A DNA stretch of 64,000 nt from Dechloromonas denitrificans (GTDB lineage Bacteria; Pseudomonadota; Gammaproteobacteria; Burkholderiales; Rhodocyclaceae), in the NCBI RefSeq assembly GCF_020510665.1, contig NZ_CP075187.1, forward strand, positions 2,128,501-2,192,500. The letters run 5' to 3'. Below, one piece after another: positions 1 through 64,000 of this stretch. How positions within the stretch are numbered: the first letter of the stretch is position 1; each line of letters opens with the position of its first letter. Under the pieces are notes generated by a model. It was not told the origin of the DNA. It worked only from the letters and a program-made list of their open reading frames with translations, and ran no database searches. Position numbers and translations under genes: made by a program.

Positions 1-841
1 GCTGACGAATCATGCCGCGCACATCGCGACCGCCGGAACCGGCTTCGGAACGGAAGCACGGCGTGTGGCAGACGAACTTGAGCGGCAGCGCCTCGGCGGC
101 CAGAATTTCGTCGCGCACGATGTTGGTCACCGGCACTTCGGCGGTCGGGATCAGGTACAGCGGGTCCTGGTCGCCACGCAGCACCTTGAACAGGTCTTCC
201 TCGAACTTGGGCAACTGACCGGTACCGTTCAGGCTGGCCGCATTGACCAGATACGGCGCATACAGCTCGGTATAGCCATGCTGCTCGCTATGCGTGTCGA
301 GCATAAACTGGGCAAGCGCGCGATGCAGACGGGCCAGGCCGCCCTTGAGCAGCGAAAAGCGGGCACCGGAAATCTTGGCGGCGGTGGCAAAATCAAGCTG
401 CCCCAGCGTTTCGCCAACATCGGTGTGGTCCTTGACTTCGAAATCGAAGACGCGCGGCGTACCCCAACGCTTGACCTCGACATTGCCGGATTCATCGCTG
501 CCAACCGGCACGGACTCGTCAGGAATGTTCGGCAGCGCGGCCAGAATGGCATTGAATTTTTCGAGCAGTTCGCCGAGACGCGCTTCGGAAGCCTTCAGTT
601 CATCGCCCAGCGCACCGACCTGGGCCATCACTTCAGAAGCATCTTCGCCCTTGCCCTTGAGCATGCCGATCTGCTTGGACAGCGAATTGCGCTGCGCCTG
701 CAGATCCTGCGTACGGGTCTGCAGCGTCTTGCGCTCGGCTTCGAGCGCCTGGAATTCGGTGAAGTCGATCGGCTTGCCGCGCTTGGCCAGGCCAGCGATA
801 ACGGCGTCGAGATTGGAACGGAGAAGTTGGATGTCGAGCAT
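1..841 (-). CDS. serS: Seryl-tRNA synthetase, N-terminal 280 residues (cut by window start)
   Basis: This would charge tRNA-Ser (and tRNA-Sec where present) with serine in the cytoplasm. The reading frame starts at the ATG at 841 and runs off the left edge. The N-terminus has the long two-helix coiled-coil arm typical of SerRS (about residues 30-100, rich in Glu, Lys and Gln), which grips the tRNA variable arm. The class II catalytic core follows, with motif 2-like residues ([14 protein letters not shown]) visible just before the edge. About one third of the usual 425-430 residues is missing. The next gene, at 1025, is divergent, so the 183-bp gap must hold both promoters. Identification is confident. 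Confidence 0.95.
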
Positions 842-1024
842 GGTTTGTCCTGAATGCTGGCCCGTGGCAAAAACAGCCGAAAGGCGCGGTCGACCGTGGC
901 AAAGACGGCAAAACGGCGATTATACGCGATGCCCGTGAGCCACCGAAGCCTGCCGCCGAGACGAAAAGGGACAAGGAGGCTGGCTGGGCGATATCATGCC
1001 GGGCTACGCCTTCAATTTTCTGCC

Positions 1025-1906
1025 ATGCCAAAGATTCGACGCCTCGCCCTCCTCACCCTTGCCGCCGCGCTGAGCCTGACCGAAAGCCTTGCGGCACCGG
1101 CCGCCGGCACAACCAAGGAATGGTGTGCGGCCATCGGCGGGCGGCTGGGCAGCGTCCCGCCGGCGCTGTGCCAGAAACTGCAACTCAGCCCGGCAACGGT
1201 CGTCTCCGCCAATCGCCACGCCCTGATGTTTCGCGACGTACCGCCGGCACCGCGCAAGCTGGCACAGGCCGGGAGCAAAACCGGCCGGCCGCTGCGCATT
1301 TTGCTGGTCGGCGGCATTCATGGCGATGAACTGACTTCGGCCTCGATCGCCTTCCGCTGGATGCAATGGCTGGATGAAAACGAACCAGCCCAGTATCACT
1401 GGCGCGTCATTCCCGTCGCCAACCCGGACGGCCTGCTGAGCAATCCACCGCAGCGCACCAACGGGCACGGCGTCGACCTCAACCGAAATTTCCCGACCCC
1501 GGACTGGGTGAAGGATGCGCACGCGTACTGGGACAAGAAAACCCGGCGCGACCCGCGCCGTTACCCCGGCAAGGAGGCCAACTCCGAGCCGGAAACCCGC
1601 TGGATGAACAGCCAGATCGAGAGCTTCAAGCCCGACCTGATCGTCAGCATCCATGCCCCTTTCGGCATTCTCGATTACGACGGCCCGGCGCGCCAGCCAC
1701 GCCGCTTCGGCAACCTCAACCTCAACCGCCTGGGCATCTACCCCGGCTCGCTGGGCAATTACGGTGGCGTGCATAAAAACATGCCGGTCATCACCATCGA
1801 ACTGCCCAACGCCTCCAGCATGCCGCCGTTGCGCGAGCAGCGCGAAATTTGGGAAGACATGCTGACCTGGATACGCCGCAACCTGGCCAGCAAGCAGCTT
1901 TCCTGA
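1025..1906 (+). CDS. Secreted M14-family zinc carboxypeptidase (MpaA-like)
   Basis: Predicted zinc metallopeptidase of family M14, closest in type to murein peptide amidases that trim cell-wall peptides. The ATG at 1025 was chosen because it begins a clean signal peptide (basic MPKIRR, then a hydrophobic Ala/Leu stretch to about residue 24) and gives 293 residues. Zinc-site and catalytic motifs are visible: HGDE at 99-102, the DLNRNFP substrate-binding motif at 151-157, the third zinc His at 210 (SIHAPFG) and the catalytic Glu at 259 (TIELPN). It should act in the periplasm. The substrate is not shown by the sequence; a peptidoglycan peptide is inferred from family resemblance only. It is monocistronic and convergent with rarA. 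Confidence 0.8.
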   Translation: MPKIRRLALLTLAAALSLTESLAAPAAGTTKEWCAAIGGRLGSVPPALCQKLQLSPATVVSANRHALMFRDVPPAPRKLAQAGSKTGRPLRILLVGGIHGDELTSASIAFRWMQWLDENEPAQYHWRVIPVANPDGLLSNPPQRTNGHGVDLNRNFPTPDWVKDAHAYWDKKTRRDPRRYPGKEANSEPETRWMNSQIESFKPDLIVSIHAPFGILDYDGPARQPRRFGNLNLNRLGIYPGSLGNYGGVHKNMPVITIELPNASSMPPLREQREIWEDMLTWIRRNLASKQLS

Positions 1907-1941
1907 AACAAATCGCCGGGCGGCGCAGTTTTCAGGCGGTG

Positions 1942-3255
1942 CTATTTTTTCCCGGCTTTGCGATCCAGGTCGCGCAGATGCGCCAGTTTTTCGCCGATCT
2001 TGCCTTCCAGGCCACGCGGCGTCGGTTCGTACCAGCCGGGTTCCGGCATGCCATCCGGCAGATAGCTTTCGCCGGCCGCGTAGGCTTCCGGCTCGTCGTG
2101 GGCATAACGATAGGCGTGGCCGTAGCCGAGTTCCTTCATCAGCTTGGTCGGCGCATTGCGCAAATGCACCGGCACTGGCCGCGAACCATCCTTGCCGACA
2201 AATGCCCGCGCCGCATTGTAGGCGTTGTAGCCGGCATTCGACTTGGCTGCCACGGCAAGATAAATCACCGCCTGCCCCAGCGCCAGTTCGCCCTCCGGCG
2301 AGCCTAGGCGCTCATAGGTGGCCGCCGCATCGTTGGCGATCTGCATCGCCCGCGGGTCGGCCAGCCCGATATCTTCCCAGGCCATGCGCACGATGCGCCG
2401 GGCGAGATAACGCGGGTCGGCACCGCCGTCGAGCATGCGGGTCAGCCAGTACAGCGCACCGTCCGGGCTGGAGCCGCGCACTGACTTGTGCAAGGCCGAA
2501 ATCTGGTCGTAAAACGCATCGCCGCCCTTGTCGAAACGGCGCAGGTTTTGCGCCATGGTTTCTTCGATAAACTGACCGTCGACCGCAGCAAGGCCGGCGG
2601 TACGCGCCGCCGTGCGTACTTGCTCAAGCAGATTGAGCAAACGCCGGGCATCGCCATCGGCCAGACCGACCATGCGTTCCCGCGCTTCATTATCGAAGCT
2701 CAGATCGGCCAGCGCCTTGGTGCAGGCGCGGTCGAACAGCAAGCCCATCTCGGCCTCACTCAAGGACTTCAGCACATAGACCGAAGCCCGAGAGAGCAAT
2801 GCCGAATTGACTTCAAACGAAGGGTTCTCCGTCGTTGCGCCAATAAAGGTCAGCAAACCGGATTCAACAAAGGGCAAAAAGCCATCCTGCTGCGCTTTGT
2901 TAAAGCGGTGGATTTCATCGACAAACAGAATGGTCCGCTTGCCCTGCCCGCGCCATATTTCGGCCTGGGCAACCGCTTCGCGCACTTCCTTGATGCCGGA
3001 AAAAACCGCCGACAGCGCAATGAATTCGCACTGGAACTGCGTTGCCATCATCCGCGCCAGCGTTGTCTTGCCCACCCCCGGCGGCCCCCAGAGAATCATC
3101 GAATGCGGCAAACCCGATTCAAACGCCAGACGCAAGGGCTTGCCCGGCCCGAGCAAATGCTGCTGGCCGATCACATCATCCGGTGTTTGCGGCCGAAGCT
3201 GCTCGGCAAGCGGCGCCCCGACATCTGGCCCGGCATGGGAAAACAAATCATTCAT
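1942..3255 (-). CDS. rarA: Replication-associated recombination protein A (RarA/MgsA AAA+ ATPase)
   Basis: AAA+ ATPase of the clamp-loader-like RarA/MgsA/WRNIP1 family, acting at stalled replication forks with SSB. It shows Walker A (GPPGVGKTT), Walker B (LFVDEIHRFNK), sensor 1 (IGATTENPSF) and the C-terminal MgsA tetramerisation region (YNAYNAARAFV). The start at 3255 places a GGGG nine bases upstream. The ATG at 3261 is an alternative; it overlaps the TGA of a short upstream reading frame (TGATG), which hints that rarA was once translationally coupled to another gene. The usual rarA-lolA neighbourhood is interrupted here by the integron island. Confidence 0.93.
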   Translation of the reverse strand: MNDLFSHAGPDVGAPLAEQLRPQTPDDVIGQQHLLGPGKPLRLAFESGLPHSMILWGPPGVGKTTLARMMATQFQCEFIALSAVFSGIKEVREAVAQAEIWRGQGKRTILFVDEIHRFNKAQQDGFLPFVESGLLTFIGATTENPSFEVNSALLSRASVYVLKSLSEAEMGLLFDRACTKALADLSFDNEARERMVGLADGDARRLLNLLEQVRTAARTAGLAAVDGQFIEETMAQNLRRFDKGGDAFYDQISALHKSVRGSSPDGALYWLTRMLDGGADPRYLARRIVRMAWEDIGLADPRAMQIANDAAATYERLGSPEGELALGQAVIYLAVAAKSNAGYNAYNAARAFVGKDGSRPVPVHLRNAPTKLMKELGYGHAYRYAHDEPEAYAAGESYLPDGMPEPGWYEPTPRGLEGKIGEKLAHLRDLDRKAGKK

Positions 3256-3260
3256 CACCA

Positions 3261-3350
3261 TCAACCCCAAGTTCGGGAAAACACTTCGTCGAGCACCAGC
3301 AATACGCTATCGCCATCTTCCGCCAGCAAAGCAAGCCGCAACCCGGCCGA
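3261..3350 (-). pseudogene. Possible 3' tail of a broken gene once coupled to rarA
   Basis: Reading the minus strand into rarA, one frame gives about 28 codons with a protein-like composition (it ends in LVLDEVFSRTWG then TGA). The stop overlaps the rarA ATG at 3261 as TGATG. No start codon or ribosome site belongs to it, and it lies only about 50 bases from the integrase stop. This is what would remain of an upstream, translationally coupled gene if the integron had inserted into it. The product cannot be named from so little sequence, and chance coding potential is possible. Confidence 0.35.
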
Positions 3351-3397
3351 ACAGGCATCCGGTGCGCATGGTATGCGCGGCAACCTGAAAAAGCCAG

Positions 3398-4372
3398 TCA
3401 GTGGACGGCATCCAGCGGTGACACCACACCGCGCCCACCTTTGTTCAAAACATGGGTGTAAATCATGGTGGTCGAAACATCGGAATGCCCCAGCAACTCC
3501 TGAACGGTACGAATGTCGTAGCCTGACTCCAGCAAATGCGTTGCAAAGGAATGACGCAAAGTATGCGTCGACGCCGGCTTGGCAATGCCAGCCAAACCCA
3601 CCGCCACCTTGATCGCCCGCTGCAAGGCTTGTTCATGCGTATGGTGACGACGCTCAATACCGCTGCGCGGATCAGTCGACAACTCACGCGCCGGAAACAC
3701 CCAGAACCAGCTCCATGACTTGGGCGCAGCGGGATACTTTCTTGCCAGGGCCTCCGGCATCTGCACACCGGGCATGCCTGCCACCTCGTCACGCTCCCAC
3801 AAAGCGCGCACACGAACCAGATGCGCCTGCAAAGCCGGCACCACCGATGCCGGTAATACCGTCAATCGATCCTTGCCCCCCTTGCCATGACGCACGGTCA
3901 ATTCACCCCGCTCGAAATCCACATCCTTGACACGCAGGCGCACACACTCCATCAAGCGCATCCCGGTTCCATACAACAAACGGGCCATCAGGGCATGCGT
4001 TCCTTCCATGACGTTCAAAAGCCGCTCGACTTCACCGCGAGAGAGCACGACGGGCGTCCGTTTCGGCTTTTTTGGCCGATCCAGATCAGTCAACCAAGGC
4101 AGATCAACGCCCAATACTTCACGATACAAAAACAACAGGGCCGACAAAGCCTGTTGATGCGTTGAAGCAGCCACCTTCAACTCCGAAGCGAGATAAGCAA
4201 GAAAGCGCCGAACCTCTTCCGGCCCCATTTCGCGAGGATGACGACGACCATGAAAAGCCACAAAACGACGAACCCACTCGACATAAGTTTGCTCTGTCCT
4301 TATGCTGTAGTGCTTATAACGAATGACTTCCCGAAGACGCCCCAGCAAGGTCGAGGGTTGGTTTGATTCCAT
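3398..4372 (-). CDS. intI: Integron integrase (IntI-type tyrosine recombinase)
   Basis: Site-specific tyrosine recombinase that inserts and excises gene cassettes at attI and attC. The 324 residues (ATG at 4372, with AGG six bases upstream; an upstream in-frame TTG at 4390 is less likely) match the IntI size. The catalytic set is complete: Arg139 (GTGMRLME), Lys167 (GKGGKDR), His270-Arg273 ([10 protein letters not shown]), His296 (LLGHSD) and Tyr305 (MIYTHV). The feature separating IntI from XerC/D is present: the extra patch at about 210-250, including [11 protein letters not shown], needed to recognise folded attC. The gene is divergent from the attI/cassette side, the standard integron layout, and has a LexA-type box in its promoter. 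The sequence looks intact and functional. Confidence 0.93.
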
Positions 4373-4396
4373 GCCGCACCTGCCAATCAATATCTA

Positions 4397-4437
4397 CTGT
4401 ACATAAACACAGTAGTCCGTATTTATCCATATGACAA
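4397..4437 (-). promoter_or_regulatory. LexA-type operator in the intI promoter
   Basis: The 16-mer at 4397-4412 has the form CTGT-N8-ACAG, the consensus LexA box of gamma- and betaproteobacteria, 24 bases upstream of the intI ATG. On the minus strand a TTGTCA (4432-4437) lies 17 bases from a weak -10 (TACTGT) that overlaps the operator, so LexA binding should block integrase transcription until SOS induction. SOS control of intI is established for other integrons; here it is predicted from the box alone. Confidence 0.75.
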
Positions 4438-4461
4438 GTACCTTTCAAGGCGCCATGTTCA

Positions 4462-4645
4462 CCAGAATAGGCGGCACGAAGCCAGAATATATGGCACTCA
4501 AGCCACATATCCTGGCCCTGCGCCATGTTTCACCGCCCTCCATTCCCGGCAGCAATCAGACCAACCGGGCCGACAGCCGCTCTAGCTGGTCATTCTGGAC
4601 AAAAGCCAAGACAAGGACAGTTGATAGATTTCCAGAATATGTGGC
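4462..4645 (+). repeat. Four-copy 14-bp repeat in the attI region
   Basis: Copies related to CCAGAATATGTGGC occur at 4462-4475, 4482-4495 and 4632-4645 on the plus strand and at 4502-4515 inverted. The first two are exactly 20 bp apart, and the second and third form an inverted pair around a six-base centre. In attI1, direct repeats DR1/DR2 are accessory integrase-binding sites, so these may be IntI-binding sites of this attI. That role is inference from position. Confidence 0.6.
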
Positions 4646-4672
4646 GGTTTTGCCGTCCACTTCACGTTAGGC
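4462..4672 (+). other. attI: Candidate attI integration site ending in GTTAGGC core
   Basis: The spacer between the divergent intI and the first cassette gene contains the repeat set and ends with a canonical recombination core, GTTAGGC, at 4666-4672, where exchange would fall between G4666 and T4667. The 290-bp spacing from the intI start is typical. The first-cassette boundary is supported because the R'' box of the downstream attC (GCCCAAC) is nearly complementary to this core, as expected for one cassette's two ends. The left limit of attI is not defined by sequence alone. Confidence 0.65.
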
Positions 4673-4689
4673 GTCGCCATAGGAACGTC

Positions 4690-4947
4690 ATGAACAAGAA
4701 TATTGTCGTACCCACAGCGTTATTTTTCTTGAGCGCGCTTCTCACCGTCATGTTGCATCCTGCCGTACTGTTTCTGGCGGGGGTAGTTATTTGTGTCATC
4801 GCTGTGCTGAAATATCGCTCTCGAAAGGACACCGAGCTGAAGCTCGGTGCCACCTTGCTATTTCGGTCAGGGCTTGCCGTTATCGCTGGTGCAATAGTTG
4901 CAGTTGCTTCTGTGCTTGCCGCGATGTCTGGTCTATTTGCTAGGTGA
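4690..4947 (+). CDS. Gene-cassette ORF: small membrane protein of unknown function
   Basis: 85-residue protein, ATG at 4690, only 23 bases inside the cassette boundary with GGAA five bases upstream, and stop 16 bases before the attC R'' box. This tight packing is typical of integron cassettes. The protein is almost entirely hydrophobic: one or two segments at about 7-40, a short basic cytoplasmic stretch (KYRSRKDTELK), then a segment at about 60-82, suggesting two or three transmembrane helices. No family is recognised and no function is proposed. No promoter is obvious inside the cassette; expression may depend on a promoter in intI/attI. Confidence 0.7.
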   Translation: MNKNIVVPTALFFLSALLTVMLHPAVLFLAGVVICVIAVLKYRSRKDTELKLGATLLFRSGLAVIAGAIVAVASVLAAMSGLFAR

Positions 4948-4963
4948 CCATGAACCGAAACCA

Positions 4964-5046
4964 GCCCAACCCGGCGCTCAACCTCGCTCCCTTCGGTCGC
5001 TGGACGCTGCGCGATAAAGCCGCGCAGCGCCGGTTAGCTCTACGTT
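4964..5046 (+). other. attC: attC recombination site, split by IS1182 at its R' core
   Basis: Parts in order: R'' GCCCAAC (4964-4970), spacer, L'' GCTCAACC (4976-4983), a central hairpin (GCTGCGCG and CGCGCAGC), L' GGTTAGC with the expected one-base extrahelical difference from L'', then TCTAC and the start of R', GTT (5044-5046). The arms CCGGCGCT and AGCGCCGG are exact inverted repeats. R' should continue as GTTRRRY but is interrupted after GTT by the insertion sequence; GTTAGAA resumes at 6827 on its far side. Folding of the single strand is expected from the arms but was not computed. Confidence 0.7.
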
Positions 5047-6826
5047 GACGCTGTAGAAAAACCCTTTTCCAGCCAGATTTCCGGCAAAGACATGGCGCAG
5101 GTTTGATCTGCGCCATTTTCGTTTTCAGGCTTTTTCCAGGTTGACCGTGTGATTCTCGATGCGAGCTGTTTCGGCCCCTTCAGGTGAATTTCCCTTCTTT
5201 TTCCTCTACTGCCCGAACCCGTGATGCGCCAGTTTCTCGATGTTGTGCACCAGGCAGTACAGCTTCCACTGCGTATCAACCTTCTTCCGCCCACGTAGCG
5301 TGAAGTGATCCAGTCGCTTGTTGTGCCTCAAGTTGCCGAACACCGGTTCGACGGTGGCGAAGCGTCGCCCATAACGGGCTCTGCCTGCTTCGCTGTCGAG
5401 GGCTTTCTTCATCCGGTCGGTCTCGCTTTCTTCGGTTGTGTCGGCTTTGCCTCGAAAGAACGCAACTTGCCGGACTTGGGTTTTCTCCGGCGTGCGCAGG
5501 CATTTGGTGCGTTGTTCGCAGGGCAGGCAGTCGCGCAGAGTGCCGCTGTATTTGGTGGCGAGGTGGCCGTTGTGGATGCAGTTCGTGCCATTGCGGTAGA
5601 GCTGCTTGCCGGCTGGACAGGTGCAGATGCCAGTTTCGGGATCGCGTGTGAAGTCCTGCGGACGGTAACGCCTGGCGGCTTTCTTCGGGTTAGCCTTGTC
5701 GTAGAGGGGATCAGGCTTCACTTTGTGTTTGCCTTGGTCCTTGAAGCGTTCGTCACGTTGGCGCATGCCGTTGTCGGCAATCAGGGCGTTGATGTTCTCT
5801 TGGGCCAGGGCTTTGAGGTTGCGTTCAGAGTGGTAGCCGGCATCAGCCGTGTAGAGCGTGTCCGGAGTGGCTTGCGCCTGAGTAGCGCGCACGACCGGCA
5901 GCAGTAGCTCTTGTTCCGAGCCGGTGCCGTGGGCCTGGGCTTCGATGATGATCTGGTGCTTGGCATCGACGGCTGCTACGCCGGTGTAGCCTTGAATGAC
6001 GCCTTTGCTGGTGGCCATCTTGGCGCTCTCGGGGTCGGTGCGATTGCTTTTGCGGATGGCGCCTTTACTGCCCTTTCTGTCTTGAGGGTTGGCGGTCAGC
6101 CATTGGCGGAGTTGGGCGGCCTCTTGCTGCAAGCTTTCGGACCGTTGCCGGGATTTCTCGGCGAGGTCAGGTTCGACGGACTGGCGGTCGTTCTCGCGGT
6201 GGCGGGCCAGCATCTTCTTGGCGGCAGCTTCGAGTTTGTCGGCTTGATGGGCGAAGTCGGCTCGCGTGCCGCTCTTGGCCTTGGAGGCGTTGCTGGGCAG
6301 CTTGACGCCGTCAATGGCGAACATTTCCCGGCCGATCAGACCTTGCCGATGACAGAGGTAAAGCACCTGTGCAAAGAGGCGGGCGACTTCTTCGTCGAGG
6401 CTGGAGACGAAGGCCGCCAAGGTGGTGAAGTGCGGTGCGGAGTCGCCGCTGAGGGCGATGAAGGTGACGTGTTCGCGGCACAGCCGCGCAATGCCCCGGC
6501 TGCTAACCACGCCCTGGGCGTAGGCGCAGAGGATGACTTTGAGCAACATCCCCGGGGGATAGGCGCTGGCGCCGTTCTGATCGTTGCGGTAGCGACTGTC
6601 GAAAAGGGAAAGATCGAATTCGTGGTCGAGCAGGTGATGCACGGCATGCTCGAAACTACCGGGCAGCAACTGCTTCTCCAGATCTACCGCGAGAAACCTC
6701 GGGCTGGTGTCGATTGCTTTGTAGCGGGCCATGGCGCCTCCCTGATTTCAACTTCAGGTTGGAGCCTTGTTATTCCATATGGTTCACGGCACGATGCGGG
6801 CATGAATACACTTTTTCTACACCGTC
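5047..6826 (-). mobile_element. IS1182-family insertion sequence
   Basis: A 1.78-kb element bounded by 15-bp imperfect terminal inverted repeats that match at 14 of 15 positions: GACGCTGTAGAAAAA at 5047-5061, and the reverse complement of 6812-6826. It carries one transposase gene on the minus strand and about 145 bp of non-coding sequence on its left. GTT flanks both ends (5044-5046 and 6827-6829), a possible 3-bp target duplication. Removing the element and one GTT restores a continuous attC R' core, GTTAGAA, followed by the next cassette position. Confidence 0.85.
5206..6732 (-). CDS. IS1182-family DDE transposase
   Basis: Full-length 508-residue transposase of the IS1182 group. The N-terminal domain has the family pattern of a PPGMLLKVILCAYAQG helix and an SSRGIARLCREH stretch. 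The catalytic acidic residues fit D141 (AIDGVKLPSN), D297 (YTADAGYHS) and E462 (TVEPVFGNLRHNK). A Cys cluster (C370, C372, C402, C405, C411) lies in the inserted domain before the last catalytic residue. The frame is undisturbed, so the element may be active. Long plus-strand frames across this gene are shadows. Confidence 0.92.
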   Translation of the reverse strand: MARYKAIDTSPRFLAVDLEKQLLPGSFEHAVHHLLDHEFDLSLFDSRYRNDQNGASAYPPGMLLKVILCAYAQGVVSSRGIARLCREHVTFIALSGDSAPHFTTLAAFVSSLDEEVARLFAQVLYLCHRQGLIGREMFAIDGVKLPSNASKAKSGTRADFAHQADKLEAAAKKMLARHRENDRQSVEPDLAEKSRQRSESLQQEAAQLRQWLTANPQDRKGSKGAIRKSNRTDPESAKMATSKGVIQGYTGVAAVDAKHQIIIEAQAHGTGSEQELLLPVVRATQAQATPDTLYTADAGYHSERNLKALAQENINALIADNGMRQRDERFKDQGKHKVKPDPLYDKANPKKAARRYRPQDFTRDPETGICTCPAGKQLYRNGTNCIHNGHLATKYSGTLRDCLPCEQRTKCLRTPEKTQVRQVAFFRGKADTTEESETDRMKKALDSEAGRARYGRRFATVEPVFGNLRHNKRLDHFTLRGRKKVDTQWKLYCLVHNIEKLAHHGFGQ

Positions 6827-6981
6827 GTTAGAAGTCTTCGGTTTCTCATGTCACTTCGCCTCCCGTCGCTTGCTCTTGGCTCCATGCCTGTTTTGGCACT
6901 CCGGCTCGGCGCTTTCGTCGTTACTACGGTCAACCGGAAATTTTGGCCAAAATCTAAACCCTTGGTTTTGGAGCCACTCAC
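6827..6981. other. Right remnant of the integron: second-cassette start or array end
   Basis: After the insertion sequence the attC core resumes as GTTAGAA (6827-6833). The next 150 bp contain a short plus-strand frame from the ATG at 6850 (about 54 codons, starting MSLRLPSLALGS), which overlaps the following gene and has no recognised family. A 14-bp perfect palindrome (ATTTTGGCCAAAAT) lies at 6940-6953. No further GTTRRRY/RYYYAAC pair was found, so the array seems to end here, perhaps in a truncated cassette. Confidence 0.4.
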
Positions 6982-7341
6982 ATGTTCCAGCAACGAACCT
7001 TCAAATTTCTTGTAGCTCTGATCGGGCTGTTTCTGCTGCTGGCCTCACCGGGGCTGATCTGGCCCGGCTATCTCGATTCGCCGCTCGGTCTGGCTTTGGC
7101 GATTCCGTATCTTTCGATTTACCTGTTTCACCAGATCGGCATTCCCGGTTTGCTCCAGAATAACGGGGCCTGCGGTTGGGGATGGTGTGCGCCGACTGCA
7201 TTCGGCTGGGGGTTTCTCGCGATGTTCTGGCTTTCGGTAACGTGGTTGCTGGCCTGGGGCTTATCCAGCCTGAGCCGGCCGGCAGTTGAAGCAGATCAGG
7301 CGAACTGCCCGGCGACCCAGCCGGATGACCAGGCCCACTGA
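6982..7341 (+). CDS. Small membrane protein of unknown function
   Basis: 119 residues, ATG at 6982 with GGAG nine bases upstream. Two strongly hydrophobic spans (about 8-50, possibly two helices, and 70-95) predict an inner-membrane protein. Between them is a Trp/Gly/Cys-rich loop (CGWGWCAP) and the tail is polar. No family is assigned. Its 3' end overlaps the 3' end of the convergent flavoprotein gene by 46 bp, which suggests an old chromosomal gene rather than part of the cassette array. Confidence 0.6.
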   Translation: MFQQRTFKFLVALIGLFLLLASPGLIWPGYLDSPLGLALAIPYLSIYLFHQIGIPGLLQNNGACGWGWCAPTAFGWGFLAMFWLSVTWLLAWGLSSLSRPAVEADQANCPATQPDDQAH

Positions 7342-8510
7342 AAGTTGTAGCCGCCCAGCCAACCGGTGACGTCGACCACTTCGCCGATGAAGTAGAGGCC
7401 GGGTGCGGCCTTGGCTTCCATGGTTTTTGACGAGAGTGCCGCGGTCGACACGCCGCCAAGGGTTACTTCGGCCTTGGCAAAACCGAGCGTACCGGAAGGC
7501 ATCAACGGCCAGGCGTTGAGTGTTCTGGCAACGGCATCGAGATCGCGATTCGATAATTCGCTGATCGGCCGGGTCTGGAATTTTTCGCCCCCCTGCAGCA
7601 GACACCATTCCTGCGCGAAGCGGCGCGGCAGGTGTTCGGCCAGCAGATTGGGCAGATGAATGCGCCCTTGCCGATGCTCGGCCAGCCATTCACCGGCATC
7701 CAAGCCGGGCAACAGGTTGATTTCAACCGGCAGTTTCTTGCCCCCGCCGTACTCCTGCATTTGCCAATAGCTCGATACCTGCAGGATGGCCGGGCCGGAA
7801 AGGCCACGGTGGGTGATCAGCACATTTTCGCGGAAGGCCGCGTCTTCGAAGCAGGCGCTGGCATCGAGCGTCGCACCGGCCATCGGCTTGAGCGGCGCCA
7901 GCAGTTCCGGCCCGAGCGCCAGCGGCACTAGTGCCGGTTTCGGGGCGATGACTGGAATGCCGAATTGCTCGGCCAGTTTGTAACCAAAGGGACTGGCACC
8001 GATCTGCGGGATAGCCAGCCCGCCCGTGGCAACGACCAGCGACTGGCAGGAGAAAGTCCCGTTCGCCGTGCGCAGGGTGTAACGCTTGTGTTCGACATCC
8101 GGGTGGTGCTCGACGCCGTGCACCGCGCAGTCAAGCGCCCAGCGCACTTGTACGGCATCGCAGGCATCGCGCAGCATGTCGATGATTTCGACCGCCGAGT
8201 CATCGCAGAACAGTTGGCCGTGTTCGCGCTCGTGATACGGGATGCGCCGCTTTTCGATCATCGCGATGAAGTCGTACTGGCTGAAACGAGCCAGTGCCGA
8301 GCGGCAGAAATGCGGGTTCTGTGAAAGGTAGTTGTCGGCGCTGACCGTGCGGTTGGTGAAGTTGCAGCGCCCGCCACCGGAAATGCGGATGCGCTCGCCG
8401 ATTTTTGCCGCGTGATCGACCAGCAGGACCCGCCTTCCCCGCGCCCCGGCCTGGGCCGCGCACATCATGCCGGCCGCGCCGGAACCGATGATGATGACGT
8501 CAAAATGCAT
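7296..8510 (-). CDS. NAD(P)/FAD-dependent oxidoreductase, HI0933/YhiN/BaiN family
   Basis: 404-residue flavoprotein of the HI0933-like family, whose members have a Rossmann FAD-binding fold and an inserted beta domain. The N-terminal dinucleotide motif is clear (GSGAAGMMCA at residues 8-17), followed by the family signature ISGGGRCNFTN near residue 44 and a C-terminal GEVVDVTGWLGGYNFQWAWSS segment that closes the FAD site. The physiological substrate of most members is unknown; some act on bile-acid or related enone rings. It stands alone, with no operon partner. Confidence 0.88.
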   Translation of the reverse strand: MHFDVIIIGSGAAGMMCAAQAGARGRRVLLVDHAAKIGERIRISGGGRCNFTNRTVSADNYLSQNPHFCRSALARFSQYDFIAMIEKRRIPYHEREHGQLFCDDSAVEIIDMLRDACDAVQVRWALDCAVHGVEHHPDVEHKRYTLRTANGTFSCQSLVVATGGLAIPQIGASPFGYKLAEQFGIPVIAPKPALVPLALGPELLAPLKPMAGATLDASACFEDAAFRENVLITHRGLSGPAILQVSSYWQMQEYGGGKKLPVEINLLPGLDAGEWLAEHRQGRIHLPNLLAEHLPRRFAQEWCLLQGGEKFQTRPISELSNRDLDAVARTLNAWPLMPSGTLGFAKAEVTLGGVSTAALSSKTMEAKAAPGLYFIGEVVDVTGWLGGYNFQWAWSSGWVAGQFA

Positions 8511-8648
8511 GGGGAAATCCGATCAAAAACAGGCACACAGGGCCAAGGAGGCGGTGATTTTAACATTCGGGCCGGCACCGGATTTGACCGGCGGTAGCGA
8601 AAGCTGCGATTCTCCGGGCTTCTTCCTTTCGCCCAACGTGCTGCCGCC

Positions 8649-9044
8649 ATGAAATTTGCCTACACCATCGTTTATGTCCCGGATGTTGCCGCCTCGCTCG
8701 CTTTTTTCGAGACAGCTTTCGGGTTCAGCCGTCGCTTTCTGCACGAATCGGGCAGCTACGGCGAACTGGAGAGCGGCGAAACGACGCTTTCATTTGCCGC
8801 GCATGAGCTCGGCGACATGAACTTTCCCGGCGGGCATGTCCGGGCCGATACCTCGGCCCAGCCGCTCGGCATGGAGTTGGCCTTCGTCTGCGACGATGTA
8901 GCCGCCGCCCATCGCCGGGCCGTTGCGGCGGGTGCGCTTGAACTGTCGGCACCCCAGGAAAAACCGTGGGGACAAACGGTTTCTTACGTGCGCTGCCCGG
9001 ATGGCACGCTGGTCGAACTTTGTTCCCCCATCGTGCCGGCCTGA
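8649..9044 (+). CDS. VOC-superfamily (glyoxalase/bleomycin-resistance-like) protein
   Basis: 131-residue protein with two beta-alpha-beta-beta-beta modules of the vicinal oxygen chelate fold. It opens with the common pattern YTIVYVPDVAASLAFFETAFGF and ends with VRCPDGTLVELCSP, which contains the C-terminal Glu ligand position. These proteins bind a divalent metal and act on small molecules, or bind drugs. Substrate is unknown. The ATG is at 8649 and the gene is separated from the downstream acetyltransferase by 15 bp, so the two are probably co-transcribed. Confidence 0.8.
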   Translation: MKFAYTIVYVPDVAASLAFFETAFGFSRRFLHESGSYGELESGETTLSFAAHELGDMNFPGGHVRADTSAQPLGMELAFVCDDVAAAHRRAVAAGALELSAPQEKPWGQTVSYVRCPDGTLVELCSPIVPA

Positions 9045-9059
9045 GTCGGGTTCAGCCGG

Positions 9060-9572
9060 ATGCCGGTCAATACGGATATTCGCCGGATGTGCGCGGCCGA
9101 TCTGCCTGCCGTCATGGCAATCCAGGCGCAAGCCTATCCGCCAGTGATGAATGAGCCGGAAGCGGTTTTTGCGCAGCGCCTGCAGGCCTCGCCCGATTAC
9201 TGCTGGGTTGCGGAGCTTGACGACGGGCTGGCCGGCTACCTGTTCGGTTATCGCTCGCAACACGGAAAAATCACCGCGCTTGGTGCCGGGTTTACGCCGT
9301 CAGAGGCAGGCGACTGCCTGTACCTGCACGATCTGGCGATTGCCCGGCAGGCGCGAGGCAGCGGCGTGGCCGGGCAGTTGATCAAGCAGGCACTGGCGGC
9401 AGCTCAGGCAATGAAAATGCGCCATGCCGCACTGGTTTCGGTGCAGGATGCGCAGCCATTCTGGGCAAAGCACGGTTTCAAGCCTGCTGCGGTCGACGAC
9501 CCGAAACAGGCCAAAAACCTGGGCAGCTACCCACCGCCCGCCTGCTACATGAGCCAGCCACTCGCGGCATGA
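9060..9572 (+). CDS. GNAT-family N-acetyltransferase
   Basis: 170-residue protein with the Gcn5-related acetyltransferase fold: N-terminal strand-helix (RRMCAADLPAVMAIQ), motif A for acetyl-CoA pyrophosphate (QARGSGVAGQLIKQA, about residues 97-111) and the C-terminal FWAKHGFKPA segment. The substrate is unknown. It follows the VOC gene in the same orientation with 15 bp between, and is convergent with lolA. Confidence 0.82.
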   Translation: MPVNTDIRRMCAADLPAVMAIQAQAYPPVMNEPEAVFAQRLQASPDYCWVAELDDGLAGYLFGYRSQHGKITALGAGFTPSEAGDCLYLHDLAIARQARGSGVAGQLIKQALAAAQAMKMRHAALVSVQDAQPFWAKHGFKPAAVDDPKQAKNLGSYPPPACYMSQPLAA

Positions 9573-9617
9573 TCGGGTTGCCGGCCACCGCGATGCTGCG
9601 TGGCGAGAGCCGCCGGA

Positions 9618-10238
9618 TTACTCGCCGACGACATCAACCCCGGCAGGCGGGGTGAATTTGAAGGTGCCGGCGGCCAAAGCCGGATTGCGCTCGACCTTGC
9701 TGAAGCGAATCAGCGTCGTCTGGCCGAAGCTGTCCTGCAATTCCATGGCTTTCAGGTCGCTGCCGGCAAAGCCCAGGCGAACCTTGTCAAAACCGCTGTC
9801 GCCGACCTTCGGTGTCGCTTCCAGCCAGAGCATGCCTTCGGCTTCGCCGGCTTCCTTTAGCGTGAAGTTCTTTTCCAGGTCGTTGTTACCAGAGAGCAAT
9901 GCTGCCGGCGAGCCGCTGATTGCCTGACCGGCCTTGCGCACGGTGACTTGCTGCAATTCGGGATCATAAATCCAGATTTTGTCGCCATCGCCGACCACCA
10001 GTTGCGGGTAGGGCTTGACGATTTCCCAACGCAATTTTCCGGGCCGGGAGATGGCGACCAAACCCGACGACAGTTGTGGCTTGCGGCCATTCTTGCCAAT
10101 CACGGTCTGGGCAAACTCGGCTTTCAGCGTGCGCGTGTTCTGCAGGAACTGATGCAACTGATCAATCGCGCCAGCTTCGGCCAATAGTGGAAAAATGGCG
10201 ATTGCTGCGGTCAACAGCGTTTTATGGGCAAATTTCAT
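9618..10238 (-). CDS. lolA: Outer-membrane lipoprotein carrier protein LolA
   Basis: Periplasmic chaperone that takes lipoproteins from LolCDE to LolB at the outer membrane. The 206-residue precursor has a signal peptide with likely cleavage after AEA (about residue 22), then the LolA half-barrel ([38 protein letters not shown]) and a family-typical end ([12 protein letters not shown]). Its ATG overlaps the ftsK stop by four bases (ATGA), so the two are translationally coupled. rarA often follows lolA in relatives, but here 6.4 kb intervenes, including the integron. Confidence 0.93.
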
Positions 10239-12550
10239 TCGGCTTCCTTGCGGGCCAGCACTTCACGGCCGCCACGACCATCCATCGACGAGACCAGCCC
10301 GGCTTTTTCCATCGCTTCGATCAGGCGTGCCGAGCGGTTATAACCGATACGCAGGTGACGCTGGACCAGGGAGATCGAGGCGCGTTTGTTCTTGAGCACG
10401 ATATCGACCGCCTGGTCGTAAAGCGGGTCGGCTTCGGCATCGCCAGCACCGCCCTCGCCGCCTTCACCGCCACCTTCGTCATCGCCACCGGCACCGTTGA
10501 GGATGTCCTCGACGTATTCCGGCGCGCCGGTCGCCTTCAGATGTTCAACGACGCGATGCACTTCGTCATCAGAAACGAAGGCGCCATGGACGCGGGTCGG
10601 ATAGCCGGTGCCCGGCGCGAGATAAAGCATGTCGCCCTGACCAAGCAGTGCTTCGGCACCCATCTGGTCGAGGATGGTCCGCGAGTCGATCTTGCTCGAC
10701 ACCTGGAACGACAAACGGGTCGGGATGTTGGCCTTGATCAGGCCGGTAATCACATCGACCGAAGGACGCTGCGTCGCCAGCACCAGGTGAATGCCGGAAG
10801 CGCGTGCCTTCTGCGCCAGGCGGGCAATCTGCTCTTCGACCTTCTTGCCGACCACCATCATCAGGTCGGCCAGTTCGTCGATGATGACGACGATGAAAGG
10901 CATGGTCTGCAGCGGCTCCGGGGTTTCCGGCGTCAGCGTCAGCGGGTTCGGGATGTGTTCGCCGCGCTTTTCGGCGTCCTTGATCTTGGTGTTCAGGCCG
11001 GCAATGTTGCGCACGCCCATCGCCGACATCAGCTTGTAGCGTTTTTCCATCTCGGTGACGCACCAGTGCAGCGCGTTGGCCGCCTGCTTCATGTCGGTGA
11101 CGACCGGCGCCAAGAGATGCGGAATACCTTCGTAAATGGACAGTTCGAGCATTTTCGGGTCGACCATGATCAGGCGCACCTGATCCGGCTCGGCCTTGTA
11201 GAGCATCGACAGAATCATTGCATTGACGCCGACCGACTTGCCGGAACCGGTCGTCCCGGCCACCAGCAAATGCGGCGTCTTGGCCAGGTCGGCGACTACC
11301 GGCAAACCGCCGATGTCCTTGCCGAGACAAACGGTCAGCGGGCTGCTCATGTCGTTGTAGGGCTTGCTGGAAATGATCTCGGAGAGCTTGACGGTCTGCC
11401 GCTTCGGGTTGGGCAGCTCAAGCGCCATGCACGATTTTCCGGGCACCGTTTCAACGACGCGGATCGACACCATGGCCAACGCCCGCGCCAGGTCGCGCGC
11501 CAGATTGACGATCTGCGCCCCCTTGACGCCGACCGCCGGCTCGATTTCGTAACGGGTAATCACCGGCCCCGGCATCGCGGCCAGCACTTTGACCTGAACG
11601 CCGAAGTCAGCGAGCTTGCGCTCGATCAGGCGCGAGGTGTATTCGAGGGTTTCCGGGCTGACCGTTTCAGTCGGCGGCGGTGCCGGATCAAGCAGATGCA
11701 GCGGCGGCAATTGGCCACCAATGATCGCTTCGGGGAAGAGTGCCACCTGCTTTTCGCGCTCAAGGCGGGCTTCAGCCTTTTTCGAGACCGGCACTTCGAC
11801 CGGCGCCGGCGTTTCGATGATGATCGGTTCGTGCAACTCGACGCGGCGCTTTTCTTCCTCGACGACCACTTCGCGCTGCTGAGCGACTTCCTTGCCAATC
11901 TGGCGATCGCGCCAGGTATCGACCCGGCCGTAGAAGAAGCCGACAAAGGTTTCCAGCCCCGCACCCAAGCGCTCAAAGGCCCACAACCACGACATGCCGG
12001 AAAAAGCACTCCAGCCAACCGCAAGGCAAGCCAGTAAAAGCAGGGTTGAGCCGGTAAAACCCATTTGCGACTCAAGCACACGGCTCATCTCAAGCCCGAG
12101 CATGCCGCCCGGACTCAACGGCAATTCCAGTCGGGCCGAATAGAAACGCAAGGCTTCCAGTGACGAACTGGCCAGCAGCAGGAAGACGAAGCCGAGCAGC
12201 GCGATGTACAGCGGATGACGCTCCTCGCCATCCTGCGCGTTGATGTGGCGAACGCCCCACCAGACAAACATGCCGAGCAGGACAATCCACCACCAGGCGG
12301 AAAATCCAAATATGTAGAGCATCAGGTCCGAAATCCACGCCCCGGCACGACCGGCCGGATTGTGAATGGTGTTCGCCATGACCGTGTGCGACCAGCCCGG
12401 ATCTTCCTTGCTGAATCCCCACAAGGCCATGCCAAGAAACAGGGCGATCGCGCCCAGCCCCAGCCAGCGGGACTCTTGCAGCAGGCCACCGATCTTGTCC
12501 GGCAAGGGACTCGGTGCATTGCGATTGCGGTCAGAACTGCGGACACCCAT
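10235..12550 (-). CDS. ftsK: DNA translocase FtsK
   Basis: Divisome-associated motor that pumps chromosome dimers and activates XerCD at dif. The start at 12550 is preceded by a strong GAGGAGG seven bases upstream (an upstream TTG at 12577 is less likely), giving 771 residues. Four transmembrane helices lie at about 29-45, 77-99, 114-131 and 167-185, then a short linker, the alpha/beta motor with Walker A GTTGSGKS (432-439) and Walker B ([14 protein letters not shown]), and the winged-helix gamma domain at the end ([16 protein letters not shown]) that reads KOPS. The linker is shorter than in E. coli. The long plus-strand frame across it is a shadow. Confidence 0.95.
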
Positions 12551-13887
<1,337 letters not shown>

Positions 13888-13902
13888 TTTCTCGGGGGAG
13901 AC

Positions 13903-14460
13903 TTGATCGACCCCGACGACCTCGCGGCCTTTCGGGCCGCAGTAGCCGATGCCCGGCCACTGCCCCGGACGGACCGCGTACAGCATCGCACGCCCCTGCC
14001 GCCCCCCCGCCCCTTGCAACACCAGGCGGACGAACAGGCCGCGCTGCATGAAAGCCTGCACGGCCAGATCGGCTTGCAGGACCGCCTCGAAGGCGGAGAC
14101 GAACCGATTTACCTGCGTAACGGCATTGCCCACAGCGTATTGAAGGATTTGCGCCGTGGGCGCTGGGTCTTGCAGGCGGAAATCGACCTGCACGGCTTGA
14201 ATCGTGATGAAGCCCGCTCAGCCTTGAGCGTTTTTCTGGCGGAATGCAACCGGCACGGTACCCGGTGCGTACGCGTCATCCACGGCAAAGGCTACGGCTC
14301 GCCCGGGCGCGATGCGGTATTGCGTCGCCTGGTTCGTGGCTGGCTGATGCAGAAAATTGAAGTCCTGGCCTACTGCCAGGCCAAACCACAGGACGGCGGC
14401 GAAGGTGCCGTTATCGTCCTGCTCAAGACCCAAAGAAAAACGGCCAACCCGAGGAGTTGA
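13903..14460 (+). CDS. Smr/MutS2-domain protein
   Basis: 185-residue protein with a C-terminal Smr domain, a putative nicking endonuclease or nucleic-acid-binding fold. The domain motifs are DLHGLNRDEA (near 95-104) and the loop VIHGKGYGSPG. The N-terminal half is charged and Pro-rich, with no recognised domain. The best start is a TTG at 13903 behind GGGGGAG, 15 bases after the trxB stop, implying co-transcription. E. coli SmrA/SmrB are related, and SmrB acts on mRNA at collided ribosomes; whether this protein does so is not known. Confidence 0.82.
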   Translation: MIDPDDLAAFRAAVADARPLPRTDRVQHRTPLPPPRPLQHQADEQAALHESLHGQIGLQDRLEGGDEPIYLRNGIAHSVLKDLRRGRWVLQAEIDLHGLNRDEARSALSVFLAECNRHGTRCVRVIHGKGYGSPGRDAVLRRLVRGWLMQKIEVLAYCQAKPQDGGEGAVIVLLKTQRKTANPRS

Positions 14461-14483
14461 CCGCAGCACGGCAGGCCCGCCGG

Positions 14484-14813
14484 CTATTTCTTGTACAAAT
14501 CACCTTCGTCCAGCGTTGCCCAACCGGTTCCGGATGCGGCTTTCTTGCCGGAGTGACTGTCATAAACAGACGACAGGTGAAAAAGCTCGACAGCAATTTC
14601 CGGTGGAAACCCTTTACGATCCGGCCGATCAGAAACGATCAGGCCGGAAAGATATGCGTCGAATGCTGGTGTTCCCCACAACTTGACGAGATTCGACAGA
14701 ATCCGTGGAAACTGCTTTTCCAGCTGAACGGGATAGGCCTTGTAATCAGTTCCCAGAAAATCGAGCAAACGATCCCTGAGATCGAGAATATCGTATTCGC
14801 CCTGACTGGCCAT
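14484..14813 (-). CDS. Conserved small protein of unknown function downstream of glnB
   Basis: 109-residue soluble protein, ATG at 14813, only 6 bp after the glnB stop and in the same orientation, so probably in the nadE-glnB transcript. It is Leu/Asp-rich and mostly helical by composition, with no signal peptide or membrane segment. I do not recognise the family. The wording of the sequence (regular amphipathic helices, no low-complexity parts) suggests a real gene. Confidence 0.6.
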   Translation of the reverse strand: MASQGEYDILDLRDRLLDFLGTDYKAYPVQLEKQFPRILSNLVKLWGTPAFDAYLSGLIVSDRPDRKGFPPEIAVELFHLSSVYDSHSGKKAASGTGWATLDEGDLYKK

Positions 14814-14819
14814 CCGCGA

Positions 14820-16800
<1,981 letters not shown>

Positions 16801-16815
16801 AAGTTTCCGTCAGTA

Positions 16816-17352
16816 TTACTTGGCTTCAGCCTGGTAACGGGCAACGCCGTCCATGACTTCCTTGCGGGCGGACTCGATGCCTTCCCAGCCCTTGACCTTG
16901 ACCCACTTGCCTTTTTCGAGATCCTTGTAGTGCTCGAAGAAATGGGAGATCTGGTCACGCAGCGTCTGCGGGATGTCTTCGAAGGACTTGGCATCCTTGT
17001 ACAGCGGGGTCAGCTTGTCGACCGGCACGGCGATCAGCTTGGCGTCCTGGCCGCCTTCGTCTTCCATGGCCAGCATGCCGAGCGGACGGCAGCGGACAAC
17101 GACGCCCGGCGGCAGACCGAACGGGGTGACAACCAGCACGTCAACCGGATCACCGTCACCGGCGATGGTGTTGTTGATGTAACCGTAGTTGCACGGATAG
17201 TGCATGGCGGTACCCATAAAACGGTCAACGAAGATCGCGCCGGATTCCTTGTCGACTTCGTACTTGACGGGGTCGGAATGGGCCGTGATTTCAATAATCA
17301 CGTTGAAATCATCGGGAAGGGACTTGCCGGAAGAAACGTTATTAAGGGCCAT
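16816..17352 (-). CDS. ppa: Inorganic pyrophosphatase (family I)
   Basis: Cytoplasmic Mg-dependent enzyme splitting pyrophosphate to two phosphates. 178 residues, typical for the hexameric bacterial type. The signature with metal-binding aspartates is present (DGDPVDVLV, near residue 65-73), as are the [14 protein letters not shown] and [11 protein letters not shown] segments. ppa and nadE are co-oriented with a 15-bp gap. A TATAAT box lies upstream at 17390-17395. Confidence 0.95.
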
Positions 17353-17389
17353 GTTTTATCTCTCTGCGTTTAGGTTTTGAGAACTTGCA

Positions 17390-17395
17390 ATTATA
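17390..17395 (-). promoter_or_regulatory. Candidate ppa -10 box
   Basis: On the minus strand a perfect TATAAT lies 38-43 bases upstream of the ppa ATG, inside the 61-bp gap to the exonuclease gene. No good -35 is seen at 16-18 bp. The assignment is tentative. Confidence 0.35.
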
Positions 17396-17413
17396 ACGCC
17401 GTGCTAGGCCGGA

Positions 17414-18199
17414 TCAGCGCCAGGCGGCGAGAAACTCCTGCCAGTGGGGCGCACCGATTTTGGCCAGGTGCGCCTTGACGAATTCGCCCTCGGCGATTTC
17501 CTCTTCCGCTGTCAGTTCACCGCGCAAACGGCGAAAACGGTTATAGACCAGATAGGTATTGATTACATCGGTTTCGCAGTAATCGCGAATATCCGCTGCC
17601 TTGCCGCCCTGCCAGGCCTCCCAGACTTTGCCGCCATCCATCCCGAGCTTGCCGGGAAAGCCGAACAGCTTGGCCAGATCGTCGAGCGGCGCATTGGCGC
17701 GGGCGTTGTACAGGGCGAGCAGATCCATCAGATCGAGATGACGCGTGTGGTAACGGCTGATGTAGTTGTTCCACTTGAAATCACGGCTGTCGGCGTAATC
17801 GCCGTCGCCCATATCCCAGTAACGCGGCGCTGAAACGCCATGCAGCATGCCACGGTAGTGCAGGACTGGCAGGTCGAAACCGCTGCCGTTCCAGGAAACG
17901 ATCTGCGGCGTGAATTTCTCGATGCCGTCGAAGAAGCGCTGGATGATCTCGCCTTCGCCATGCGCCGGCTCGGAGAGCGACCAGACTTTCAGCCCTTCGC
18001 TGGTGCGCAGCGCGCAGGAAATCGTGACGATGCGTTGCAGGTGCAATTGCAGAAAGTCATTGCCCGTCTTGGCCCGGCGCTGCTGATAGGCAAGCTCGGC
18101 GACCTCGTCATCGGAAAGCTCACCCGGCAGGTTATTGAGCCGACGAAAACCGGCGACATCGGGAATCGTCTCGATGTCAAAAACGAGAACCGGCTTCAT
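17414..18199 (-). CDS. Predicted 3'-5' exonuclease (PolB-exonuclease-like, DNA_pol_B_exo2)
   Basis: 261-residue protein of the DEDD exonuclease superfamily. It begins with the Exo I motif FDIETIPD, carries NGSGFDLPVL (Exo II) and later DYCETDVINTYLVYNRF (Exo III), and has the family's C-terminal LRGELTAEEE region. The ATG at 18199 was preferred over an upstream in-frame start because it overlaps the cysM stop by four bases (ATGA). Members are thought to degrade DNA or RNA from the 3' end; the biological substrate is not known. Confidence 0.85.
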   Translation of the reverse strand: MKPVLVFDIETIPDVAGFRRLNNLPGELSDDEVAELAYQQRRAKTGNDFLQLHLQRIVTISCALRTSEGLKVWSLSEPAHGEGEIIQRFFDGIEKFTPQIVSWNGSGFDLPVLHYRGMLHGVSAPRYWDMGDGDYADSRDFKWNNYISRYHTRHLDLMDLLALYNARANAPLDDLAKLFGFPGKLGMDGGKVWEAWQGGKAADIRDYCETDVINTYLVYNRFRRLRGELTAEEEIAEGEFVKAHLAKIGAPHWQEFLAAWR

Positions 18200-19095
18200 G
18201 CCGGGAAAACACCCGTCGACAGGTAACGATCGCCCCGGTCGCAAATAATGCTGACAATCACGGCATTTTCCAGCGACTGCGACAAACGCAGCGCTACGGC
18301 CAGCGCACCGCCGGAGGAAATCCCGGCGAAGATGCCCTCTTCCGTGGCCAGACGGCGCGTCATCGCCTCGGCATCGGCCTGACTGACGTATTCGATGCGG
18401 TCGACGTTGGTTTTATCGTAAATCTTGGGCAGGTAGGCTTCCGGCCATTTGCGGATACCGGGAATCTGGCTCCCCTCTTCCGGCTGGCAACCGACGATCT
18501 GGATCGCCTTGTTCTGCGCCTTCAGATACGCCGAGGTGCCCATGATCGTGCCGGTCGTTCCCATGCTGGAAACAAAGTGCGTCACCTTGCCGGCCGTATC
18601 GCGCCAGATTTCCGGGCCGGTGCCTTCGAAATGGGCAAGCGGGTTATCCGGGTTGCCGAACTGGTCGAGAATGATGCCCTTGCCTTCATCACGCATTTTC
18701 TCGGCCACGTCGCGCGCCAGCTCCATACCGCCATCTTTCGGCGTCAGGACCAGATCGGCACCGAAGGCGCGCATGCTCTGGCGACGCTCGACGCTCTGGT
18801 TTTCCGGCATGACGAGGATCATCTTGTAACCCTTCATCGCCGCTGCCATGGCCAGCGCAATGCCGGTGTTGCCGGAGGTTGCCTCGATCAGCGTATCGCC
18901 CGGCTTGATGTCGCCACGTGCTTCGGCACGCACGATCATCGACAGCGCCGGCCTGTCCTTGACCGAACCCGCCGGATTATTGCCTTCCAGCTTGGCCAGG
19001 ATGACATTGCCACGCCGCTCATTCTCTGCACCGGGAATACGCACCAGACGAACCAGCGGCGTATTGCCGACGAAATCCTGCAGCGTCTTATACAT
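18196..19095 (-). CDS. cysM: Cysteine synthase B
   Basis: PLP enzyme making cysteine from O-acetylserine and sulfide or thiosulfate. 299 residues. The PLP lysine is Lys46 (NPAGSVKDR), with the substrate loop TSGNTG and the glycine-rich phosphate site (GTTGTIMG). The C-terminal [13 protein letters not shown] end is characteristic of CysM rather than CysK. It overlaps hldD by 8 bp upstream and the exonuclease by 4 bp downstream. Confidence 0.94.
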
Positions 19096-20086
19096 TTTTA
19101 TGGAGCCATTCGATGTACTGGCCGACGCCTTCTTCGACAGTGGCCATCGGTGCTTCGTAACCGGCAGCGCGCAAACGGGTCAGATCGCCCTGGGTAAAAG
19201 CCTGATACTTGCCTTTCAATGCTTCCGGGAAAGCGGTGTATTCGAGCAGGCCTTGCGTACGCAGCTGGTCGAGCGTCAGCGCCTCTTCGTTTTTGGCCTT
19301 GCGGCAGCCGTTGACCGCAGCAACCGCAACATCGTTGAAGCTTTGCGCCCGACCGGAGCCGAGATTGAAAATGCCCGATTTATCCGGGTTATCGAGGAAG
19401 AACAGATTGACCTTGGCGACATCGCCGACAAAGACGAAGTCACGCATCTGGCCACCATTCTCATAGCCGTGCGAACCTTCGAACAATTTCACCTTGCCGT
19501 CGGCCTTGAACTGGTTGTAGTTGTGGAAGGCGACCGAAGCCATGCGTCCCTTGTGCGTTTCACGCGGACCGTAGACGTTGAAATAACGGAAACCGACGAT
19601 CTGCGACGAAGGCTCCTTGGCCAGACGTTGGCGCACGACCTGGTCGAAGAGGAACTTGGAATAACCATAAACGTTGAGCGGGCCTTCGTACTGGCGCTCT
19701 TCCTTGAAGACATTGCTGCCGCCGTAAGTTGCCGCGCTTGAGGCGTAGAGGAACTGGACATCCTGATCCTGGCACCAGTCGAGCAGAATGAGGGAGTAAC
19801 GGTAGTTGTTCTCCATCATGTAGCGCCCATCGGTTTCCATCGTGTCCGAGCAAGCACCCTCGTGGAAAATGGCTTCGATTTCGCCGTCGTAGTGGCCGGC
19901 CTGGATGCGCTCGATGAAATCGTGCTTGTCGAGGTAATCGGCAATTTCACAATCGATCAAGTTCTTGAACTTGTCGGCCTTGGTCAGGTTGTCGACCGCG
20001 ATGATCTTGGTCACGCCACGCTCATTGAGCGCCTTGACGATATTGGAACCAATGAAGCCGGCAGCGCCGGTAACGACGATATACAT
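19088..20086 (-). CDS. hldD: ADP-L-glycero-D-manno-heptose 6-epimerase
   Basis: Last step of ADP-heptose formation for the LPS inner core. 332-residue extended SDR with GAAGFIGSN (7-15), the catalytic SSAATYGG region and Y-x3-K (YGYSK, near 140-144), and HldD-typical segments [18 protein letters not shown] and [14 protein letters not shown]. The gene directly follows hldA in the same transcript (9-bp gap). Confidence 0.95.
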
Positions 20087-20095
20087 GTTTATTCC

Positions 20096-21022
20096 TTACA
20101 GAGCGGCAGCGAGTTCTTCGCGGGTCACAACAGCCGTACCCAGCTTGCCGACAACGATGCCGGCAGCCACATTGGCCGTACGAATGGCTTCGGCCCAACC
20201 GGCACCGGCTGCGAGCATGACAGCCAGCGTGGCGATGACGGTATCACCCGCACCGGAGACATCGAACACTTCACGGGCCTGAGCCGGCTGGTGATGAATT
20301 TCATCGGCCGCAAACAGGGTCATCCCCTCTTCGCTGCGCGTCACCAGCAAGGCTTCGAGACCGAGATCGGTGCGAAGTTTCTGCGATTTGGCGACCAGTT
20401 CTTCTTCCGAACCCCAACGCCCAACGACTTCGCGAAGTTCCGAGCGATTCGGCGTAATCACCGTGGCGCCGGCGTATTTGGCGTAATCATCACCCTTCGG
20501 GTCGACCAGCACCGGCTTGCCGGCAGCGCGCGCCAGCCGGATCATTTCCGTAATGTGCGTCAGGCCGCCCTTGCCGTAATCCGACAGGATGACGACATCG
20601 GATTCGGCAACACGCTTCTCGAACTCGGCCAGCTTGGCCTGGAGAATTTCGTGCGACGGCGCGGTTTCGAAATCGATGCGCAGCAACTGCTGCTGACGGC
20701 CGATGACACGCAATTTGACGGTGGTATCGATCTCGCGGTCGACATGCAAACCGGCATCGATTTGACCTTCGGCCAGCAGACGCGACAAGGTGCGCCCGGC
20801 ATCGTCATCACCGACAACCGACAGCAAGGCCGTCCGGGCACCGACAGCGGCGGCATTGCGCGCCACATTGGCCGCACCGCCGAGACGCTCTTCGATGCGC
20901 TCGACCTTGACCACCGGCACCGGCGCTTCCGGCGAAATGCGGCTGACGTCGCCGAACCAGTAACGGTCCAGCATGACGTCACCAACAACAAGCAGGCGAA
21001 CCTGGGCAACTTTATCGAGCAT
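20096..21022 (-). CDS. hldA: D-glycero-beta-D-manno-heptose-7-phosphate kinase (HldE kinase half only)
   Basis: PfkB-family kinase forming heptose 1,7-bisphosphate. 308 residues with the N-terminal GDVMLDRYWFGD and the C-terminal PfkB signature VSGAGDTVIATLA containing the catalytic Asp. In enterobacteria this domain is fused to an adenylyltransferase (HldE); here it stops after the kinase, so the adenylyltransferase (HldC/RfaE2) must be elsewhere. Gaps to ugd (5 bp) and hldD (9 bp) place it mid-operon. Confidence 0.93.
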   Translation of the reverse strand: MLDKVAQVRLLVVGDVMLDRYWFGDVSRISPEAPVPVVKVERIEERLGGAANVARNAAAVGARTALLSVVGDDDAGRTLSRLLAEGQIDAGLHVDREIDTTVKLRVIGRQQQLLRIDFETAPSHEILQAKLAEFEKRVAESDVVILSDYGKGGLTHITEMIRLARAAGKPVLVDPKGDDYAKYAGATVITPNRSELREVVGRWGSEEELVAKSQKLRTDLGLEALLVTRSEEGMTLFAADEIHHQPAQAREVFDVSGAGDTVIATLAVMLAAGAGWAEAIRTANVAAGIVVGKLGTAVVTREELAAAL

Positions 21023-21027
21023 GCGGC

Positions 21028-22350
21028 TTACCGTCCGATGGCGAAGTACTCGATCCCGGAATCCCGGACGAACTTCGGATCGTAAAGATTACGGCCGTCG
21101 AAAATCACCGGATTCTTCAGGCTCTGCTTGATGGCGTCAAAATCCGGGCTACGGAATTCCTTCCATTCAGTGACGATGACCAGCGCGTCGGCCTGATCCA
21201 GTGCGCCCATCGGATTTTCGGCATATTTCAGGCGAGCCTCGTCACCGAAAATACGCTGCGTTTCGTGCATGGCAACCGGATCGTAAGCCGTCACCGTCGC
21301 ACCGGCGGCAAACAGGTCAGCGATCAATTCACGGCTCGGCGCATCACGCATATCGTCGGTATTGGGCTTGAAGGACAGACCCCACAAGGCAAAATGCTTG
21401 CCCTTGAGATCAGCACCGAAACGGGCCGAGATTTTCTTGCTCAACACATGCTTCTGCAGATCGTTGGCTTCCTCAACGGCAGTCAGCACCTTGAGTTCGA
21501 TATTGGCATCATCGGCTGCGGTCTTGATCAGCGCCTTGACGTCCTTCGGGAAGCAGGAACCACCGTAGCCACAACCGGGATACAGAAAGTGGTAGCCGAT
21601 GCGTGGGTCCGAACCAATGCCCTGGCGGACCATTTCGATATCGGCACCGAGCACTTCAGCCAGATTAGCCAGTTCGTTCATGAAGCTGATGCGCGTGGCC
21701 AGCATCGCGTTGGCGGCGTATTTGATCAGTTCCGCACTTTTCACGTCGGTAATGATCAGGCGCTCATGGTTACGCTGGAATGGCGCATAGAGAGCACGCA
21801 TCAGATGGATGGCCTGCTCTTCCTCGGCGCCGACGACAATGCGGTCCGGCCGCATGAAGTCTTCAACGGCAGCACCTTCCTTGAGGAATTCCGGATTGGA
21901 AACGACGCTGTAGGGGATGTTGACCGCACGCTTGGCCAGTTCATCGGCAATGGCCGCCTTGACCTTTTCGCCAGTACCGACCGGCACGGTGCTCTTGTCG
22001 ACGATCACTTTGTAATCGGTCATCGTACGGCCGATACTGCGCGCGGCAGCCAGCACATATTTCAGATCGGCCGAACCATCTTCATCGGGCGGGGTACCCA
22101 CGGCGATGAACTGGATAGTGCCGTGCTGGACAGCCTTCTCGACATCGGTCGTGAAGTGCAGGCGACCGGCGGCCACATTGCGGCGAACCATTTCCTGCAA
22201 ACCCGGTTCATAGATCGGAATACCACCCTCTTCGAGGATGCGAATCTTTTCCGGATCAAGATCGAGACAAAGGACATCATTGCCCACTTCTGCCAGGCAG
22301 GTACCACTGACCAGGCCGACGTAGCCTGTACCGACGACGGTAATTTTCAT
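21028..22350 (-). CDS. ugd: UDP-glucose 6-dehydrogenase
   Basis: Oxidises UDP-glucose to UDP-glucuronate with two NAD+. 440 residues. NAD motif [10 protein letters not shown] (7-16), the catalytic cysteine in [10 protein letters not shown] (near residue 260) and the C-terminal [12 protein letters not shown]-binding part. Sitting between lapB and the heptose genes, it links this operon to envelope polysaccharide production. The product may serve the glycan locus at the right of the window. Confidence 0.95.
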
Positions 22351-22359
22351 GAATGCTTC

Positions 22360-23532
22360 CTACAATGTTTGATCGAATTCTTCACTGCGCCGTGGCGGGT
22401 AGGTTTCCCAACCACCGCAGGCTGGGCAACGCCAGTAGAACTGGCGGGCCTTGAAGCCGCAATTATCGCACCGATAACGCGACAGACGCTTGGTATAGCC
22501 TTGAATGATGGTCCGCGCCAACTCGACATCAGGGCGCACTTCTGGTGAAACAAGTGGCAAACGGGCCCCCATCAGTTTCTCCAGACCAAGCAGCGTCGGA
22601 TTGCGCTGCAGCTCGGCGCGCACCATGCGGTAAGCCGCCTCGCTACCCTCGCCCTCGAGGATCAGCTGATAGACAACTTCCATCAGATCGAGCGAAGGAT
22701 AGCGCTCGAGATAACCACTCAGCAGGGCGATACCCTCTTCGCGACGCTCAAGCTTGCGGTAAGTATCGAGCAAACGTTGCGAAACAAGGGCGAGATAGGC
22801 CGGATCCTGTTGCTCGATACGCTGCCAGGCATCGATCGCCTCTTCCGGCTTGCCTTCCTGCAACAACAGATCACCCTGCAATAGACTGGCGCGAACGCAT
22901 TTACGGTTTTGCTGCATCGCCGTATCAAGATACTCGCGCGCCGAGTCCGGTTTTGACCGCATGATTTCGTTTGCCGCCAACTCGCAGTAATACTCGGCAA
23001 TTTCACGCTGCGAGGCGACATCGGGCAGTTCGCGCGCAATGTCGATGGCCTTCAGCCACTCTTTCTCGACCTGATAAATTTCCAGCAGATTTCTTTTGGC
23101 ATCTTCCTCATAGGTTGTGCCAATCATCTTGTTGAAAATTTCCTCGGCACGATCAAGCAAGCCCGCCTTGAGGTAGTCCTGCCCCAACTCGGATAGTGCG
23201 TGCAGCCTGACTGCGTCGCTCAGGTCGAGTCGGTCAATCAGATTCTGGTGCATGCGGATGGCACGCTCGGTTTCGCCACGCCGGCGAAACAGATTACCCA
23301 GCGCAAAATGCAACTCAACGGTCTGGGAGTCGACCTTGGCGACCTCGAGGAAGGAATCAATCGCCTTGTCGGGCTGCTCGTTAAGCAAAAAATTGAGGCC
23401 CTGGAAATATGAACGGGGCAAGGCACGCGATTCGTGCACAACCTGGCGCATATCGACTCGGGCAGCCGCCCACCCCAAGCCAAAAAACAGGGGGATAAGC
23501 AGGAGTTGCCAATACTCGAAAAAATCGTTCAT
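22360..23532 (-). CDS. lapB: Lipopolysaccharide assembly protein LapB (YciM)
   Basis: 390-residue inner-membrane-anchored TPR protein that controls LpxC levels via FtsH in E. coli. An N-terminal membrane anchor (about residues 6-24) is followed by TPR repeats through about residue 330 and a C-terminal rubredoxin-like metal site with two Cys pairs (CDNCGFKARQFYWRCPACGG). The ATG overlaps the lapA stop by four bases (ATGA), and ugd follows after 9 bp. Confidence 0.93.
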   Translation of the reverse strand: MNDFFEYWQLLLIPLFFGLGWAAARVDMRQVVHESRALPRSYFQGLNFLLNEQPDKAIDSFLEVAKVDSQTVELHFALGNLFRRRGETERAIRMHQNLIDRLDLSDAVRLHALSELGQDYLKAGLLDRAEEIFNKMIGTTYEEDAKRNLLEIYQVEKEWLKAIDIARELPDVASQREIAEYYCELAANEIMRSKPDSAREYLDTAMQQNRKCVRASLLQGDLLLQEGKPEEAIDAWQRIEQQDPAYLALVSQRLLDTYRKLERREEGIALLSGYLERYPSLDLMEVVYQLILEGEGSEAAYRMVRAELQRNPTLLGLEKLMGARLPLVSPEVRPDVELARTIIQGYTKRLSRYRCDNCGFKARQFYWRCPACGGWETYPPRRSEEFDQTL

Positions 23533-23810
23533 AAATTAGGCGGGAGCTCTGGCAAGACAACGGATGGCGTTTGGTCGGCAGCCCGTTTGAGGCGCGATAT
23601 TTCGCGACGCTGGCGATAAATCACGCCCAGCACGGAGAGCACCCCAAGCATGGCCCCGCCAGCAAAAAACACCAGCAGGATGATCACCAGAGGTGCCTGC
23701 CAGACTTGGCCGGGCAGGAAATTGAGGCTTGCCGTATCGGTATTCTGGAGCGCAAAAACCACCAGAAATGAAAATATGATGAGCCTTGTGGCCCAGATCA
23801 GAGCTGTCAT
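23529..23810 (-). CDS. lapA: LapA family membrane protein (DUF1049)
   Basis: 93 residues from the ATG at 23810 (a TTG nine bases upstream is possible). Two transmembrane helices at about 8-25 and 40-65, the first followed by the family pattern QNTDTASLNFLPG, then a short basic coiled tail (YRQRREISRLKRA). LapA acts with LapB in LPS assembly. It lies directly downstream of the ihfB terminator, so the lapA-lapB-ugd chain may rely on read-through or its own weak promoter. Confidence 0.88.
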   Translation of the reverse strand: MTALIWATRLIIFSFLVVFALQNTDTASLNFLPGQVWQAPLVIILLVFFAGGAMLGVLSVLGVIYRQRREISRLKRAADQTPSVVLPELPPNL

Positions 23811-23818
23811 GGTATTCA

Positions 23819-23851
23819 ATAAAAAGGGGCAGTGAAATCATTCACCGCCCC
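23819..23851 (-). terminator. Rho-independent terminator after ihfB
   Basis: On the minus strand, an 11-bp stem (one G-T pair) with a four-base loop at 23826-23851 is followed by five T's (23821-23825) and more A/T. It lies 29 bases past the ihfB stop and just before lapA. Confidence 0.8.
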
Positions 23852-23879
23852 GAATCTACCACACTGTTCCTGCACGACG

Positions 23880-24164
23880 TCAGATCGACTGATCGACCCG
23901 CTCACGTAATTCCTTCCCTGCCTTGAAATGGGGAACCCATTTGGCAGGAACACTGACCTTATCCCCCGATTTGGGGTTACGGCCAGTGCGTGGGGGCCGG
24001 TAGTTGAGCGCAAAGCTGCCGAATCCGCGGATCTCGATACGATCCCCGCGCACAAGTGCGTCGGACATCGCATCGAGAATCATCTTGACCGCAAAATCAG
24101 CATCCTTCGCCACCAACTGCGGAAAACGCTCCGCCAGTCGGGCGATGAGCTCGGATTTGGTCAT
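23880..24164 (-). CDS. ihfB: Integration host factor beta subunit
   Basis: 94-residue HU/IHF-fold DNA-bending protein; with IhfA it forms IHF. The dimerisation helices and the beta-arm are present ([25 protein letters not shown], with the arm-tip Pro intercalating residue in RNPKSG). The standard order rpsA-ihfB is kept with a 12-bp gap. Confidence 0.95.
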
Positions 24165-24176
24165 GCCTTGAACCTA

Positions 24177-25856
24177 TCAGCCTTGCTGGTTGAGCTTGGC
24201 CTTCAGCAGGGCGCCCAGGTTGGTCGTACCGGAAGCAGCGGAGTTCGACTCTGCAGAGAACTTCTGCATTGCTTCGTGCTGTTCGGCTTGATCCTTGGCC
24301 TTGACGGACAGGTTGATACCACGGGTCTTGCGATCCACGTTGATGATCATGACTTCAACTTCGTCACCCACCTTGAGGTGCTGCGACAGGTCGTCGATAC
24401 GATCACGGGAGAACTCGGAAGCACGCAGGTAACCTTCGTTCTCGCCATCCAGCGTCATCACGGCGCCGCGGGCATCAACCGTCTTGACGGTAGCGCGCAC
24501 GATGCTGTTCTTTTCGTGGGTAGCAATGAAGTTGGTGTACGGATCGCCTTCGAGCTGCTTGATACCCAGGGAGATACGCTCCTTCTCGACATCGATGCCG
24601 AGCACGACGGCTTCAACTTCGTCACCCTTCTTGAAGTTGCGGATGGCTTCTTCGCCGGTCGCAGACCAGGACAGGTCGGACAGGTGAACCAGACCATCGA
24701 TACCGCCAGGCAGACCGATGAAGATACCGAAGTCGGTGATGGACTTGATAGCGCCCTTGACCTTGTCACCCTTCTTCTGGTTCATCGCGAAATCGTCCCA
24801 CGGATTCGGCAGGCACTGCTTCATGCCGAGGGAGATACGGCGACGCTCTTCGTCGATTTCGAGGATCATGACTTCGACTTCATCACCCAGGGAAACAACC
24901 TTGGACGGATGAACGTTCTTGTTGGTCCAATCCATTTCGGAAACGTGAACCAGACCTTCGATGCCTTGTTCGATTTCAACGAATGAACCGTAGTCGGTCA
25001 GGTTGGTGACCTTGCCGAACAGGCGGGTACCAGCCGGGTAACGGCGGGCAATACCAACCCACGGATCGTCGCCCAGTTGCTTCATACCCAGGGAAACGCG
25101 GTTCTTTTCTGCGTCGAACTTGAGGATCTTGGCGGTAACTTCGTCGCCCACGGCCAGAACTTCGGACGGGTGACGGACACGGCGCCATGCCAGATCGGTG
25201 ATGTGCAGCAGGCCATCGATGCCGCCGAGGTCGACGAACGCACCGTAATCGGTAATGTTCTTGACGATACCCTTGACGACAGTACCTTCCTTGAGGTTCT
25301 CGAGGAGCTTTTCGCGATCCTTGTCAGCGGTGGCTTCGAGCACGGCACGACGGGACATCACGACGTTGTTGCGCTTGCGATCGAGCTTGATAACCTTGAA
25401 TTCGAGGGTCTTGCCTTCGTACGGGGTGGTGTCCTTGACCGGACGCATGTCGACCAGCGAACCCGGCAGGAATGCACGGACGCCGTTGGACATGACGGTG
25501 AGGCCGCCCTTGACCTTGCCGGTGATGGTGCCGGTAACCAGGGAGTTGTCGTTCAGGGCCTGTTCCAGGAAGTTCCATGCAGCGATGCGCTTGGCGCGAT
25601 CACGCGACAGGCGGGTTGCACCGTAGCCGTCTTCCAGCATTTCGATTGCGACCTGGACGAAATCGCCAACGGCAACTTCCAGTTCGCCCTGATCGTTCAG
25701 GAATTCTTCGAGCGGAACATAGGATTCCGATTTCAGGCCGGCATTGACCACAACGAAGTTGTGATCGATGAGCACCACTTCTGCAGTGATGACTTCGCCT
25801 TGACGCATTTCCTGGCGAGCCAGGGATTCTTCAAATAGTTGAGCAAAAGATTCCAT
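24177..25856 (-). CDS. rpsA: 30S ribosomal protein S1
   Basis: 559-residue mRNA-binding ribosomal protein with six S1 repeats (each about 70-75 residues, beginning near 21, 107, 192, 277, 364 and 451), the full set of Gram-negative bacteria. The first two lack the ideal RNA-binding surface and anchor S1 to the 30S; the later ones show the family pattern G(K/I)[11 protein letters not shown]. As usual the ribosome-binding site is weak, matching known autogenous control of rpsA. ihfB follows downstream. Confidence 0.96.
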
Positions 25857-25913
25857 TGACGGAGAGAACTTTCATGCTGCTGCGAACCGTGAAATCCACA
25901 GCGGGTTAGGGTT

Positions 25914-25943
25914 AAAACAAGCTGCCGGCCAGGGCGGCCGGCA
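25914..25943 (-). terminator. Terminator after aroA-cmk
   Basis: The perfect 7-bp inverted repeat GCCGGCC/GGCCGGC at 25924-25942 with a 5-base loop is followed on the minus strand by a T-rich run ending in TTTT (25914-25917). It lies six bases past the aroA-cmk stop and upstream of rpsA. Confidence 0.6.
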
Positions 25944-25948
25944 ACACT

Positions 25949-27880
25949 TTACAACGAAGCTTTCTTGCTCCATTCCAGCACCTGCGCCACCGCCTGTTCG
26001 ATGGTGAGCCCGGTGGTGTCGAGCAATTCGGCATCAGCCTCCTGCCTGAGTGGAGCCACGCTGCGCTGAGAATCGCGCTCGTCACGTTGCCGCAGGTCTT
26101 GCAGAAGGTCCGTGAGATTAGCAGAGAATCCTTTTTCCTTCAACTGCTTATAGCGACGATCAGCCCTTGCCTCGGCACTGGCTGTCAGGAATACTTTGAG
26201 CCTGGCCCGGGGGAAAATGACCGATCCCATGTCGCGCCCGTCGCCAACCAGACCGGGGACTTTGTTGAAAACCCGCTGACGGAACAACAACGCAGCACGA
26301 ACAGCAGGCAGCACCGCAACCTTCGAGGCTCCGGCAGAAATTTCCTCGGTGCGAATGCTGTCGCCAACCAACTGGCCATTCAGCGTGATATCTGACTCGG
26401 AAAACTCGACGTCGAGCGCGGCGGCTATTGCGGCCACACCAGCCTCATCGGCCCAGTCGACACCAGCTTGACGTGCCGCCAGCGCGGTCAGGCGATAAAG
26501 TGCGCCCGAATCGAGGTAGGCATAACCCAATTCTGCTGCCACGCGACCGGCAACGGTGCCCTTGCCAGAAGCCGACGGGCCATCGATGGCGATCACCGGC
26601 GCCGCCTGGCTGACTGCGGCAAAACGCTCGAAATAATCCGGGAAGGTTTTGGCAACGCATTTGGGATCATTGATCCGCAAGGGCGTTCCAAAAGCAGCGA
26701 GCGAGAAACACATCGCCATGCGGTGGTCATCGTAGGTATCAATCGCCGCCGGCTTGAGCGTAGCGGGCGTAACGCGAATAAAGTCCTCGCCCTCTTCCAC
26801 AACAGCGCCCAGTTTGCGCAACTCGGTTGCCATCGCGGCAATCCGGTCGGTTTCCTTGACCCGCCAGCTGGCAATGTTGCGTAAAGTGGTCGTGCCTTTG
26901 GCGAACAGCGCCGCCGTGGCCAAGGTCATCGCTGCATCGGGAATATGGTTGCAATCAAGGTCGACCGCGACAAGAACGGATTTCGGCGCTTTGGCCGTCA
27001 TCCAGTTCGGCCCCATGTCGATCTCCGCCCCCATCCGGGCAAGTGCCTCGGCAAATTTGACATCGCCCTGAATGGAGTCGGCACCAACCCCCTCAACTCG
27101 AACAGGACCCCCACCAATCGCCCCCAGCGCCAGGAAATAGGAGGCCGAGGAGGCATCGCCTTCGACATAAACCGTACCAGGAGAAACATAGCGACTACCA
27201 GCCGGCACGGTGAAACGCTGCCAGCCTTCGCGCTGCACATGAACGCCGAAGCGCGCCATGATGGCCAGCGTGATTTCGATATACGGCTTGGAAATCAACT
27301 CTCCGACAACGTCGACCGTGGCAGCCTCGCCGGTCAGCGGCAAAGCCATCAGCAGGCCGGTCAGGAACTGGCTGGAAACGTCGCCACGCACCTTGACCAC
27401 ACCACCCGGCTGAATCGTCGCCGGCTTGAGATGCAGCGGCGGATAACCGTCATTACCGAGATAGGTGACATCGGCGCCCAACTGGCGCAAGCCATCGACC
27501 AAGTCACCGATTGGCCGCTCATGCATCCGGGCGACACCTTTCAGGATGTAGTCACCGCCAGCCAGTGCCAGCGCCGCAGTCAGCGGGCGGAACGCCGTAC
27601 CGGCATTGCCCAGAAACAACTCGGCCTGTTTGACAGGAATTTGCCCTGCGCAACCTTTGATCAGCCAGTTTTCGCCGTCCAGGTGGGTCACACCGACGCC
27701 AAGGACTTTCAAGGCATCGAGCATGCGCTCGGTATCGTCCGAAGCGAGCAAGTCACGCACCTCGGTGTCACCCTCCGCCAGCGCAGCAAGCAGGAGAACC
27801 CGGTTGGAGATACTCTTTGAACCGGGAAGACGAACGGTACCGGCGGCAGAAATCAGTTGGGGAAGATCGAGGAATTCCAT
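25949..27880 (-). CDS. aroA: Fused EPSP synthase / cytidylate kinase (AroA-Cmk)
   Basis: Two enzymes in one chain of 643 residues. Residues 1-430 are 5-enolpyruvylshikimate-3-phosphate synthase (aromatic synthesis): [11 protein letters not shown] near residue 17, [13 protein letters not shown] and the DDHRMAMCF catalytic segment. Residues 433-643 are CMP/dCMP kinase: P-loop DGPSASGKG, then the CMP-binding DSGALYR and [12 protein letters not shown]. The junction ([17 protein letters not shown]) has no stop. The ATG at 27880 begins MEFLDLPQL; the frame stays open upstream but has no family similarity there. Such fusions are annotated in other betaproteobacteria. Confidence 0.93.
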
Positions 27881-27924
27881 GATGACTCTATCAATGACAC
27901 TGACAAAAATCCGGCCACCCCTTG

Positions 27925-27954
27925 AAAAGTCGGCCGCAGAAGGAAAGGCGGCCG
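27925..27954 (-). terminator. Terminator closing the surface-glycan operon
   Basis: On the minus strand a 7-bp perfect stem (CGGCCGC/GCGGCCG, 27931-27954, loop 10) is followed by TTTT at 27925-27928, 31 bases past the stop of the dehydratase gene at 27985. The loop is long, so confidence is moderate. Confidence 0.5.
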
Positions 27955-27984
27955 GCACCTGAATGCGGCGCAGGCCTTGATTCA

Positions 27985-29823
27985 TTACATTTGCGGGAGA
28001 TATTCCGGCACAAAATACTGCAGGCGAGTTTTCAGAAGCTGCACATCCGATGGCGGACTCCCGACCACCCAGTCGAGAACCTCGGCCTGCCAAGCAGAGC
28101 CGGGACAAACCTCAGCCTGCCCAACGCGCAATTTGGGATGCGGCGTGGCCAAGGTTTGCTCGTTATCAGTCAGCAACTCCTCGTACAACTTCTCCCCGGG
28201 GCGCAAGCCGGTAAAGACAATTTTTATTTCGTCATCCGAAAATCCGCTCAGACGAATCATGTCCTTGGCAAGATCAGCAATCCGGATCGGCTCGCCCATT
28301 TCAAGAACAAAAATCTCCCCACCCTGCCCCATCAAACCGGCCTGCAATACAAGCTGAGCCGCCTCCGGAATCAGCATGAAGTAGCGAATAATATCCGGAT
28401 GCGTCACCGTCACCGGCCCGCCCTTGGCAATTTGCTCACGGAACTTCGGGATGACCGAACCATTGCTGCCCAGCACATTACCAAAACGAACCGTGATGAA
28501 ACGCGTTCCACACCCCGGCCCGTAACCAGCCAAAACGCGCTCGGCCAGGCGCTTGGTCGCACCCATGACATTGGTTGGATTGACTGCTTTATCAGTCGAG
28601 ATCAGCACGAACTTCTCAACACCGTAACGGATTGACGCCTCAGCCAAACAACGCGAACCACCAACATTGTTGCGCACCGCCTCCCAGGCATTGCCACTCT
28701 CCATCAGGGGGACATGCTTGTACGCTGCTGCATGAAAAACCACCGCCGGCTTGTAAGTGGCAAAAACACCATCAAGACGGGCGGCATCCTTGACATCACC
28801 GACGACACAGGCAATCGACAGTCGCGGGAAAGTCGCAGCAAACTCTTGCTCAATCTGGTACAGGGCAAATTCGGACAGCTCGAACAAGACCAGCAGGCTG
28901 GGCTGAAAAGAGGCAATCTGGCGCGCCAGTTCAGAGCCGATCGACCCGCCGGCACCGGTCACAAGAACCACGCGCTCACCGAGCAAGCCGCGCAAGCCCT
29001 CGGCATCAAGTTGAACCGGCTCACGACCAAGCAAGTCTTCGAGTTGCACCTGGCGCATCTGCGAAACAGCGACATTGCCGGCCAGCATGTCGTTCATACT
29101 CGGCACCGTTAGCACCTTCAGACCGGATTGGACGGCCAACTCCATGGCAAGACGGCGGTCTTTTGCACTAGCCTCCGGCATGGCAACAATCGCCCGACGC
29201 ACCTCAAGCTTCTCGGCCCATACCGCCAGATCGTCCAAAGGCCCAAGAATCCGGACGCCACGCAACTCGGTGCCAACTCGCCGGGGAGCATTATCCAGCA
29301 ATCCAACCACGCGCCAGTCATGCGAATGAGCCAATTCACGCAGCAAGCGTTCGGCAGCATCCCCCGCTCCCAGGACCAGAACAGGCTCGCCGCCAAGCGC
29401 CAAGTGACCATAGAGCATGCGATCTTTCCAGGCACGGTAGATGAAACGACTTCCGCCCATGACCACAATCAGCAAAATGGGATGAAGCAACAAGACCGAA
29501 CGAGGAATAGCCGCCACACCAAGCATCTGGACCGCTGCAGCCACAAAGACTGCCGCCATGCCAACTGCCATGATGATTCGCCTCAGATCCATCACACTAG
29601 CGTAACGCCAGATACCGCGGTACAACCCCATCAGCCAGTAGACGGGAATATGCAAGACCAACAACAGCGGCAGGGAATGCAATGCACTTCGCAAATAATC
29701 CGGCGGCACATCCAGGTTGAAGCGGATCCAGTAAGCAGCATACCAGCACAGCACCAAGGCAGCCACATCGTGTGCACATGCAACCAGACGTCGAGTCAGA
29801 CCGGAAAGATGGACAGAAGGCAA
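27985..29823 (-). CDS. Membrane nucleotide-sugar 4,6-dehydratase (PglF/WbpM/CapD type)
   Basis: 612 residues, TTG start. Four N-terminal membrane helices (about 10-115) precede a first nucleotide-binding domain ([16 protein letters not shown]) and a second extended-SDR domain with [15 protein letters not shown]. The catalytic [17 protein letters not shown] has the Thr-Asp-Lys triad and the Met in place of Tyr (MGATK), both known in PglF and WbpM. It should convert UDP-GlcNAc to the 4-keto-6-deoxy sugar. As last gene of the locus next to PglE/D/C-like genes, it most likely makes the 4-keto precursor for bacillosamine. Confidence 0.88.
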
Positions 29824-29872
29824 GTTATCGACTCAGCAGCAATTCATGAAACGCGTATTTTACGCGAAGGGC

Positions 29873-31096
29873 TCAGTTGGCACGCTGAGCAGTAGCAAAT
29901 TCCATCACTTCCGAAACCACTTCCACCACCGCGGCCATTGCCAAATGATCCAAAGTCGGGTGAACGAGAAAGCACAAACTCGTCTCACCAAGCTCTCTGG
30001 CAACCGGCAAAGCCTCATCCGGCCCCCAGCCTCGATCGACAAATGCTTTCTCGCGATATATCTCGCTACACGAACCAACCGAGCACGGCACCCCTCTGGC
30101 TTCGATCTCGACCATCACCCTGTCCCGATTCCAACCAGAGGCGAGCGCATCCGGAACGACGAAAGCATAGAATTTGTACCATGCGTGCTCAATATCCGCC
30201 TGAGGAAGCTGAACTCTCAAACCGGGGAGGCGTGCAAAAGCCGACGCAAGACTCTCGGCATTGGCTTTGCGCTGGGTCTGCCAGGCAGGCAAACGCGCCA
30301 GTTGTATGCGACCCAGAACAGCCTGCATTTCAGTCATTCGCCAGTTTGTCCCGAATGATTCGGTCAACCAGCGAAATCCTAGCGAATGCTGCCGGTTATA
30401 GACCGCGTCATGGCTACGGCCGATGTCTTTATAGGCCCACGCCCGCGCCCAGGCATCATCATCATCAAGGGTCAGCAAACCGCCTTCGCCTCCTGTCGTG
30501 ATGATTTTGTCCTGGCAGAACGAGAATCCGGCGGCATGTCCGAACGACCCGACCGGGCGACCTTGGTAGAACGCACCATGGGCTTGGGCACAATCCTCAA
30601 TAACAACAAGTTCGCGGGTTTGCGCATAAGCCATGATGGCATCCATCTGACACGGCCAGCCAGCCAGGTGAACCACAATGATGGCGCGTGTTCGCGGTGT
30701 CATCACCGCTGCAATAGTTTCAACGGTCAGGACCTGGGAATCTCGATCGACATCGGCAACAACGGGAACCGCACCGCGCATCACCGCGCAACTGGCCGAC
30801 GCGACATAAGTCCGGGCAGGCACGATCACTTCGGCACCTTGACCAATACCGAAAGCCTCAAGCGCCAACTCAAGCGCCAAGGTTCCATTGGCCACTGCGA
30901 TCGCATGCTTGCGGCCAAGATAAACGGCATATTCCCGCTCGAAAGCTCGAGCCTCTTCGCCAGTCCAGTAATTCACCTTACCGGAACGCAGTACGGCTGA
31001 CACGGCGGAAACCTGTTCTTCATCGAAGTAAGGCCAAGGAGCTGCCACAGCCTTGCGAATTCGTTCTCTGACTTCCAACTGCCTATCCCTTTTCAT
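29873..31096 (-). CDS. DegT-family sugar aminotransferase (PglE-like)
   Basis: About 407 residues; DegT/DnrJ/EryC1/StrS PLP enzyme that transaminates a 4-keto sugar nucleotide. The PLP lysine is Lys197 (FSFCQDKIITTGGEGG) in the strongly conserved motif, with IEDCAQAHGA earlier. Starts at 31096 and 31108 are both ATG and both overlap the preceding acetyltransferase gene by 14-26 bp. Neighbours PglD-like and PglC-like suggest UDP-4-keto-6-deoxy-GlcNAc as substrate, giving the UDP-4-amino sugar. Confidence 0.88.
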   Translation of the reverse strand: MKRDRQLEVRERIRKAVAAPWPYFDEEQVSAVSAVLRSGKVNYWTGEEARAFEREYAVYLGRKHAIAVANGTLALELALEAFGIGQGAEVIVPARTYVASASCAVMRGAVPVVADVDRDSQVLTVETIAAVMTPRTRAIIVVHLAGWPCQMDAIMAYAQTRELVVIEDCAQAHGAFYQGRPVGSFGHAAGFSFCQDKIITTGGEGGLLTLDDDDAWARAWAYKDIGRSHDAVYNRQHSLGFRWLTESFGTNWRMTEMQAVLGRIQLARLPAWQTQRKANAESLASAFARLPGLRVQLPQADIEHAWYKFYAFVVPDALASGWNRDRVMVEIEARGVPCSVGSCSEIYREKAFVDRGWGPDEALPVARELGETSLCFLVHPTLDHLAMAAVVEVVSEVMEFATAQRAN

Positions 31097-31739
31097 GCCA
31101 GCCGGCATCTTGTTTTTTAATTACCCGGTTAGGTGCCCCCACCACGATCTCGTTCGGCGAAACATTGTGAATCACCGTCGTCCCTGCGCCAACCACGGAC
31201 CACTCACCCAGTGCAATGCCGGGCGTAATCGTGACACCTGCGCCTAGTTCAGCCCCCTCAGCCATACTGACCCCACCGCACAAGCAACTCATCGGCGCAA
31301 TGGTACAAAAATCGCCGACCCGACTGTCGTGCGATACAACCGAACCGGTATTGACGATCACGTGCTGCCCAAGAACAACATCGGCAGTCAACACAGCGCC
31401 AGCTGAAATCATGCAGCCCGGACCAATCGAAACAGAACTGCCGATCTGGGCCGAGGGGTGAATCAGCGTAGCAAACTTGACCAGGGCTCCGGCCTGAATG
31501 CCGGCAACCAGACTACGCCTCAATGCCGGCGAGCCAACAGCCACAACGACGCTACAATCCCGCCCTTGCAACCAGTTCGACGGCCCGAGTATCGGACATC
31601 CGGCAACTTCCGTCTGAAGAGCGTAATCGTCAAGAAACCCCAGAAAATTCCAGGTTGGTGAAAGATGATTGATCGCCAGAATGCACTGATGAATCTCTCG
31701 CGCGTGCCCTCCGGCACCAAGGATAACCAGATCTTTCAC
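31083..31739 (-). CDS. NeuD/PglD-family sugar O/N-acyltransferase
   Basis: 218-residue left-handed beta-helix transferase with an N-terminal Rossmann-like UDP-binding domain (LVILGAGGHAREIH). It has hexapeptide repeats and the catalytic His in NTGSVVSHDSRVGD. In Campylobacter, PglD acetylates UDP-4-amino-4,6-dideoxy-GlcNAc to UDP-diNAcBac. It begins with GTG overlapping the previous stop by four bases and overlaps the aminotransferase, the same order as a bacillosamine pathway. NeuD-type O-acetylation is the alternative. Confidence 0.87.
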   Translation of the reverse strand: MKDLVILGAGGHAREIHQCILAINHLSPTWNFLGFLDDYALQTEVAGCPILGPSNWLQGRDCSVVVAVGSPALRRSLVAGIQAGALVKFATLIHPSAQIGSSVSIGPGCMISAGAVLTADVVLGQHVIVNTGSVVSHDSRVGDFCTIAPMSCLCGGVSMAEGAELGAGVTITPGIALGEWSVVGAGTTVIHNVSPNEIVVGAPNRVIKKQDAGWHEKG

Positions 31740-32356
31740 AGGCTGTTTTCCGTATTTCCAGTAAAAGCCGGCATTGTCACATGCCCGGCAGCATTCACAT
31801 CACGACTGGCAAAGACCTTTTTCACTGTCAGCAGCAAAATCTTCAGGTCCAGCCAGAATGATTGATGATCAACATACCAGACATCCAACTGGAAACGCTC
31901 GGACCAGGAAATAGCATTCCGGCCATTGACCTGCGCCCAGCCAGTGATCCCGGGAAGCACATCGTGGCGACGCGCTTGTTCATCTGAATAAAGCGGCAGA
32001 TACGCCATCAACAAGGGGCGGGGGCCGACCAAACTCATATCGCCCTTGAGCACATTGAGCAACTGCGGCAACTCATCAATACTGAGCCGCCTCAACCACT
32101 GCCCCCAGTGTGTCATGCGTTCAGCATCCGGCAAGAGGCTACCCTGTGCGTCACAGGCGTCGCGCATCGTCCGAAATTTATACAGAATGAATGGCTTCCC
32201 CTTGTATCCTGGGCGCTCCTGCCGGAACAAAACCGGGCTCCCCATCGTCAAACGGACAATCAATGCACCGATAAGCATCAAAGGCATGCTTGCCAGCAAC
32301 ATTAAGGCAGCCACCGAAAAGTCAAAAATACGCTTGCTGCTGACGCCAAGGCTCAC
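31736..32356 (-). CDS. Monotopic phosphoglycosyl transferase (PglC/WcaJ-type initiating sugar transferase)
   Basis: About 206 residues from a GTG at 32356 that overlaps the glycosyltransferase stop (GTGA) behind GGAGAG; a longer reading from 32473 runs through the previous gene. It has the single re-entrant membrane helix (FDFSVAALMLLASMPLMLIGALIVRL), then GSPVLFRQERPGYKGKPFILYKFRTM and the catalytic Asp-Glu (SIDELPQLLNVLKGDMSLVGPRP). The short form matches PglC, which moves P-diNAcBac from UDP to undecaprenyl-phosphate. This is the first membrane step of the glycan. Confidence 0.9.
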   Translation of the reverse strand: MSLGVSSKRIFDFSVAALMLLASMPLMLIGALIVRLTMGSPVLFRQERPGYKGKPFILYKFRTMRDACDAQGSLLPDAERMTHWGQWLRRLSIDELPQLLNVLKGDMSLVGPRPLLMAYLPLYSDEQARRHDVLPGITGWAQVNGRNAISWSERFQLDVWYVDHQSFWLDLKILLLTVKKVFASRDVNAAGHVTMPAFTGNTENSL

Positions 32357-33501
32357 GATCTCTCCTGCCCGAGTAGTTGATTCACGAAGTTCATCTGATC
32401 CAGAACAACGATCTCCGCCGAGAATTGCTGTTGTGCCCGCCGACGAGCCTGCCCTCCCAAGCGAACACACCAATCACGATCAACGGTCAGTCGCTCAAGG
32501 CAAGCAGCAATCGAAGAAACGTCAGCCGGCGGATGAAGCACGCCACTTTCACCATCTGCTACCGCATCGGTCAGGCCGTAAATAGCCGAGACCATCGCTG
32601 GAATACCGCAGGCAGCCGCCTCTATCACAACCGAACCAAAACCTTCGCGGTAGCTTGGAAGACAAAAAAAATCCGCTGCAGCCATGAAATCTTCGGGTCG
32701 CGGAGTCGCCCCCAAAAGATGCAAGCGTGGATGGTTCAACGCCAGACGAGCAATCTCCGGCGCCAAATTCTCCTCATCCGGACCGACCAGCAACAAAGCC
32801 AGTTGCGGCAAGCGCTCTGCAACGCCAGTAAATGCGGCAACCAGGTCGAGCACTCCCTTGTCGCGATTAAGGCGCCCGACATAGAGTGCCAGCACCATAT
32901 CATCGCCATACCCGAGAGCCTCCCTGATTGCTTTTCGAACTTCCGGATTCGGCCGAAAACGAGCCGCATCCACACCGGAAATCGAGCCATGCCCAAGCAC
33001 ATCGATCTTGCACTCCGAAACAATGCCTTGCGTAATCAGGAAATCACGTTGCGAGGCACTGTCAGCAAGCAGGCGGGTAGCACATGCAGCGATAAGACGA
33101 TCTAGCGTTTTCAGCAGCCAACGGAACGGGCCACGGCGTGTAACCCAAACTTGTCCGGTAAAGGTATGGATACGCACACGCACGCCACACCAGAAAGCAG
33201 CTAACTGCGTCAGCAACCCTGCCTTTGGGGTCACAGAGTGAACAAGCGAAAACCCCCCGGCACGAATAAGGCGCGCAAGCCTGAAAACCGCCAATAAATC
33301 ACGCCACGGACTGACCTGCCGAGCAATTTCAAGAGGAACAAAATGCACACCAACAGGCAAACTCTGCTGAAAAGCAGGCATATCATCCGAGCAGGCGACG
33401 GTCACATTGTAAAACTCTGATAATTTCCTGATATAGGTCATCAGAAATGCCTTTACCGTCATTGGCACGGCGACGACTATCAGAATTCGCTGACGTGTCA
33501 T
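32353..33501 (-). CDS. Family 4 glycosyltransferase
   Basis: 382-residue GT-B enzyme. Start at 33501 behind GGTGAG. The N-terminal domain has VAVPMTVKAFLMTYIRKLSEFY, and the C-terminal nucleotide-binding domain has YVGRLNRDKGVLDLVAAF and CLPSYREGFGSVVIEAAACGIPA, a typical GT4 donor site. The frequent partner of PglC in such loci is PglA, which adds the second sugar; this gene is the next upstream and could play that part. The sugar is unknown. Confidence 0.88.
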   Translation of the reverse strand: MTRQRILIVVAVPMTVKAFLMTYIRKLSEFYNVTVACSDDMPAFQQSLPVGVHFVPLEIARQVSPWRDLLAVFRLARLIRAGGFSLVHSVTPKAGLLTQLAAFWCGVRVRIHTFTGQVWVTRRGPFRWLLKTLDRLIAACATRLLADSASQRDFLITQGIVSECKIDVLGHGSISGVDAARFRPNPEVRKAIREALGYGDDMVLALYVGRLNRDKGVLDLVAAFTGVAERLPQLALLLVGPDEENLAPEIARLALNHPRLHLLGATPRPEDFMAAADFFCLPSYREGFGSVVIEAAACGIPAMVSAIYGLTDAVADGESGVLHPPADVSSIAACLERLTVDRDWCVRLGGQARRRAQQQFSAEIVVLDQMNFVNQLLGQERS

Positions 33502-33540
33502 TGAACTCACCCCGGGATCAGCAATCGGAGACATTGATAT

Positions 33541-34512
33541 TCATCGCTCAGATATCAATCTGAATTTACTTAACCCAAGCGAGGCTGTGATACGACCTGC
33601 CAACGTCGCAACATCAAGCATGGCCGCAACCGGGATCATGAGAATTGGCTGCCACCAAAAGCGCCACCAAGGTCGATCAGTGCTACGCCGGTATGGCTCG
33701 ATGCCTCCCCGCACGACAAAATAAGCCAGCATCGCTGGCAACGCACCTGGAACGCCCAAAGCGGATAGCGCATAAATCAGTGCAATCGCGAGGAGCATGA
33801 AGTTTTTCCGGGCACTTCCCACGCCAGCGACAGCGGCGCTTTGTTCGTAGACAAACCACTTTTTAAGCGCTTGCCCCAGTGTTTCCGGAAAGTGCCGGTA
33901 TTTGACCAAGGCTTCCGGGCAGTATGCAGTCGCGATGCCCGCGTTTGAGATACTTTGATTCCATAAAATATCTTCACCGGAGCGCAGATGCTCTTCAAAA
34001 AAACCAGATTTTTCAAAAACATCCCTGTGAAACAATGAAGCTGGCAATACCGGCGTAGCCCGCCCTTGTCCGTAGGAAACAGCACAAATCATCCTGCCGA
34101 ACGGATGTTCTGAACCAAAATTGCAACTGCCGTACACGGCCTGGGCATGCGACCGTTGCTGCCTCGCCCAAAGTTTGCCGAGCCAGTCAGCGTTGGGTGA
34201 AATGCCTGCATCCAGAAATGCAATCCATTCCTGTGTTGCCGCTTTGACACCCACATTTCTGGCAGCGCCAGGATATGCATCTGGGCGATGGCATAACTGA
34301 AACTGGATATCATCCTGTTTGGCCAGTCCCATCCAGGATTCGATGCTGCCGACACTGCCATCAGATGAACCAGTATCGACAAAAATGACTTCTGCTGGCC
34401 TGGGCGACAAAGCACTCAGGCACCCGAGCAACTCCCCCAGGCTTGATGACTCGTTACGTACTGGAATGACGACAGAAACAGGGAGTACAGGCGATGTAGA
34501 TAACGACATCAT
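33541..34512 (-). CDS. Family 2 glycosyltransferase with C-terminal membrane helices
   Basis: 323 residues from the ATG at 34512, which overlaps the previous stop (ATGATG). GT-A fold: VSVVIPVRNESSSLGELL at the N-terminus, VDTGSSDGS, then an AFLDAG acceptor-side motif in place of a classic DxD. Two or three membrane segments near the end (about 225-290) suggest attachment to the inner membrane beside the lipid-linked acceptor. Donor and acceptor cannot be told from sequence. Confidence 0.85.
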   Translation of the reverse strand: MMSLSTSPVLPVSVVIPVRNESSSLGELLGCLSALSPRPAEVIFVDTGSSDGSVGSIESWMGLAKQDDIQFQLCHRPDAYPGAARNVGVKAATQEWIAFLDAGISPNADWLGKLWARQQRSHAQAVYGSCNFGSEHPFGRMICAVSYGQGRATPVLPASLFHRDVFEKSGFFEEHLRSGEDILWNQSISNAGIATAYCPEALVKYRHFPETLGQALKKWFVYEQSAAVAGVGSARKNFMLLAIALIYALSALGVPGALPAMLAYFVVRGGIEPYRRSTDRPWWRFWWQPILMIPVAAMLDVATLAGRITASLGLSKFRLISER

Positions 34513-35387
34513 GCTCGCCGTCCCAACAATCCCGCCAGACGCTGCCTCACGACAAACAGAGCGAACCAGATCCTGCAGCGTAACAAACTGCCACCATTCA
34601 GCGAGATGACATGTGCCCTTGCCCGATAGTCGGCCAGAATGCCGCTCGAAGTCGCTGGCATTGGTACGATATGGGTGCAGCACTCGATATGCGGCGCAAC
34701 CCAGAGGCGAACACCACGCTGGCGCCAGAGCACAGAGTGAATGACATCCTCGCTGTAGGCTTTACCGGGGAAGGGATAGTAGTTTTCACAGACGAGGTCT
34801 TCCCGACTACAAAGGACGCAGCCTCCCGGCAACCATTCCGTCTCTACCAGAGGAGCATTGCAGTAGTCGGGATCAACGGCATAAGGTATCCCGGAACGAT
34901 CGATCCGCCCCATTCGCCTGGCGCCCCAGGGCGCAGCACCGATCACGGTCGCTGACAAGCTTTGCAAAAAGCCTTTCAGATTGCTGCGATAGCGGGTCAA
35001 GTACTGGCCCGTTTCACAGAGTTTGAACAACGGTGCAACCGCCATGGGCTGCGTTGCGTCACTGCATACATCGAACAATTGTTCGAGCGCAGTCGGTGAC
35101 AGCATCACATCATCATCCATCTGTAATACAAAAGGATTTCGCACCTGAGCGAGTCCCAGGGCACGCTGGGCAACTTGGCCTCGACACGAGGTCCACAGCA
35201 CGTGAAGGCAATCGTCTTCCTGGAATCGAGCCTCGGGCACGACGCCTTGAGGAATACAAAGCATGATTTCCTCAGGCACCCGCGACCCCGACCTTAGGCG
35301 AACCAAGGTCGCCTCAAGGTCTCGCCCACCAAGTGTGGCAATCACCACAGATACAGGCAGCACGTCAGGTCTTAACGTCAAGGGCAT
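34509..35387 (-). CDS. Family 2 glycosyltransferase
   Basis: 292 residues from the ATG at 35387 with GGAAG upstream; the frame extends further up with only a GTG. GT-A enzyme with the N-terminal SVVIATLGGRDLEATL and a clear metal site in LQMDDDVML. WLPGGCVLCSRE matches the usual second-half motif that closes over the nucleotide. No membrane helices. It probably adds one sugar in the chain from the cytoplasmic side. Confidence 0.83.
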   Translation of the reverse strand: MPLTLRPDVLPVSVVIATLGGRDLEATLVRLRSGSRVPEEIMLCIPQGVVPEARFQEDDCLHVLWTSCRGQVAQRALGLAQVRNPFVLQMDDDVMLSPTALEQLFDVCSDATQPMAVAPLFKLCETGQYLTRYRSNLKGFLQSLSATVIGAAPWGARRMGRIDRSGIPYAVDPDYCNAPLVETEWLPGGCVLCSREDLVCENYYPFPGKAYSEDVIHSVLWRQRGVRLWVAPHIECCTHIVPMPATSSGILADYRARAHVISLNGGSLLRCRIWFALFVVRQRLAGLLGRRA

Positions 35388-35458
35388 ACGATTTATTCTT
35401 CCATCTTTCAAAGAGCTTGCCAGCACTTCCGGGACTTACTGCAAGAAGGCAGCCTTGA

Positions 35459-37396
35459 TTATGTCGCCAATGAAACTTCATTTTGCCTTTTGCCAGGCAA
35501 AATCACGTTTTGCCAAGCTGGCAACGAAGGATCCAGCAAAAAATACGGCAATGGGACAGTTATTTGCCGAGCAGATATTTGTCGTAGAGCGTCGGCGAAT
35601 TCATCAATCGTCCTTACCTGAGAGACGCCCGCTACGCCACGAAGCGCATTTGCATTCAACCGCCCCCCGTCGAGTATCTGGACTACATTCTTACCGGCGC
35701 AATATGCATCAACCGCCGCTGACGTTATCGCGCTGGTGACGACAACATCACAACGCTGTAAAAGCCTTGACAACGGTCGCTCATCGACAAGCAGCTCAAC
35801 ACCAGCCAGGAAGTCTGAATCAATTCTGTAAGGAAAAGCTGGATGCGGCTTGAATATGTAACGCGTTTTGCCTTCAAGGGCTTTCACCGTCCCGGCAAGC
35901 CATTTGAATATCAGGTCATTGGTTGAAGAATCGAAATCACCGCAAACGAGAACACGCAGGGTCTCTGTCGTTCCACTCTCCGCATCCACGTACGCTGCCA
36001 AATGAAGATAACGCAACGCTTCGACCTCAACGATTCTCTCGACTGGATAGCCACCTGACAAAGCGGTGGCTTTCGCCACCGGGCCATTTAGCGCGTAGAG
36101 ATCCGGCATTGGGAGACACTGAGCGCCCCTTTCGTCATAACTGCGTGGGTCATAAAAATATCTCAGATCCCAGTAACGAATCGTCGAGTGAGGAACAGCA
36201 ATCAACTGACCATGCCCGTTGCTACGCCAGGCGTGAATGAGCGCCATTTCCCAAGGCTGATTTTCACAAATGTAGATGCCCATGCGCTGACGGGGAACGC
36301 GAGATAGCACCCGCTCGAAGAGTCCGATACGAAGACACTCCATCAGCGCAGCCGGCCCCGTCAGTGACTCTCGCCACTCATCTGCAAGAAGAGGCCAAAG
36401 ATTCAGCGCCGACCCGCTCAGGACTACGCTGCTCTGAAATCCATCAATCCTTCTTACCGCGCGCTGAAGCAGCATGAAATCACGCACCGCCCGAAAAAGA
36501 GTGGAAACAGGTGGCAGGATATCGACGACGCCATGAAACTCCCAACCGTCAGCGTTGCGCTCAAAGCGCTCCACCAAGCTGGCAGCCTCCGCCATTGTCG
36601 GAATTGCCGGCTGGGGATGGAAGATATGAAACCAATTGGTGCGAACGCCACTATCGGAGAGTTTCTCAACGAGACTACTCCAGTAATTCGAAACAAATCT
36701 GCCCGTTTCAAAGGCGCTCTTTTCCAGATGCACCAACACATCAAAAAACGACACATCTGCTAATTCGCTACTGCTCCGGTGCGTATGCCTCAAGGCAGCA
36801 GGAAGCCTGGTAATACAGAAACGTGCAAGGGAGAAGAAGGCGCGCACCACGGGTGGCAAGCGAAGGTAAATCGATTTTTGGCGAAGCGGATAATCCTGAG
36901 AATGACTGAGGCGACGCCACTCGAAATCGATTTTCAACGTCTTGGCGTAAGCACCGAAACAATCCGCAAGCGGGGCATTATCGGAAATCAACAATATCGA
37001 GTCTGCCCCATCCACCAAGAGCAATTTCTCAAGGGCAAGTAGCTTGATCGCATCTGGAACAAGTGATTTAGCCGAGATATTGAATTTCTGTGCCGGAGAT
37101 CCCAGCCACCAGAAACTGAGTTGCTGCCGAATCAACAAATGTTCAACAGCCCTCTTTCCCTGGATTTCAGCCTCGCCAAGCGCAAAGATCCAGGCAAGAT
37201 ACTGACTTCGCAGCGCGTCAGCCGTTTTTTCCACCAGCACGGGAATCGAAATACATCTTTCGTGGCCTTCAGTTTTTTCCCCGAATCCACGCCAAAGCAC
37301 GGTACGCTCAAACGCAAGGTTCGGAGTGCCATCCCCGTCCCAGACCAGAACAGCACCTGCTGTAGCCCCCTCGGCCAAGCATTTGTTACCCGGCAT
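35459..37396 (-). CDS. Large surface-carbohydrate biosynthesis protein (TIGR04326-like, GT-B C-terminus)
   Basis: 645 residues. The C-terminal third resembles CDP-glycerol/GT-B donor domains (YIFKPHPAFPYR, CDVVVTSAITSAAVDAYCAGK) and the middle has GIYICENQPWEMALIHAWR, typical of a family linked to O-antigen loci and first described in Leptospira. The N-terminal half has no recognised domain. The ATG overlaps the stop of the KdsB-like gene by one base (TAATG), so the two proteins are made in step. That pairing suggests this is the glycosyltransferase that uses the CMP-sugar made by its partner, an inference. Confidence 0.7.
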   Translation of the reverse strand: MPGNKCLAEGATAGAVLVWDGDGTPNLAFERTVLWRGFGEKTEGHERCISIPVLVEKTADALRSQYLAWIFALGEAEIQGKRAVEHLLIRQQLSFWWLGSPAQKFNISAKSLVPDAIKLLALEKLLLVDGADSILLISDNAPLADCFGAYAKTLKIDFEWRRLSHSQDYPLRQKSIYLRLPPVVRAFFSLARFCITRLPAALRHTHRSSSELADVSFFDVLVHLEKSAFETGRFVSNYWSSLVEKLSDSGVRTNWFHIFHPQPAIPTMAEAASLVERFERNADGWEFHGVVDILPPVSTLFRAVRDFMLLQRAVRRIDGFQSSVVLSGSALNLWPLLADEWRESLTGPAALMECLRIGLFERVLSRVPRQRMGIYICENQPWEMALIHAWRSNGHGQLIAVPHSTIRYWDLRYFYDPRSYDERGAQCLPMPDLYALNGPVAKATALSGGYPVERIVEVEALRYLHLAAYVDAESGTTETLRVLVCGDFDSSTNDLIFKWLAGTVKALEGKTRYIFKPHPAFPYRIDSDFLAGVELLVDERPLSRLLQRCDVVVTSAITSAAVDAYCAGKNVVQILDGGRLNANALRGVAGVSQVRTIDEFADALRQISARQITVPLPYFLLDPSLPAWQNVILPGKRQNEVSLAT

Positions 37397-38139
37397 TACA
37401 CCCCTTGCATCAAACGCTCGACCTTCTTGAGGTCTTCCGGTGTATCAACAGCCTGCGTGTCATGAATGGTGGAGGCCATGCGAACGCGCATTCCATGCTC
37501 GAGAACACGCATCATGTCGACTGACTCGGCGATCTCCAGCGGGGTCGGTGCGAGCCGGGTGTATTCGAGCAGAAAATCCCGACGAAATGGAATGACACAG
37601 ACCTGTTTGCCCATAGGAACGCTATCCGCCTTGCAACGAGTCGGAATGGGCTCCCGAGAGAAATACATTGCGTTCAGATTGAGATCGCAAACCACTTTGA
37701 TGCAGTTTCTGTCCTCGAACTCAGCTGTATCCTTGATCTTTCCCAGCAGGTTGACGACCATGACTTCCGGATGATCAATCAACGGTTGTACCGCTTCGGC
37801 AATCATGTCCGGATGCGTCATGGGCTCGTCGCCCTGCACCATAACCACGATGTCATATTTAATTTGGTACTTGCTCTCGAGTTTGAGCAGCGCTTCCGCG
37901 CATCGGTCAGATGCACGTTCATATTCGTCGCTCGTCATGACCGCCATGCCACCGATCGATTCGACATAATCGAAAATTTCCTGATCACAGGTTGCCACTG
38001 CAGTATGTGTGAGGAGTGGTGATTGGGCGACACGCTCAAAAACGTGTCCAATCATCGGCTTTCCGAGAATCGGCGCCATCGGCTTTCCTGGGAAGCGACT
38101 GCTCCCCATGCGTGCAGGAATCAAGGCAAGAATTTTCAT
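37396..38139 (-). CDS. KdsB-like CMP-sugar-acid cytidylyltransferase
   Basis: 247 residues, ATG at 38139. Cytidylyltransferase fold with the CTP-binding PARMGSSRFPGKP (residues 8-20) and the metal-binding MVQGDEPM. It resembles KdsB (CTP:Kdo) more than NeuA/PseF. A housekeeping KdsB is normally encoded near lpxK or kdsA, so this copy in the glycan locus probably activates another 3-deoxy sugar acid. It neighbours an HpcH/HpaI aldolase and a HAD hydrolase, candidates for making that acid. The true substrate is unknown. Confidence 0.75.
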   Translation of the reverse strand: MKILALIPARMGSSRFPGKPMAPILGKPMIGHVFERVAQSPLLTHTAVATCDQEIFDYVESIGGMAVMTSDEYERASDRCAEALLKLESKYQIKYDIVVMVQGDEPMTHPDMIAEAVQPLIDHPEVMVVNLLGKIKDTAEFEDRNCIKVVCDLNLNAMYFSREPIPTRCKADSVPMGKQVCVIPFRRDFLLEYTRLAPTPLEIAESVDMMRVLEHGMRVRMASTIHDTQAVDTPEDLKKVERLMQGV

Positions 38140-38159
38140 ATCTTCATCCAAGGTACAAG

Positions 38160-39092
38160 TTATTCATGGTTATCGAATTCGACGGATCTTGCCCATTCGA
38201 CAAACTTGGCCAAACCCTCATCCAGCATTGTAAACGAATCGATTCCCAGCACATTCTTCAGCGCCGAGATGTCCGCATAGATTCCGCTTTGATCGCCCGG
38301 GGTACCGCCCTGAACGTAGAAAGATGCGCCCGGCACATGGCTGCATATACGCTCAAGGAGACTGCCCACCGTTGTCTTGAGTCCTGTCCCGACGTTGATG
38401 GTCGTCCCCTTTGCATCGGGCAAACTCGCGGCGCGAAACCAAGTCTCGACGACATCATCGATGTAAATAATGTCGCGGAAACGATCAAGACTCCCTTTGA
38501 CCTCTATCTTTCCCGTCACCAATGCCTGCGCCAGAAAAATGCTTACCATCCCCTGACGTAAATTCGTCAAATCCTGGCCCGGTCCGTATACATTGAACAT
38601 CCGCAGAATGACGGAAGGCAGTTTGCCCTGATAGACGCGCAAGTATTCTTCTGAGGCGTACTTTCCGACGCCATAACACGACAATGGCCTGCAAAAGCGT
38701 GACTCACCGATCGGCGCATCATCAACCGCGCCATAAACGGACATCGAACTCGCATAAACGAGTCGTTCGACGGAATTCTCGATGCCATAACGGATCAGAT
38801 TCAGGGTCGATACCGTATTTTTCTCAAGATCAGCCACCGGATCATCAAAGCTGATTTCTCCCGAAGACTGCCCCGCTAGGTGAAGAATTTTTCGGCAATC
38901 TCCGGGAATCTTTGCAATCGTCGAGCGCAGAGCCAGATCCCCTTCAATCAGGTCAATTCCCGATGGCACATTTTCAATGCGCCCATTCGAAAAATCGTCC
39001 ACCCCAACTACGGCATAGCCCTCTTGCAAGAAACGGGATGCGACATGAGACCCGATGAAGCCGCCTACCCCTGTAATCAGAACTCTATCCAT
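38160..39092 (-). CDS. NAD-dependent sugar epimerase/dehydratase
   Basis: 310-residue extended SDR, ATG at 39092. NAD motif GVGGFIGSH (7-15), YASSMSVYG, then Y-x3-K in CYGVGKYASEEY, and FNVYGPGQDLTNLRQG. This is the GalE/WbpP-like grouping of NDP-sugar epimerases. The start is 10 bp past the methyltransferase stop. Which sugar nucleotide it uses cannot be read from the sequence. Confidence 0.82.
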   Translation of the reverse strand: MDRVLITGVGGFIGSHVASRFLQEGYAVVGVDDFSNGRIENVPSGIDLIEGDLALRSTIAKIPGDCRKILHLAGQSSGEISFDDPVADLEKNTVSTLNLIRYGIENSVERLVYASSMSVYGAVDDAPIGESRFCRPLSCYGVGKYASEEYLRVYQGKLPSVILRMFNVYGPGQDLTNLRQGMVSIFLAQALVTGKIEVKGSLDRFRDIIYIDDVVETWFRAASLPDAKGTTINVGTGLKTTVGSLLERICSHVPGASFYVQGGTPGDQSGIYADISALKNVLGIDSFTMLDEGLAKFVEWARSVEFDNHE

Positions 39093-39102
39093 CCCGGTAC
39101 AC

Positions 39103-40020
39103 CTATTCCTTGCTGATAATACCAACCAAGGTATCGCATTTGCCGCTACGGATCAGCGACTGCTTATACGACTCCTCGACATCCTCGCCGAGCAGCTCTG
39201 TAAACCGGCCCATTCCACCGGGTCGCCCATTCCTCGCCCAGACCATATGATTCGACAGGTCATACCGCTGATCGCGAAGTATCTCGCAGGAACCGCCCAG
39301 TTGATCCAGAAGGAAACGTAGCGAGGCCTCACTGAAATACCACGGATGGGCAATCGACCAATAAAAGCGCTCGAACTCGGGAATGTCATAAACCGAATAC
39401 AGGGGGTCTGCTGCGTTCGGGATTTCAAATATGATCCGCCCGCCCGGTCGAAGCATCTTGAGTTGATCCTTCAAGAACGCCAAAGGGTCTGCAATATGTT
39501 CAAGCACGAAAAAATGAAGTATCAGGTCAAACTGCGCCTGTGGCACTTCTTGCTGCAACTGCCCAAGCGACTGATAGACCGGCAAACCGCGCCCTCTTAC
39601 AAACTCGCTGAATACTCCGGAAGGCTCAATCCCGGTGCAGCGATGCCCCGCTTCAGCCAGGGGATAAAGCATGAATCCCGACGAGCAACCGACTTCAAGA
39701 ACATCAGAAGCCCCCACCAGAAAAGGTGCGAGATATTTCATTCTCCGCAAGCGGGTCGATTCATTGGCAACAAGGTGCTGCTCAGTCTTCAGCCAGCCAC
39801 CCGCATCACCAGATCGGCTCGACATGAAGCCTTCAAATTCAGCCGCATAAAAGCGAGCCTCTTCCTCTGGCGTCAGGCCAGGAAACTGATATCGAACATC
39901 GCAAGCTTCGCAGTGAAAAAAAGCACGAGAGGCCGATTCATCGCCGTATACATGGCGTGTAACTACGGACTGGGCATCATGTCCAGCCAAACAAAGCGGA
40001 CACTGATTAGGCAATGCCAT
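39103..40020 (-). CDS. SAM-dependent methyltransferase with N-terminal zinc ribbon
   Basis: 305 residues. Two Cys pairs at the N-terminus (CPLC, CEAC) form a zinc-ribbon, followed by a class I methyltransferase core with SAM motif LEVGCSSGFML and LHFFVLEHI. The zinc-ribbon/Rossmann layout matches proteins found near sugar-nucleotide genes that methylate or process deoxysugars. It overlaps the acyltransferase by 14 bp. Substrate unknown. Confidence 0.8.
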   Translation of the reverse strand: MALPNQCPLCLAGHDAQSVVTRHVYGDESASRAFFHCEACDVRYQFPGLTPEEEARFYAAEFEGFMSSRSGDAGGWLKTEQHLVANESTRLRRMKYLAPFLVGASDVLEVGCSSGFMLYPLAEAGHRCTGIEPSGVFSEFVRGRGLPVYQSLGQLQQEVPQAQFDLILHFFVLEHIADPLAFLKDQLKMLRPGGRIIFEIPNAADPLYSVYDIPEFERFYWSIAHPWYFSEASLRFLLDQLGGSCEILRDQRYDLSNHMVWARNGRPGGMGRFTELLGEDVEESYKQSLIRSGKCDTLVGIISKE

Positions 40021-40621
40021 TGACTACATCTCCTCCGAAATGCCCGGTTTCGAGCTGTTTTACCATGATTGCCGGATTACCCGCCGCAATCACCCCAGCG
40101 GGAATATTTTTGGTCACCACAGAGCCGGCTGCAATGATACTTCCCTGACCGATGGTCACGCCGCGCAAGATCGTCACCCCGGCGGCGATCCATGCGTCAT
40201 CACCAATGGTGATCGGGCACTCCTCGAGTTCAATCGCTGCAGGAAAAGGATAACCGTGCTTGGCCATATACTGCTGATGTCGCACCCTAGCATCAACCGG
40301 ATGAGTCAAGTTATCGCAAATGAAGCAGTCGTGGGATATCAGAACCCGGTTACCAATATCAACACGTGAAAGTGACCATATCCGCGTCCCCTGCCCGACA
40401 TAACTGCAATCGCCGATGGATATGACGCCTTTATTGAAAAAACTATAAAGCTCACCCGCACAAATCACATAGTCGCCAAGTGAAATTTCGCCCGAAGCCG
40501 TCTTGGTGATGATGATTTTTGAAAGATCTGCAGAAGTATGGCGCCCTTGCCGATACTTCGAGGAAAACCGCCTCACTCGAAAGAGCCACAGCTTGAACCT
40601 GGCACGAAGTCTCATCAGCAT
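40007..40621 (-). CDS. Hexapeptide-repeat acyltransferase
   Basis: 204 residues. The second half has repeated hexapeptides (IGDDAWIAAGVTILRGVTIGQGSIIAAGSVV) of the left-handed beta-helix transferases, including the usual acetyl-CoA-site His in LTHPVDARVRHQQ. The basic N-terminus may form a membrane-touching helix. It likely O- or N-acetylates a sugar of the glycan. It overlaps the aldolase gene by 7 bp. Confidence 0.83.
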   Translation of the reverse strand: MLMRLRARFKLWLFRVRRFSSKYRQGRHTSADLSKIIITKTASGEISLGDYVICAGELYSFFNKGVISIGDCSYVGQGTRIWSLSRVDIGNRVLISHDCFICDNLTHPVDARVRHQQYMAKHGYPFPAAIELEECPITIGDDAWIAAGVTILRGVTIGQGSIIAAGSVVTKNIPAGVIAAGNPAIMVKQLETGHFGGDVVNGIA

Positions 40622-41382
40622 GGCAATTGGGGATTGGTCGCCGACGCACGCAAGAAGACAGAATCAATCGAGTAGGCCAGGAACCTGTAGCCCTCTGCCA
40701 TTCTCTGCCGGAGTTGCTCTTGATCAGGCTGCACGACGTGAACGCCACATGGCTTGCTGAACGTTGCACAGACACTGCGAATTCGATCCATCACCGCAAC
40801 AAATTCAGGCGTATCAAATTTCCCGGTCATTCCCATGGAGGCAGAAAGATCATACGGGCCGATCAAAATCGCATCCAAGCCGTCGACTGCCAGAATTTCT
40901 TCCAGTTGGTCTACCGCGTGGACATGCTCAATCATTGCAATCAGCAAAGGAGCCTGAGCCTCCTCGGCATAGCTGTCGAAATGCATGCCAAACAAATTTG
41001 CGCGCGAAAAGCCGACGCCCCGCTTGCCTGCCGGAGGCCAGCAACAGGCATCTCGCGCTCGATTCAGTTGCACAGCCGATTCCACCATTGGAACGATCAC
41101 ACCTCCAGCCCCTGCATCCAGTGCCTGCTTGCAGTCTTTGGGCTCCCCTTGTGCCAGACGAACCAGCGGCAAAGTACCGCCCAGTTCAAGGGCACGGAAC
41201 AAGTCAGGTAATTGATGAGGGCTAATGGAACCATGTTCCATATCAACAGCCACCCAGTCATAACCTGACTGCCCCAGTATTTCGGCAATGGAGGGGTGAG
41301 GAATCTGAATCCAGCTTCCGATGCTTGCTATTCCATCGCTCAAGGCACGGCGAATGGCTTTGATTTTTTCTCTTCGGTTCAT
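40615..41382 (-). CDS. HpcH/HpaI-family class II aldolase
   Basis: 255-residue TIM-barrel aldolase of the HpcH/HpaI type, whose members join pyruvate (or oxaloacetate) with an aldehyde to a 2-keto-3-deoxy acid, or reverse this. Active-site residues align: His50 (DMEHG), Arg75 (LVRL), Glu152 (IEHV) and Asp178 (GPYDLS). It overlaps the HAD gene by four bases (ATGA). In this setting it could build a sugar acid for CMP activation instead of breaking down aromatics, which is an inference. Confidence 0.85.
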   Translation of the reverse strand: MNRREKIKAIRRALSDGIASIGSWIQIPHPSIAEILGQSGYDWVAVDMEHGSISPHQLPDLFRALELGGTLPLVRLAQGEPKDCKQALDAGAGGVIVPMVESAVQLNRARDACCWPPAGKRGVGFSRANLFGMHFDSYAEEAQAPLLIAMIEHVHAVDQLEEILAVDGLDAILIGPYDLSASMGMTGKFDTPEFVAVMDRIRSVCATFSKPCGVHVVQPDQEQLRQRMAEGYRFLAYSIDSVFLRASATNPQLPC

Positions 41383-42035
41383 AGTCCGACAAAATCCTCG
41401 ACAAAAGCACCGTTGTAGTTACTGAAGACACCACGATTATCGTGATGTCGGCGCAACAGAAACGGCACATCATTTTCAAGCGCAGCATTCATGTCAGCAG
41501 TGGCATCGCCGATCATCAGAGAATCAGACGACAAAACATCCCGACGACGAAGCACCTGCTGAATGGCATCTCCCTTGCGAGTTGGCGCGCCAAAAACATC
41601 GGAAAAACATGGGCGCAATCTGATCGCAGCCAGAATCTCTTCTATCTCGCCCTGCGGAGTGGCAGTAACCAAAACAAATTCCTGCTGATACGGATTGCTA
41701 CGCAGAATGTGCTCAACGCCAGGAACCCACGGAGCCGCAACAACGCGACTCAATACGGCACGCGAGAAACGGTGAATGTAGTCTTCAACCAGTTGCTCCG
41801 TCACCGGCAAGCCAGCCCACGCCAGATAAACAGGCATTTTCTCAAAGCGGGACATTCCACCATTCGCTTCGTGGTGTAAGCAAACACGCTCCGCAACCTC
41901 CGCACCGAACGGGAAAAACAACTGCACAAAGGCTTCCGTTTTGATAGCAACGGATTCCTTGATAACGCCATCAAAATCCCAGAATATCAGGCGGAACCCG
42001 GATAATCTCTCGCCCAAAATCAGGCTCTCACCCAA
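41379..42035 (-). CDS. HAD-superfamily hydrolase
   Basis: 218 residues from a TTG at 42035 (another TTG at 42017, with GGTGAG upstream, is as likely). HAD motif I WDFDGVI with nucleophile Asp20 and Asp22, motif II VLVTAT, the helical cap between, and motif III/IV MIGDATADMNAA. Probably a sugar-phosphate phosphatase, comparable in role to KdsC or the phosphatase step of nonulosonate pathways. It shares stop/start overlaps with the aldolase (ATGA) and is within 16 bp of the FkbM gene. Confidence 0.85.
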   Translation of the reverse strand: MGESLILGERLSGFRLIFWDFDGVIKESVAIKTEAFVQLFFPFGAEVAERVCLHHEANGGMSRFEKMPVYLAWAGLPVTEQLVEDYIHRFSRAVLSRVVAAPWVPGVEHILRSNPYQQEFVLVTATPQGEIEEILAAIRLRPCFSDVFGAPTRKGDAIQQVLRRRDVLSSDSLMIGDATADMNAALENDVPFLLRRHHDNRGVFSNYNGAFVEDFVGL

Positions 42036-42868
42036 ATCTGGTTATAAGTATTCTGGAAGCCCGTCGTCGAACTATCGATCATTTCGGAATGGAGCTTGTG
42101 CTTAAGGCTTAATCCAGCGGCTTTCAGCAGCTTTTCGCACCCTTCAGCCTGCTCAAGAAAATCATCGTTAACCTCGATCAGAACCTCCTTGACTCCCTTC
42201 AATACCGACGCGCCTCCGGACAGAATCAAGTGCTCGATACCATCGACGTCCATCTTGATATAGTCTGGTTGAGGAATGTTCAGCAGGTCACGGACCGAAT
42301 CCATTGGCAAACCCATGGTCTGAAACTCGAAAACCTTTCTGATCGCCTCGCCATCCCATCCGTAATCCTCTCCAAAGGTCGACAATGCTCCACCCCACTC
42401 CGTGGTTGTCATCCGGAGTTGATTCGAGCCAATTTCGGTGCTCAGCGCAAACGGCACGATGCAAACCTTGCTCACCAGATCGTTCAGATAAATGTTCCGC
42501 GCCAGCAATTCGAGATTGAAAACCGACGGCTCGAAAGCCCATACCCGGCAATTGCGCTGCTTGGCTGCGTACGTTGCGTACAAGCCAATATTGGCCCCGA
42601 CATCCCAAAGAATAGCCCCTTCCGGAATGCCATCGATCCACTCCAGCGTTTCCGGCTCTTTGGTAGAAAAAGTCTGGGCGCGCCACTCACAAAGGACATT
42701 GGGGGTGGCGAATTTGAATGAACTGCCTTTATGCGTGACCTCGCGCACTTGCTCCATCGATGCGCTCAGTATCTGCTTGAAGAGATACTTGCCAAGCCGG
42801 GTCTTGCCGCCAGTATCGAGTGAGAATTGGATCGCCCCTTTCAGAGCTGCTTTCAAATGGGCTTTCAC
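42020..42868 (-). CDS. FkbM-family methyltransferase
   Basis: 282 residues from a GTG that overlaps the epimerase stop (GTGA). SAM motif LWDVGANIGLYA (near 89-100), FEPSVFNLELL and IKMDVDGIE, the FkbM signature. FkbM-type enzymes O-methylate sugars or polyketides. It probably caps or decorates a sugar in the glycan. The exact position cannot be inferred. Confidence 0.87.
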   Translation of the reverse strand: MKAHLKAALKGAIQFSLDTGGKTRLGKYLFKQILSASMEQVREVTHKGSSFKFATPNVLCEWRAQTFSTKEPETLEWIDGIPEGAILWDVGANIGLYATYAAKQRNCRVWAFEPSVFNLELLARNIYLNDLVSKVCIVPFALSTEIGSNQLRMTTTEWGGALSTFGEDYGWDGEAIRKVFEFQTMGLPMDSVRDLLNIPQPDYIKMDVDGIEHLILSGGASVLKGVKEVLIEVNDDFLEQAEGCEKLLKAAGLSLKHKLHSEMIDSSTTGFQNTYNQIWVRA

Positions 42869-43755
42869 GCTTTGATTCCTTCGTCGGTATGGATGTTTTG
42901 TATTTCCCCGATCAACTGCAGCAAACCCTGGCCCAGATCGACATGCATCGGTGGCACGTATTTCCTGCCCAGCTTGGGTTGATAGGCATAGGGAGTTCGG
43001 ACATAGTGGCCAGCATAGGGAGTTTCTTCGAATTCCACGGCTTGGGGAATGCCGAGTATTTCTCCCAGCATTTTCAGCAAATCCATCACTCTCATCGGCT
43101 CCTGCCCGGTAAGGACGACGTGCTGATTCCTGAATTCCTCGCCCAGAGCAGCCACGCTCGCTCGCGCCGCATCTTCGACATGGATGTACTCCCGCATCGC
43201 TTCGGCACTACCTGCATAACGAATCTTGCCGGTCTTGAGCGCTTCATTGACGATCCGCCACAATCCGTTCTGGTGATCCGACCTCGGCCCATAAAGCGAG
43301 CCGTAGCGCAAAACGGTGTAATCCAGCCCGTATGAAGCCTGATACTCCTCGACATAGTGCTCTGCAGACTGCTTGCTGCAACGGTAGAAACTACCTTGCC
43401 GGCTGTAAACGTACACCGTGCTGGCATAGAAAAAACGTTTGACACCGTTAAGGCGACAAGCCTCAAGCACATTGGCATTGCCCAGCACGTTGATGCGCAC
43501 CGTTTCCAGCGGTTTGTCCAGTGCCTCGTTCAGGTCCGCCAGCGCCGCAAAATTATAGACATACTCACAACCGGAAATGGCAAACGACAAACGCTCCGCA
43601 TCCAGCAGGTCACCGATCACCATTTCCTGATCGCTGCGCAGCCATGGAGAGGCTCTGCGGTCGTAAACGGAAACCTGATGACCCGCGTCGCTAAGCGCAT
43701 CTGCAACATGGCTGCCGAGAAATCCGGAACCTCCGATTACACATACCCTTGCCAT
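42865..43755 (-). CDS. NAD-dependent epimerase/dehydratase
   Basis: 296-residue extended SDR. NAD motif GGSGFLGSH (8-16), YASTVYVYS, and EYQASYGLDYTVLRYGSLYGPRS. The usual Y-x3-K is replaced here by YRCSK, still Tyr-x3-Lys. It is one base from the dehydrogenase stop and overlaps FkbM, so it is tightly coupled to that block. Sugar unknown. Confidence 0.82.
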   Translation of the reverse strand: MARVCVIGGSGFLGSHVADALSDAGHQVSVYDRRASPWLRSDQEMVIGDLLDAERLSFAISGCEYVYNFAALADLNEALDKPLETVRINVLGNANVLEACRLNGVKRFFYASTVYVYSRQGSFYRCSKQSAEHYVEEYQASYGLDYTVLRYGSLYGPRSDHQNGLWRIVNEALKTGKIRYAGSAEAMREYIHVEDAARASVAALGEEFRNQHVVLTGQEPMRVMDLLKMLGEILGIPQAVEFEETPYAGHYVRTPYAYQPKLGRKYVPPMHVDLGQGLLQLIGEIQNIHTDEGIKA

Positions 43756-43756
43756 C

Positions 43757-44743
43757 TCAGAATCCTTCTCTTTGCACCGTGTACTCGGCCTCGGGCACCA
43801 GCCCCATCAACGGCGTACCGGTCAAAAAACGTATTGCCTCTTCCGTTGCCTCGATTTCCATACGCGTACGGCAATCAATGGACATCGAGCCCATGTGCGA
43901 CGTCAGTACACATCGCTCGATTGAAGCCAGCCGCCCCTTATAGGGTTCCTCGCAAAACACATCGACTGCAGCACCGGAAAGATGACCGGACTCCAGCACA
44001 TCAGCGAGGTCATCTTCATTGATGATGCCACCGCGAGCCGTGTTGATGATCATTGCATCAGGCTTCATCTGGAGAAGATGTTCGCGACGCACCATATTTT
44101 TTGTCTGTGCAGTCAACGGAACGTGGAGGCTGACAATATCTGCCTCTCGAAAAACAACATCTTTATCCACCCACTCGACAGGTAAAGAAGGAGGCAATTG
44201 ACAAGCCTCTGGATTGATGTCGCTGACCAGCAGTCGCCCAGCCCCCAGCGAGGCCAGATGCTGCAAAACCCGCCCGCCAATACGGCCAGCCCCAACGACG
44301 CCAATCGTCAAATCGGGAATGCGCCGACCGAAATAGCGATGCCAAACGCCACGATGCATCTGAGCACTGGCAACATGGATGGAACGCATCAACGAGAACA
44401 TCAAGCCGATAGTCAGTTCGGCAACGGCCGGCGCTGGCGCGTCAGGTGTGTAGCTGACTGAAATTCCGCGTCGCTCAGCCGCCAGCAAATCAACGCTATC
44501 CAGCCCGATGCCGACACGGGAAATCATTTTCAGTCGGGGGGCATTGGCCATCACTTTCTCTGAAATCACCTCTGTCCCGGCAATCAGGACCTCGAAATCG
44601 CCCACCATTTCGGCGAGCTCATGTTCCTTGAGCTTGCGGCCCAGCGGGTTGATCAGGTACTCGATTCCTGCCGCTTCAAGCTGCCGGATCGGTAGATCAT
44701 TTTTATCCCCGAATGGAACAGTCGTGATCAGAACTTTGGCCAT
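43757..44743 (-). CDS. D-isomer-specific 2-hydroxyacid dehydrogenase
   Basis: 328-residue NAD(P)-dependent dehydrogenase of the SerA/D-lactate type. NAD motif GVVGAGRIGGRVLQ (near 145-158), and the catalytic Arg (NTARGGIINE), Glu (FCEEPY) and His (TSHMGS). It could oxidise a hydroxyacid sugar intermediate or reduce a keto acid. It lies between the lactonase-like and epimerase genes, so a role in sugar-acid synthesis is plausible. Confidence 0.85.
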   Translation of the reverse strand: MAKVLITTVPFGDKNDLPIRQLEAAGIEYLINPLGRKLKEHELAEMVGDFEVLIAGTEVISEKVMANAPRLKMISRVGIGLDSVDLLAAERRGISVSYTPDAPAPAVAELTIGLMFSLMRSIHVASAQMHRGVWHRYFGRRIPDLTIGVVGAGRIGGRVLQHLASLGAGRLLVSDINPEACQLPPSLPVEWVDKDVVFREADIVSLHVPLTAQTKNMVRREHLLQMKPDAMIINTARGGIINEDDLADVLESGHLSGAAVDVFCEEPYKGRLASIERCVLTSHMGSMSIDCRTRMEIEATEEAIRFLTGTPLMGLVPEAEYTVQREGF

Positions 44744-44765
44744 CTGAAATCCCTGTGAATCAAAT

Positions 44766-45446
44766 CTATATATCCATACTTAATGCGGTATCGAGCAACC
44801 AGATTGCGTCTTTAACGAGACATGCCGGCAGTGCAACATAATCGTGCGGGGCAGCAAGCACCCTTCGGAACACAGCAGCCTTTTCCTCACCAGTCGCCAG
44901 TACAAAAATAGACGACGATTGCGCTATAACGACCGGCGTGACCGTAATTCTCTCTCGCGGCTCTTTGCTACCCGTAACCGGAACAACCTTGCGAGATCGC
45001 TCAAAAAGCGCCTCATTACCTGAAAACAAGGAGGCAATGTGTCCGTCTTCGCCCACGCTAAGCAGCAAAACGTCAATTTTACTCGACAAGAGACTTTCAT
45101 AGCGAAAAGATAGGCCTTCTCGATCCGCATCCTCAGCCTCGATACGGAATACCGAGCACCCCTCTGGAACACCCCGAGCAAACAAGGTCCGCATCGCCAA
45201 AGCATAATTACTGGCTGGATCGTCGGGCGGCACGCAACGCTCATCACCAAAGAAAAAGCTTACCGAGCGCAGTTCCTGAAAAGATGGCACATCGCGCCAC
45301 GCCGCATAAAGCCGCTCGGCACTTCTCCCGCCTGTCAACATGACACGGCAGACACCCTGCTCGGCGCAAATATCCTGGATCGCATCCTGAATCACGGATG
45401 CAGCGCTTCTAGCCCAATCCTCAACACTGAATTGCAGGGTGCTCAA
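44766..45446 (-). CDS. 6-phosphogluconolactonase-like protein
   Basis: 226 residues from a TTG (behind GAGG) that overlaps the upstream stop (TTGA). Members open phosphosugar lactones or isomerise glucosamine-6-phosphate. Motifs LTGGRSAERLY, FFGDERCVP (with PDDPASNY after) and GEDGHIASLF match the lactonase branch. A lactonase in a surface-glycan locus is unusual; with the adjacent 2-hydroxyacid dehydrogenase it may handle an aldonate-type intermediate. Confidence 0.82.
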   Translation of the reverse strand: MSTLQFSVEDWARSAASVIQDAIQDICAEQGVCRVMLTGGRSAERLYAAWRDVPSFQELRSVSFFFGDERCVPPDDPASNYALAMRTLFARGVPEGCSVFRIEAEDADREGLSFRYESLLSSKIDVLLLSVGEDGHIASLFSGNEALFERSRKVVPVTGSKEPRERITVTPVVIAQSSSIFVLATGEEKAAVFRRVLAAPHDYVALPACLVKDAIWLLDTALSMDI

Positions 45447-47086
45447 ATCCGGACCTCGTCATAGTCGCCAACAAAATTGACCAGCCACGCCTCGAGTGCT
45501 TCTGGTCCGGACAAAACCGGGATACCGTGAGCGGCGCGATCATCCGATTGCACAGTCCCTGTTGGATCATAATAAACGGAGGGCTTGCCAAGACTCCTGG
45601 CGACCAGTGCAGTTGAGGTAAACGGCAAAGAAACGGTAACGCGGCAAGCTTGAATAAGCCTTATGGCAGAGACATCTGCATCAACCAAATGAATGCTCAG
45701 TTCGTTCGCAAGACTGTCGGCCAAGCGACGATAGCTCGGGTGAGCTGTCCGACCAATATTTCGCTTTCGCTTCCATAGCACCCGCCCCTGATGACGCTTG
45801 ACCGCAGAACTGACATGCTCAAGAAATAAATTCACCGTTTCCGGCACAAAGTACTCTGCCTCAAGCCCCAGGATCCGATACCAAGAGGTACGTGTGGGCG
45901 TTACGTCGAAAACCGCCACCGACAAACCGGGCTGACGCTCAACTACATCAGTATTACCTTGAAACCAGATTGGCCCTACGGTCTCAATGTGAGCAGAAGC
46001 ACCCGCAACCCTGCGGACAAAATCCGCCTGATACTCATCCCAAACCAGATATCGAGGCCAATGCATAGCTTCGTATCCATAATATGGCAGCGGGTAGTCA
46101 TCTCCGCGCTTGAAAGGCTCAGTGTTCGTCGAATAGAAATAAAAAAGTACAGCCGCGCCCCTCTTCTCTACCTCATAAGTCCAGAGCGGCCGGTAAAGCC
46201 AGTTACTGTTGTGAAAAAGATATTCAGCGGCAAGTTGGTCCTTAGGCAGCAAACTAGCCTGCGCAGCGATTGCTGCCTGATTGAGCAAAACGGCATGCCA
46301 CCAGCGGCCACGCAGGAGATCGACACCGGCGATCAGAACAGCAACAACTAACCACTTAAGGAAACTGAAAATTTGCCCAACCCCCCTCAACGGCGGCAAG
46401 GCATTGCCCTGATAGGTAATTGAACAGCCGAATTTCAACATATCAGGGGCACCGCGAACGCTATGCCGCACAGACGAAATTTGCGGATTCCGTTCCTGCC
46501 ATTGCAAATACCAGGACACAATATCGTGGCTACTTGCCCCATCACGTTGGCTAGGCAAATTCGCCGAAACCAGTTCGGAAAAGTAGGCATACGGGCGAAC
46601 TGAATTCGGGCTGACATTTTTTGCCGTTAACCAGAGGATCACCATCCTCAGGGAGCGCACGATGCCGCCCGCGAACATCACGCAGACATAGACCCACCAG
46701 AGCAGGGCGCACCGCGAATGGCTGACACGAAAGCCATACTCCTCAACAAGCAGGCGCCATTGCCTTGGCATGGCATATGCAATACTGGCATTTGGCATCC
46801 CAAGAGACACCAATAATGCGCGGTTCAGGTTTACTCCGGCCGACTTGGAGAGCAGATATTGGCGCAAAACGAGTTCAGCCAACTCGTGCGCACCAAACAG
46901 GAGTGTATTTGAGAAAAATGCGGCCTCGAAGCCCAAGTCGCGCGTTGTAAATTCATTCTTAAGTTGATGAATGATGCTTAAGCGACCCGACTGCCTCAAT
47001 ATCCGATAGCCGCGCATCATGGCACGCAAATAACGTCGCCTGTGCACAGCGATAATGCTTGTCAAGACATTTTGAAACGCAGTCAA
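45443..47086 (-). CDS. Large membrane-associated surface-carbohydrate protein (GT-B-like C-terminus)
   Basis: 547 residues if the TTG at 47086 is used; the first ATG is at 47020 (525 residues), and neither has a clear ribosome site. Two hydrophobic stretches (about 128-150 and 240-258) suggest membrane contact. The C-terminal half has a motif shared with capsule and polysaccharide glycosyltransferases, SLPFTSTALVARSLGKPSVYYDP. No family is named with confidence. Together with the protein at 35459 it brackets the aldolase/HAD/KdsB-like block. Confidence 0.65.
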   Translation of the reverse strand: MTAFQNVLTSIIAVHRRRYLRAMMRGYRILRQSGRLSIIHQLKNEFTTRDLGFEAAFFSNTLLFGAHELAELVLRQYLLSKSAGVNLNRALLVSLGMPNASIAYAMPRQWRLLVEEYGFRVSHSRCALLWWVYVCVMFAGGIVRSLRMVILWLTAKNVSPNSVRPYAYFSELVSANLPSQRDGASSHDIVSWYLQWQERNPQISSVRHSVRGAPDMLKFGCSITYQGNALPPLRGVGQIFSFLKWLVVAVLIAGVDLLRGRWWHAVLLNQAAIAAQASLLPKDQLAAEYLFHNSNWLYRPLWTYEVEKRGAAVLFYFYSTNTEPFKRGDDYPLPYYGYEAMHWPRYLVWDEYQADFVRRVAGASAHIETVGPIWFQGNTDVVERQPGLSVAVFDVTPTRTSWYRILGLEAEYFVPETVNLFLEHVSSAVKRHQGRVLWKRKRNIGRTAHPSYRRLADSLANELSIHLVDADVSAIRLIQACRVTVSLPFTSTALVARSLGKPSVYYDPTGTVQSDDRAAHGIPVLSGPEALEAWLVNFVGDYDEVRI

Positions 47087-47284
47087 GTGAATTTTTTAAA
47101 AAATGAGCCAAAAAATTAAAAATCAACCGGATTCTATACTGAAATCATTTTAAAAATATTTCCGTAAGATTGACAGGCATGCTTTTGGAAATATTTATTC
47201 TATTTTTCAACAACCCGGCATATCCCTCTAGTAATCAGCTACTACCGTCAGGCGGAAAAAATGCGAATGCCTCAACGGTACATA
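47087..47284. promoter_or_regulatory. AT-rich gap inside the glycan locus
   Basis: 198 bp with much lower GC than its neighbours, including a 14-bp palindrome (ATTTTTTAAAAAAT, 47091-47104). On the minus strand, a TATAGAAT-like -10 stands about 50 bases before the next gene. No open reading frame. It divides the nonulosonate genes from the aldolase block and is the only sizeable gap in the locus, so it may hold an internal promoter and mark a recombination joint. Confidence 0.4.
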
Positions 47285-47827
47285 TTATTGACTGCCATCG
47301 CTTGCAGCAAAAACCTTCACGATGGTTGGCAACTCATTGAGAATATATTTTCCTGGAATATCAAAAACCCATAAATAACCGGCTGACAAAAAGGCTTTTT
47401 GAGATGCCACATTTTCCGCGTAGGCGCCAGCCTCCACCCAACGCAATCCAAGTTCATTGATTGCCCACTTCGTTACCGCGGATATTGCCTTTTGCCCAAG
47501 CTTCTGCCGCCACGCTGTCTTATCGAAAAGACAAACACCTATATGTGCTGTTTTATGGTGATATTCTATCCCATGCAAACGCACGGTCCCGCAATGAGTC
47601 GTGGCAGAGTCCTGCCATATGCCCCACAGCACTGAACCGGAAGAAACTTCATCAGCGGCCACGAAATCAATCACTGACTGCGTGGTTTGAACCGTCCGTT
47701 TGACGCCATCCAGATAGCGATTCACATCGGGATCATTGAGCCCTGAAACATAAGCAGGATGAACATCAGCCGTTTTCAACGGCCGTAGATACCCGCCTTC
47801 AAACCCCAAAAGAACATCCGGACTCAT
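47285..47827 (-). CDS. GNAT acetyltransferase (possible PseH)
   Basis: 180 residues from the ATG at 47827, which overlaps the pseI stop by four bases (ATGA). Acetyl-CoA motif region QKLGQKAISAVTKWA, then VEAGAYAENVASQKAFLSAGY typical of RimJ/RimL-like GNATs. Coupling to pseI and membership of the set suggest PseH, the UDP-4-amino-sugar N-acetyltransferase of the pseudaminic pathway, but PseH sequences vary and this could acetylate another sugar. Confidence 0.75.
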   Translation of the reverse strand: MSPDVLLGFEGGYLRPLKTADVHPAYVSGLNDPDVNRYLDGVKRTVQTTQSVIDFVAADEVSSGSVLWGIWQDSATTHCGTVRLHGIEYHHKTAHIGVCLFDKTAWRQKLGQKAISAVTKWAINELGLRWVEAGAYAENVASQKAFLSAGYLWVFDIPGKYILNELPTIVKVFAASDGSQ

Positions 47828-48870
47828 CCCAGCAAATCCCAAGTCAAAGGGGTACCCCGTTTTACATTCTGGTTTACAGCCTTACCCAGAGCGACCTCCA
47901 CATACTTAGTTGCCAAGCCCAAGCCGGGCCGAATCGCGCGCAAATTCTCGCTGGTCAGGCGCTCACCAGCCTTCATATCTTGAACTACGTATAGCGACCG
48001 ACGGTACTGAAGAGATTTTTTCTCCGCCTCAGTCGGACCATAGCTCACTTCGCCCAAAGCCTGCCACGCCAGTTCAGTTTCCTTTACCAACTGCGCCATC
48101 TCGGCAGGCTCCATTGAAAAAGCGCTATCAACACCACCATCAGCACGAGAAAGGGTGAAGTGCTTCTCTACCACGGTGGCACCCAGCCCCACGCTGGCAA
48201 CCGATACACCGACACCCATGGTGTGGTCAGACAGACCCACTTCGCAGCCAAACAGTTGCCGCAGATGGGGAATGGTCCGGATATTCGTGTTCGCAGCTGT
48301 TGCAGGATAAGTACTGGTGCACTTGAGGAGGATCAGATCCTTGCACCCCGCTTCACGCGCAGCACGAACCGTTTCATCAAGCTCAGCCACCGAAGCCATG
48401 CCGGTCGAAATGATCAGAGGCTTCCCCGTTGCAGCCACTCGGCGAATCAACGGCAGGTCTGTGTTTTCGAAAGAAGCAATTTTGTAGCATGGCACGTCCA
48501 AGCTCTCAAGGAAGTCGACCGCCGTATCGTCAAAGGGCGTGCTGAACGCAACGAGGCCCAACTCACGCGCCCGATCGAAAATCGGCTTATGCCAATCCCA
48601 CGGCGTGTAGGCCTCTCCGTAAAGTTGATAGAGAGATGTTCCTGCCCACAAACTATTCGGATCGCTGATACTGAATTCACGCTCATTCAGATCAATTGTC
48701 ATGGTCTCCGGCGTATAGGTCTGGATTTTTAACCCATGAGCCCCCGTCTTGGCAGCAACTTCGACAATTTCGAGAGCTCGCTCCAATGACTGGTTGTGGT
48801 TACCGGACATCTCAGCAATCACAAATGGCGGATAGTCCGCACCGATTTTTCTGCCGTCTATCTCAATCAT
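47824..48870 (-). CDS. pseI: Pseudaminic acid synthase
   Basis: 348-residue NeuB-family enzyme that condenses PEP with the 6-deoxy sugar released by PseG. The N-terminal TIM barrel keeps the key residues: EMSGNHN, Lys48 (LKIQT), Lys130 (YKIAS), Ser214-Asp-His216 and Glu235-Lys-His237. The C-terminal SAF/antifreeze domain (RRSLYVVQDMKAGERLT to the end) is complete. AEMSGNHNQS favours PseI over NeuB or LegI. Four-base overlaps on both sides (ATGA with the ATP-grasp and the GNAT genes). Confidence 0.92.
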   Translation of the reverse strand: MIEIDGRKIGADYPPFVIAEMSGNHNQSLERALEIVEVAAKTGAHGLKIQTYTPETMTIDLNEREFSISDPNSLWAGTSLYQLYGEAYTPWDWHKPIFDRARELGLVAFSTPFDDTAVDFLESLDVPCYKIASFENTDLPLIRRVAATGKPLIISTGMASVAELDETVRAAREAGCKDLILLKCTSTYPATAANTNIRTIPHLRQLFGCEVGLSDHTMGVGVSVASVGLGATVVEKHFTLSRADGGVDSAFSMEPAEMAQLVKETELAWQALGEVSYGPTEAEKKSLQYRRSLYVVQDMKAGERLTSENLRAIRPGLGLATKYVEVALGKAVNQNVKRGTPLTWDLLG

Positions 48871-49823
48871 TCAAACGCTCCCATATCCTTGTCATCAAAA
48901 ACCAACGCCCCTTGCACTCTCACCATGATTTGGTTCTCCTTGATGGAGGGGAAACTGACCAAGCCACCCTCTGCCTCATCAATTGCCCACAAGACATCAG
49001 AGAATCCCAGGCGATGGCGCATCAGGACGGTTGATGAAAAACGAGGGTTTATTTCAAAAACTCTCGGCCCATGCTCAGTAAGGCGCAACTGAATATTCAT
49101 GCTGCCACGCAAATCGAGCCCCTCGGCAATCCGCTCGCACATAAGCGCCGTTTCATCGTCCTTGATCACCTTCGCCCAACCCGTGAAGCCCCCCGTTAGA
49201 CGCCTCAACATCAGCAGACTGGAAACCCTTCCATCCCGAGTGCGATATACCGCACAAGTCACCTCACGCTCAGCTGGCTCCAGTAACTCCTGAAACACAG
49301 CGTTCGGGTAACGCGGAATCAGATAGGCCGCCTCTTCCTCGTCGGCAACCACGAATACCGCGCGGGAACCTGATCCGAAACGGTTTTTTAGAATGCACGG
49401 ATATGAAACAGCATCGCCGTCACTGACCGGCTTGGTCCACGGAACAGGTAACCCCAGCCGGGATATCGCATGCGCAGTTTCAAGCTTGTCGAGCCCTGCA
49501 GCCACGACCTGGTTTCCTGCAGTAATCCATTTAACGCCTGGAACCAACTCTTCGAATGGGCGAATTGCAGCCAACTCTGGCTCTGACATTGGCATGACCA
49601 TGTTCACCGCGTGCTGCAAAACAATCGCTTTGAGTGCGGCCAAATATCCAGAATCACTCGCCGGAGGCAACGTAGCAAAGCAATCAACAAATCGGTGACC
49701 GCCATGCTGATGGTGGGTATCTACACCAAGCAGCCAGAGATCGGGACGGCTTTCGCGAAGAATCGTGGCAACCCCTTGGGCGATATCTCCGCCAATTCCT
49801 GTGATCAGTACTACAGTTTTCAT
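48867..49823 (-). CDS. ATP-grasp enzyme
   Basis: 318 residues, carbamoyl-phosphate-synthase-like ATP-grasp fold. Features: N-terminal ITGIGGDIAQGV, ATP-binding CILKNRFGSGSRAVF and YRTRDGRVSSLLMLRRLTGG, and the metal/ATP end FEINPRFSST. These ligases join a carboxylate and an amine, often with an amino acid, through an acyl-phosphate. Located between pseI and the phosphoesterase it may add an amino-acyl group to the sugar. Substrate unknown. Confidence 0.8.
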   Translation of the reverse strand: MKTVVLITGIGGDIAQGVATILRESRPDLWLLGVDTHHQHGGHRFVDCFATLPPASDSGYLAALKAIVLQHAVNMVMPMSEPELAAIRPFEELVPGVKWITAGNQVVAAGLDKLETAHAISRLGLPVPWTKPVSDGDAVSYPCILKNRFGSGSRAVFVVADEEEAAYLIPRYPNAVFQELLEPAEREVTCAVYRTRDGRVSSLLMLRRLTGGFTGWAKVIKDDETALMCERIAEGLDLRGSMNIQLRLTEHGPRVFEINPRFSSTVLMRHRLGFSDVLWAIDEAEGGLVSFPSIKENQIMVRVQGALVFDDKDMGAFE

Positions 49824-50518
49824 TTGCGCAACAGAACCTCTGACAAATATGGCAATTCAGGATGACGAAGCTCACACTCTCTGACCAAAGCTGAAGGATC
49901 ATAGGGCTCCGTACGGAACTCCACATCACGACCAAGTGTGTCGAAAATCGCCCAGTGTGCTCCTGGCACTCTATTTCGCGGCTGCCCCACCGACCCCGGG
50001 TTAACCAGTTGCGTTCGACCAATCTGATGCAACATCGGGTAATGCGTATGCCCCAGAACGACCAGATCGAATTCCGGCACGGCACAGCGCTCTAAGACAG
50101 TTGGCATTGCATCGGGATAGACATAAGCATCATTGTCCCATGGCGCACCATGGCAGAGCAAAATCTTGCACCCGTCGAGCAGCAGTTCAAGGGAAGCAGG
50201 AAGAGTTGCCAACTCCCCAAGAGAAACCTCGCCAAGCTGCTCGATTGCAACCCGCAAACCCATTCCGTAGCGTCTATCAACCCGATCGAGAACTGCAACA
50301 TCGCTCATTGCCGCAACAAGCATGTCTTCGTGATTACCTCTCACAACATGCTTATCCCATGGCTTTAACAGCTCGAGAACCCGCTTCGGTTCGAAATAAT
50401 ATCCGACCAGATCCCCTGTAATTAGCAGCTTTTCCACACCGGCCTTCGTTGCCGCCGCGATAACTTGCTGCAGCGCCAGATAATTGCCATGGATATCACC
50501 CATCAGCGCTAATTTCAT
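49820..50518 (-). CDS. Calcineurin-like metallophosphoesterase (YfcE/MJ0936 type)
   Basis: 232 residues. Motifs of the family in order: GDIHGN (7-12), GDLVGY, GNHED, then CHGAPW and LGHTHYPM with metal-binding Asp/His residues. It probably removes phosphate from a small molecule or cleaves a phosphodiester. Both borders overlap neighbours by four bases (ATGA), so it is made with the epimerase and ATP-grasp proteins. Confidence 0.86.
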   Translation of the reverse strand: MKLALMGDIHGNYLALQQVIAAATKAGVEKLLITGDLVGYYFEPKRVLELLKPWDKHVVRGNHEDMLVAAMSDVAVLDRVDRRYGMGLRVAIEQLGEVSLGELATLPASLELLLDGCKILLCHGAPWDNDAYVYPDAMPTVLERCAVPEFDLVVLGHTHYPMLHQIGRTQLVNPGSVGQPRNRVPGAHWAIFDTLGRDVEFRTEPYDPSALVRECELRHPELPYLSEVLLRK

Positions 50519-51381
50519 AAGGAAACTGTTTCCCTGATATCAATCAGTGCTTCACGGTAACCGCGAGTCTTAGGCAGGAATGGCGAAGGCTCTATTATTT
50601 GGCTTACGCCATCAATGCCAGGCTGAAGTCGCGGACTCTGCCCAGGAAGAAATATGTTACAGACCTCTTGCAACACTATGCCAATAGGCATGACATCATG
50701 CCCAGAAAGCAAATGGGTTCCGGAAAGCTCGTTCTGGAGGGCATGGACAATAGCTTGTGCAACATCTTTGACGTAAACATAGTTTCTCAATACTTCTCCC
50801 GACCCAATTTGGCTCGGGGCCTGCCCCTTGATCGCGCCATCAATGGCACGATTTAGACCTAAATGCGACGGGCCTCCAGCACCAAATATGCCAGCAATGC
50901 GCAAAATACAAGCATCTATTTGCGCGGCATCAAGTAGCTGCTCGCCAAGCCATTTACCGCTAGCGTAAGCTGTATCAGGAATAACAGATGAATTTGTGCC
51001 GATATATTCCGTCCTTGCTCCGTGCACAATTGCTGTAGATGCGAAAATCAGACGTGCGCCACTATCTCTAGCAAGCTTGGCCAAGCACCCTGTAGACAAC
51101 ACATTGGGGACATACATCTGAGCATCAGCTGCAGTGCTATTGGATAAATCAACATGCGCCCCTAAATGCACAATCGCTTCAAAACACGATTTTTCTGCCA
51201 ACGCAAGAATCGCCGCGGGGTCAGATAAGTCAAGAGAAATGCACTCACCACCTACGAAAGAGTTTGCCGACCTTACTCCTTGAGTAACCTGCCACCCCGC
51301 AGCCTTCAGCGCAGCAACGGACGCTTTCCCAACAAAACCGGTAGCTCCGGTGACAAGGACTGTTTTTTTTCCAGAAGCCAT
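50515..51381 (-). CDS. NAD-dependent epimerase/dehydratase
   Basis: 288-residue extended SDR: GATGFVGKA (12-20), FASTAIVHG, Y-x3-K (YASGK) and RIAGIFGAGG. The methyltransferase stop is immediately before its ATG. It probably epimerises or reduces an NDP-sugar, as part of the nonulosonate or a linked deoxysugar pathway. Confidence 0.8.
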   Translation of the reverse strand: MASGKKTVLVTGATGFVGKASVAALKAAGWQVTQGVRSANSFVGGECISLDLSDPAAILALAEKSCFEAIVHLGAHVDLSNSTAADAQMYVPNVLSTGCLAKLARDSGARLIFASTAIVHGARTEYIGTNSSVIPDTAYASGKWLGEQLLDAAQIDACILRIAGIFGAGGPSHLGLNRAIDGAIKGQAPSQIGSGEVLRNYVYVKDVAQAIVHALQNELSGTHLLSGHDVMPIGIVLQEVCNIFLPGQSPRLQPGIDGVSQIIEPSPFLPKTRGYREALIDIRETVSL

Positions 51382-52272
51382 TTAACCCAGTCCTGTTGGC
51401 CGCAAAAATACCGTGATATCCCTGCCCAGTCCAAGCTTGGCTGCAGCAGACCAGAAACTAACCACATCCTCTAGCGGCTGCTTATGAATAAAATTCTCAA
51501 TTTGCACACGAGCCATGTGAGCGGCCTTACCTGCCCCTTTGTTTCGCACATAGTTCGATGCGGGATGAAATAGAAACCAATCGACAGGAAAATCTGAAAG
51601 CATCTCAATATTTTTCCAACCAGTTTGATCGGCCGTGTTCATCAAGCTATCTCGGTCGAAGTAAGTCAAATGGTCAGGTGGCGCAACCCAAAATGCATTC
51701 TCGACATGCTGACATTCCAAGGCAGCAAGCTGCGTAATGGAACAATCATTTGGCACGGTGACAACTGCCAACCCTCCCGGAGAAACAAGTGTTCTTAACG
51801 ATCTCAAAAGATCAATGGGATCAATAACATGTTCGAGCACGTTCTGTAACCAGACGACATCGTAGGTATGGCCAGCATCAATCTCAGCTGTCAACATATT
51901 AAAAATATCCCCCGTCAACAAGGCATCCTGACAGTCTGGATTTTTTGATTCAACGCCAGCAGAACTAAAGTCCAGCCCCCTAACCACCCAACCATGGGCG
52001 CGAAAAAAAGCTAACGCATATCCCTCGCCGCATCCAACATCCAGTAAGCTTTTCTTCCCCTTTTTTTGCGAAAGATGCTGCTGAAGTACAGCCCAGCGCT
52101 GCTCAAGCTTCGCCTGAAAGTAGCACAACTCGTCGTCGCCATAGGCTAGCTCATAACTACCTTGGCCTTCTTGGTAATATTTTTCCGCGTAGTATTTCTG
52201 TAGTTCTAGACGATCAGGCTTATTAGCAATTTCCCAATAGCCCAGAGGGTGTTTTCTCAGTCGGGTATCCAT
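51382..52272 (-). CDS. SAM-dependent methyltransferase
   Basis: 296 residues, class I core: LLDVGCGEGYALAFF (SAM motif), VWLQNVLEHVIDPIDLL and the GLAVVTVPND strand. ATG at 52272 with AAGGTGAT. The 57-bp upstream gap is AT-rich and contains TATAGA/TATAAA strings, so a private promoter is possible. It may methylate a sugar carbon or oxygen; no substrate evidence. Confidence 0.8.
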   Translation of the reverse strand: MDTRLRKHPLGYWEIANKPDRLELQKYYAEKYYQEGQGSYELAYGDDELCYFQAKLEQRWAVLQQHLSQKKGKKSLLDVGCGEGYALAFFRAHGWVVRGLDFSSAGVESKNPDCQDALLTGDIFNMLTAEIDAGHTYDVVWLQNVLEHVIDPIDLLRSLRTLVSPGGLAVVTVPNDCSITQLAALECQHVENAFWVAPPDHLTYFDRDSLMNTADQTGWKNIEMLSDFPVDWFLFHPASNYVRNKGAGKAAHMARVQIENFIHKQPLEDVVSFWSAAAKLGLGRDITVFLRPTGLG

Positions 52273-52329
52273 AGATCACCTTGCTTAATTTATATTAGTC
52301 TATAATTTACTGATCCCGAAAAATAAAAT

Positions 52330-53394
52330 TCACGGAATAATTCTTCGCATCACATCAATAATATTTTGACCTTTAATATCCAAAACACCCAATGCCGCTC
52401 TACTCATATTTCTGACATGGGTTGGGTTTTCAATCATTTTCATAATTGCGATCATATAATCATCGGCCGAAAATAAATCAGACTGTCCCAAATACTCAAT
52501 TGCCCCGACATCTGCCACATCTTCGGTCGTCCGCAATTGATTATCTGCAAAGACTACAGTAATTGTCGGCAACCCCAAATAGCAGCGCTCCCACATCGCA
52601 GCCCCTCCTGCACCAATACCCAAATCTGCTTTGAGTATTAATTCCGCCATGTTACTTACCTGACAATGGAAGTTAATATTCCGAAAATCAGCACAACACG
52701 CCTGTATGGCATGGCAAAAAGGATTAGTCTGACCGACGACTATATCAACGGTAATATCTGGACGGGACAACTGCTTAAACGCTTCGATTACTTTTTGAGT
52801 CTGCATACAAGGATCTGTAGCACCAAAAAAAACCAGAATACGTTTTACTATTCCATCTCTAAAAATCAACTGCTTCTTGGCATCAGCAAACTCGGGCCTT
52901 AGTAAAACATAGCCTGGACCAAGCAATGATACACACTGGGGGGGCAGCAACTCGTCATAGCGTCGCTCAAAACCATGGTAGTAATTCTGATCAAGCAACA
53001 ACTCACAGTCATGGCTACGGTCCGCCAAATCGTCAATCACCATGATTTTTCGCGTGCAAGGTCGCAGCAACTGCTCCCACGAAGCATCAAGGAGATAATG
53101 ATCGACAATAAGCCAATCCAGGCGATCCGAATATAATTGGCCAATAGCCTCCGTTGTCTCAGCTGCATCGCGCTGCTGTGAGACGCATCCATCTTCGACT
53201 GAGGGCAGTTTCGCGAATCGAAAGCCACGCATCGATAACAAATCAAACATGGCACCTGGCAAGTCTCGGCAAACAAAGGCCACCTCAGCCCCAGCGCCTA
53301 CCAGTTGATCAGCCAATGTAAGACAGCGCATCAGATGACCACTGCCGATTTTGACTGAGGCGTCTGTGCGAATAAGGATTCTCATGCCACGCAT
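52330..53394 (-). CDS. pseG: UDP-2,4-diacetamido-2,4,6-trideoxy-altropyranose hydrolase (PseG)
   Basis: GT-B-like hydrolase that releases UDP from UDP-6-deoxy-AltdiNAc, producing the PseI substrate. From the ATG at 53394 (or 53385) it has about 354 residues. Features: RTDASVKIGSGHLMRC with the catalytic His, VIDDLADRSHDCELLLDQN, and GAGGAAMWERCYLGLPTITV. Base composition falls locally and the region is AT-richer, suggesting separate acquisition. The gene lies between the class III aminotransferase and the methyltransferase rather than beside pseF. Confidence 0.88.
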   Translation of the reverse strand: MRGMRILIRTDASVKIGSGHLMRCLTLADQLVGAGAEVAFVCRDLPGAMFDLLSMRGFRFAKLPSVEDGCVSQQRDAAETTEAIGQLYSDRLDWLIVDHYLLDASWEQLLRPCTRKIMVIDDLADRSHDCELLLDQNYYHGFERRYDELLPPQCVSLLGPGYVLLRPEFADAKKQLIFRDGIVKRILVFFGATDPCMQTQKVIEAFKQLSRPDITVDIVVGQTNPFCHAIQACCADFRNINFHCQVSNMAELILKADLGIGAGGAAMWERCYLGLPTITVVFADNQLRTTEDVADVGAIEYLGQSDLFSADDYMIAIMKMIENPTHVRNMSRAALGVLDIKGQNIIDVMRRIIP

Positions 53395-53425
53395 TTTGGA
53401 CTCATCAACGACACCGCACGAGGTA

Positions 53426-54754
53426 TTAGATTTTCTTGCGGAAGACCGCTTTTGCAGGGGGGCCAATCAGCAAACCATCGGTTGTACCCACGTCGATTGC
53501 CCTGCGATAAACCGAGCATGACGCATCGAAAGCCATTACTAGCAAATCCATTTCTACCTGCTGATGTGACCAAGTGGGATAAAAAAGCCCCTGAAAGAGC
53601 ACACCACGCGCGATCATTTCTTGCATCATCAATGTACGGAACGAGTCGTCAGGCAATCCTGTAGGATTCCGGCATACCAAAGCAAATAAACAGGGATAGC
53701 CAATTAATTGCAATGAGCTACCCAGTTCATGTTTGGAGATAACTTGTTCAAGACGCAACTTCAGGGCTTCACCGTTTGCCCAGTTTTGCTCAATCATATT
53801 GTGTTGCTTGAAAGCATTGATCGTGGCGATCATGGCAGCCAGGCCTGTTGTCTCAGCGCCGTGCGTTGTTGATATCAGGAACAGTTTATCGTCGCCTTCG
53901 CGCCGAACGCCCCCTAACTCCATGATATCGGCACGCCCAGTCAGTGCACAGGCTGAAAAGCCATTGGCAATCCCCTTGCCCCACGTTGCCATATCTGGCT
54001 TCACGCCATAGAAATTGTGAGCCCCATTAAGTCCCCATTTAAAACCGGAGACCATTTCATCAAGAATTAAAAGTACGCCGCGCTCTTTGCATAACGCAGC
54101 CACCTTTTGCAAAAAATCATCTTTTGGTGGGTCAAACTTGACGGGCTCCATGATGATACAGGCGATATCATGGTCGTTATCGGCAAGCAATGCCTCGACG
54201 GAAGCATAATTGTTGTAACTGAAGGTTGCCGTCATTGCCTTCACTGCGGGAGGGATTCCCCGATCGCAAAGGGTCGAGACAATAAACCAGTCGTCGTAGC
54301 TGAAGAACGGGTGCTCACGGGGAAGAGCGACTCTATTTCGCCCCGTATAGGCTCGAGCAAGTTTGATCGCTGCGGTGGTCACAGTCGATCCATTCTTGGC
54401 AAACTTGACCATGTCGCCAGACTCAACTGTTTCCAGAAACAGATTGGCCGCTTCTAGTTCAATGGCTGCAGGTCGTTGAAAGTTGGTTCCCTGAAATGCC
54501 GCTTCACATACCGCCTGCGCGACAGGCTCATAGCCATGGCCGATACAAACCGAGGTCAACCCCATGCTGCAGTCGAGAAACTTGTTGCCGTCCAGATCCC
54601 AAATGTAGGCACCCTTGCCGTGGGTAATGGCAGCTGGCGCATTCACCGGAAATTGATCATCCCCCTTGGAATAAGTATGGGAACCGCCGGGAATAACATC
54701 GTGAATTTGACGGGAGAACTCGCGTGACTTGGTAAAGTTTGTGTATTTCTTCAT
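53426..54754 (-). CDS. Class III aminotransferase (glutamate-1-semialdehyde-aminomutase-like)
   Basis: 442-residue PLP fold I enzyme. Motifs: GGSHTYSKGDDQFP, FAKNGSTVTTAAIKLARAYTGR, LLILDEMVSGFKWGL and the PLP lysine in TWGKGIANGFS. Such HemL-like enzymes appear in many nonulosonate/flagellin-modification loci. It may transaminate or shift an amino group on a sugar intermediate. It is not the haem HemL, whose sequence and context differ. An 82-bp gap separates it from pseF. Confidence 0.84.
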   Translation of the reverse strand: MKKYTNFTKSREFSRQIHDVIPGGSHTYSKGDDQFPVNAPAAITHGKGAYIWDLDGNKFLDCSMGLTSVCIGHGYEPVAQAVCEAAFQGTNFQRPAAIELEAANLFLETVESGDMVKFAKNGSTVTTAAIKLARAYTGRNRVALPREHPFFSYDDWFIVSTLCDRGIPPAVKAMTATFSYNNYASVEALLADNDHDIACIIMEPVKFDPPKDDFLQKVAALCKERGVLLILDEMVSGFKWGLNGAHNFYGVKPDMATWGKGIANGFSACALTGRADIMELGGVRREGDDKLFLISTTHGAETTGLAAMIATINAFKQHNMIEQNWANGEALKLRLEQVISKHELGSSLQLIGYPCLFALVCRNPTGLPDDSFRTLMMQEMIARGVLFQGLFYPTWSHQQVEMDLLVMAFDASCSVYRRAIDVGTTDGLLIGPPAKAVFRKKI

Positions 54755-54836
54755 GACAAATCCAAATTTTATTGATGTGGCGGCGAATCAAAGATTCCGA
54801 GAGTTTCATTCACGACAAGAGAGCCATCTTAATGAA

Positions 54837-55526
54837 TCAAAATCCCGCAGAGGCCTTAAACAAACGTTCCGCATAGGCAAGATCTTCAGGAGTATCAATA
54901 TCTACCGCTCGTTCCGCCGGGAGCACATACGACAAAACCTGACCAGTCAACGGATTGTCACTCTCCAAATGCTTCGGACGCCAAATTGTGAAGGGACCAC
55001 ATTCGTAGTAAGCCGCTTCCAAATCCTGCGATCGTACAACTAGGCTTTGCGGCGAGACAGCAACCATCAAACCATCGTCTCCCCGACGGAAAGCCCACTC
55101 TATGGGAACAGGATATCTGGCGTACACCAGCAACGGGTGACTGCCACCGTGGCTACCAAAGGTATTGAAAGCATCAACAATATCCTGGCTACCAATTAAC
55201 GGGGCATTCGGCATGATGCAGCATATCTCGTCATAAACCTCCCCACGAATTCGATACTGCTCCAACACCCAACGAAGGACAGGTACAAGCCCCGTGAAAT
55301 CATCTGAAAGCTCTGCACAGCGCTTGAAGTCGACCGGAAAACCAAGGGACTCGACAACATCCGAAACTTCATCAGAATCTGTTGAAACATGTATTTTGTC
55401 GAACAACCCCGATTCAGAAGCAGCCGCCAGGGCGTAAGCCACCATCGGTTTCCCGCAGAAAGGCAAAATATTTTTTTTCGGGATTCTTTTGCTGCCGCCC
55501 CTGGCAGGAATCACGGCGAGTCTCAT
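54837..55526 (-). CDS. pseF: CMP-nonulosonate cytidylyltransferase (PseF)
   Basis: 230 residues, ATG at 55526 with GTGAG upstream. CTP-binding IPARGGSKRIPKKNI (5-19), the PLIGSQDIVDAF segment and DIDTPEDLAYAE at the end. Length and motifs fit PseF/NeuA of the Pse type. It should activate pseudaminic acid as CMP-Pse. Next to the SDR it resembles PtmA/PtmB pairs of Campylobacter. Confidence 0.88.
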   Translation of the reverse strand: MRLAVIPARGGSKRIPKKNILPFCGKPMVAYALAAASESGLFDKIHVSTDSDEVSDVVESLGFPVDFKRCAELSDDFTGLVPVLRWVLEQYRIRGEVYDEICCIMPNAPLIGSQDIVDAFNTFGSHGGSHPLLVYARYPVPIEWAFRRGDDGLMVAVSPQSLVVRSQDLEAAYYECGPFTIWRPKHLESDNPLTGQVLSYVLPAERAVDIDTPEDLAYAERLFKASAGF

Positions 55527-55537
55527 AGCGCGGCTCA

Positions 55538-56329
55538 CTAGGTAATTGTCTTCAAGGCTCCGCCATCGATTGCGATGCACGTTCCTGTCATGTAGTCAGC
55601 TTTATCGCTTGCGAGAAAAGCAACCAATGCACCATATTCCAATGGATCGCCAAAGCGCCCCAAGGCCGTACCAGCCTCGGCGTCACTCTTCCACTGCTCG
55701 AAGGAAACGCCCTTCTGTTTTGCAGCTGCCGAACCAAGCTCATTCACGCGGCTGGTAAGAAACGGGCCGGAGAGTAGCGTGTGCACCCTGACACCATCCC
55801 TCGCGTATTCCATTGAAAGTGTTTTGGCGAACGCGGTGGCTGCACTGCGAAACACATTGGAAAGCACCATATTTTCGAGCGCACATTTAACGCTCGTGCT
55901 TTCGACATTAATGATTCGCCCCCAAGCTTGTTTGGCCATCGAGGGCAAGACACGACGACAAGCACGCACTTTGCTCATCAAAACCAGATCGAAAGCTGAT
56001 TGGTACAGCCCATCACCTAAATCGAGGCTTTTACCGGGCGGCGGGCCACCTGAGTTATTCACGAGAATATCGATCTTTTCATACTCAGCGAATACTTGGT
56101 CAAAAAAGGCTTCCAAGGATTTTGCATCACCCACATCCGCCGGCGCTGCAAATACTTGAGCCCCGGTTTCAGCGCGTATCTCATCTGCAACCAATTTCAG
56201 GCGCGCGCCGTCTCTGGCACAAATGGCAAGGCTACACCCTTCCTGTGCAAGTACCGTCGCTATACCACGCCCAATACCCGAACTGGCCGCAAGCACGACC
56301 GCAACCCTACCCTTGAGTCCAAGATCCAT
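55538..56329 (-). CDS. SDR-family protein lacking the catalytic Tyr-Lys
   Basis: 263 residues. The Rossmann fold and NAD motif are normal (AASSGIGRG, 14-22; NNSGGPPPG). The active-site Tyr-x3-Lys, expected near 154-158, is replaced by Met-Val-Leu-Ser-Asn. This atypical group is known among SDRs whose chemistry is not established. It resembles PtmA of Campylobacter nonulosonate loci by position, beside a cytidylyltransferase. It could bind rather than oxidise a substrate. Confidence 0.78.
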   Translation of the reverse strand: MDLGLKGRVAVVLAASSGIGRGIATVLAQEGCSLAICARDGARLKLVADEIRAETGAQVFAAPADVGDAKSLEAFFDQVFAEYEKIDILVNNSGGPPPGKSLDLGDGLYQSAFDLVLMSKVRACRRVLPSMAKQAWGRIINVESTSVKCALENMVLSNVFRSAATAFAKTLSMEYARDGVRVHTLLSGPFLTSRVNELGSAAAKQKGVSFEQWKSDAEAGTALGRFGDPLEYGALVAFLASDKADYMTGTCIAIDGGALKTIT

Positions 56330-56361
56330 ATCGGTATTCGCTCCAGTTTGGATTAGTCAAG

Positions 56362-57387
56362 TCAAACCAGATCTTCGAACTGGAGTTGACTCTGTTTCGG
56401 CAAATCGTGTTTTACCCGGCGCCCGACAAGTTCGTGCACAACCCGTGGATCCATACCGCCCTTGCCAGGACGCAACACAACCAGATCATCCGGGGTAATT
56501 TGATGTCCGGCCGATAGGGCTGCACTGGTATGGATGCTGCGACGATGGATACTGCGGTCTTTGAATTCCGCCTGAGAAATCTCCTTGGATGCACCGTTTG
56601 CCTGAACCGTATATTCAAGCATTGAACGAGCGTCCTTCCAGGCTTCTGGATCAAGACAAACAACCCAATCCGGTCCCTGCCAGTTCTTTTCAGGCGCCAA
56701 ATGCTTCATGACCATAGCAGCACCTTTTGCCGAGGCAATAGACGGCACAAACTGCGTGGCAGTGTGATCGACGAATCCTGTAACCAAACCATATCTGCGC
56801 TTGAAAAGCTCAATGCAATCGAGCTGGAGGAGTTCCGGAGGAACCCCTCTTGATGTATCTGAGGACATCACATGCTGACCATGCAGCAAGCCAATGTCTG
56901 ATCGACAACGGCTCATCGCGTACTCGACAGCCCAGTCGATTTCTTCGGTCGTAGCCATTAGGGTGGCAAGCCAAAAGGGCTTTCCTGTCGCAGCGACCGC
57001 ATCGATGATCACCGGGTTGGTCAGATCACTGGCATTGACGCAAAAGACATCAGCCCCGGCTTCAGCGCAGAGTTCGATAATCTTTGGTGAAAGACCGGCA
57101 ACCTGACAAAGCAGGCCTGCGGCATGCGTAGCCGCGATGAGATCGGTGATTTGAGTTGACGATAACTCTCTGCTTTTGTAAATCGCGTGACCAGGGTCGT
57201 TGCGAACGTACATGTCGTCAGCCAGAAAAAGCTGGTATTCGATCCCGTCTGCCCCAACCTTTGCTGCGGTGTTGCACATCCCAATTGCAACCTCGACATC
57301 CCCTTGGTTGGCTTGCCCTTCTTCGGCAAACATCAGGGTACTACGTCCCTCACCAACAATCTTATTGCCTATGCGCATCAATGCCAT
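56362..57387 (-). CDS. Divergent NeuB-like protein with altered active site
   Basis: 341 residues from the ATG at 57387 behind AGGGGA. The NeuB barrel and C-terminal SAF domain are recognisable (AEEGQANQG at 21-29; ALSAGHQITPDDLVVLRPGKGG). The residues that bind PEP in NeuB/PseI are changed: Lys to Glu50 (EYQ), Lys to Asn118 (VNAS), Ser to Val206 (VDHT) and Glu to Met227 (MKH). The metal-type His208 and His229 remain. It may use another partner than PEP or bind without catalysis. It lies 13 bases after the Gfo/Idh stop. Confidence 0.75.
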   Translation of the reverse strand: MALMRIGNKIVGEGRSTLMFAEEGQANQGDVEVAIGMCNTAAKVGADGIEYQLFLADDMYVRNDPGHAIYKSRELSSTQITDLIAATHAAGLLCQVAGLSPKIIELCAEAGADVFCVNASDLTNPVIIDAVAATGKPFWLATLMATTEEIDWAVEYAMSRCRSDIGLLHGQHVMSSDTSRGVPPELLQLDCIELFKRRYGLVTGFVDHTATQFVPSIASAKGAAMVMKHLAPEKNWQGPDWVVCLDPEAWKDARSMLEYTVQANGASKEISQAEFKDRSIHRRSIHTSAALSAGHQITPDDLVVLRPGKGGMDPRVVHELVGRRVKHDLPKQSQLQFEDLV

Positions 57388-57400
57388 AACAAGTCCCCTT

Positions 57401-58465
57401 TCAACAGGCAGTCCAGTCTTCAATTCCTGCGTGGTTCAGCGCCTCGAGGACTTTAATGCCCGAGTCGATATCCAAATCAAAAACCGTTCGTTGCGCAGAA
57501 ACCTGGGCCAGGAAGTAAGACAACTCTGACAAATAGGCATCATTCCCGGAATACTGCAGGGGTGATACATCCGGCTCCGGATCATACGCCACACCATCTT
57601 CAAGAATCTTGAAGTACTTCCCTTCATTCGTGGCCAAGTCTGGAGCATCAGGCAAGAATCGCTTCTCGCGGGCATCCCAGATACTCAATGTCTTCCGATT
57701 GAAATCAGCCTCAAGATATCCATGCTCGGCATTGATCCGCAGCGAGCGCCGCGGACAACGACACAGAAAGTCCTCGGATATGGTCACTACCGCACCTGAA
57801 ACTGTTCTCAGGGTGCACACCACTGCGTCGTCGACATCAATATCGAGTTCACCAAGCCGCATTCGGGCACCTGAAATATCTTTTATATCGCCGAAAAACC
57901 AAGCAACCAAGTCAAAAAAATGACTCAGGCTGGTTAGTACAACACCGCCACCCAGCTTTTTCTGAGCGGCATATTCATGTCGATAATCTTCGCGGATGTG
58001 CCAGTCTGGCAAATACCACCCCCCCATCGATTCAGCGCTGTAAACACGACCAAGCGGGTTTGTATCAAGAATGCGCTTGATCTCAACCCATTCTGCACGG
58101 AATCGGTAGGTGTGAGCCATCATGAACACCAAACCGCTATCACGAACCAATGGCCTCAGTGCCTGTGCTTCAGCTATCGAAACGCACAGGGGCTTTTCCA
58201 TTAGCACATGAATTCCCGAGGCAATCAGCGCTCGAGCAGGGGCTGTGTGAAGGTTGCTAGGCGTCGCAACAATCGCCGCATCGGCGCCAGAGCATCTTGC
58301 CGCCTCCTCGAAATCGGTAAAGTAGCCGGAAGCGCCAATTTCCTCACCAAACTCGCGCATACGAGTCTCATCGACATCGCACAGGATTACTTCGTCATCC
58401 AGGAGACGCGCGTTTCGCGCATGGCGCCGGCCAATAGAACCGCAACCAACTACGAGTAATTTCAT
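57401..58465 (-). CDS. Gfo/Idh/MocA-family oxidoreductase
   Basis: 354 residues. N-terminal NAD(P) motif GCGSIGRRHARN (7-18), the family Lys in MEKPLCVS (the acid/base and binding segment), and the two-domain layout with Gfo/Idh C-terminal sheet. These enzymes oxidise or reduce sugar hydroxyls, often on NDP-sugars. Next to the NeuB-like gene and pseC, it may act on a nonulosonate precursor. The weak ribosome site allows a TTG four codons upstream. Confidence 0.85.
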   Translation of the reverse strand: MKLLVVGCGSIGRRHARNARLLDDEVILCDVDETRMREFGEEIGASGYFTDFEEAARCSGADAAIVATPSNLHTAPARALIASGIHVLMEKPLCVSIAEAQALRPLVRDSGLVFMMAHTYRFRAEWVEIKRILDTNPLGRVYSAESMGGWYLPDWHIREDYRHEYAAQKKLGGGVVLTSLSHFFDLVAWFFGDIKDISGARMRLGELDIDVDDAVVCTLRTVSGAVVTISEDFLCRCPRRSLRINAEHGYLEADFNRKTLSIWDAREKRFLPDAPDLATNEGKYFKILEDGVAYDPEPDVSPLQYSGNDAYLSELSYFLAQVSAQRTVFDLDIDSGIKVLEALNHAGIEDWTAC

Positions 58466-58483
58466 TCTGCGACTCAATATAAG

Positions 58484-59656
58484 TTAGGAAAGCAAGGCCT
58501 TAACCGAACTAATAACGCGCTCTTGTTCATCCGGCGCAAGATCGTAGAACAAGGGCAAGCTCAAGGCTTCCTGGTAATACTGCTGGGCAGCCGGATAATC
58601 ATCTGGGCGATGCCCAAGCTTTCGGTAGTATGGTTGCGCTGGAACAGGGATGTAGTGCACTTGGCTGCCAACGCCCTTCTCCTTGAGTGCGAGCATAAAT
58701 TGCCCCCGAGTCATGTCAATCGCATCAAAATCAATGCGGATCACATAAAGATGGTGCCCACTCTGATCCCGGCCGAGAGCCTGAGCCGGACGACAATTGG
58801 CAAGACCAACGAATGCCTCGTCATATCTCGCGACAAGATCACGCCGACGATTGATAAAACGATCAAGTTTCTTGAATTGCGAAAGACCCAAAGCACACTG
58901 CATATCAGTGATCCGGTAATGAAAGCCCAATTCCTTCATTTCGTAATACCAAGGATTACGTACGCCACCAGTGTCAGCCTGCTCGGGGATTTCAAACGGA
59001 TCATCCAGCTTGTTGATGCCATGACTGCGCAGGCGCAACAACCGTCGATAGACGCCTTCGTCGTTGGTGGTGATCATGCCGCCTTCGCCAGCGGCAATCG
59101 CTTTTACCGGGTGGAAGGAAAAAGTCGTCATCAGGGAATTGGCACAGCATCCAACCTTCTGTCCATCAGAATACTGAGCCCCGAGCGCATGCGCTGCATC
59201 CTCAATGACCACCGCACCGACTCGATCGGCAGCAGCCTTGATTGCCGGCATATCGCACGGCAATCCAGCAAAATGAACAGGAATGACCGCGCAGACATCT
59301 GGGTTCGATTCAAGAGCAACTTTGAGACTATCCGGCGACATGTTGATCGTCTGCGAATCAATGTCAGCAAAGACAACGCGACCGCCCGCATACATTGCAG
59401 CATTCGCACTGGCCACAAATGTGATGGGAGAAGTGACCAGCGAACGCCCCGGAGCGACCCCGGCGACCAAGGCAGCCAAATGCAAGGCGGCAGTACCACT
59501 CGATACTGCCAAAGCATACTTGGCACCGACGTACTCGGCGATTGCCTGCTCAAAAGCCTCAACTGCCGGGCCCTGCGTCAGCACTCCGCTCCTTAAAACG
59601 TCGGCGACGGCTTGAATATCATCCTCATCAATATGATGTTTTCCGTAGGGAATCAT
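58484..59656 (-). CDS. pseC: UDP-4-amino-4,6-dideoxy-altrose transaminase (PseC)
   Basis: 390-residue DegT-family PLP enzyme, the second step in pseudaminic acid synthesis. Motifs: SSGTAALHLAALV, IEDAAHALGAQY, and the PLP lysine in FSFHPVKAIAAGEGG. The start (MIPYGKHHIDEDD) at 59656 overlaps the RmlD-like stop (ATGA). GKHHIDEDDI and the His-containing SFHPVK segment favour PseC over other DegT enzymes. Confidence 0.88.
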   Translation of the reverse strand: MIPYGKHHIDEDDIQAVADVLRSGVLTQGPAVEAFEQAIAEYVGAKYALAVSSGTAALHLAALVAGVAPGRSLVTSPITFVASANAAMYAGGRVVFADIDSQTINMSPDSLKVALESNPDVCAVIPVHFAGLPCDMPAIKAAADRVGAVVIEDAAHALGAQYSDGQKVGCCANSLMTTFSFHPVKAIAAGEGGMITTNDEGVYRRLLRLRSHGINKLDDPFEIPEQADTGGVRNPWYYEMKELGFHYRITDMQCALGLSQFKKLDRFINRRRDLVARYDEAFVGLANCRPAQALGRDQSGHHLYVIRIDFDAIDMTRGQFMLALKEKGVGSQVHYIPVPAQPYYRKLGHRPDDYPAAQQYYQEALSLPLFYDLAPDEQERVISSVKALLS

Positions 59657-60567
59657 AGATGGCGCAGCTCCTGGGCAAGCCCGTTTTGTTCTTGTTGGCA
59701 AAGTCGTGCGACTTGCTCATCAACGCCACCAAGCGTTCTACCGAGCGCTTCGCAGACCTTGTGGTTCGACAAACTCATATCCAGGGGGCGCTGAACCGGC
59801 GAGACCTGGTGAGCCATTTGGGCTGGCTTGATCAAAGCCGCATCCAAGCCAAAGCGCTCGGCGAGCTTTAATCCGAAGTCGTATTTAGAGAGGCGCTCAT
59901 CGCCCACCACGTTATAAATACCAAAGGCACTCAACTGGTGGAGACCCATAACAGCTTCAGCAAGTGACTCAATCAGTATCGGCGTGTAGAAAACATCCTG
60001 AAAAAGCGCAATGCTTTTCCCTGAACGCAATGCGCCAAGCAAGATGTCACTGAACGAATGACGATAGCTTGAACCCCAACCGTAAAAATTGGTGCGGATT
60101 ACAAGCGCACGAGGGTTCGATTCAAGTACTTGACGCTCTGCCTCAGCCTTGGTCAGCCCATAAGTATTTCGGGGTGCAAGCAGAGACCTCTCATCAAGCA
60201 GAGCCTCATCTCCGTAAAAGAGATGGTCCGTCGATATGTGCACCTGGGAAACACCCGTTGCCATGCAGGCTTTCGCCACATTTTTGGCCAGGGTGACATT
60301 AATGTGGCGCGCCAGATCAGGCTTTGATTCACACTCTTCCACACTGGTAAAACCAGCAGCATGCACTACCAGATCAAATTTCCCGGCATCAATACTGGAC
60401 GCAATCGCGCCGGGGGACTCAAGGTCTAGTTTCTGGCTGGCTGCACCAGCAAGTGAAATTAGTCGGTCATGCAACCCAAGGGTAACCGAGCAATGTTCAC
60501 GAACCGTAGCAGCCCAGTTGAGGGCAAGCAAACCTGAGCCGCCTGTAATAAGAATGTTTTTGGACAT
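59653..60567 (-). CDS. RmlD-like NDP-sugar reductase
   Basis: 304-residue extended SDR with GGSGLLALN (9-17) replacing the usual GxxGxxG third Gly, the HISTDHLFYGD strand, and the Y-x3-K (YGLTK). Members reduce 4-keto sugars, as in dTDP-rhamnose. Here it is set between pseB and pseC, so it may reduce the PseB product. The pse pathway itself does not need it, which suggests an extra deoxysugar or a control point. Confidence 0.78.
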   Translation of the reverse strand: MSKNILITGGSGLLALNWAATVREHCSVTLGLHDRLISLAGAASQKLDLESPGAIASSIDAGKFDLVVHAAGFTSVEECESKPDLARHINVTLAKNVAKACMATGVSQVHISTDHLFYGDEALLDERSLLAPRNTYGLTKAEAERQVLESNPRALVIRTNFYGWGSSYRHSFSDILLGALRSGKSIALFQDVFYTPILIESLAEAVMGLHQLSAFGIYNVVGDERLSKYDFGLKLAERFGLDAALIKPAQMAHQVSPVQRPLDMSLSNHKVCEALGRTLGGVDEQVARLCQQEQNGLAQELRHL

Positions 60568-60573
60568 TCAGAA

Positions 60574-61572
60574 TCAGATGGCGCCGACTTTATGCCGATG
60601 TGCATCAATCCACTCTCTCAACGCATCCGCTGACATCCATTCGTCGTTATTTTCCGAAGAATAGGTAAATCCATCCGGAACTTTGACCCCATCATTAATT
60701 CTTGACGGGTCTGAAGACCAGTTATGAATCATCGGCAAAATCTTGAAATGCTCTTTGTAGGCAAACGTGTTCGGCGCATCTTCAAGCCCGATCATCTGCT
60801 CGTGTATCTTTTCCCCCGGGCGAATACCGATAATCTTGTTTTCGGCGTCAGGCGCCACGGCCTTGGCAATATCAAGAATGGTCATGGACGGAATTTTCTT
60901 GACGTAGATTTCACCGCCCTGCATATCATCGAATGCATGCCAGACCAACTCTACACCCTGCTCAAGGGTAATCATGAACCGCGTCATCCGAGAATCAGTA
61001 ATCGGGAGAACACCGGTATTGGCCAGCGACATGAAAAACGGAATGACTGAACCACGCGAACCCATGACGTTTCCATATCGCACAACAGAAAAACGCGTGT
61101 CGTGGGTACCTGCGTAAGCATTCCCGGCAACAAACAGTTTGTCGGATGCCAGTTTCGTCGCACCATACAAATTGATCGGATTGCTTGCCTTGTCAGTGGA
61201 TAGTGCAACGACACGTTTAACGCCACGATCGATACAAGCATCAATCAGATTCATTGCGCCATTGATATTCGTTTTTACACACTCGAAAGGGTTGTATTCT
61301 GCGGTCGGCACAATTTTTGTTGCGGCGGCATGAACGACATAGTCGATACCATCAAGTGCACGAGCCAAACGGTCCTTGTCACGCACATCGCCAATAATGA
61401 AACTGACGCGCGGATCGCCCGAGAATTTCTGGGCCATATCCCACTGCTTCATTTCATCGCGGGAATAGATAACCAAACGCTTTGGGTTGTATTTAGCCAA
61501 TGTCATCGGCACGAAAGTATTGCCGAAAGAGCCCGTTCCACCGGTGATCAAAATTGATGCGTTATTGAGCAT
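60574..61572 (-). CDS. pseB: UDP-N-acetylglucosamine 4,6-dehydratase, 5-inverting (PseB)
   Basis: First committed step of pseudaminic acid: removes water and inverts C5. 332 residues, soluble. GGTGSFGNT (10-18), the STDKASNPINLYGATK catalytic motif with Tyr and the Thr-Asp-Lys triad, and the HNWSSDPSRINDG end. Unlike the PglF-like gene at 27985 it has no membrane segments. It leads the pse gene set. Confidence 0.92.
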   Translation of the reverse strand: MLNNASILITGGTGSFGNTFVPMTLAKYNPKRLVIYSRDEMKQWDMAQKFSGDPRVSFIIGDVRDKDRLARALDGIDYVVHAAATKIVPTAEYNPFECVKTNINGAMNLIDACIDRGVKRVVALSTDKASNPINLYGATKLASDKLFVAGNAYAGTHDTRFSVVRYGNVMGSRGSVIPFFMSLANTGVLPITDSRMTRFMITLEQGVELVWHAFDDMQGGEIYVKKIPSMTILDIAKAVAPDAENKIIGIRPGEKIHEQMIGLEDAPNTFAYKEHFKILPMIHNWSSDPSRINDGVKVPDGFTYSSENNDEWMSADALREWIDAHRHKVGAI

Positions 61573-61604
61573 GCTGAATTAGTTTCCTTCTGTTTTCTTG
61601 GCAC

Positions 61605-63383
61605 TCATGCCTTCTCGGTTACGACGTCCTGATACTTGCCCACTCGACAGACAGCGCCATCGGCCAATTCTACTACTTGAGTACAATTTTTCAGAGTACT
61701 AAGACGGTGAGCAATGATCAGGACCGTAAGATTGCCGCTTAATGAGTCAATAGCCTGCATCACGGCGTGTTCTGTCTCATTGTCAAGAGCACTCGTAGCC
61801 TCGTCGAAAACGATGACATCGGCTCGCTTGTAAAGCGCCCGGGCGATGCCGATACGCTGACGCTGCCCACCCGATAGTCGAACACCCCGCTCACCAACCG
61901 AGGTTTGATAACCTGCAGGCCAAGTCTCGATAATCTCCGCGATTTGCGCTTGACGCGCGGCAAGTCGCACACGCTGATGATCGATCAAGGCTTTCGGCAC
62001 ACCGAATGCAATATTCTCCTCGATACTGCTATCGGCCAGAAAGATAACCTGGGGCACATGGGCGATATGCGCCTGCCAGGATCGACCGTTTGCTGCAGTA
62101 ACCGGCTCTCCATCGACTTCCAGGGCACCCTCGGTCGGTTGCAACAAACCCATCACAATATCCAGCAGGGTGCTTTTCCCACTTCCGGTAGTACCAATGA
62201 AGCCGACACGACTGCCTTTGGCAATCGACAGATTCAAGTTTTTCAGAACCAAGGGCGTTTGGGGCGAATAGCGAAATGACAGAGAGCGCAATTCGATCTG
62301 ATGCTCAAAGGGGATCGGAGAAGCCACAGGCAAGTCTGCATAATCAGGCAAAGGCTGATCAAGAAGGGCAAGGGTATCTTGCAGGGATGCCTGACTTCCG
62401 TGAATCGATGACCAGGCGCCATACAACTGCTGCATCACCGGCAGCAAGCGCTGAGCGCCAAGCGCTAACGCCCCGAGTATTGGTATGGCGCTGGCAACAC
62501 CATTCTCTTGCCGGGCAAGCACATAGGCCAGCACTGCGATGAGCGTCATGCCCAAAGCCTCCATCACATATCGCGGCGTCTGACTGATGACCTGGTTGTT
62601 ACCTTGAGCCTGACGCAAAAGCTGGTCGGCATTACGATAATTTTCGCAATAGACTGACTGGCTACCATCGACAAGCACATCACGTATTCCTCCCAGCCCC
62701 TCCTGCAGACACTGTATGACCTTGGTCGATTCGCGGGCAATGGCATGACTGTTTCTGATTTTCCGGGCTCGGGTTTGCCAGATGAGGAATCCATAGATAC
62801 TCCCGAAACCGCCGAAAGCAACCACCGTGATCATCAGATTGACAGACAGCATTACCAGCAAAATTGCAATCAACATGACAATTGAATTAATAATCATCAA
62901 CATCGGGGCAATAACGCTGTAAATCACCCCATTCGCCTTGGTCGATATACCGTTGATTACCTCGCTGCTATTACGCGCGACATGAACCGCATAGGGCTGA
63001 AACAATGTTCGACGGTAGATACTGATACCAAGGTCGGCGCCGGTCGCAAAAGAAAGTCGAGTGCTCATCCAAAGCAACACGACTCTCATGGCACCCGCCA
63101 ATAAGGCTGCAATCCCGAACAAGACAGTCAGTGGAAATAAAAGTTGGTCGGGAGAAGTAATGCCCAAGGCTTTAATGAATATCTGAGCGGCATGATGTTC
63201 AAATACTCGGCTGGGCGCGGTCAAAGCACCAAGAAACGGCAAAACAGCACCGATGCTCAATATCTCGGCAAATGACGCAAAAATCATCAAAACAAGCAAA
63301 TAACTGAACTGCCTTCTTCGGCGACTGCTGAAGTGGCGCCAAAGCCGCCCTAGAAGAGCACTTACAGGTTGAGATTGACACAT
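61605..63383 (-). CDS. ABC exporter, fused permease-ATPase (PglK/MsbA-like)
   Basis: 592-residue half-transporter. Six membrane helices lie in the first 310 residues. The ATPase has Walker A GTTGSGKS (397-404), signature LSGGQ (503-507) and Walker B VIVFDE (523-528). The best guess is a flippase for a lipid-linked oligosaccharide, as PglK flips the Campylobacter heptasaccharide. Its place in a locus with PglC-F-like genes supports that. It is coupled to rfbC by a 22-bp overlap. Confidence 0.85.
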   Translation of the reverse strand: MCQSQPVSALLGRLWRHFSSRRRRQFSYLLVLMIFASFAEILSIGAVLPFLGALTAPSRVFEHHAAQIFIKALGITSPDQLLFPLTVLFGIAALLAGAMRVVLLWMSTRLSFATGADLGISIYRRTLFQPYAVHVARNSSEVINGISTKANGVIYSVIAPMLMIINSIVMLIAILLVMLSVNLMITVVAFGGFGSIYGFLIWQTRARKIRNSHAIARESTKVIQCLQEGLGGIRDVLVDGSQSVYCENYRNADQLLRQAQGNNQVISQTPRYVMEALGMTLIAVLAYVLARQENGVASAIPILGALALGAQRLLPVMQQLYGAWSSIHGSQASLQDTLALLDQPLPDYADLPVASPIPFEHQIELRSLSFRYSPQTPLVLKNLNLSIAKGSRVGFIGTTGSGKSTLLDIVMGLLQPTEGALEVDGEPVTAANGRSWQAHIAHVPQVIFLADSSIEENIAFGVPKALIDHQRVRLAARQAQIAEIIETWPAGYQTSVGERGVRLSGGQRQRIGIARALYKRADVIVFDEATSALDNETEHAVMQAIDSLSGNLTVLIIAHRLSTLKNCTQVVELADGAVCRVGKYQDVVTEKA

Positions 63384-63940
63384 TGGGAGTACTCTCTGAA
63401 ATCAGTGCATGAAATGTCGAACAAGTCGGCTACGGCATCTTTTGGTGAAAGAATAGGCGAGTCAAGAATTGGCCAGATGACCGCCACACTCGGATCATCC
63501 CAGCGAATACATCGCTCATGCTCCGACGCGTAGTAATCCGTCGTCTTGTAGAGAAACTCGGCGGTGTCGCTGAGCGTCAGAAAGCCATGGGCAAAGCCGG
63601 GCGGAACCCAGAACTGCTTTTTGTTCTCGGCCGAGAGAATCTCACCCACCCACTGTCCGTACGTTCTTGAGCCTTTTCTGGTGTCGACCGCGACATCGAA
63701 AACTTCGCCCTGCACGACACGCACCAGCTTGCCTTGCGGCTGGACGACTTGATAGTGCAAACCACGCAAGACGTTTTTGGCGCTTTTCGAATGATTATCC
63801 TGAACAAAGGCGACATCCAGCCCCGTTGCTTCCTGAAAGGCTTTTTGATTGAAGCTTTCGAAGAAAAACCCCCGGTCATCACCAAAAATTTTTGGCTCGA
63901 TGACAAGAACTTCAGGAATCGCAGTTGGCGTGACTTTCAT
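63362..63940 (-). CDS. rfbC: dTDP-4-dehydrorhamnose 3,5-epimerase
   Basis: 192 residues, complete. Active-site His62 (LRGLHYQ) and Tyr131 (FLYKTTDYY) are present, with the GFFFESFNQKAF and PPGFAHGF cupin segments. Converts dTDP-4-keto-6-deoxyglucose toward dTDP-rhamnose, so the glycan may contain rhamnose. Its ATG overlaps the stop of the upstream gene by one base (TAATG). Confidence 0.94.
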   Translation of the reverse strand: MKVTPTAIPEVLVIEPKIFGDDRGFFFESFNQKAFQEATGLDVAFVQDNHSKSAKNVLRGLHYQVVQPQGKLVRVVQGEVFDVAVDTRKGSRTYGQWVGEILSAENKKQFWVPPGFAHGFLTLSDTAEFLYKTTDYYASEHERCIRWDDPSVAVIWPILDSPILSPKDAVADLFDISCTDFREYSQCVNLNL

Positions 63941-64000
63941 TAGTAAATCTTTGTCTTTAGCATGCCAAGCAAATACTGACCATAGCCGGTCTTGGCATAC
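63940..64000 (-). CDS. rfbA: Glucose-1-phosphate thymidylyltransferase, last 19 codons (cut by window end)
   Basis: The minus strand from the right edge reads YAKTGYGQYLLGMLKTKIY and then stops (TAA), which resembles the C-terminal KNGYGQYLL end of RfbA. The stop overlaps the rfbC ATG (TAATG). This order, rfbA-rfbC, is common in dTDP-rhamnose gene sets. Confidence 0.75.
   Translation of the reverse strand, partial: YAKTGYGQYLLGMLKTKIY

Follow-up and report, generated by a model that had tools for sequence, protein, structure and literature searches.

Does this locus encode a route to CMP-activated sugar acids in which an aldolase builds the carbon skeleton? In the CMP-Kdo pathway, a 2-keto acid is made, dephosphorylated by a HAD enzyme and loaded onto CMP by a KdsB-family enzyme; to our knowledge, the skeleton in all known CMP-ulosonate routes is built by a PEP-dependent synthase. 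The window analyzed here, a stretch of 64,000 nucleotides from Dechloromonas denitrificans, contains a gene block (35459-45446) in which the initial annotation saw a possible third ulosonate route. From sequence comparisons, we consider it probable that five genes, encoding a KdsB-like cytidylyltransferase (hereafter module KdsB), an HpcH/HpaI aldolase, a HAD phosphatase, a D-2-hydroxyacid dehydrogenase (DH) and an SDR, together produce an ulosonate (a 2-keto sugar acid) destined for a surface glycan and load it onto CMP, the aldolase replacing the PEP-dependent synthase.

All listed ORFs of the block lie on the minus strand (Table 1), and the coordinates given by the initial annotation agree with the ORF list. 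Both couplings it described are present, namely the TAATG joining the KdsB-like and GT-B-like genes (junction GTGTAATGCC) and the ATGA, a 4-base overlap, joining the aldolase and HAD genes (junction CTATGAACC). The SDR gene at 42865, which it had passed over, is a member of the set. KdsA and NeuB are absent from the block among ORFs of at least 100 aa and the families scanned, as it had claimed, but the PseI/NeuB genes just upstream went unmentioned. Of the two further proteins it placed in the same chain, the DH does belong to its family, and the lactonase-like one reaches 124.1 bits, against a TIGR01198 cut-off of 124.45; however, the place of the latter fails outside Nitrosomonas-type and some other loci, a PGL-profile match being found in 53 of the 57 loci of Nitrosomonas type and in eight of the 23 others. 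The third-route reading is partly supported, by its families, its linkage and the Nitrosomonas genomes lacking KdsA and WaaA, but it omitted the SDR, misplaced the lactonase-like gene and missed PseI/NeuB.

Table 1. Genes of the block and of the adjoining gene run in the window.
Product	Coordinates	Strand	Evidence and remarks
TIGR04326 protein with a predicted GT-B-like fold; may transfer the activated acid	35459..37396	-	456 bits, cut-off 250
KdsB-like cytidylyltransferase, proposed CMP-ulosonate synthetase	37396..38151	-	CTP_transf_3, E 6.9e-47
NAD-dependent epimerase/dehydratase, accessory	38160..39125	-	PF01370, E 1.5e-47
SAM methyltransferase, accessory	39103..40020	-	PF13489, E 4.7e-19
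Hexapeptide acyltransferase, accessory	40007..40621	-	PF00132, E 2.4e-12
HpcH/HpaI-type aldolase, proposed ulosonate-forming step	40615..41382	-	PF03328, E 1e-30
HAD phosphatase (HAD_2)	41379..42035	-	PF13419, E 1.1e-8; 4-base overlap with aldolase
FkbM-type methyltransferase, accessory	42020..42868	-	PF05050, E 5e-11; between HAD and SDR genes
Extended NAD-type SDR, epimerase/dehydratase fold	42865..43755	-	PF01370, E 2.2e-47
PGDH-like D-2-hydroxyacid dehydrogenase (DH)	43757..44743	-	PF02826, E 8.8e-48
6-phosphogluconolactonase-like protein (PGL), accessory	44766..45446	-	TIGR01198, 124.1 bits
PFTS-motif polysaccharide protein, accessory	45443..47086	-	TIGR04417, 305.1 bits, cut-off 100
PseI/NeuB-family protein	47824-48870	-	500.6 bits to PseI; starts 2.4 kb beyond block
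PseF-like cytidylyltransferase	54837-55580	-	196.9 bits, cut-off 205.7; same gene run
Second NeuB-family protein	56362-57423	-	Same gene run as block

In the favored scheme, the aldolase would couple a sugar aldehyde to a 2-keto acid, which could be pyruvate or else hydroxypyruvate coming from the PGDH-like enzyme; a phosphate would then be removed by the HAD enzyme, the SDR would set or alter one hydroxyl, the KdsB-like enzyme would load the acid onto CMP, and a GT-B transferase such as the 35459-37396 protein would use the CMP-acid. The basis for this scheme consists of the five families, their catalytic residues, linkage across several lineages, a separate KdsB clade and a genus without KdsA and WaaA; the synthetic direction, step order, substrates and product are what we infer.

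The five genes recur together elsewhere, against the initial worry that they might not. Using the SDR (42865) as bait, the best 80 SDR-anchored loci comprised 57 of Nitrosomonas type and 23 others, and all five genes lay within 9 kb in 65 of the 80 (55/57 and 10/23, respectively). Around 14 non-seed aldolase matches, with 10 kb examined, a cytidylyltransferase was found in 12 loci (module KdsB in ten, another CTP_transf_3 protein in two) and none in two, while DH was present in 11, HAD in six and SDR in five; all five, KdsB included, were present in three (L138, L159 and L163). With HAD and SDR the less frequent, aldolase, activator and DH appear to be the steadiest part. As a control, none of 24 loci of other HpcH/HpaI enzymes from the same taxonomic order had a KdsB match, in flanks of approximately 1.5 kb, narrower than the 10 kb above. 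The grouping exceeds chance, since the same genes recur, in differing orders, in other lineages.

Variants of the set were also found. A NeuA/PseF-like subfamily of the same Pfam family replaces KdsB in L099, L164, L165 and an Acuticoccus plasmid, which suggests that activation is retained regardless of the subfamily. On the plasmid, the aldolase, cytidylyltransferase, PGDH, HAD and oxidoreductase genes are consecutive, scoring 287 (aldolase), 339 (DH), 199 (HAD) and 361 bits (SDR) against the module profiles, but only 14 for the cytidylyltransferase. Among the less complete loci, which speak against the proposal, L054 has a module-like KdsB and a distant aldolase (26%) without DH and HAD; L065 lacks DH and carries KdsB plus a NeuA-like enzyme; L055 and L056 have DH and SDR, with neither aldolase nor cytidylyltransferase in the stretch examined; L097, from a MAG, has only SDR, HAD and PGL; and in L166, L167 and L052 the aldolase is present and no cytidylyltransferase was found in the locus.

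The individual proteins retain the expected key positions. In the HAD phosphatase, D20, D22, T126, K154, D177 and D181 are invariant (6 sequences), as are G8, G11, G14, D32, S112, Y124 and K128 in the SDR (20 sequences) and the Arg-Glu-His triad R237, E266 and H283 in the DH (6 sequences). The predicted model of the TIGR04326 protein (pLDDT 83) has GT-B transferases and UDP-GlcNAc 2-epimerases as its best Foldseek matches (E from 2e-8), with TM-scores of 0.39-0.58 by target and 0.26-0.36 by query among the 50 matches listed, and we call its predicted fold GT-B-like. Of 42 loci, 12 (the window among them) have its cluster, 15 that of the FkbM-type methyltransferase and eight that of the epimerase/dehydratase (38160).

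The nearest relatives of the DH with solved structure are PGDHs; assignment as a D-3-phosphoglycerate dehydrogenase equivalog was rejected (TIGR01327, 216.8 bits against a cut-off of 454). In a plain pyruvate route the DH has no obvious place. A bolder version, which we regard as unlikely, is a third class of CMP-ulosonates that keep the C3 hydroxyl. Here, the PGDH-like enzyme would provide hydroxypyruvate, either directly or as a phosphate that the HAD enzyme frees, and the aldolase would join this to a sugar aldehyde; the KdsB with its altered pocket would activate the product, which in Nitrosomonas would take over an outer-surface role that Kdo-bearing glycans have elsewhere.

The cytidylyltransferase is itself informative for the favored aldolase route. 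The window protein passes the subfamily models NF009905 (291.6 bits, cut-off 255) and NF003952, and misses the kdsB equivalog cut-offs of TIGR00466 (144.9/155.2 bits) and NF003948 (183.8/281 bits). Module KdsBs form their own clade with 100/100 support against 11 other KdsBs, and differ from these by five near-fixed switches (E. coli numbering: H181 to Q, Q211 to M, E210 to D, Y185 to I and D50 to C). Module rows have Q181 in 22/22, I185 in 20/22, D210 in 21/22 and M211 in 22/22, and the other KdsBs have H181 in 11/11, Y185 in 10/11, E210 in 11/11 and Q211 in 10/11; these four residues of canonical KdsB we take to be on the Kdo side. All 14 aligned module rows share window residues K23, D108 and D236, which align with E. 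coli K19, D100 and D235. The CTP/Mg role of the latter was transferred by motif from the A. aeolicus numbering, as given in PMC3149649.

Could this enzyme activate ordinary, KdsA-made Kdo, with the aldolase, HAD, SDR and DH making some other precursor of the same glycan? The window's genome does contain KdsA (403.6 bits), nine of the 16 genomes with the module have a KdsA over cut-off, and the enzyme passes the two subfamily models above. However, neither KdsA over cut-off nor a WaaA match was found in any of 81 Nitrosomonas genomes, yet the module KdsB is the sole KdsB in all five of those in which it was counted, so that a role in activating KdsA-made Kdo for lipid A is hardly tenable in this genus. 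In line with this, a survey of nine Kdo2-lipid A genes reports lpxK alone for N. europaea (PMC3087551). The initial annotation had reckoned a sole KdsB against its idea: the window's genome has a second, canonical one, flanked by LpxK-like and adenylate-kinase-like ORFs (named by eye), while in Nitrosomonas the module KdsB is indeed alone, but as KdsA and WaaA are missing too, the idea of an aldolase route is strengthened. The set can also be said to co-occur apart from kdsA and not to require KdsA, since Nitrosomonas keeps it. Module-bearing G579, a Syntrophomonadaceae MAG of unstated completeness, likewise has one KdsB and no KdsA over cut-off. Together with the separate clade, its five switched positions and the replacement of KdsB by NeuA/PseF-like enzymes near the aldolase, these data make the ordinary-Kdo explanation unlikely.

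A further possibility is that DH, SDR and HAD constitute a separate pathway, e.g., for an acid, amino or hydroxypyruvate-derived group, and that an aldolase and a KdsB yielding a simple 3-deoxy acid often, though not necessarily, accompany it. Six relatives (L049, L050, L053, L057, L135 and L136) encode DH, SDR and HAD but neither aldolase nor KdsB, and L137 has SDR and HAD only; L049 and L053 were tested by family and the other five by clustering. All seven carry a cytidylyltransferase of a PseF-like cluster, and five of them (not L057 or L135) a radical SAM/SPASM protein. In addition, subtype II loci (L161, L162, L176 and L177) combine aldolase, KdsB and DH with Gfo/Idh/MocA and GmhA-like SIS clusters, with no SDR seen in the stretch examined, and the low HAD and SDR counts around the aldolase point the same way. 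The relatives that lack both aldolase and KdsB are a reason to treat the aldolase route with caution. Nevertheless, DH accompanies 11 of the 14 anchored aldolases, and in Nitrosomonas and Acuticoccus the five-gene runs resemble one pathway, so that we hold the split to be distinctly unlikely.

The same cluster encodes NeuB/PseI-type synthases at a distance of 2-11 kb, but it is very improbable that the KdsB-like enzyme activates a nonulosonate made by them. The PseI-like (47824) and NeuB-like (56362) genes do share the gene run, and NeuB-type matches occur in 7 of 23 non-Nitrosomonas-type loci; still, the window has its own PseF-like cytidylyltransferase at 54837, the 57 Nitrosomonas-type loci, examined at the level of the locus, list no NeuB-type match, and the features annotated in the Acuticoccus stretch (24.8 kb, with a gene table that is perhaps incomplete) include none.

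The best-known HpcH/HpaI enzymes (HpaI, GarL and YfaU/RhmA) are catabolic, and the module aldolases share the catalytic His, Arg, Glu and Asp with GarL and YfaU, which would suit a degradative role. The window aldolase scores 107 bits against PF03328 (cut-off 25), and its H50, R75, E152 and D178 align with GarL H50, R75, E153 and D179; the HpaI, GarL and RhmA equivalogs were rejected, all falling under cut-off (153.3/368.8, 133.5/406.75 and 119.4/441 bits). Y177 (16/16 module rows) and H215 (15/16) are in neither GarL (Ser and a gap, respectively) nor YfaU (Ala and Leu). In the tree, module aldolases group together, away from GarL and YfaU, although the separating branch is weak (45/0). We consider it most improbable that the aldolase is a degradative enzyme, acting on a sugar acid or an aromatic intermediate, whose cytidylyltransferase neighbor is incidental, given the cytidylyltransferase in 12 of 14 non-seed aldolase loci, the glycosyltransferase-like, FkbM and Wzy_C proteins also encoded at module loci, the module-specific Y177 and H215, and the obligate chemolithoautotrophy of N. 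europaea (PMC3087551), where such breakdown would be odd.

Compared with canonical CMP-Kdo synthesis (KdsD, KdsA, KdsC, KdsB), the set is alike in overall logic and in the residues aligned with the CTP/Mg sites, but it has an aldolase in the place of PEP-dependent KdsA, carries H181Q, Y185I, E210D and Q211M in its KdsB clade, adds DH and often an SDR, and occurs without KdsA and WaaA. CMP activation is common to the set and the nonulosonate routes (sialic, pseudaminic and legionaminic acids; NeuB/PseI, NeuA/PseF), and the NeuA/PseF-like enzymes beside some aldolases are a nonulosonate-like trait; however, the set is without NeuB, and its carbon skeleton would derive from an aldolase of another family. 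That aldolase shares sequence family and catalytic residues with HpaI, GarL, YfaU/RhmA and hydroxyketoacid aldolases, but differs in its sub-cut-off equivalog scores, in Y177 and H215, and in being found within surface-glycan loci adjoining a cytidylyltransferase. The Shewanella Kdo8N route (KdnA, KdnB, KdsB2) likewise handles a modified ulosonate, for which a dedicated KdsB-like enzyme exists in addition to the housekeeping KdsB; unlike the set, it retains a KdsA-type synthase and is not known to use an aldolase.

The enzyme families are all known, and so is the kind of end step, in which a KdsB-family enzyme loads CMP. If the proposal is true, the use of an unrelated aldolase in several phyla would mean that this chemistry arose separately, it would point to an undescribed sugar in the surface glycans of bacteria, and some genes annotated as Kdo cytidylyltransferase would not produce CMP-Kdo. 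Moreover, the set provides a tangible entry point to the cell envelope in the ammonia oxidizer Nitrosomonas.

All genes named in the initial annotation were correctly placed, and the ORF listing showed them as a tightly packed run on the minus strand, in a genome assembled as a single contig of 3.457 Mb. The two junctions proposed to couple genes, TAATG from the KdsB-like gene to the GT-B-like gene and ATGA from the HAD gene to the aldolase gene, are both real in the window sequence, and the claim that neither KdsA nor NeuB lies inside the block agrees with our search of it. Together with a short-chain, epimerase/dehydratase-type protein (SDR, at 42865), the KdsB-like cytidylyltransferase, the HpcH/HpaI aldolase, the HAD phosphatase and the PGDH-like D-2-hydroxyacid dehydrogenase (DH) constitute the gene set followed here.

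Features of the block, with strand and the basis of each assignment
Feature	Coordinates	Strand	Basis
TIGR04326, surface-carbohydrate family	35459-37396	-	NCBIfam; predicted structure GT-B-like
KdsB cytidylyltransferase family	37396-38151	-	Pfam, NCBIfam
HpcH/HpaI aldolase	40615-41382	-	Pfam, NCBIfam
HAD	41379-42035	-	Pfam, NCBIfam
2-hydroxyacid dehydrogenase	43757-44743	-	Pfam, NCBIfam
Near 6-phosphogluconolactonase	44766-45446	-	Pfam, NCBIfam

Upstream of the block, window 47285-57423 holds PseI-like and NeuB-like synthases (47824, 56362), a PseF-like cytidylyltransferase (54837) and a PseG-like gene named by eye, and is best read as a putative pseudaminic- or legionaminic-type pathway beside the module. 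A PseI-like gene is also found near the module in the Denitromonas, Rhodocyclaceae and Zoogloeaceae loci (L040, L041, L043).

We then examined how widely the gene set recurs. Among 200 genomes of the window's order, 65 had an aldolase match; the five best besides the window came from five genomes of one genus, all of which carry KdsB, aldolase, DH, SDR, HAD and the 6-phosphogluconolactonase-like gene (PGL) in one run, while no KdsB match was found in the short flanks scanned around 24 other aldolase loci fetched from this search. The SDR was used as bait against 84,980 species genomes, and the best 80 of 347 relatives, mostly Nitrosomonas, were kept; 65 of these 80 have SDR, DH, HAD, aldolase and KdsB within 9 kb. 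The set is complete in 55 of the 57 Nitrosomonas-type loci (L059-L119 minus L065, L088, L099 and L113; titled Nitrosomonas, Nitrosospira or Nitrosomonadaceae, four with broader titles) and in 10 of the 23 others, namely Denitromonas, the Rhodocyclaceae and Zoogloeaceae genomes, Gallionella, a Nitrosomonadales MAG, Polaromonas, a Burkholderiaceae MAG, proteobacterial and gammaproteobacterial MAGs (L048, L058) and Syntrophomonadaceae. As gene order varies between lineages, this recurrence is more than inherited synteny. Incomplete SDR-anchored loci include L046 and L052 (both without KdsB, L046 stopping soon after the aldolase), L051, a MAG locus with the aldolase split into two open frames (L051:11616-13156), L108, a short contig, and L054, L055, L056, L065, L097, L099 and L113. 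Searches of open-licence PubMed Central found the gene set named in none of the titles and abstract openings listed.

A lactonase-like protein had also been placed in the chain; the gene is indeed there, but a lactonase step was rejected as part of the core, as the PGL profile matches 8 of the 23 loci outside the Nitrosomonas type and the Acuticoccus run described below lacks the gene. The profile matches 53 of the 57 Nitrosomonas-type loci, where the only copy tested (L035) scored 153.2 against the true PGL cut-off of 124.45 and may be a housekeeping enzyme. Six other loci in a neighbour survey of the window and 41 hand-picked loci have a PF04199 cyclase cluster (two members confirmed by Pfam).

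To look at the set from the aldolase side, a profile (A9, E <= 1e-70) was searched in three phyla: the window's own, where 7 of 398 genomes matched, that of a Spirochaetia MAG, L099 (3 of 149), and that of a Bacteroidetes MAG, L113 (7 of 247). Leaving out the seeds (G000, G347, G577) and G015, of a seed's genus, 14 aldolase loci were counted. A module-type KdsB lies in the fetched stretch of ten (L138, L158-L163, L176-L178; L158 begins at a contig end), L164 and L165 carry a different CTP_transf_3 protein, and no cytidylyltransferase was found in the stretches fetched for L166 and L167. The DH accompanies 11 of the 14, the HAD 6 and the SDR 5, with all five genes in three loci (L138, L159, L163), which makes aldolase, activator and DH the steadiest part, and SDR and HAD mark the window's own subtype of the module. 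Between the aldolase and FkbM, L160:9372-11138 gave no HAD match, unlike the closely similar L159. Moreover, an Acuticoccus plasmid, found via its SDR (46.5%), has aldolase, acylneuraminate-type cytidylyltransferase, PGDH, HAD and oxidoreductase genes consecutively; four of the proteins match module profiles at 199-361 bits, and the cytidylyltransferase reaches 14 bits to the KdsB profile. That the aldolase keeps its place while KdsB gives way to another cytidylyltransferase subfamily suggests that the set serves to couple the aldolase product to CMP.

The low HAD and SDR counts temper our confidence: an aldolase-based route to a CMP-activated ulosonate is the best explanation, and we consider this candidate pathway probable by a modest measure. 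They also leave some room for a separate DH-SDR-HAD pathway that is often, but not necessarily, combined with the aldolase-KdsB pair, which we regard as improbable. In its favor, L049, L050, L053, L057, L135 and L136 hold DH, SDR and HAD without aldolase and KdsB (L137 also without DH); all seven loci carry a PseF-like cytidylyltransferase, most of them a radical SAM/SPASM enzyme and some a HisC-like aminotransferase. In addition, the SDR search matched 10 of the 398 genomes, only four of which also have the module aldolase. Based on these observations, the DH-SDR-HAD trio may serve more widely, with aldolase and KdsB as one of its two endings. The sister arrangement (L049:8321-14704, L053:9016-14971) may make another CMP-activated compound.

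Kdo for LPS was set aside as the product on the Nitrosomonas counts. Five Nitrosomonas genomes contain no KdsB-family match at E <= 1e-15 other than the module KdsB; of ten other module-bearing genomes, the window's apart, nine have at least two such matches and G579 one. Kdo machinery is missing genus-wide: none of 81 Nitrosomonas genomes has KdsA over the cut-off (4 of 14 control genomes were positive), and none has a WaaA match (E. coli, Caulobacter and Bacteroides controls were positive). Weaker matches in the KdsA search, none above 110 bits where the cut-off is 314, were taken for DAHP-synthase relatives. A 2010 survey credits N. europaea with only lpxK among nine Kdo2-lipid A genes (PMC3087551). 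The module KdsB of Nitrosomonas, counted in five genomes, is very unlikely to act on Kdo made by KdsA or to serve lipid A. No NeuB-type match is listed within the 57 Nitrosomonas-type loci.

The enzymes themselves also differ from known relatives. In a tree of 33 hand-chosen sequences, one branch with support 100/100 parts the 22 module KdsBs from the other 11, among them E. coli KdsB, the second KdsB of the window's genome and some long-branched sequences. Five near-fixed switches replace E. coli D50, H181, Y185, E210 and Q211 by C, Q, I, D and M, respectively. The last four E. coli residues presumably contact Kdo. Such changes would be expected of an enzyme still loading CMP, onto another acid, and residues aligned with those for CTP and metal are kept. 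PMC3149649 describes K19 and the aspartates that bind metal, and has the C-terminal domain bind Kdo. Two unannotated phage records (H2, H3) carry KdsB-like genes with 36-38% identity to the window's. As for the aldolase, the module enzyme has its catalytic His, Arg, Glu and Asp in common with GarL and YfaU. Module members further share a Tyr (window Y177; all 16 rows) and a His (window H215; 15 of 16), both absent from GarL and YfaU; the window's aldolase scores far below the equivalog cut-offs of HpaI, GarL and RhmA. A tree of 26 module and 29 other hand-chosen aldolases separates them by one change, on a branch with support of just 45/0.

For the proposed final transfer, the predicted structure of the TIGR04326 protein (pLDDT 83) resembles GT-B glycosyltransferases and UDP-GlcNAc 2-epimerases, a fold that does not tell the donor; sequence searches against Pfam and solved structures gave nothing useful, and the fold search alone helped. 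Nitrosomonas loci have a conserved transferase-like protein divergent to the module KdsB (e.g., L060:2243-3529 and L035:7973-9256, the latter without a Pfam match), and the family of the latter has a predicted fold that is general GT-B/2-epimerase only.

A second subtype comprises L161, L162, L176 and L177 as well as L165, whose activator is NeuA-like; gene families were checked by search in L161, L162 and L165 and assigned by clustering in the others. These loci combine a SIS isomerase resembling GmhA with a Gfo/Idh/MocA oxidoreductase and show no SDR in the stretch examined, which suggests that their aldehyde comes from a sugar phosphate.

Altogether, the aldolase route put forward in the initial annotation stands as the leading reading, backed by the co-occurrence of the genes, by loci in which another subfamily replaces the activator, and by the lack of KdsA and WaaA in one module-bearing genus. 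Judged from protein families, which allow this order, the aldolase would condense a 2-keto acid with a sugar aldehyde, the HAD would dephosphorylate the product, the SDR would adjust one hydroxyl, the KdsB-like enzyme would load CMP and the GT-B enzyme would transfer the activated acid. Since the PGDH-like enzyme is steadily present, the 2-keto acid is perhaps not plain pyruvate; it may be made from a 2-hydroxy acid, e.g., hydroxypyruvate from glycerate, and for 3-phosphoglycerate as the DH substrate the evidence points neither way. In such a pathway, the aldolase would take the place of a KdsA- or NeuB-type synthase in supplying a CMP-activated ulosonate for a surface glycan.
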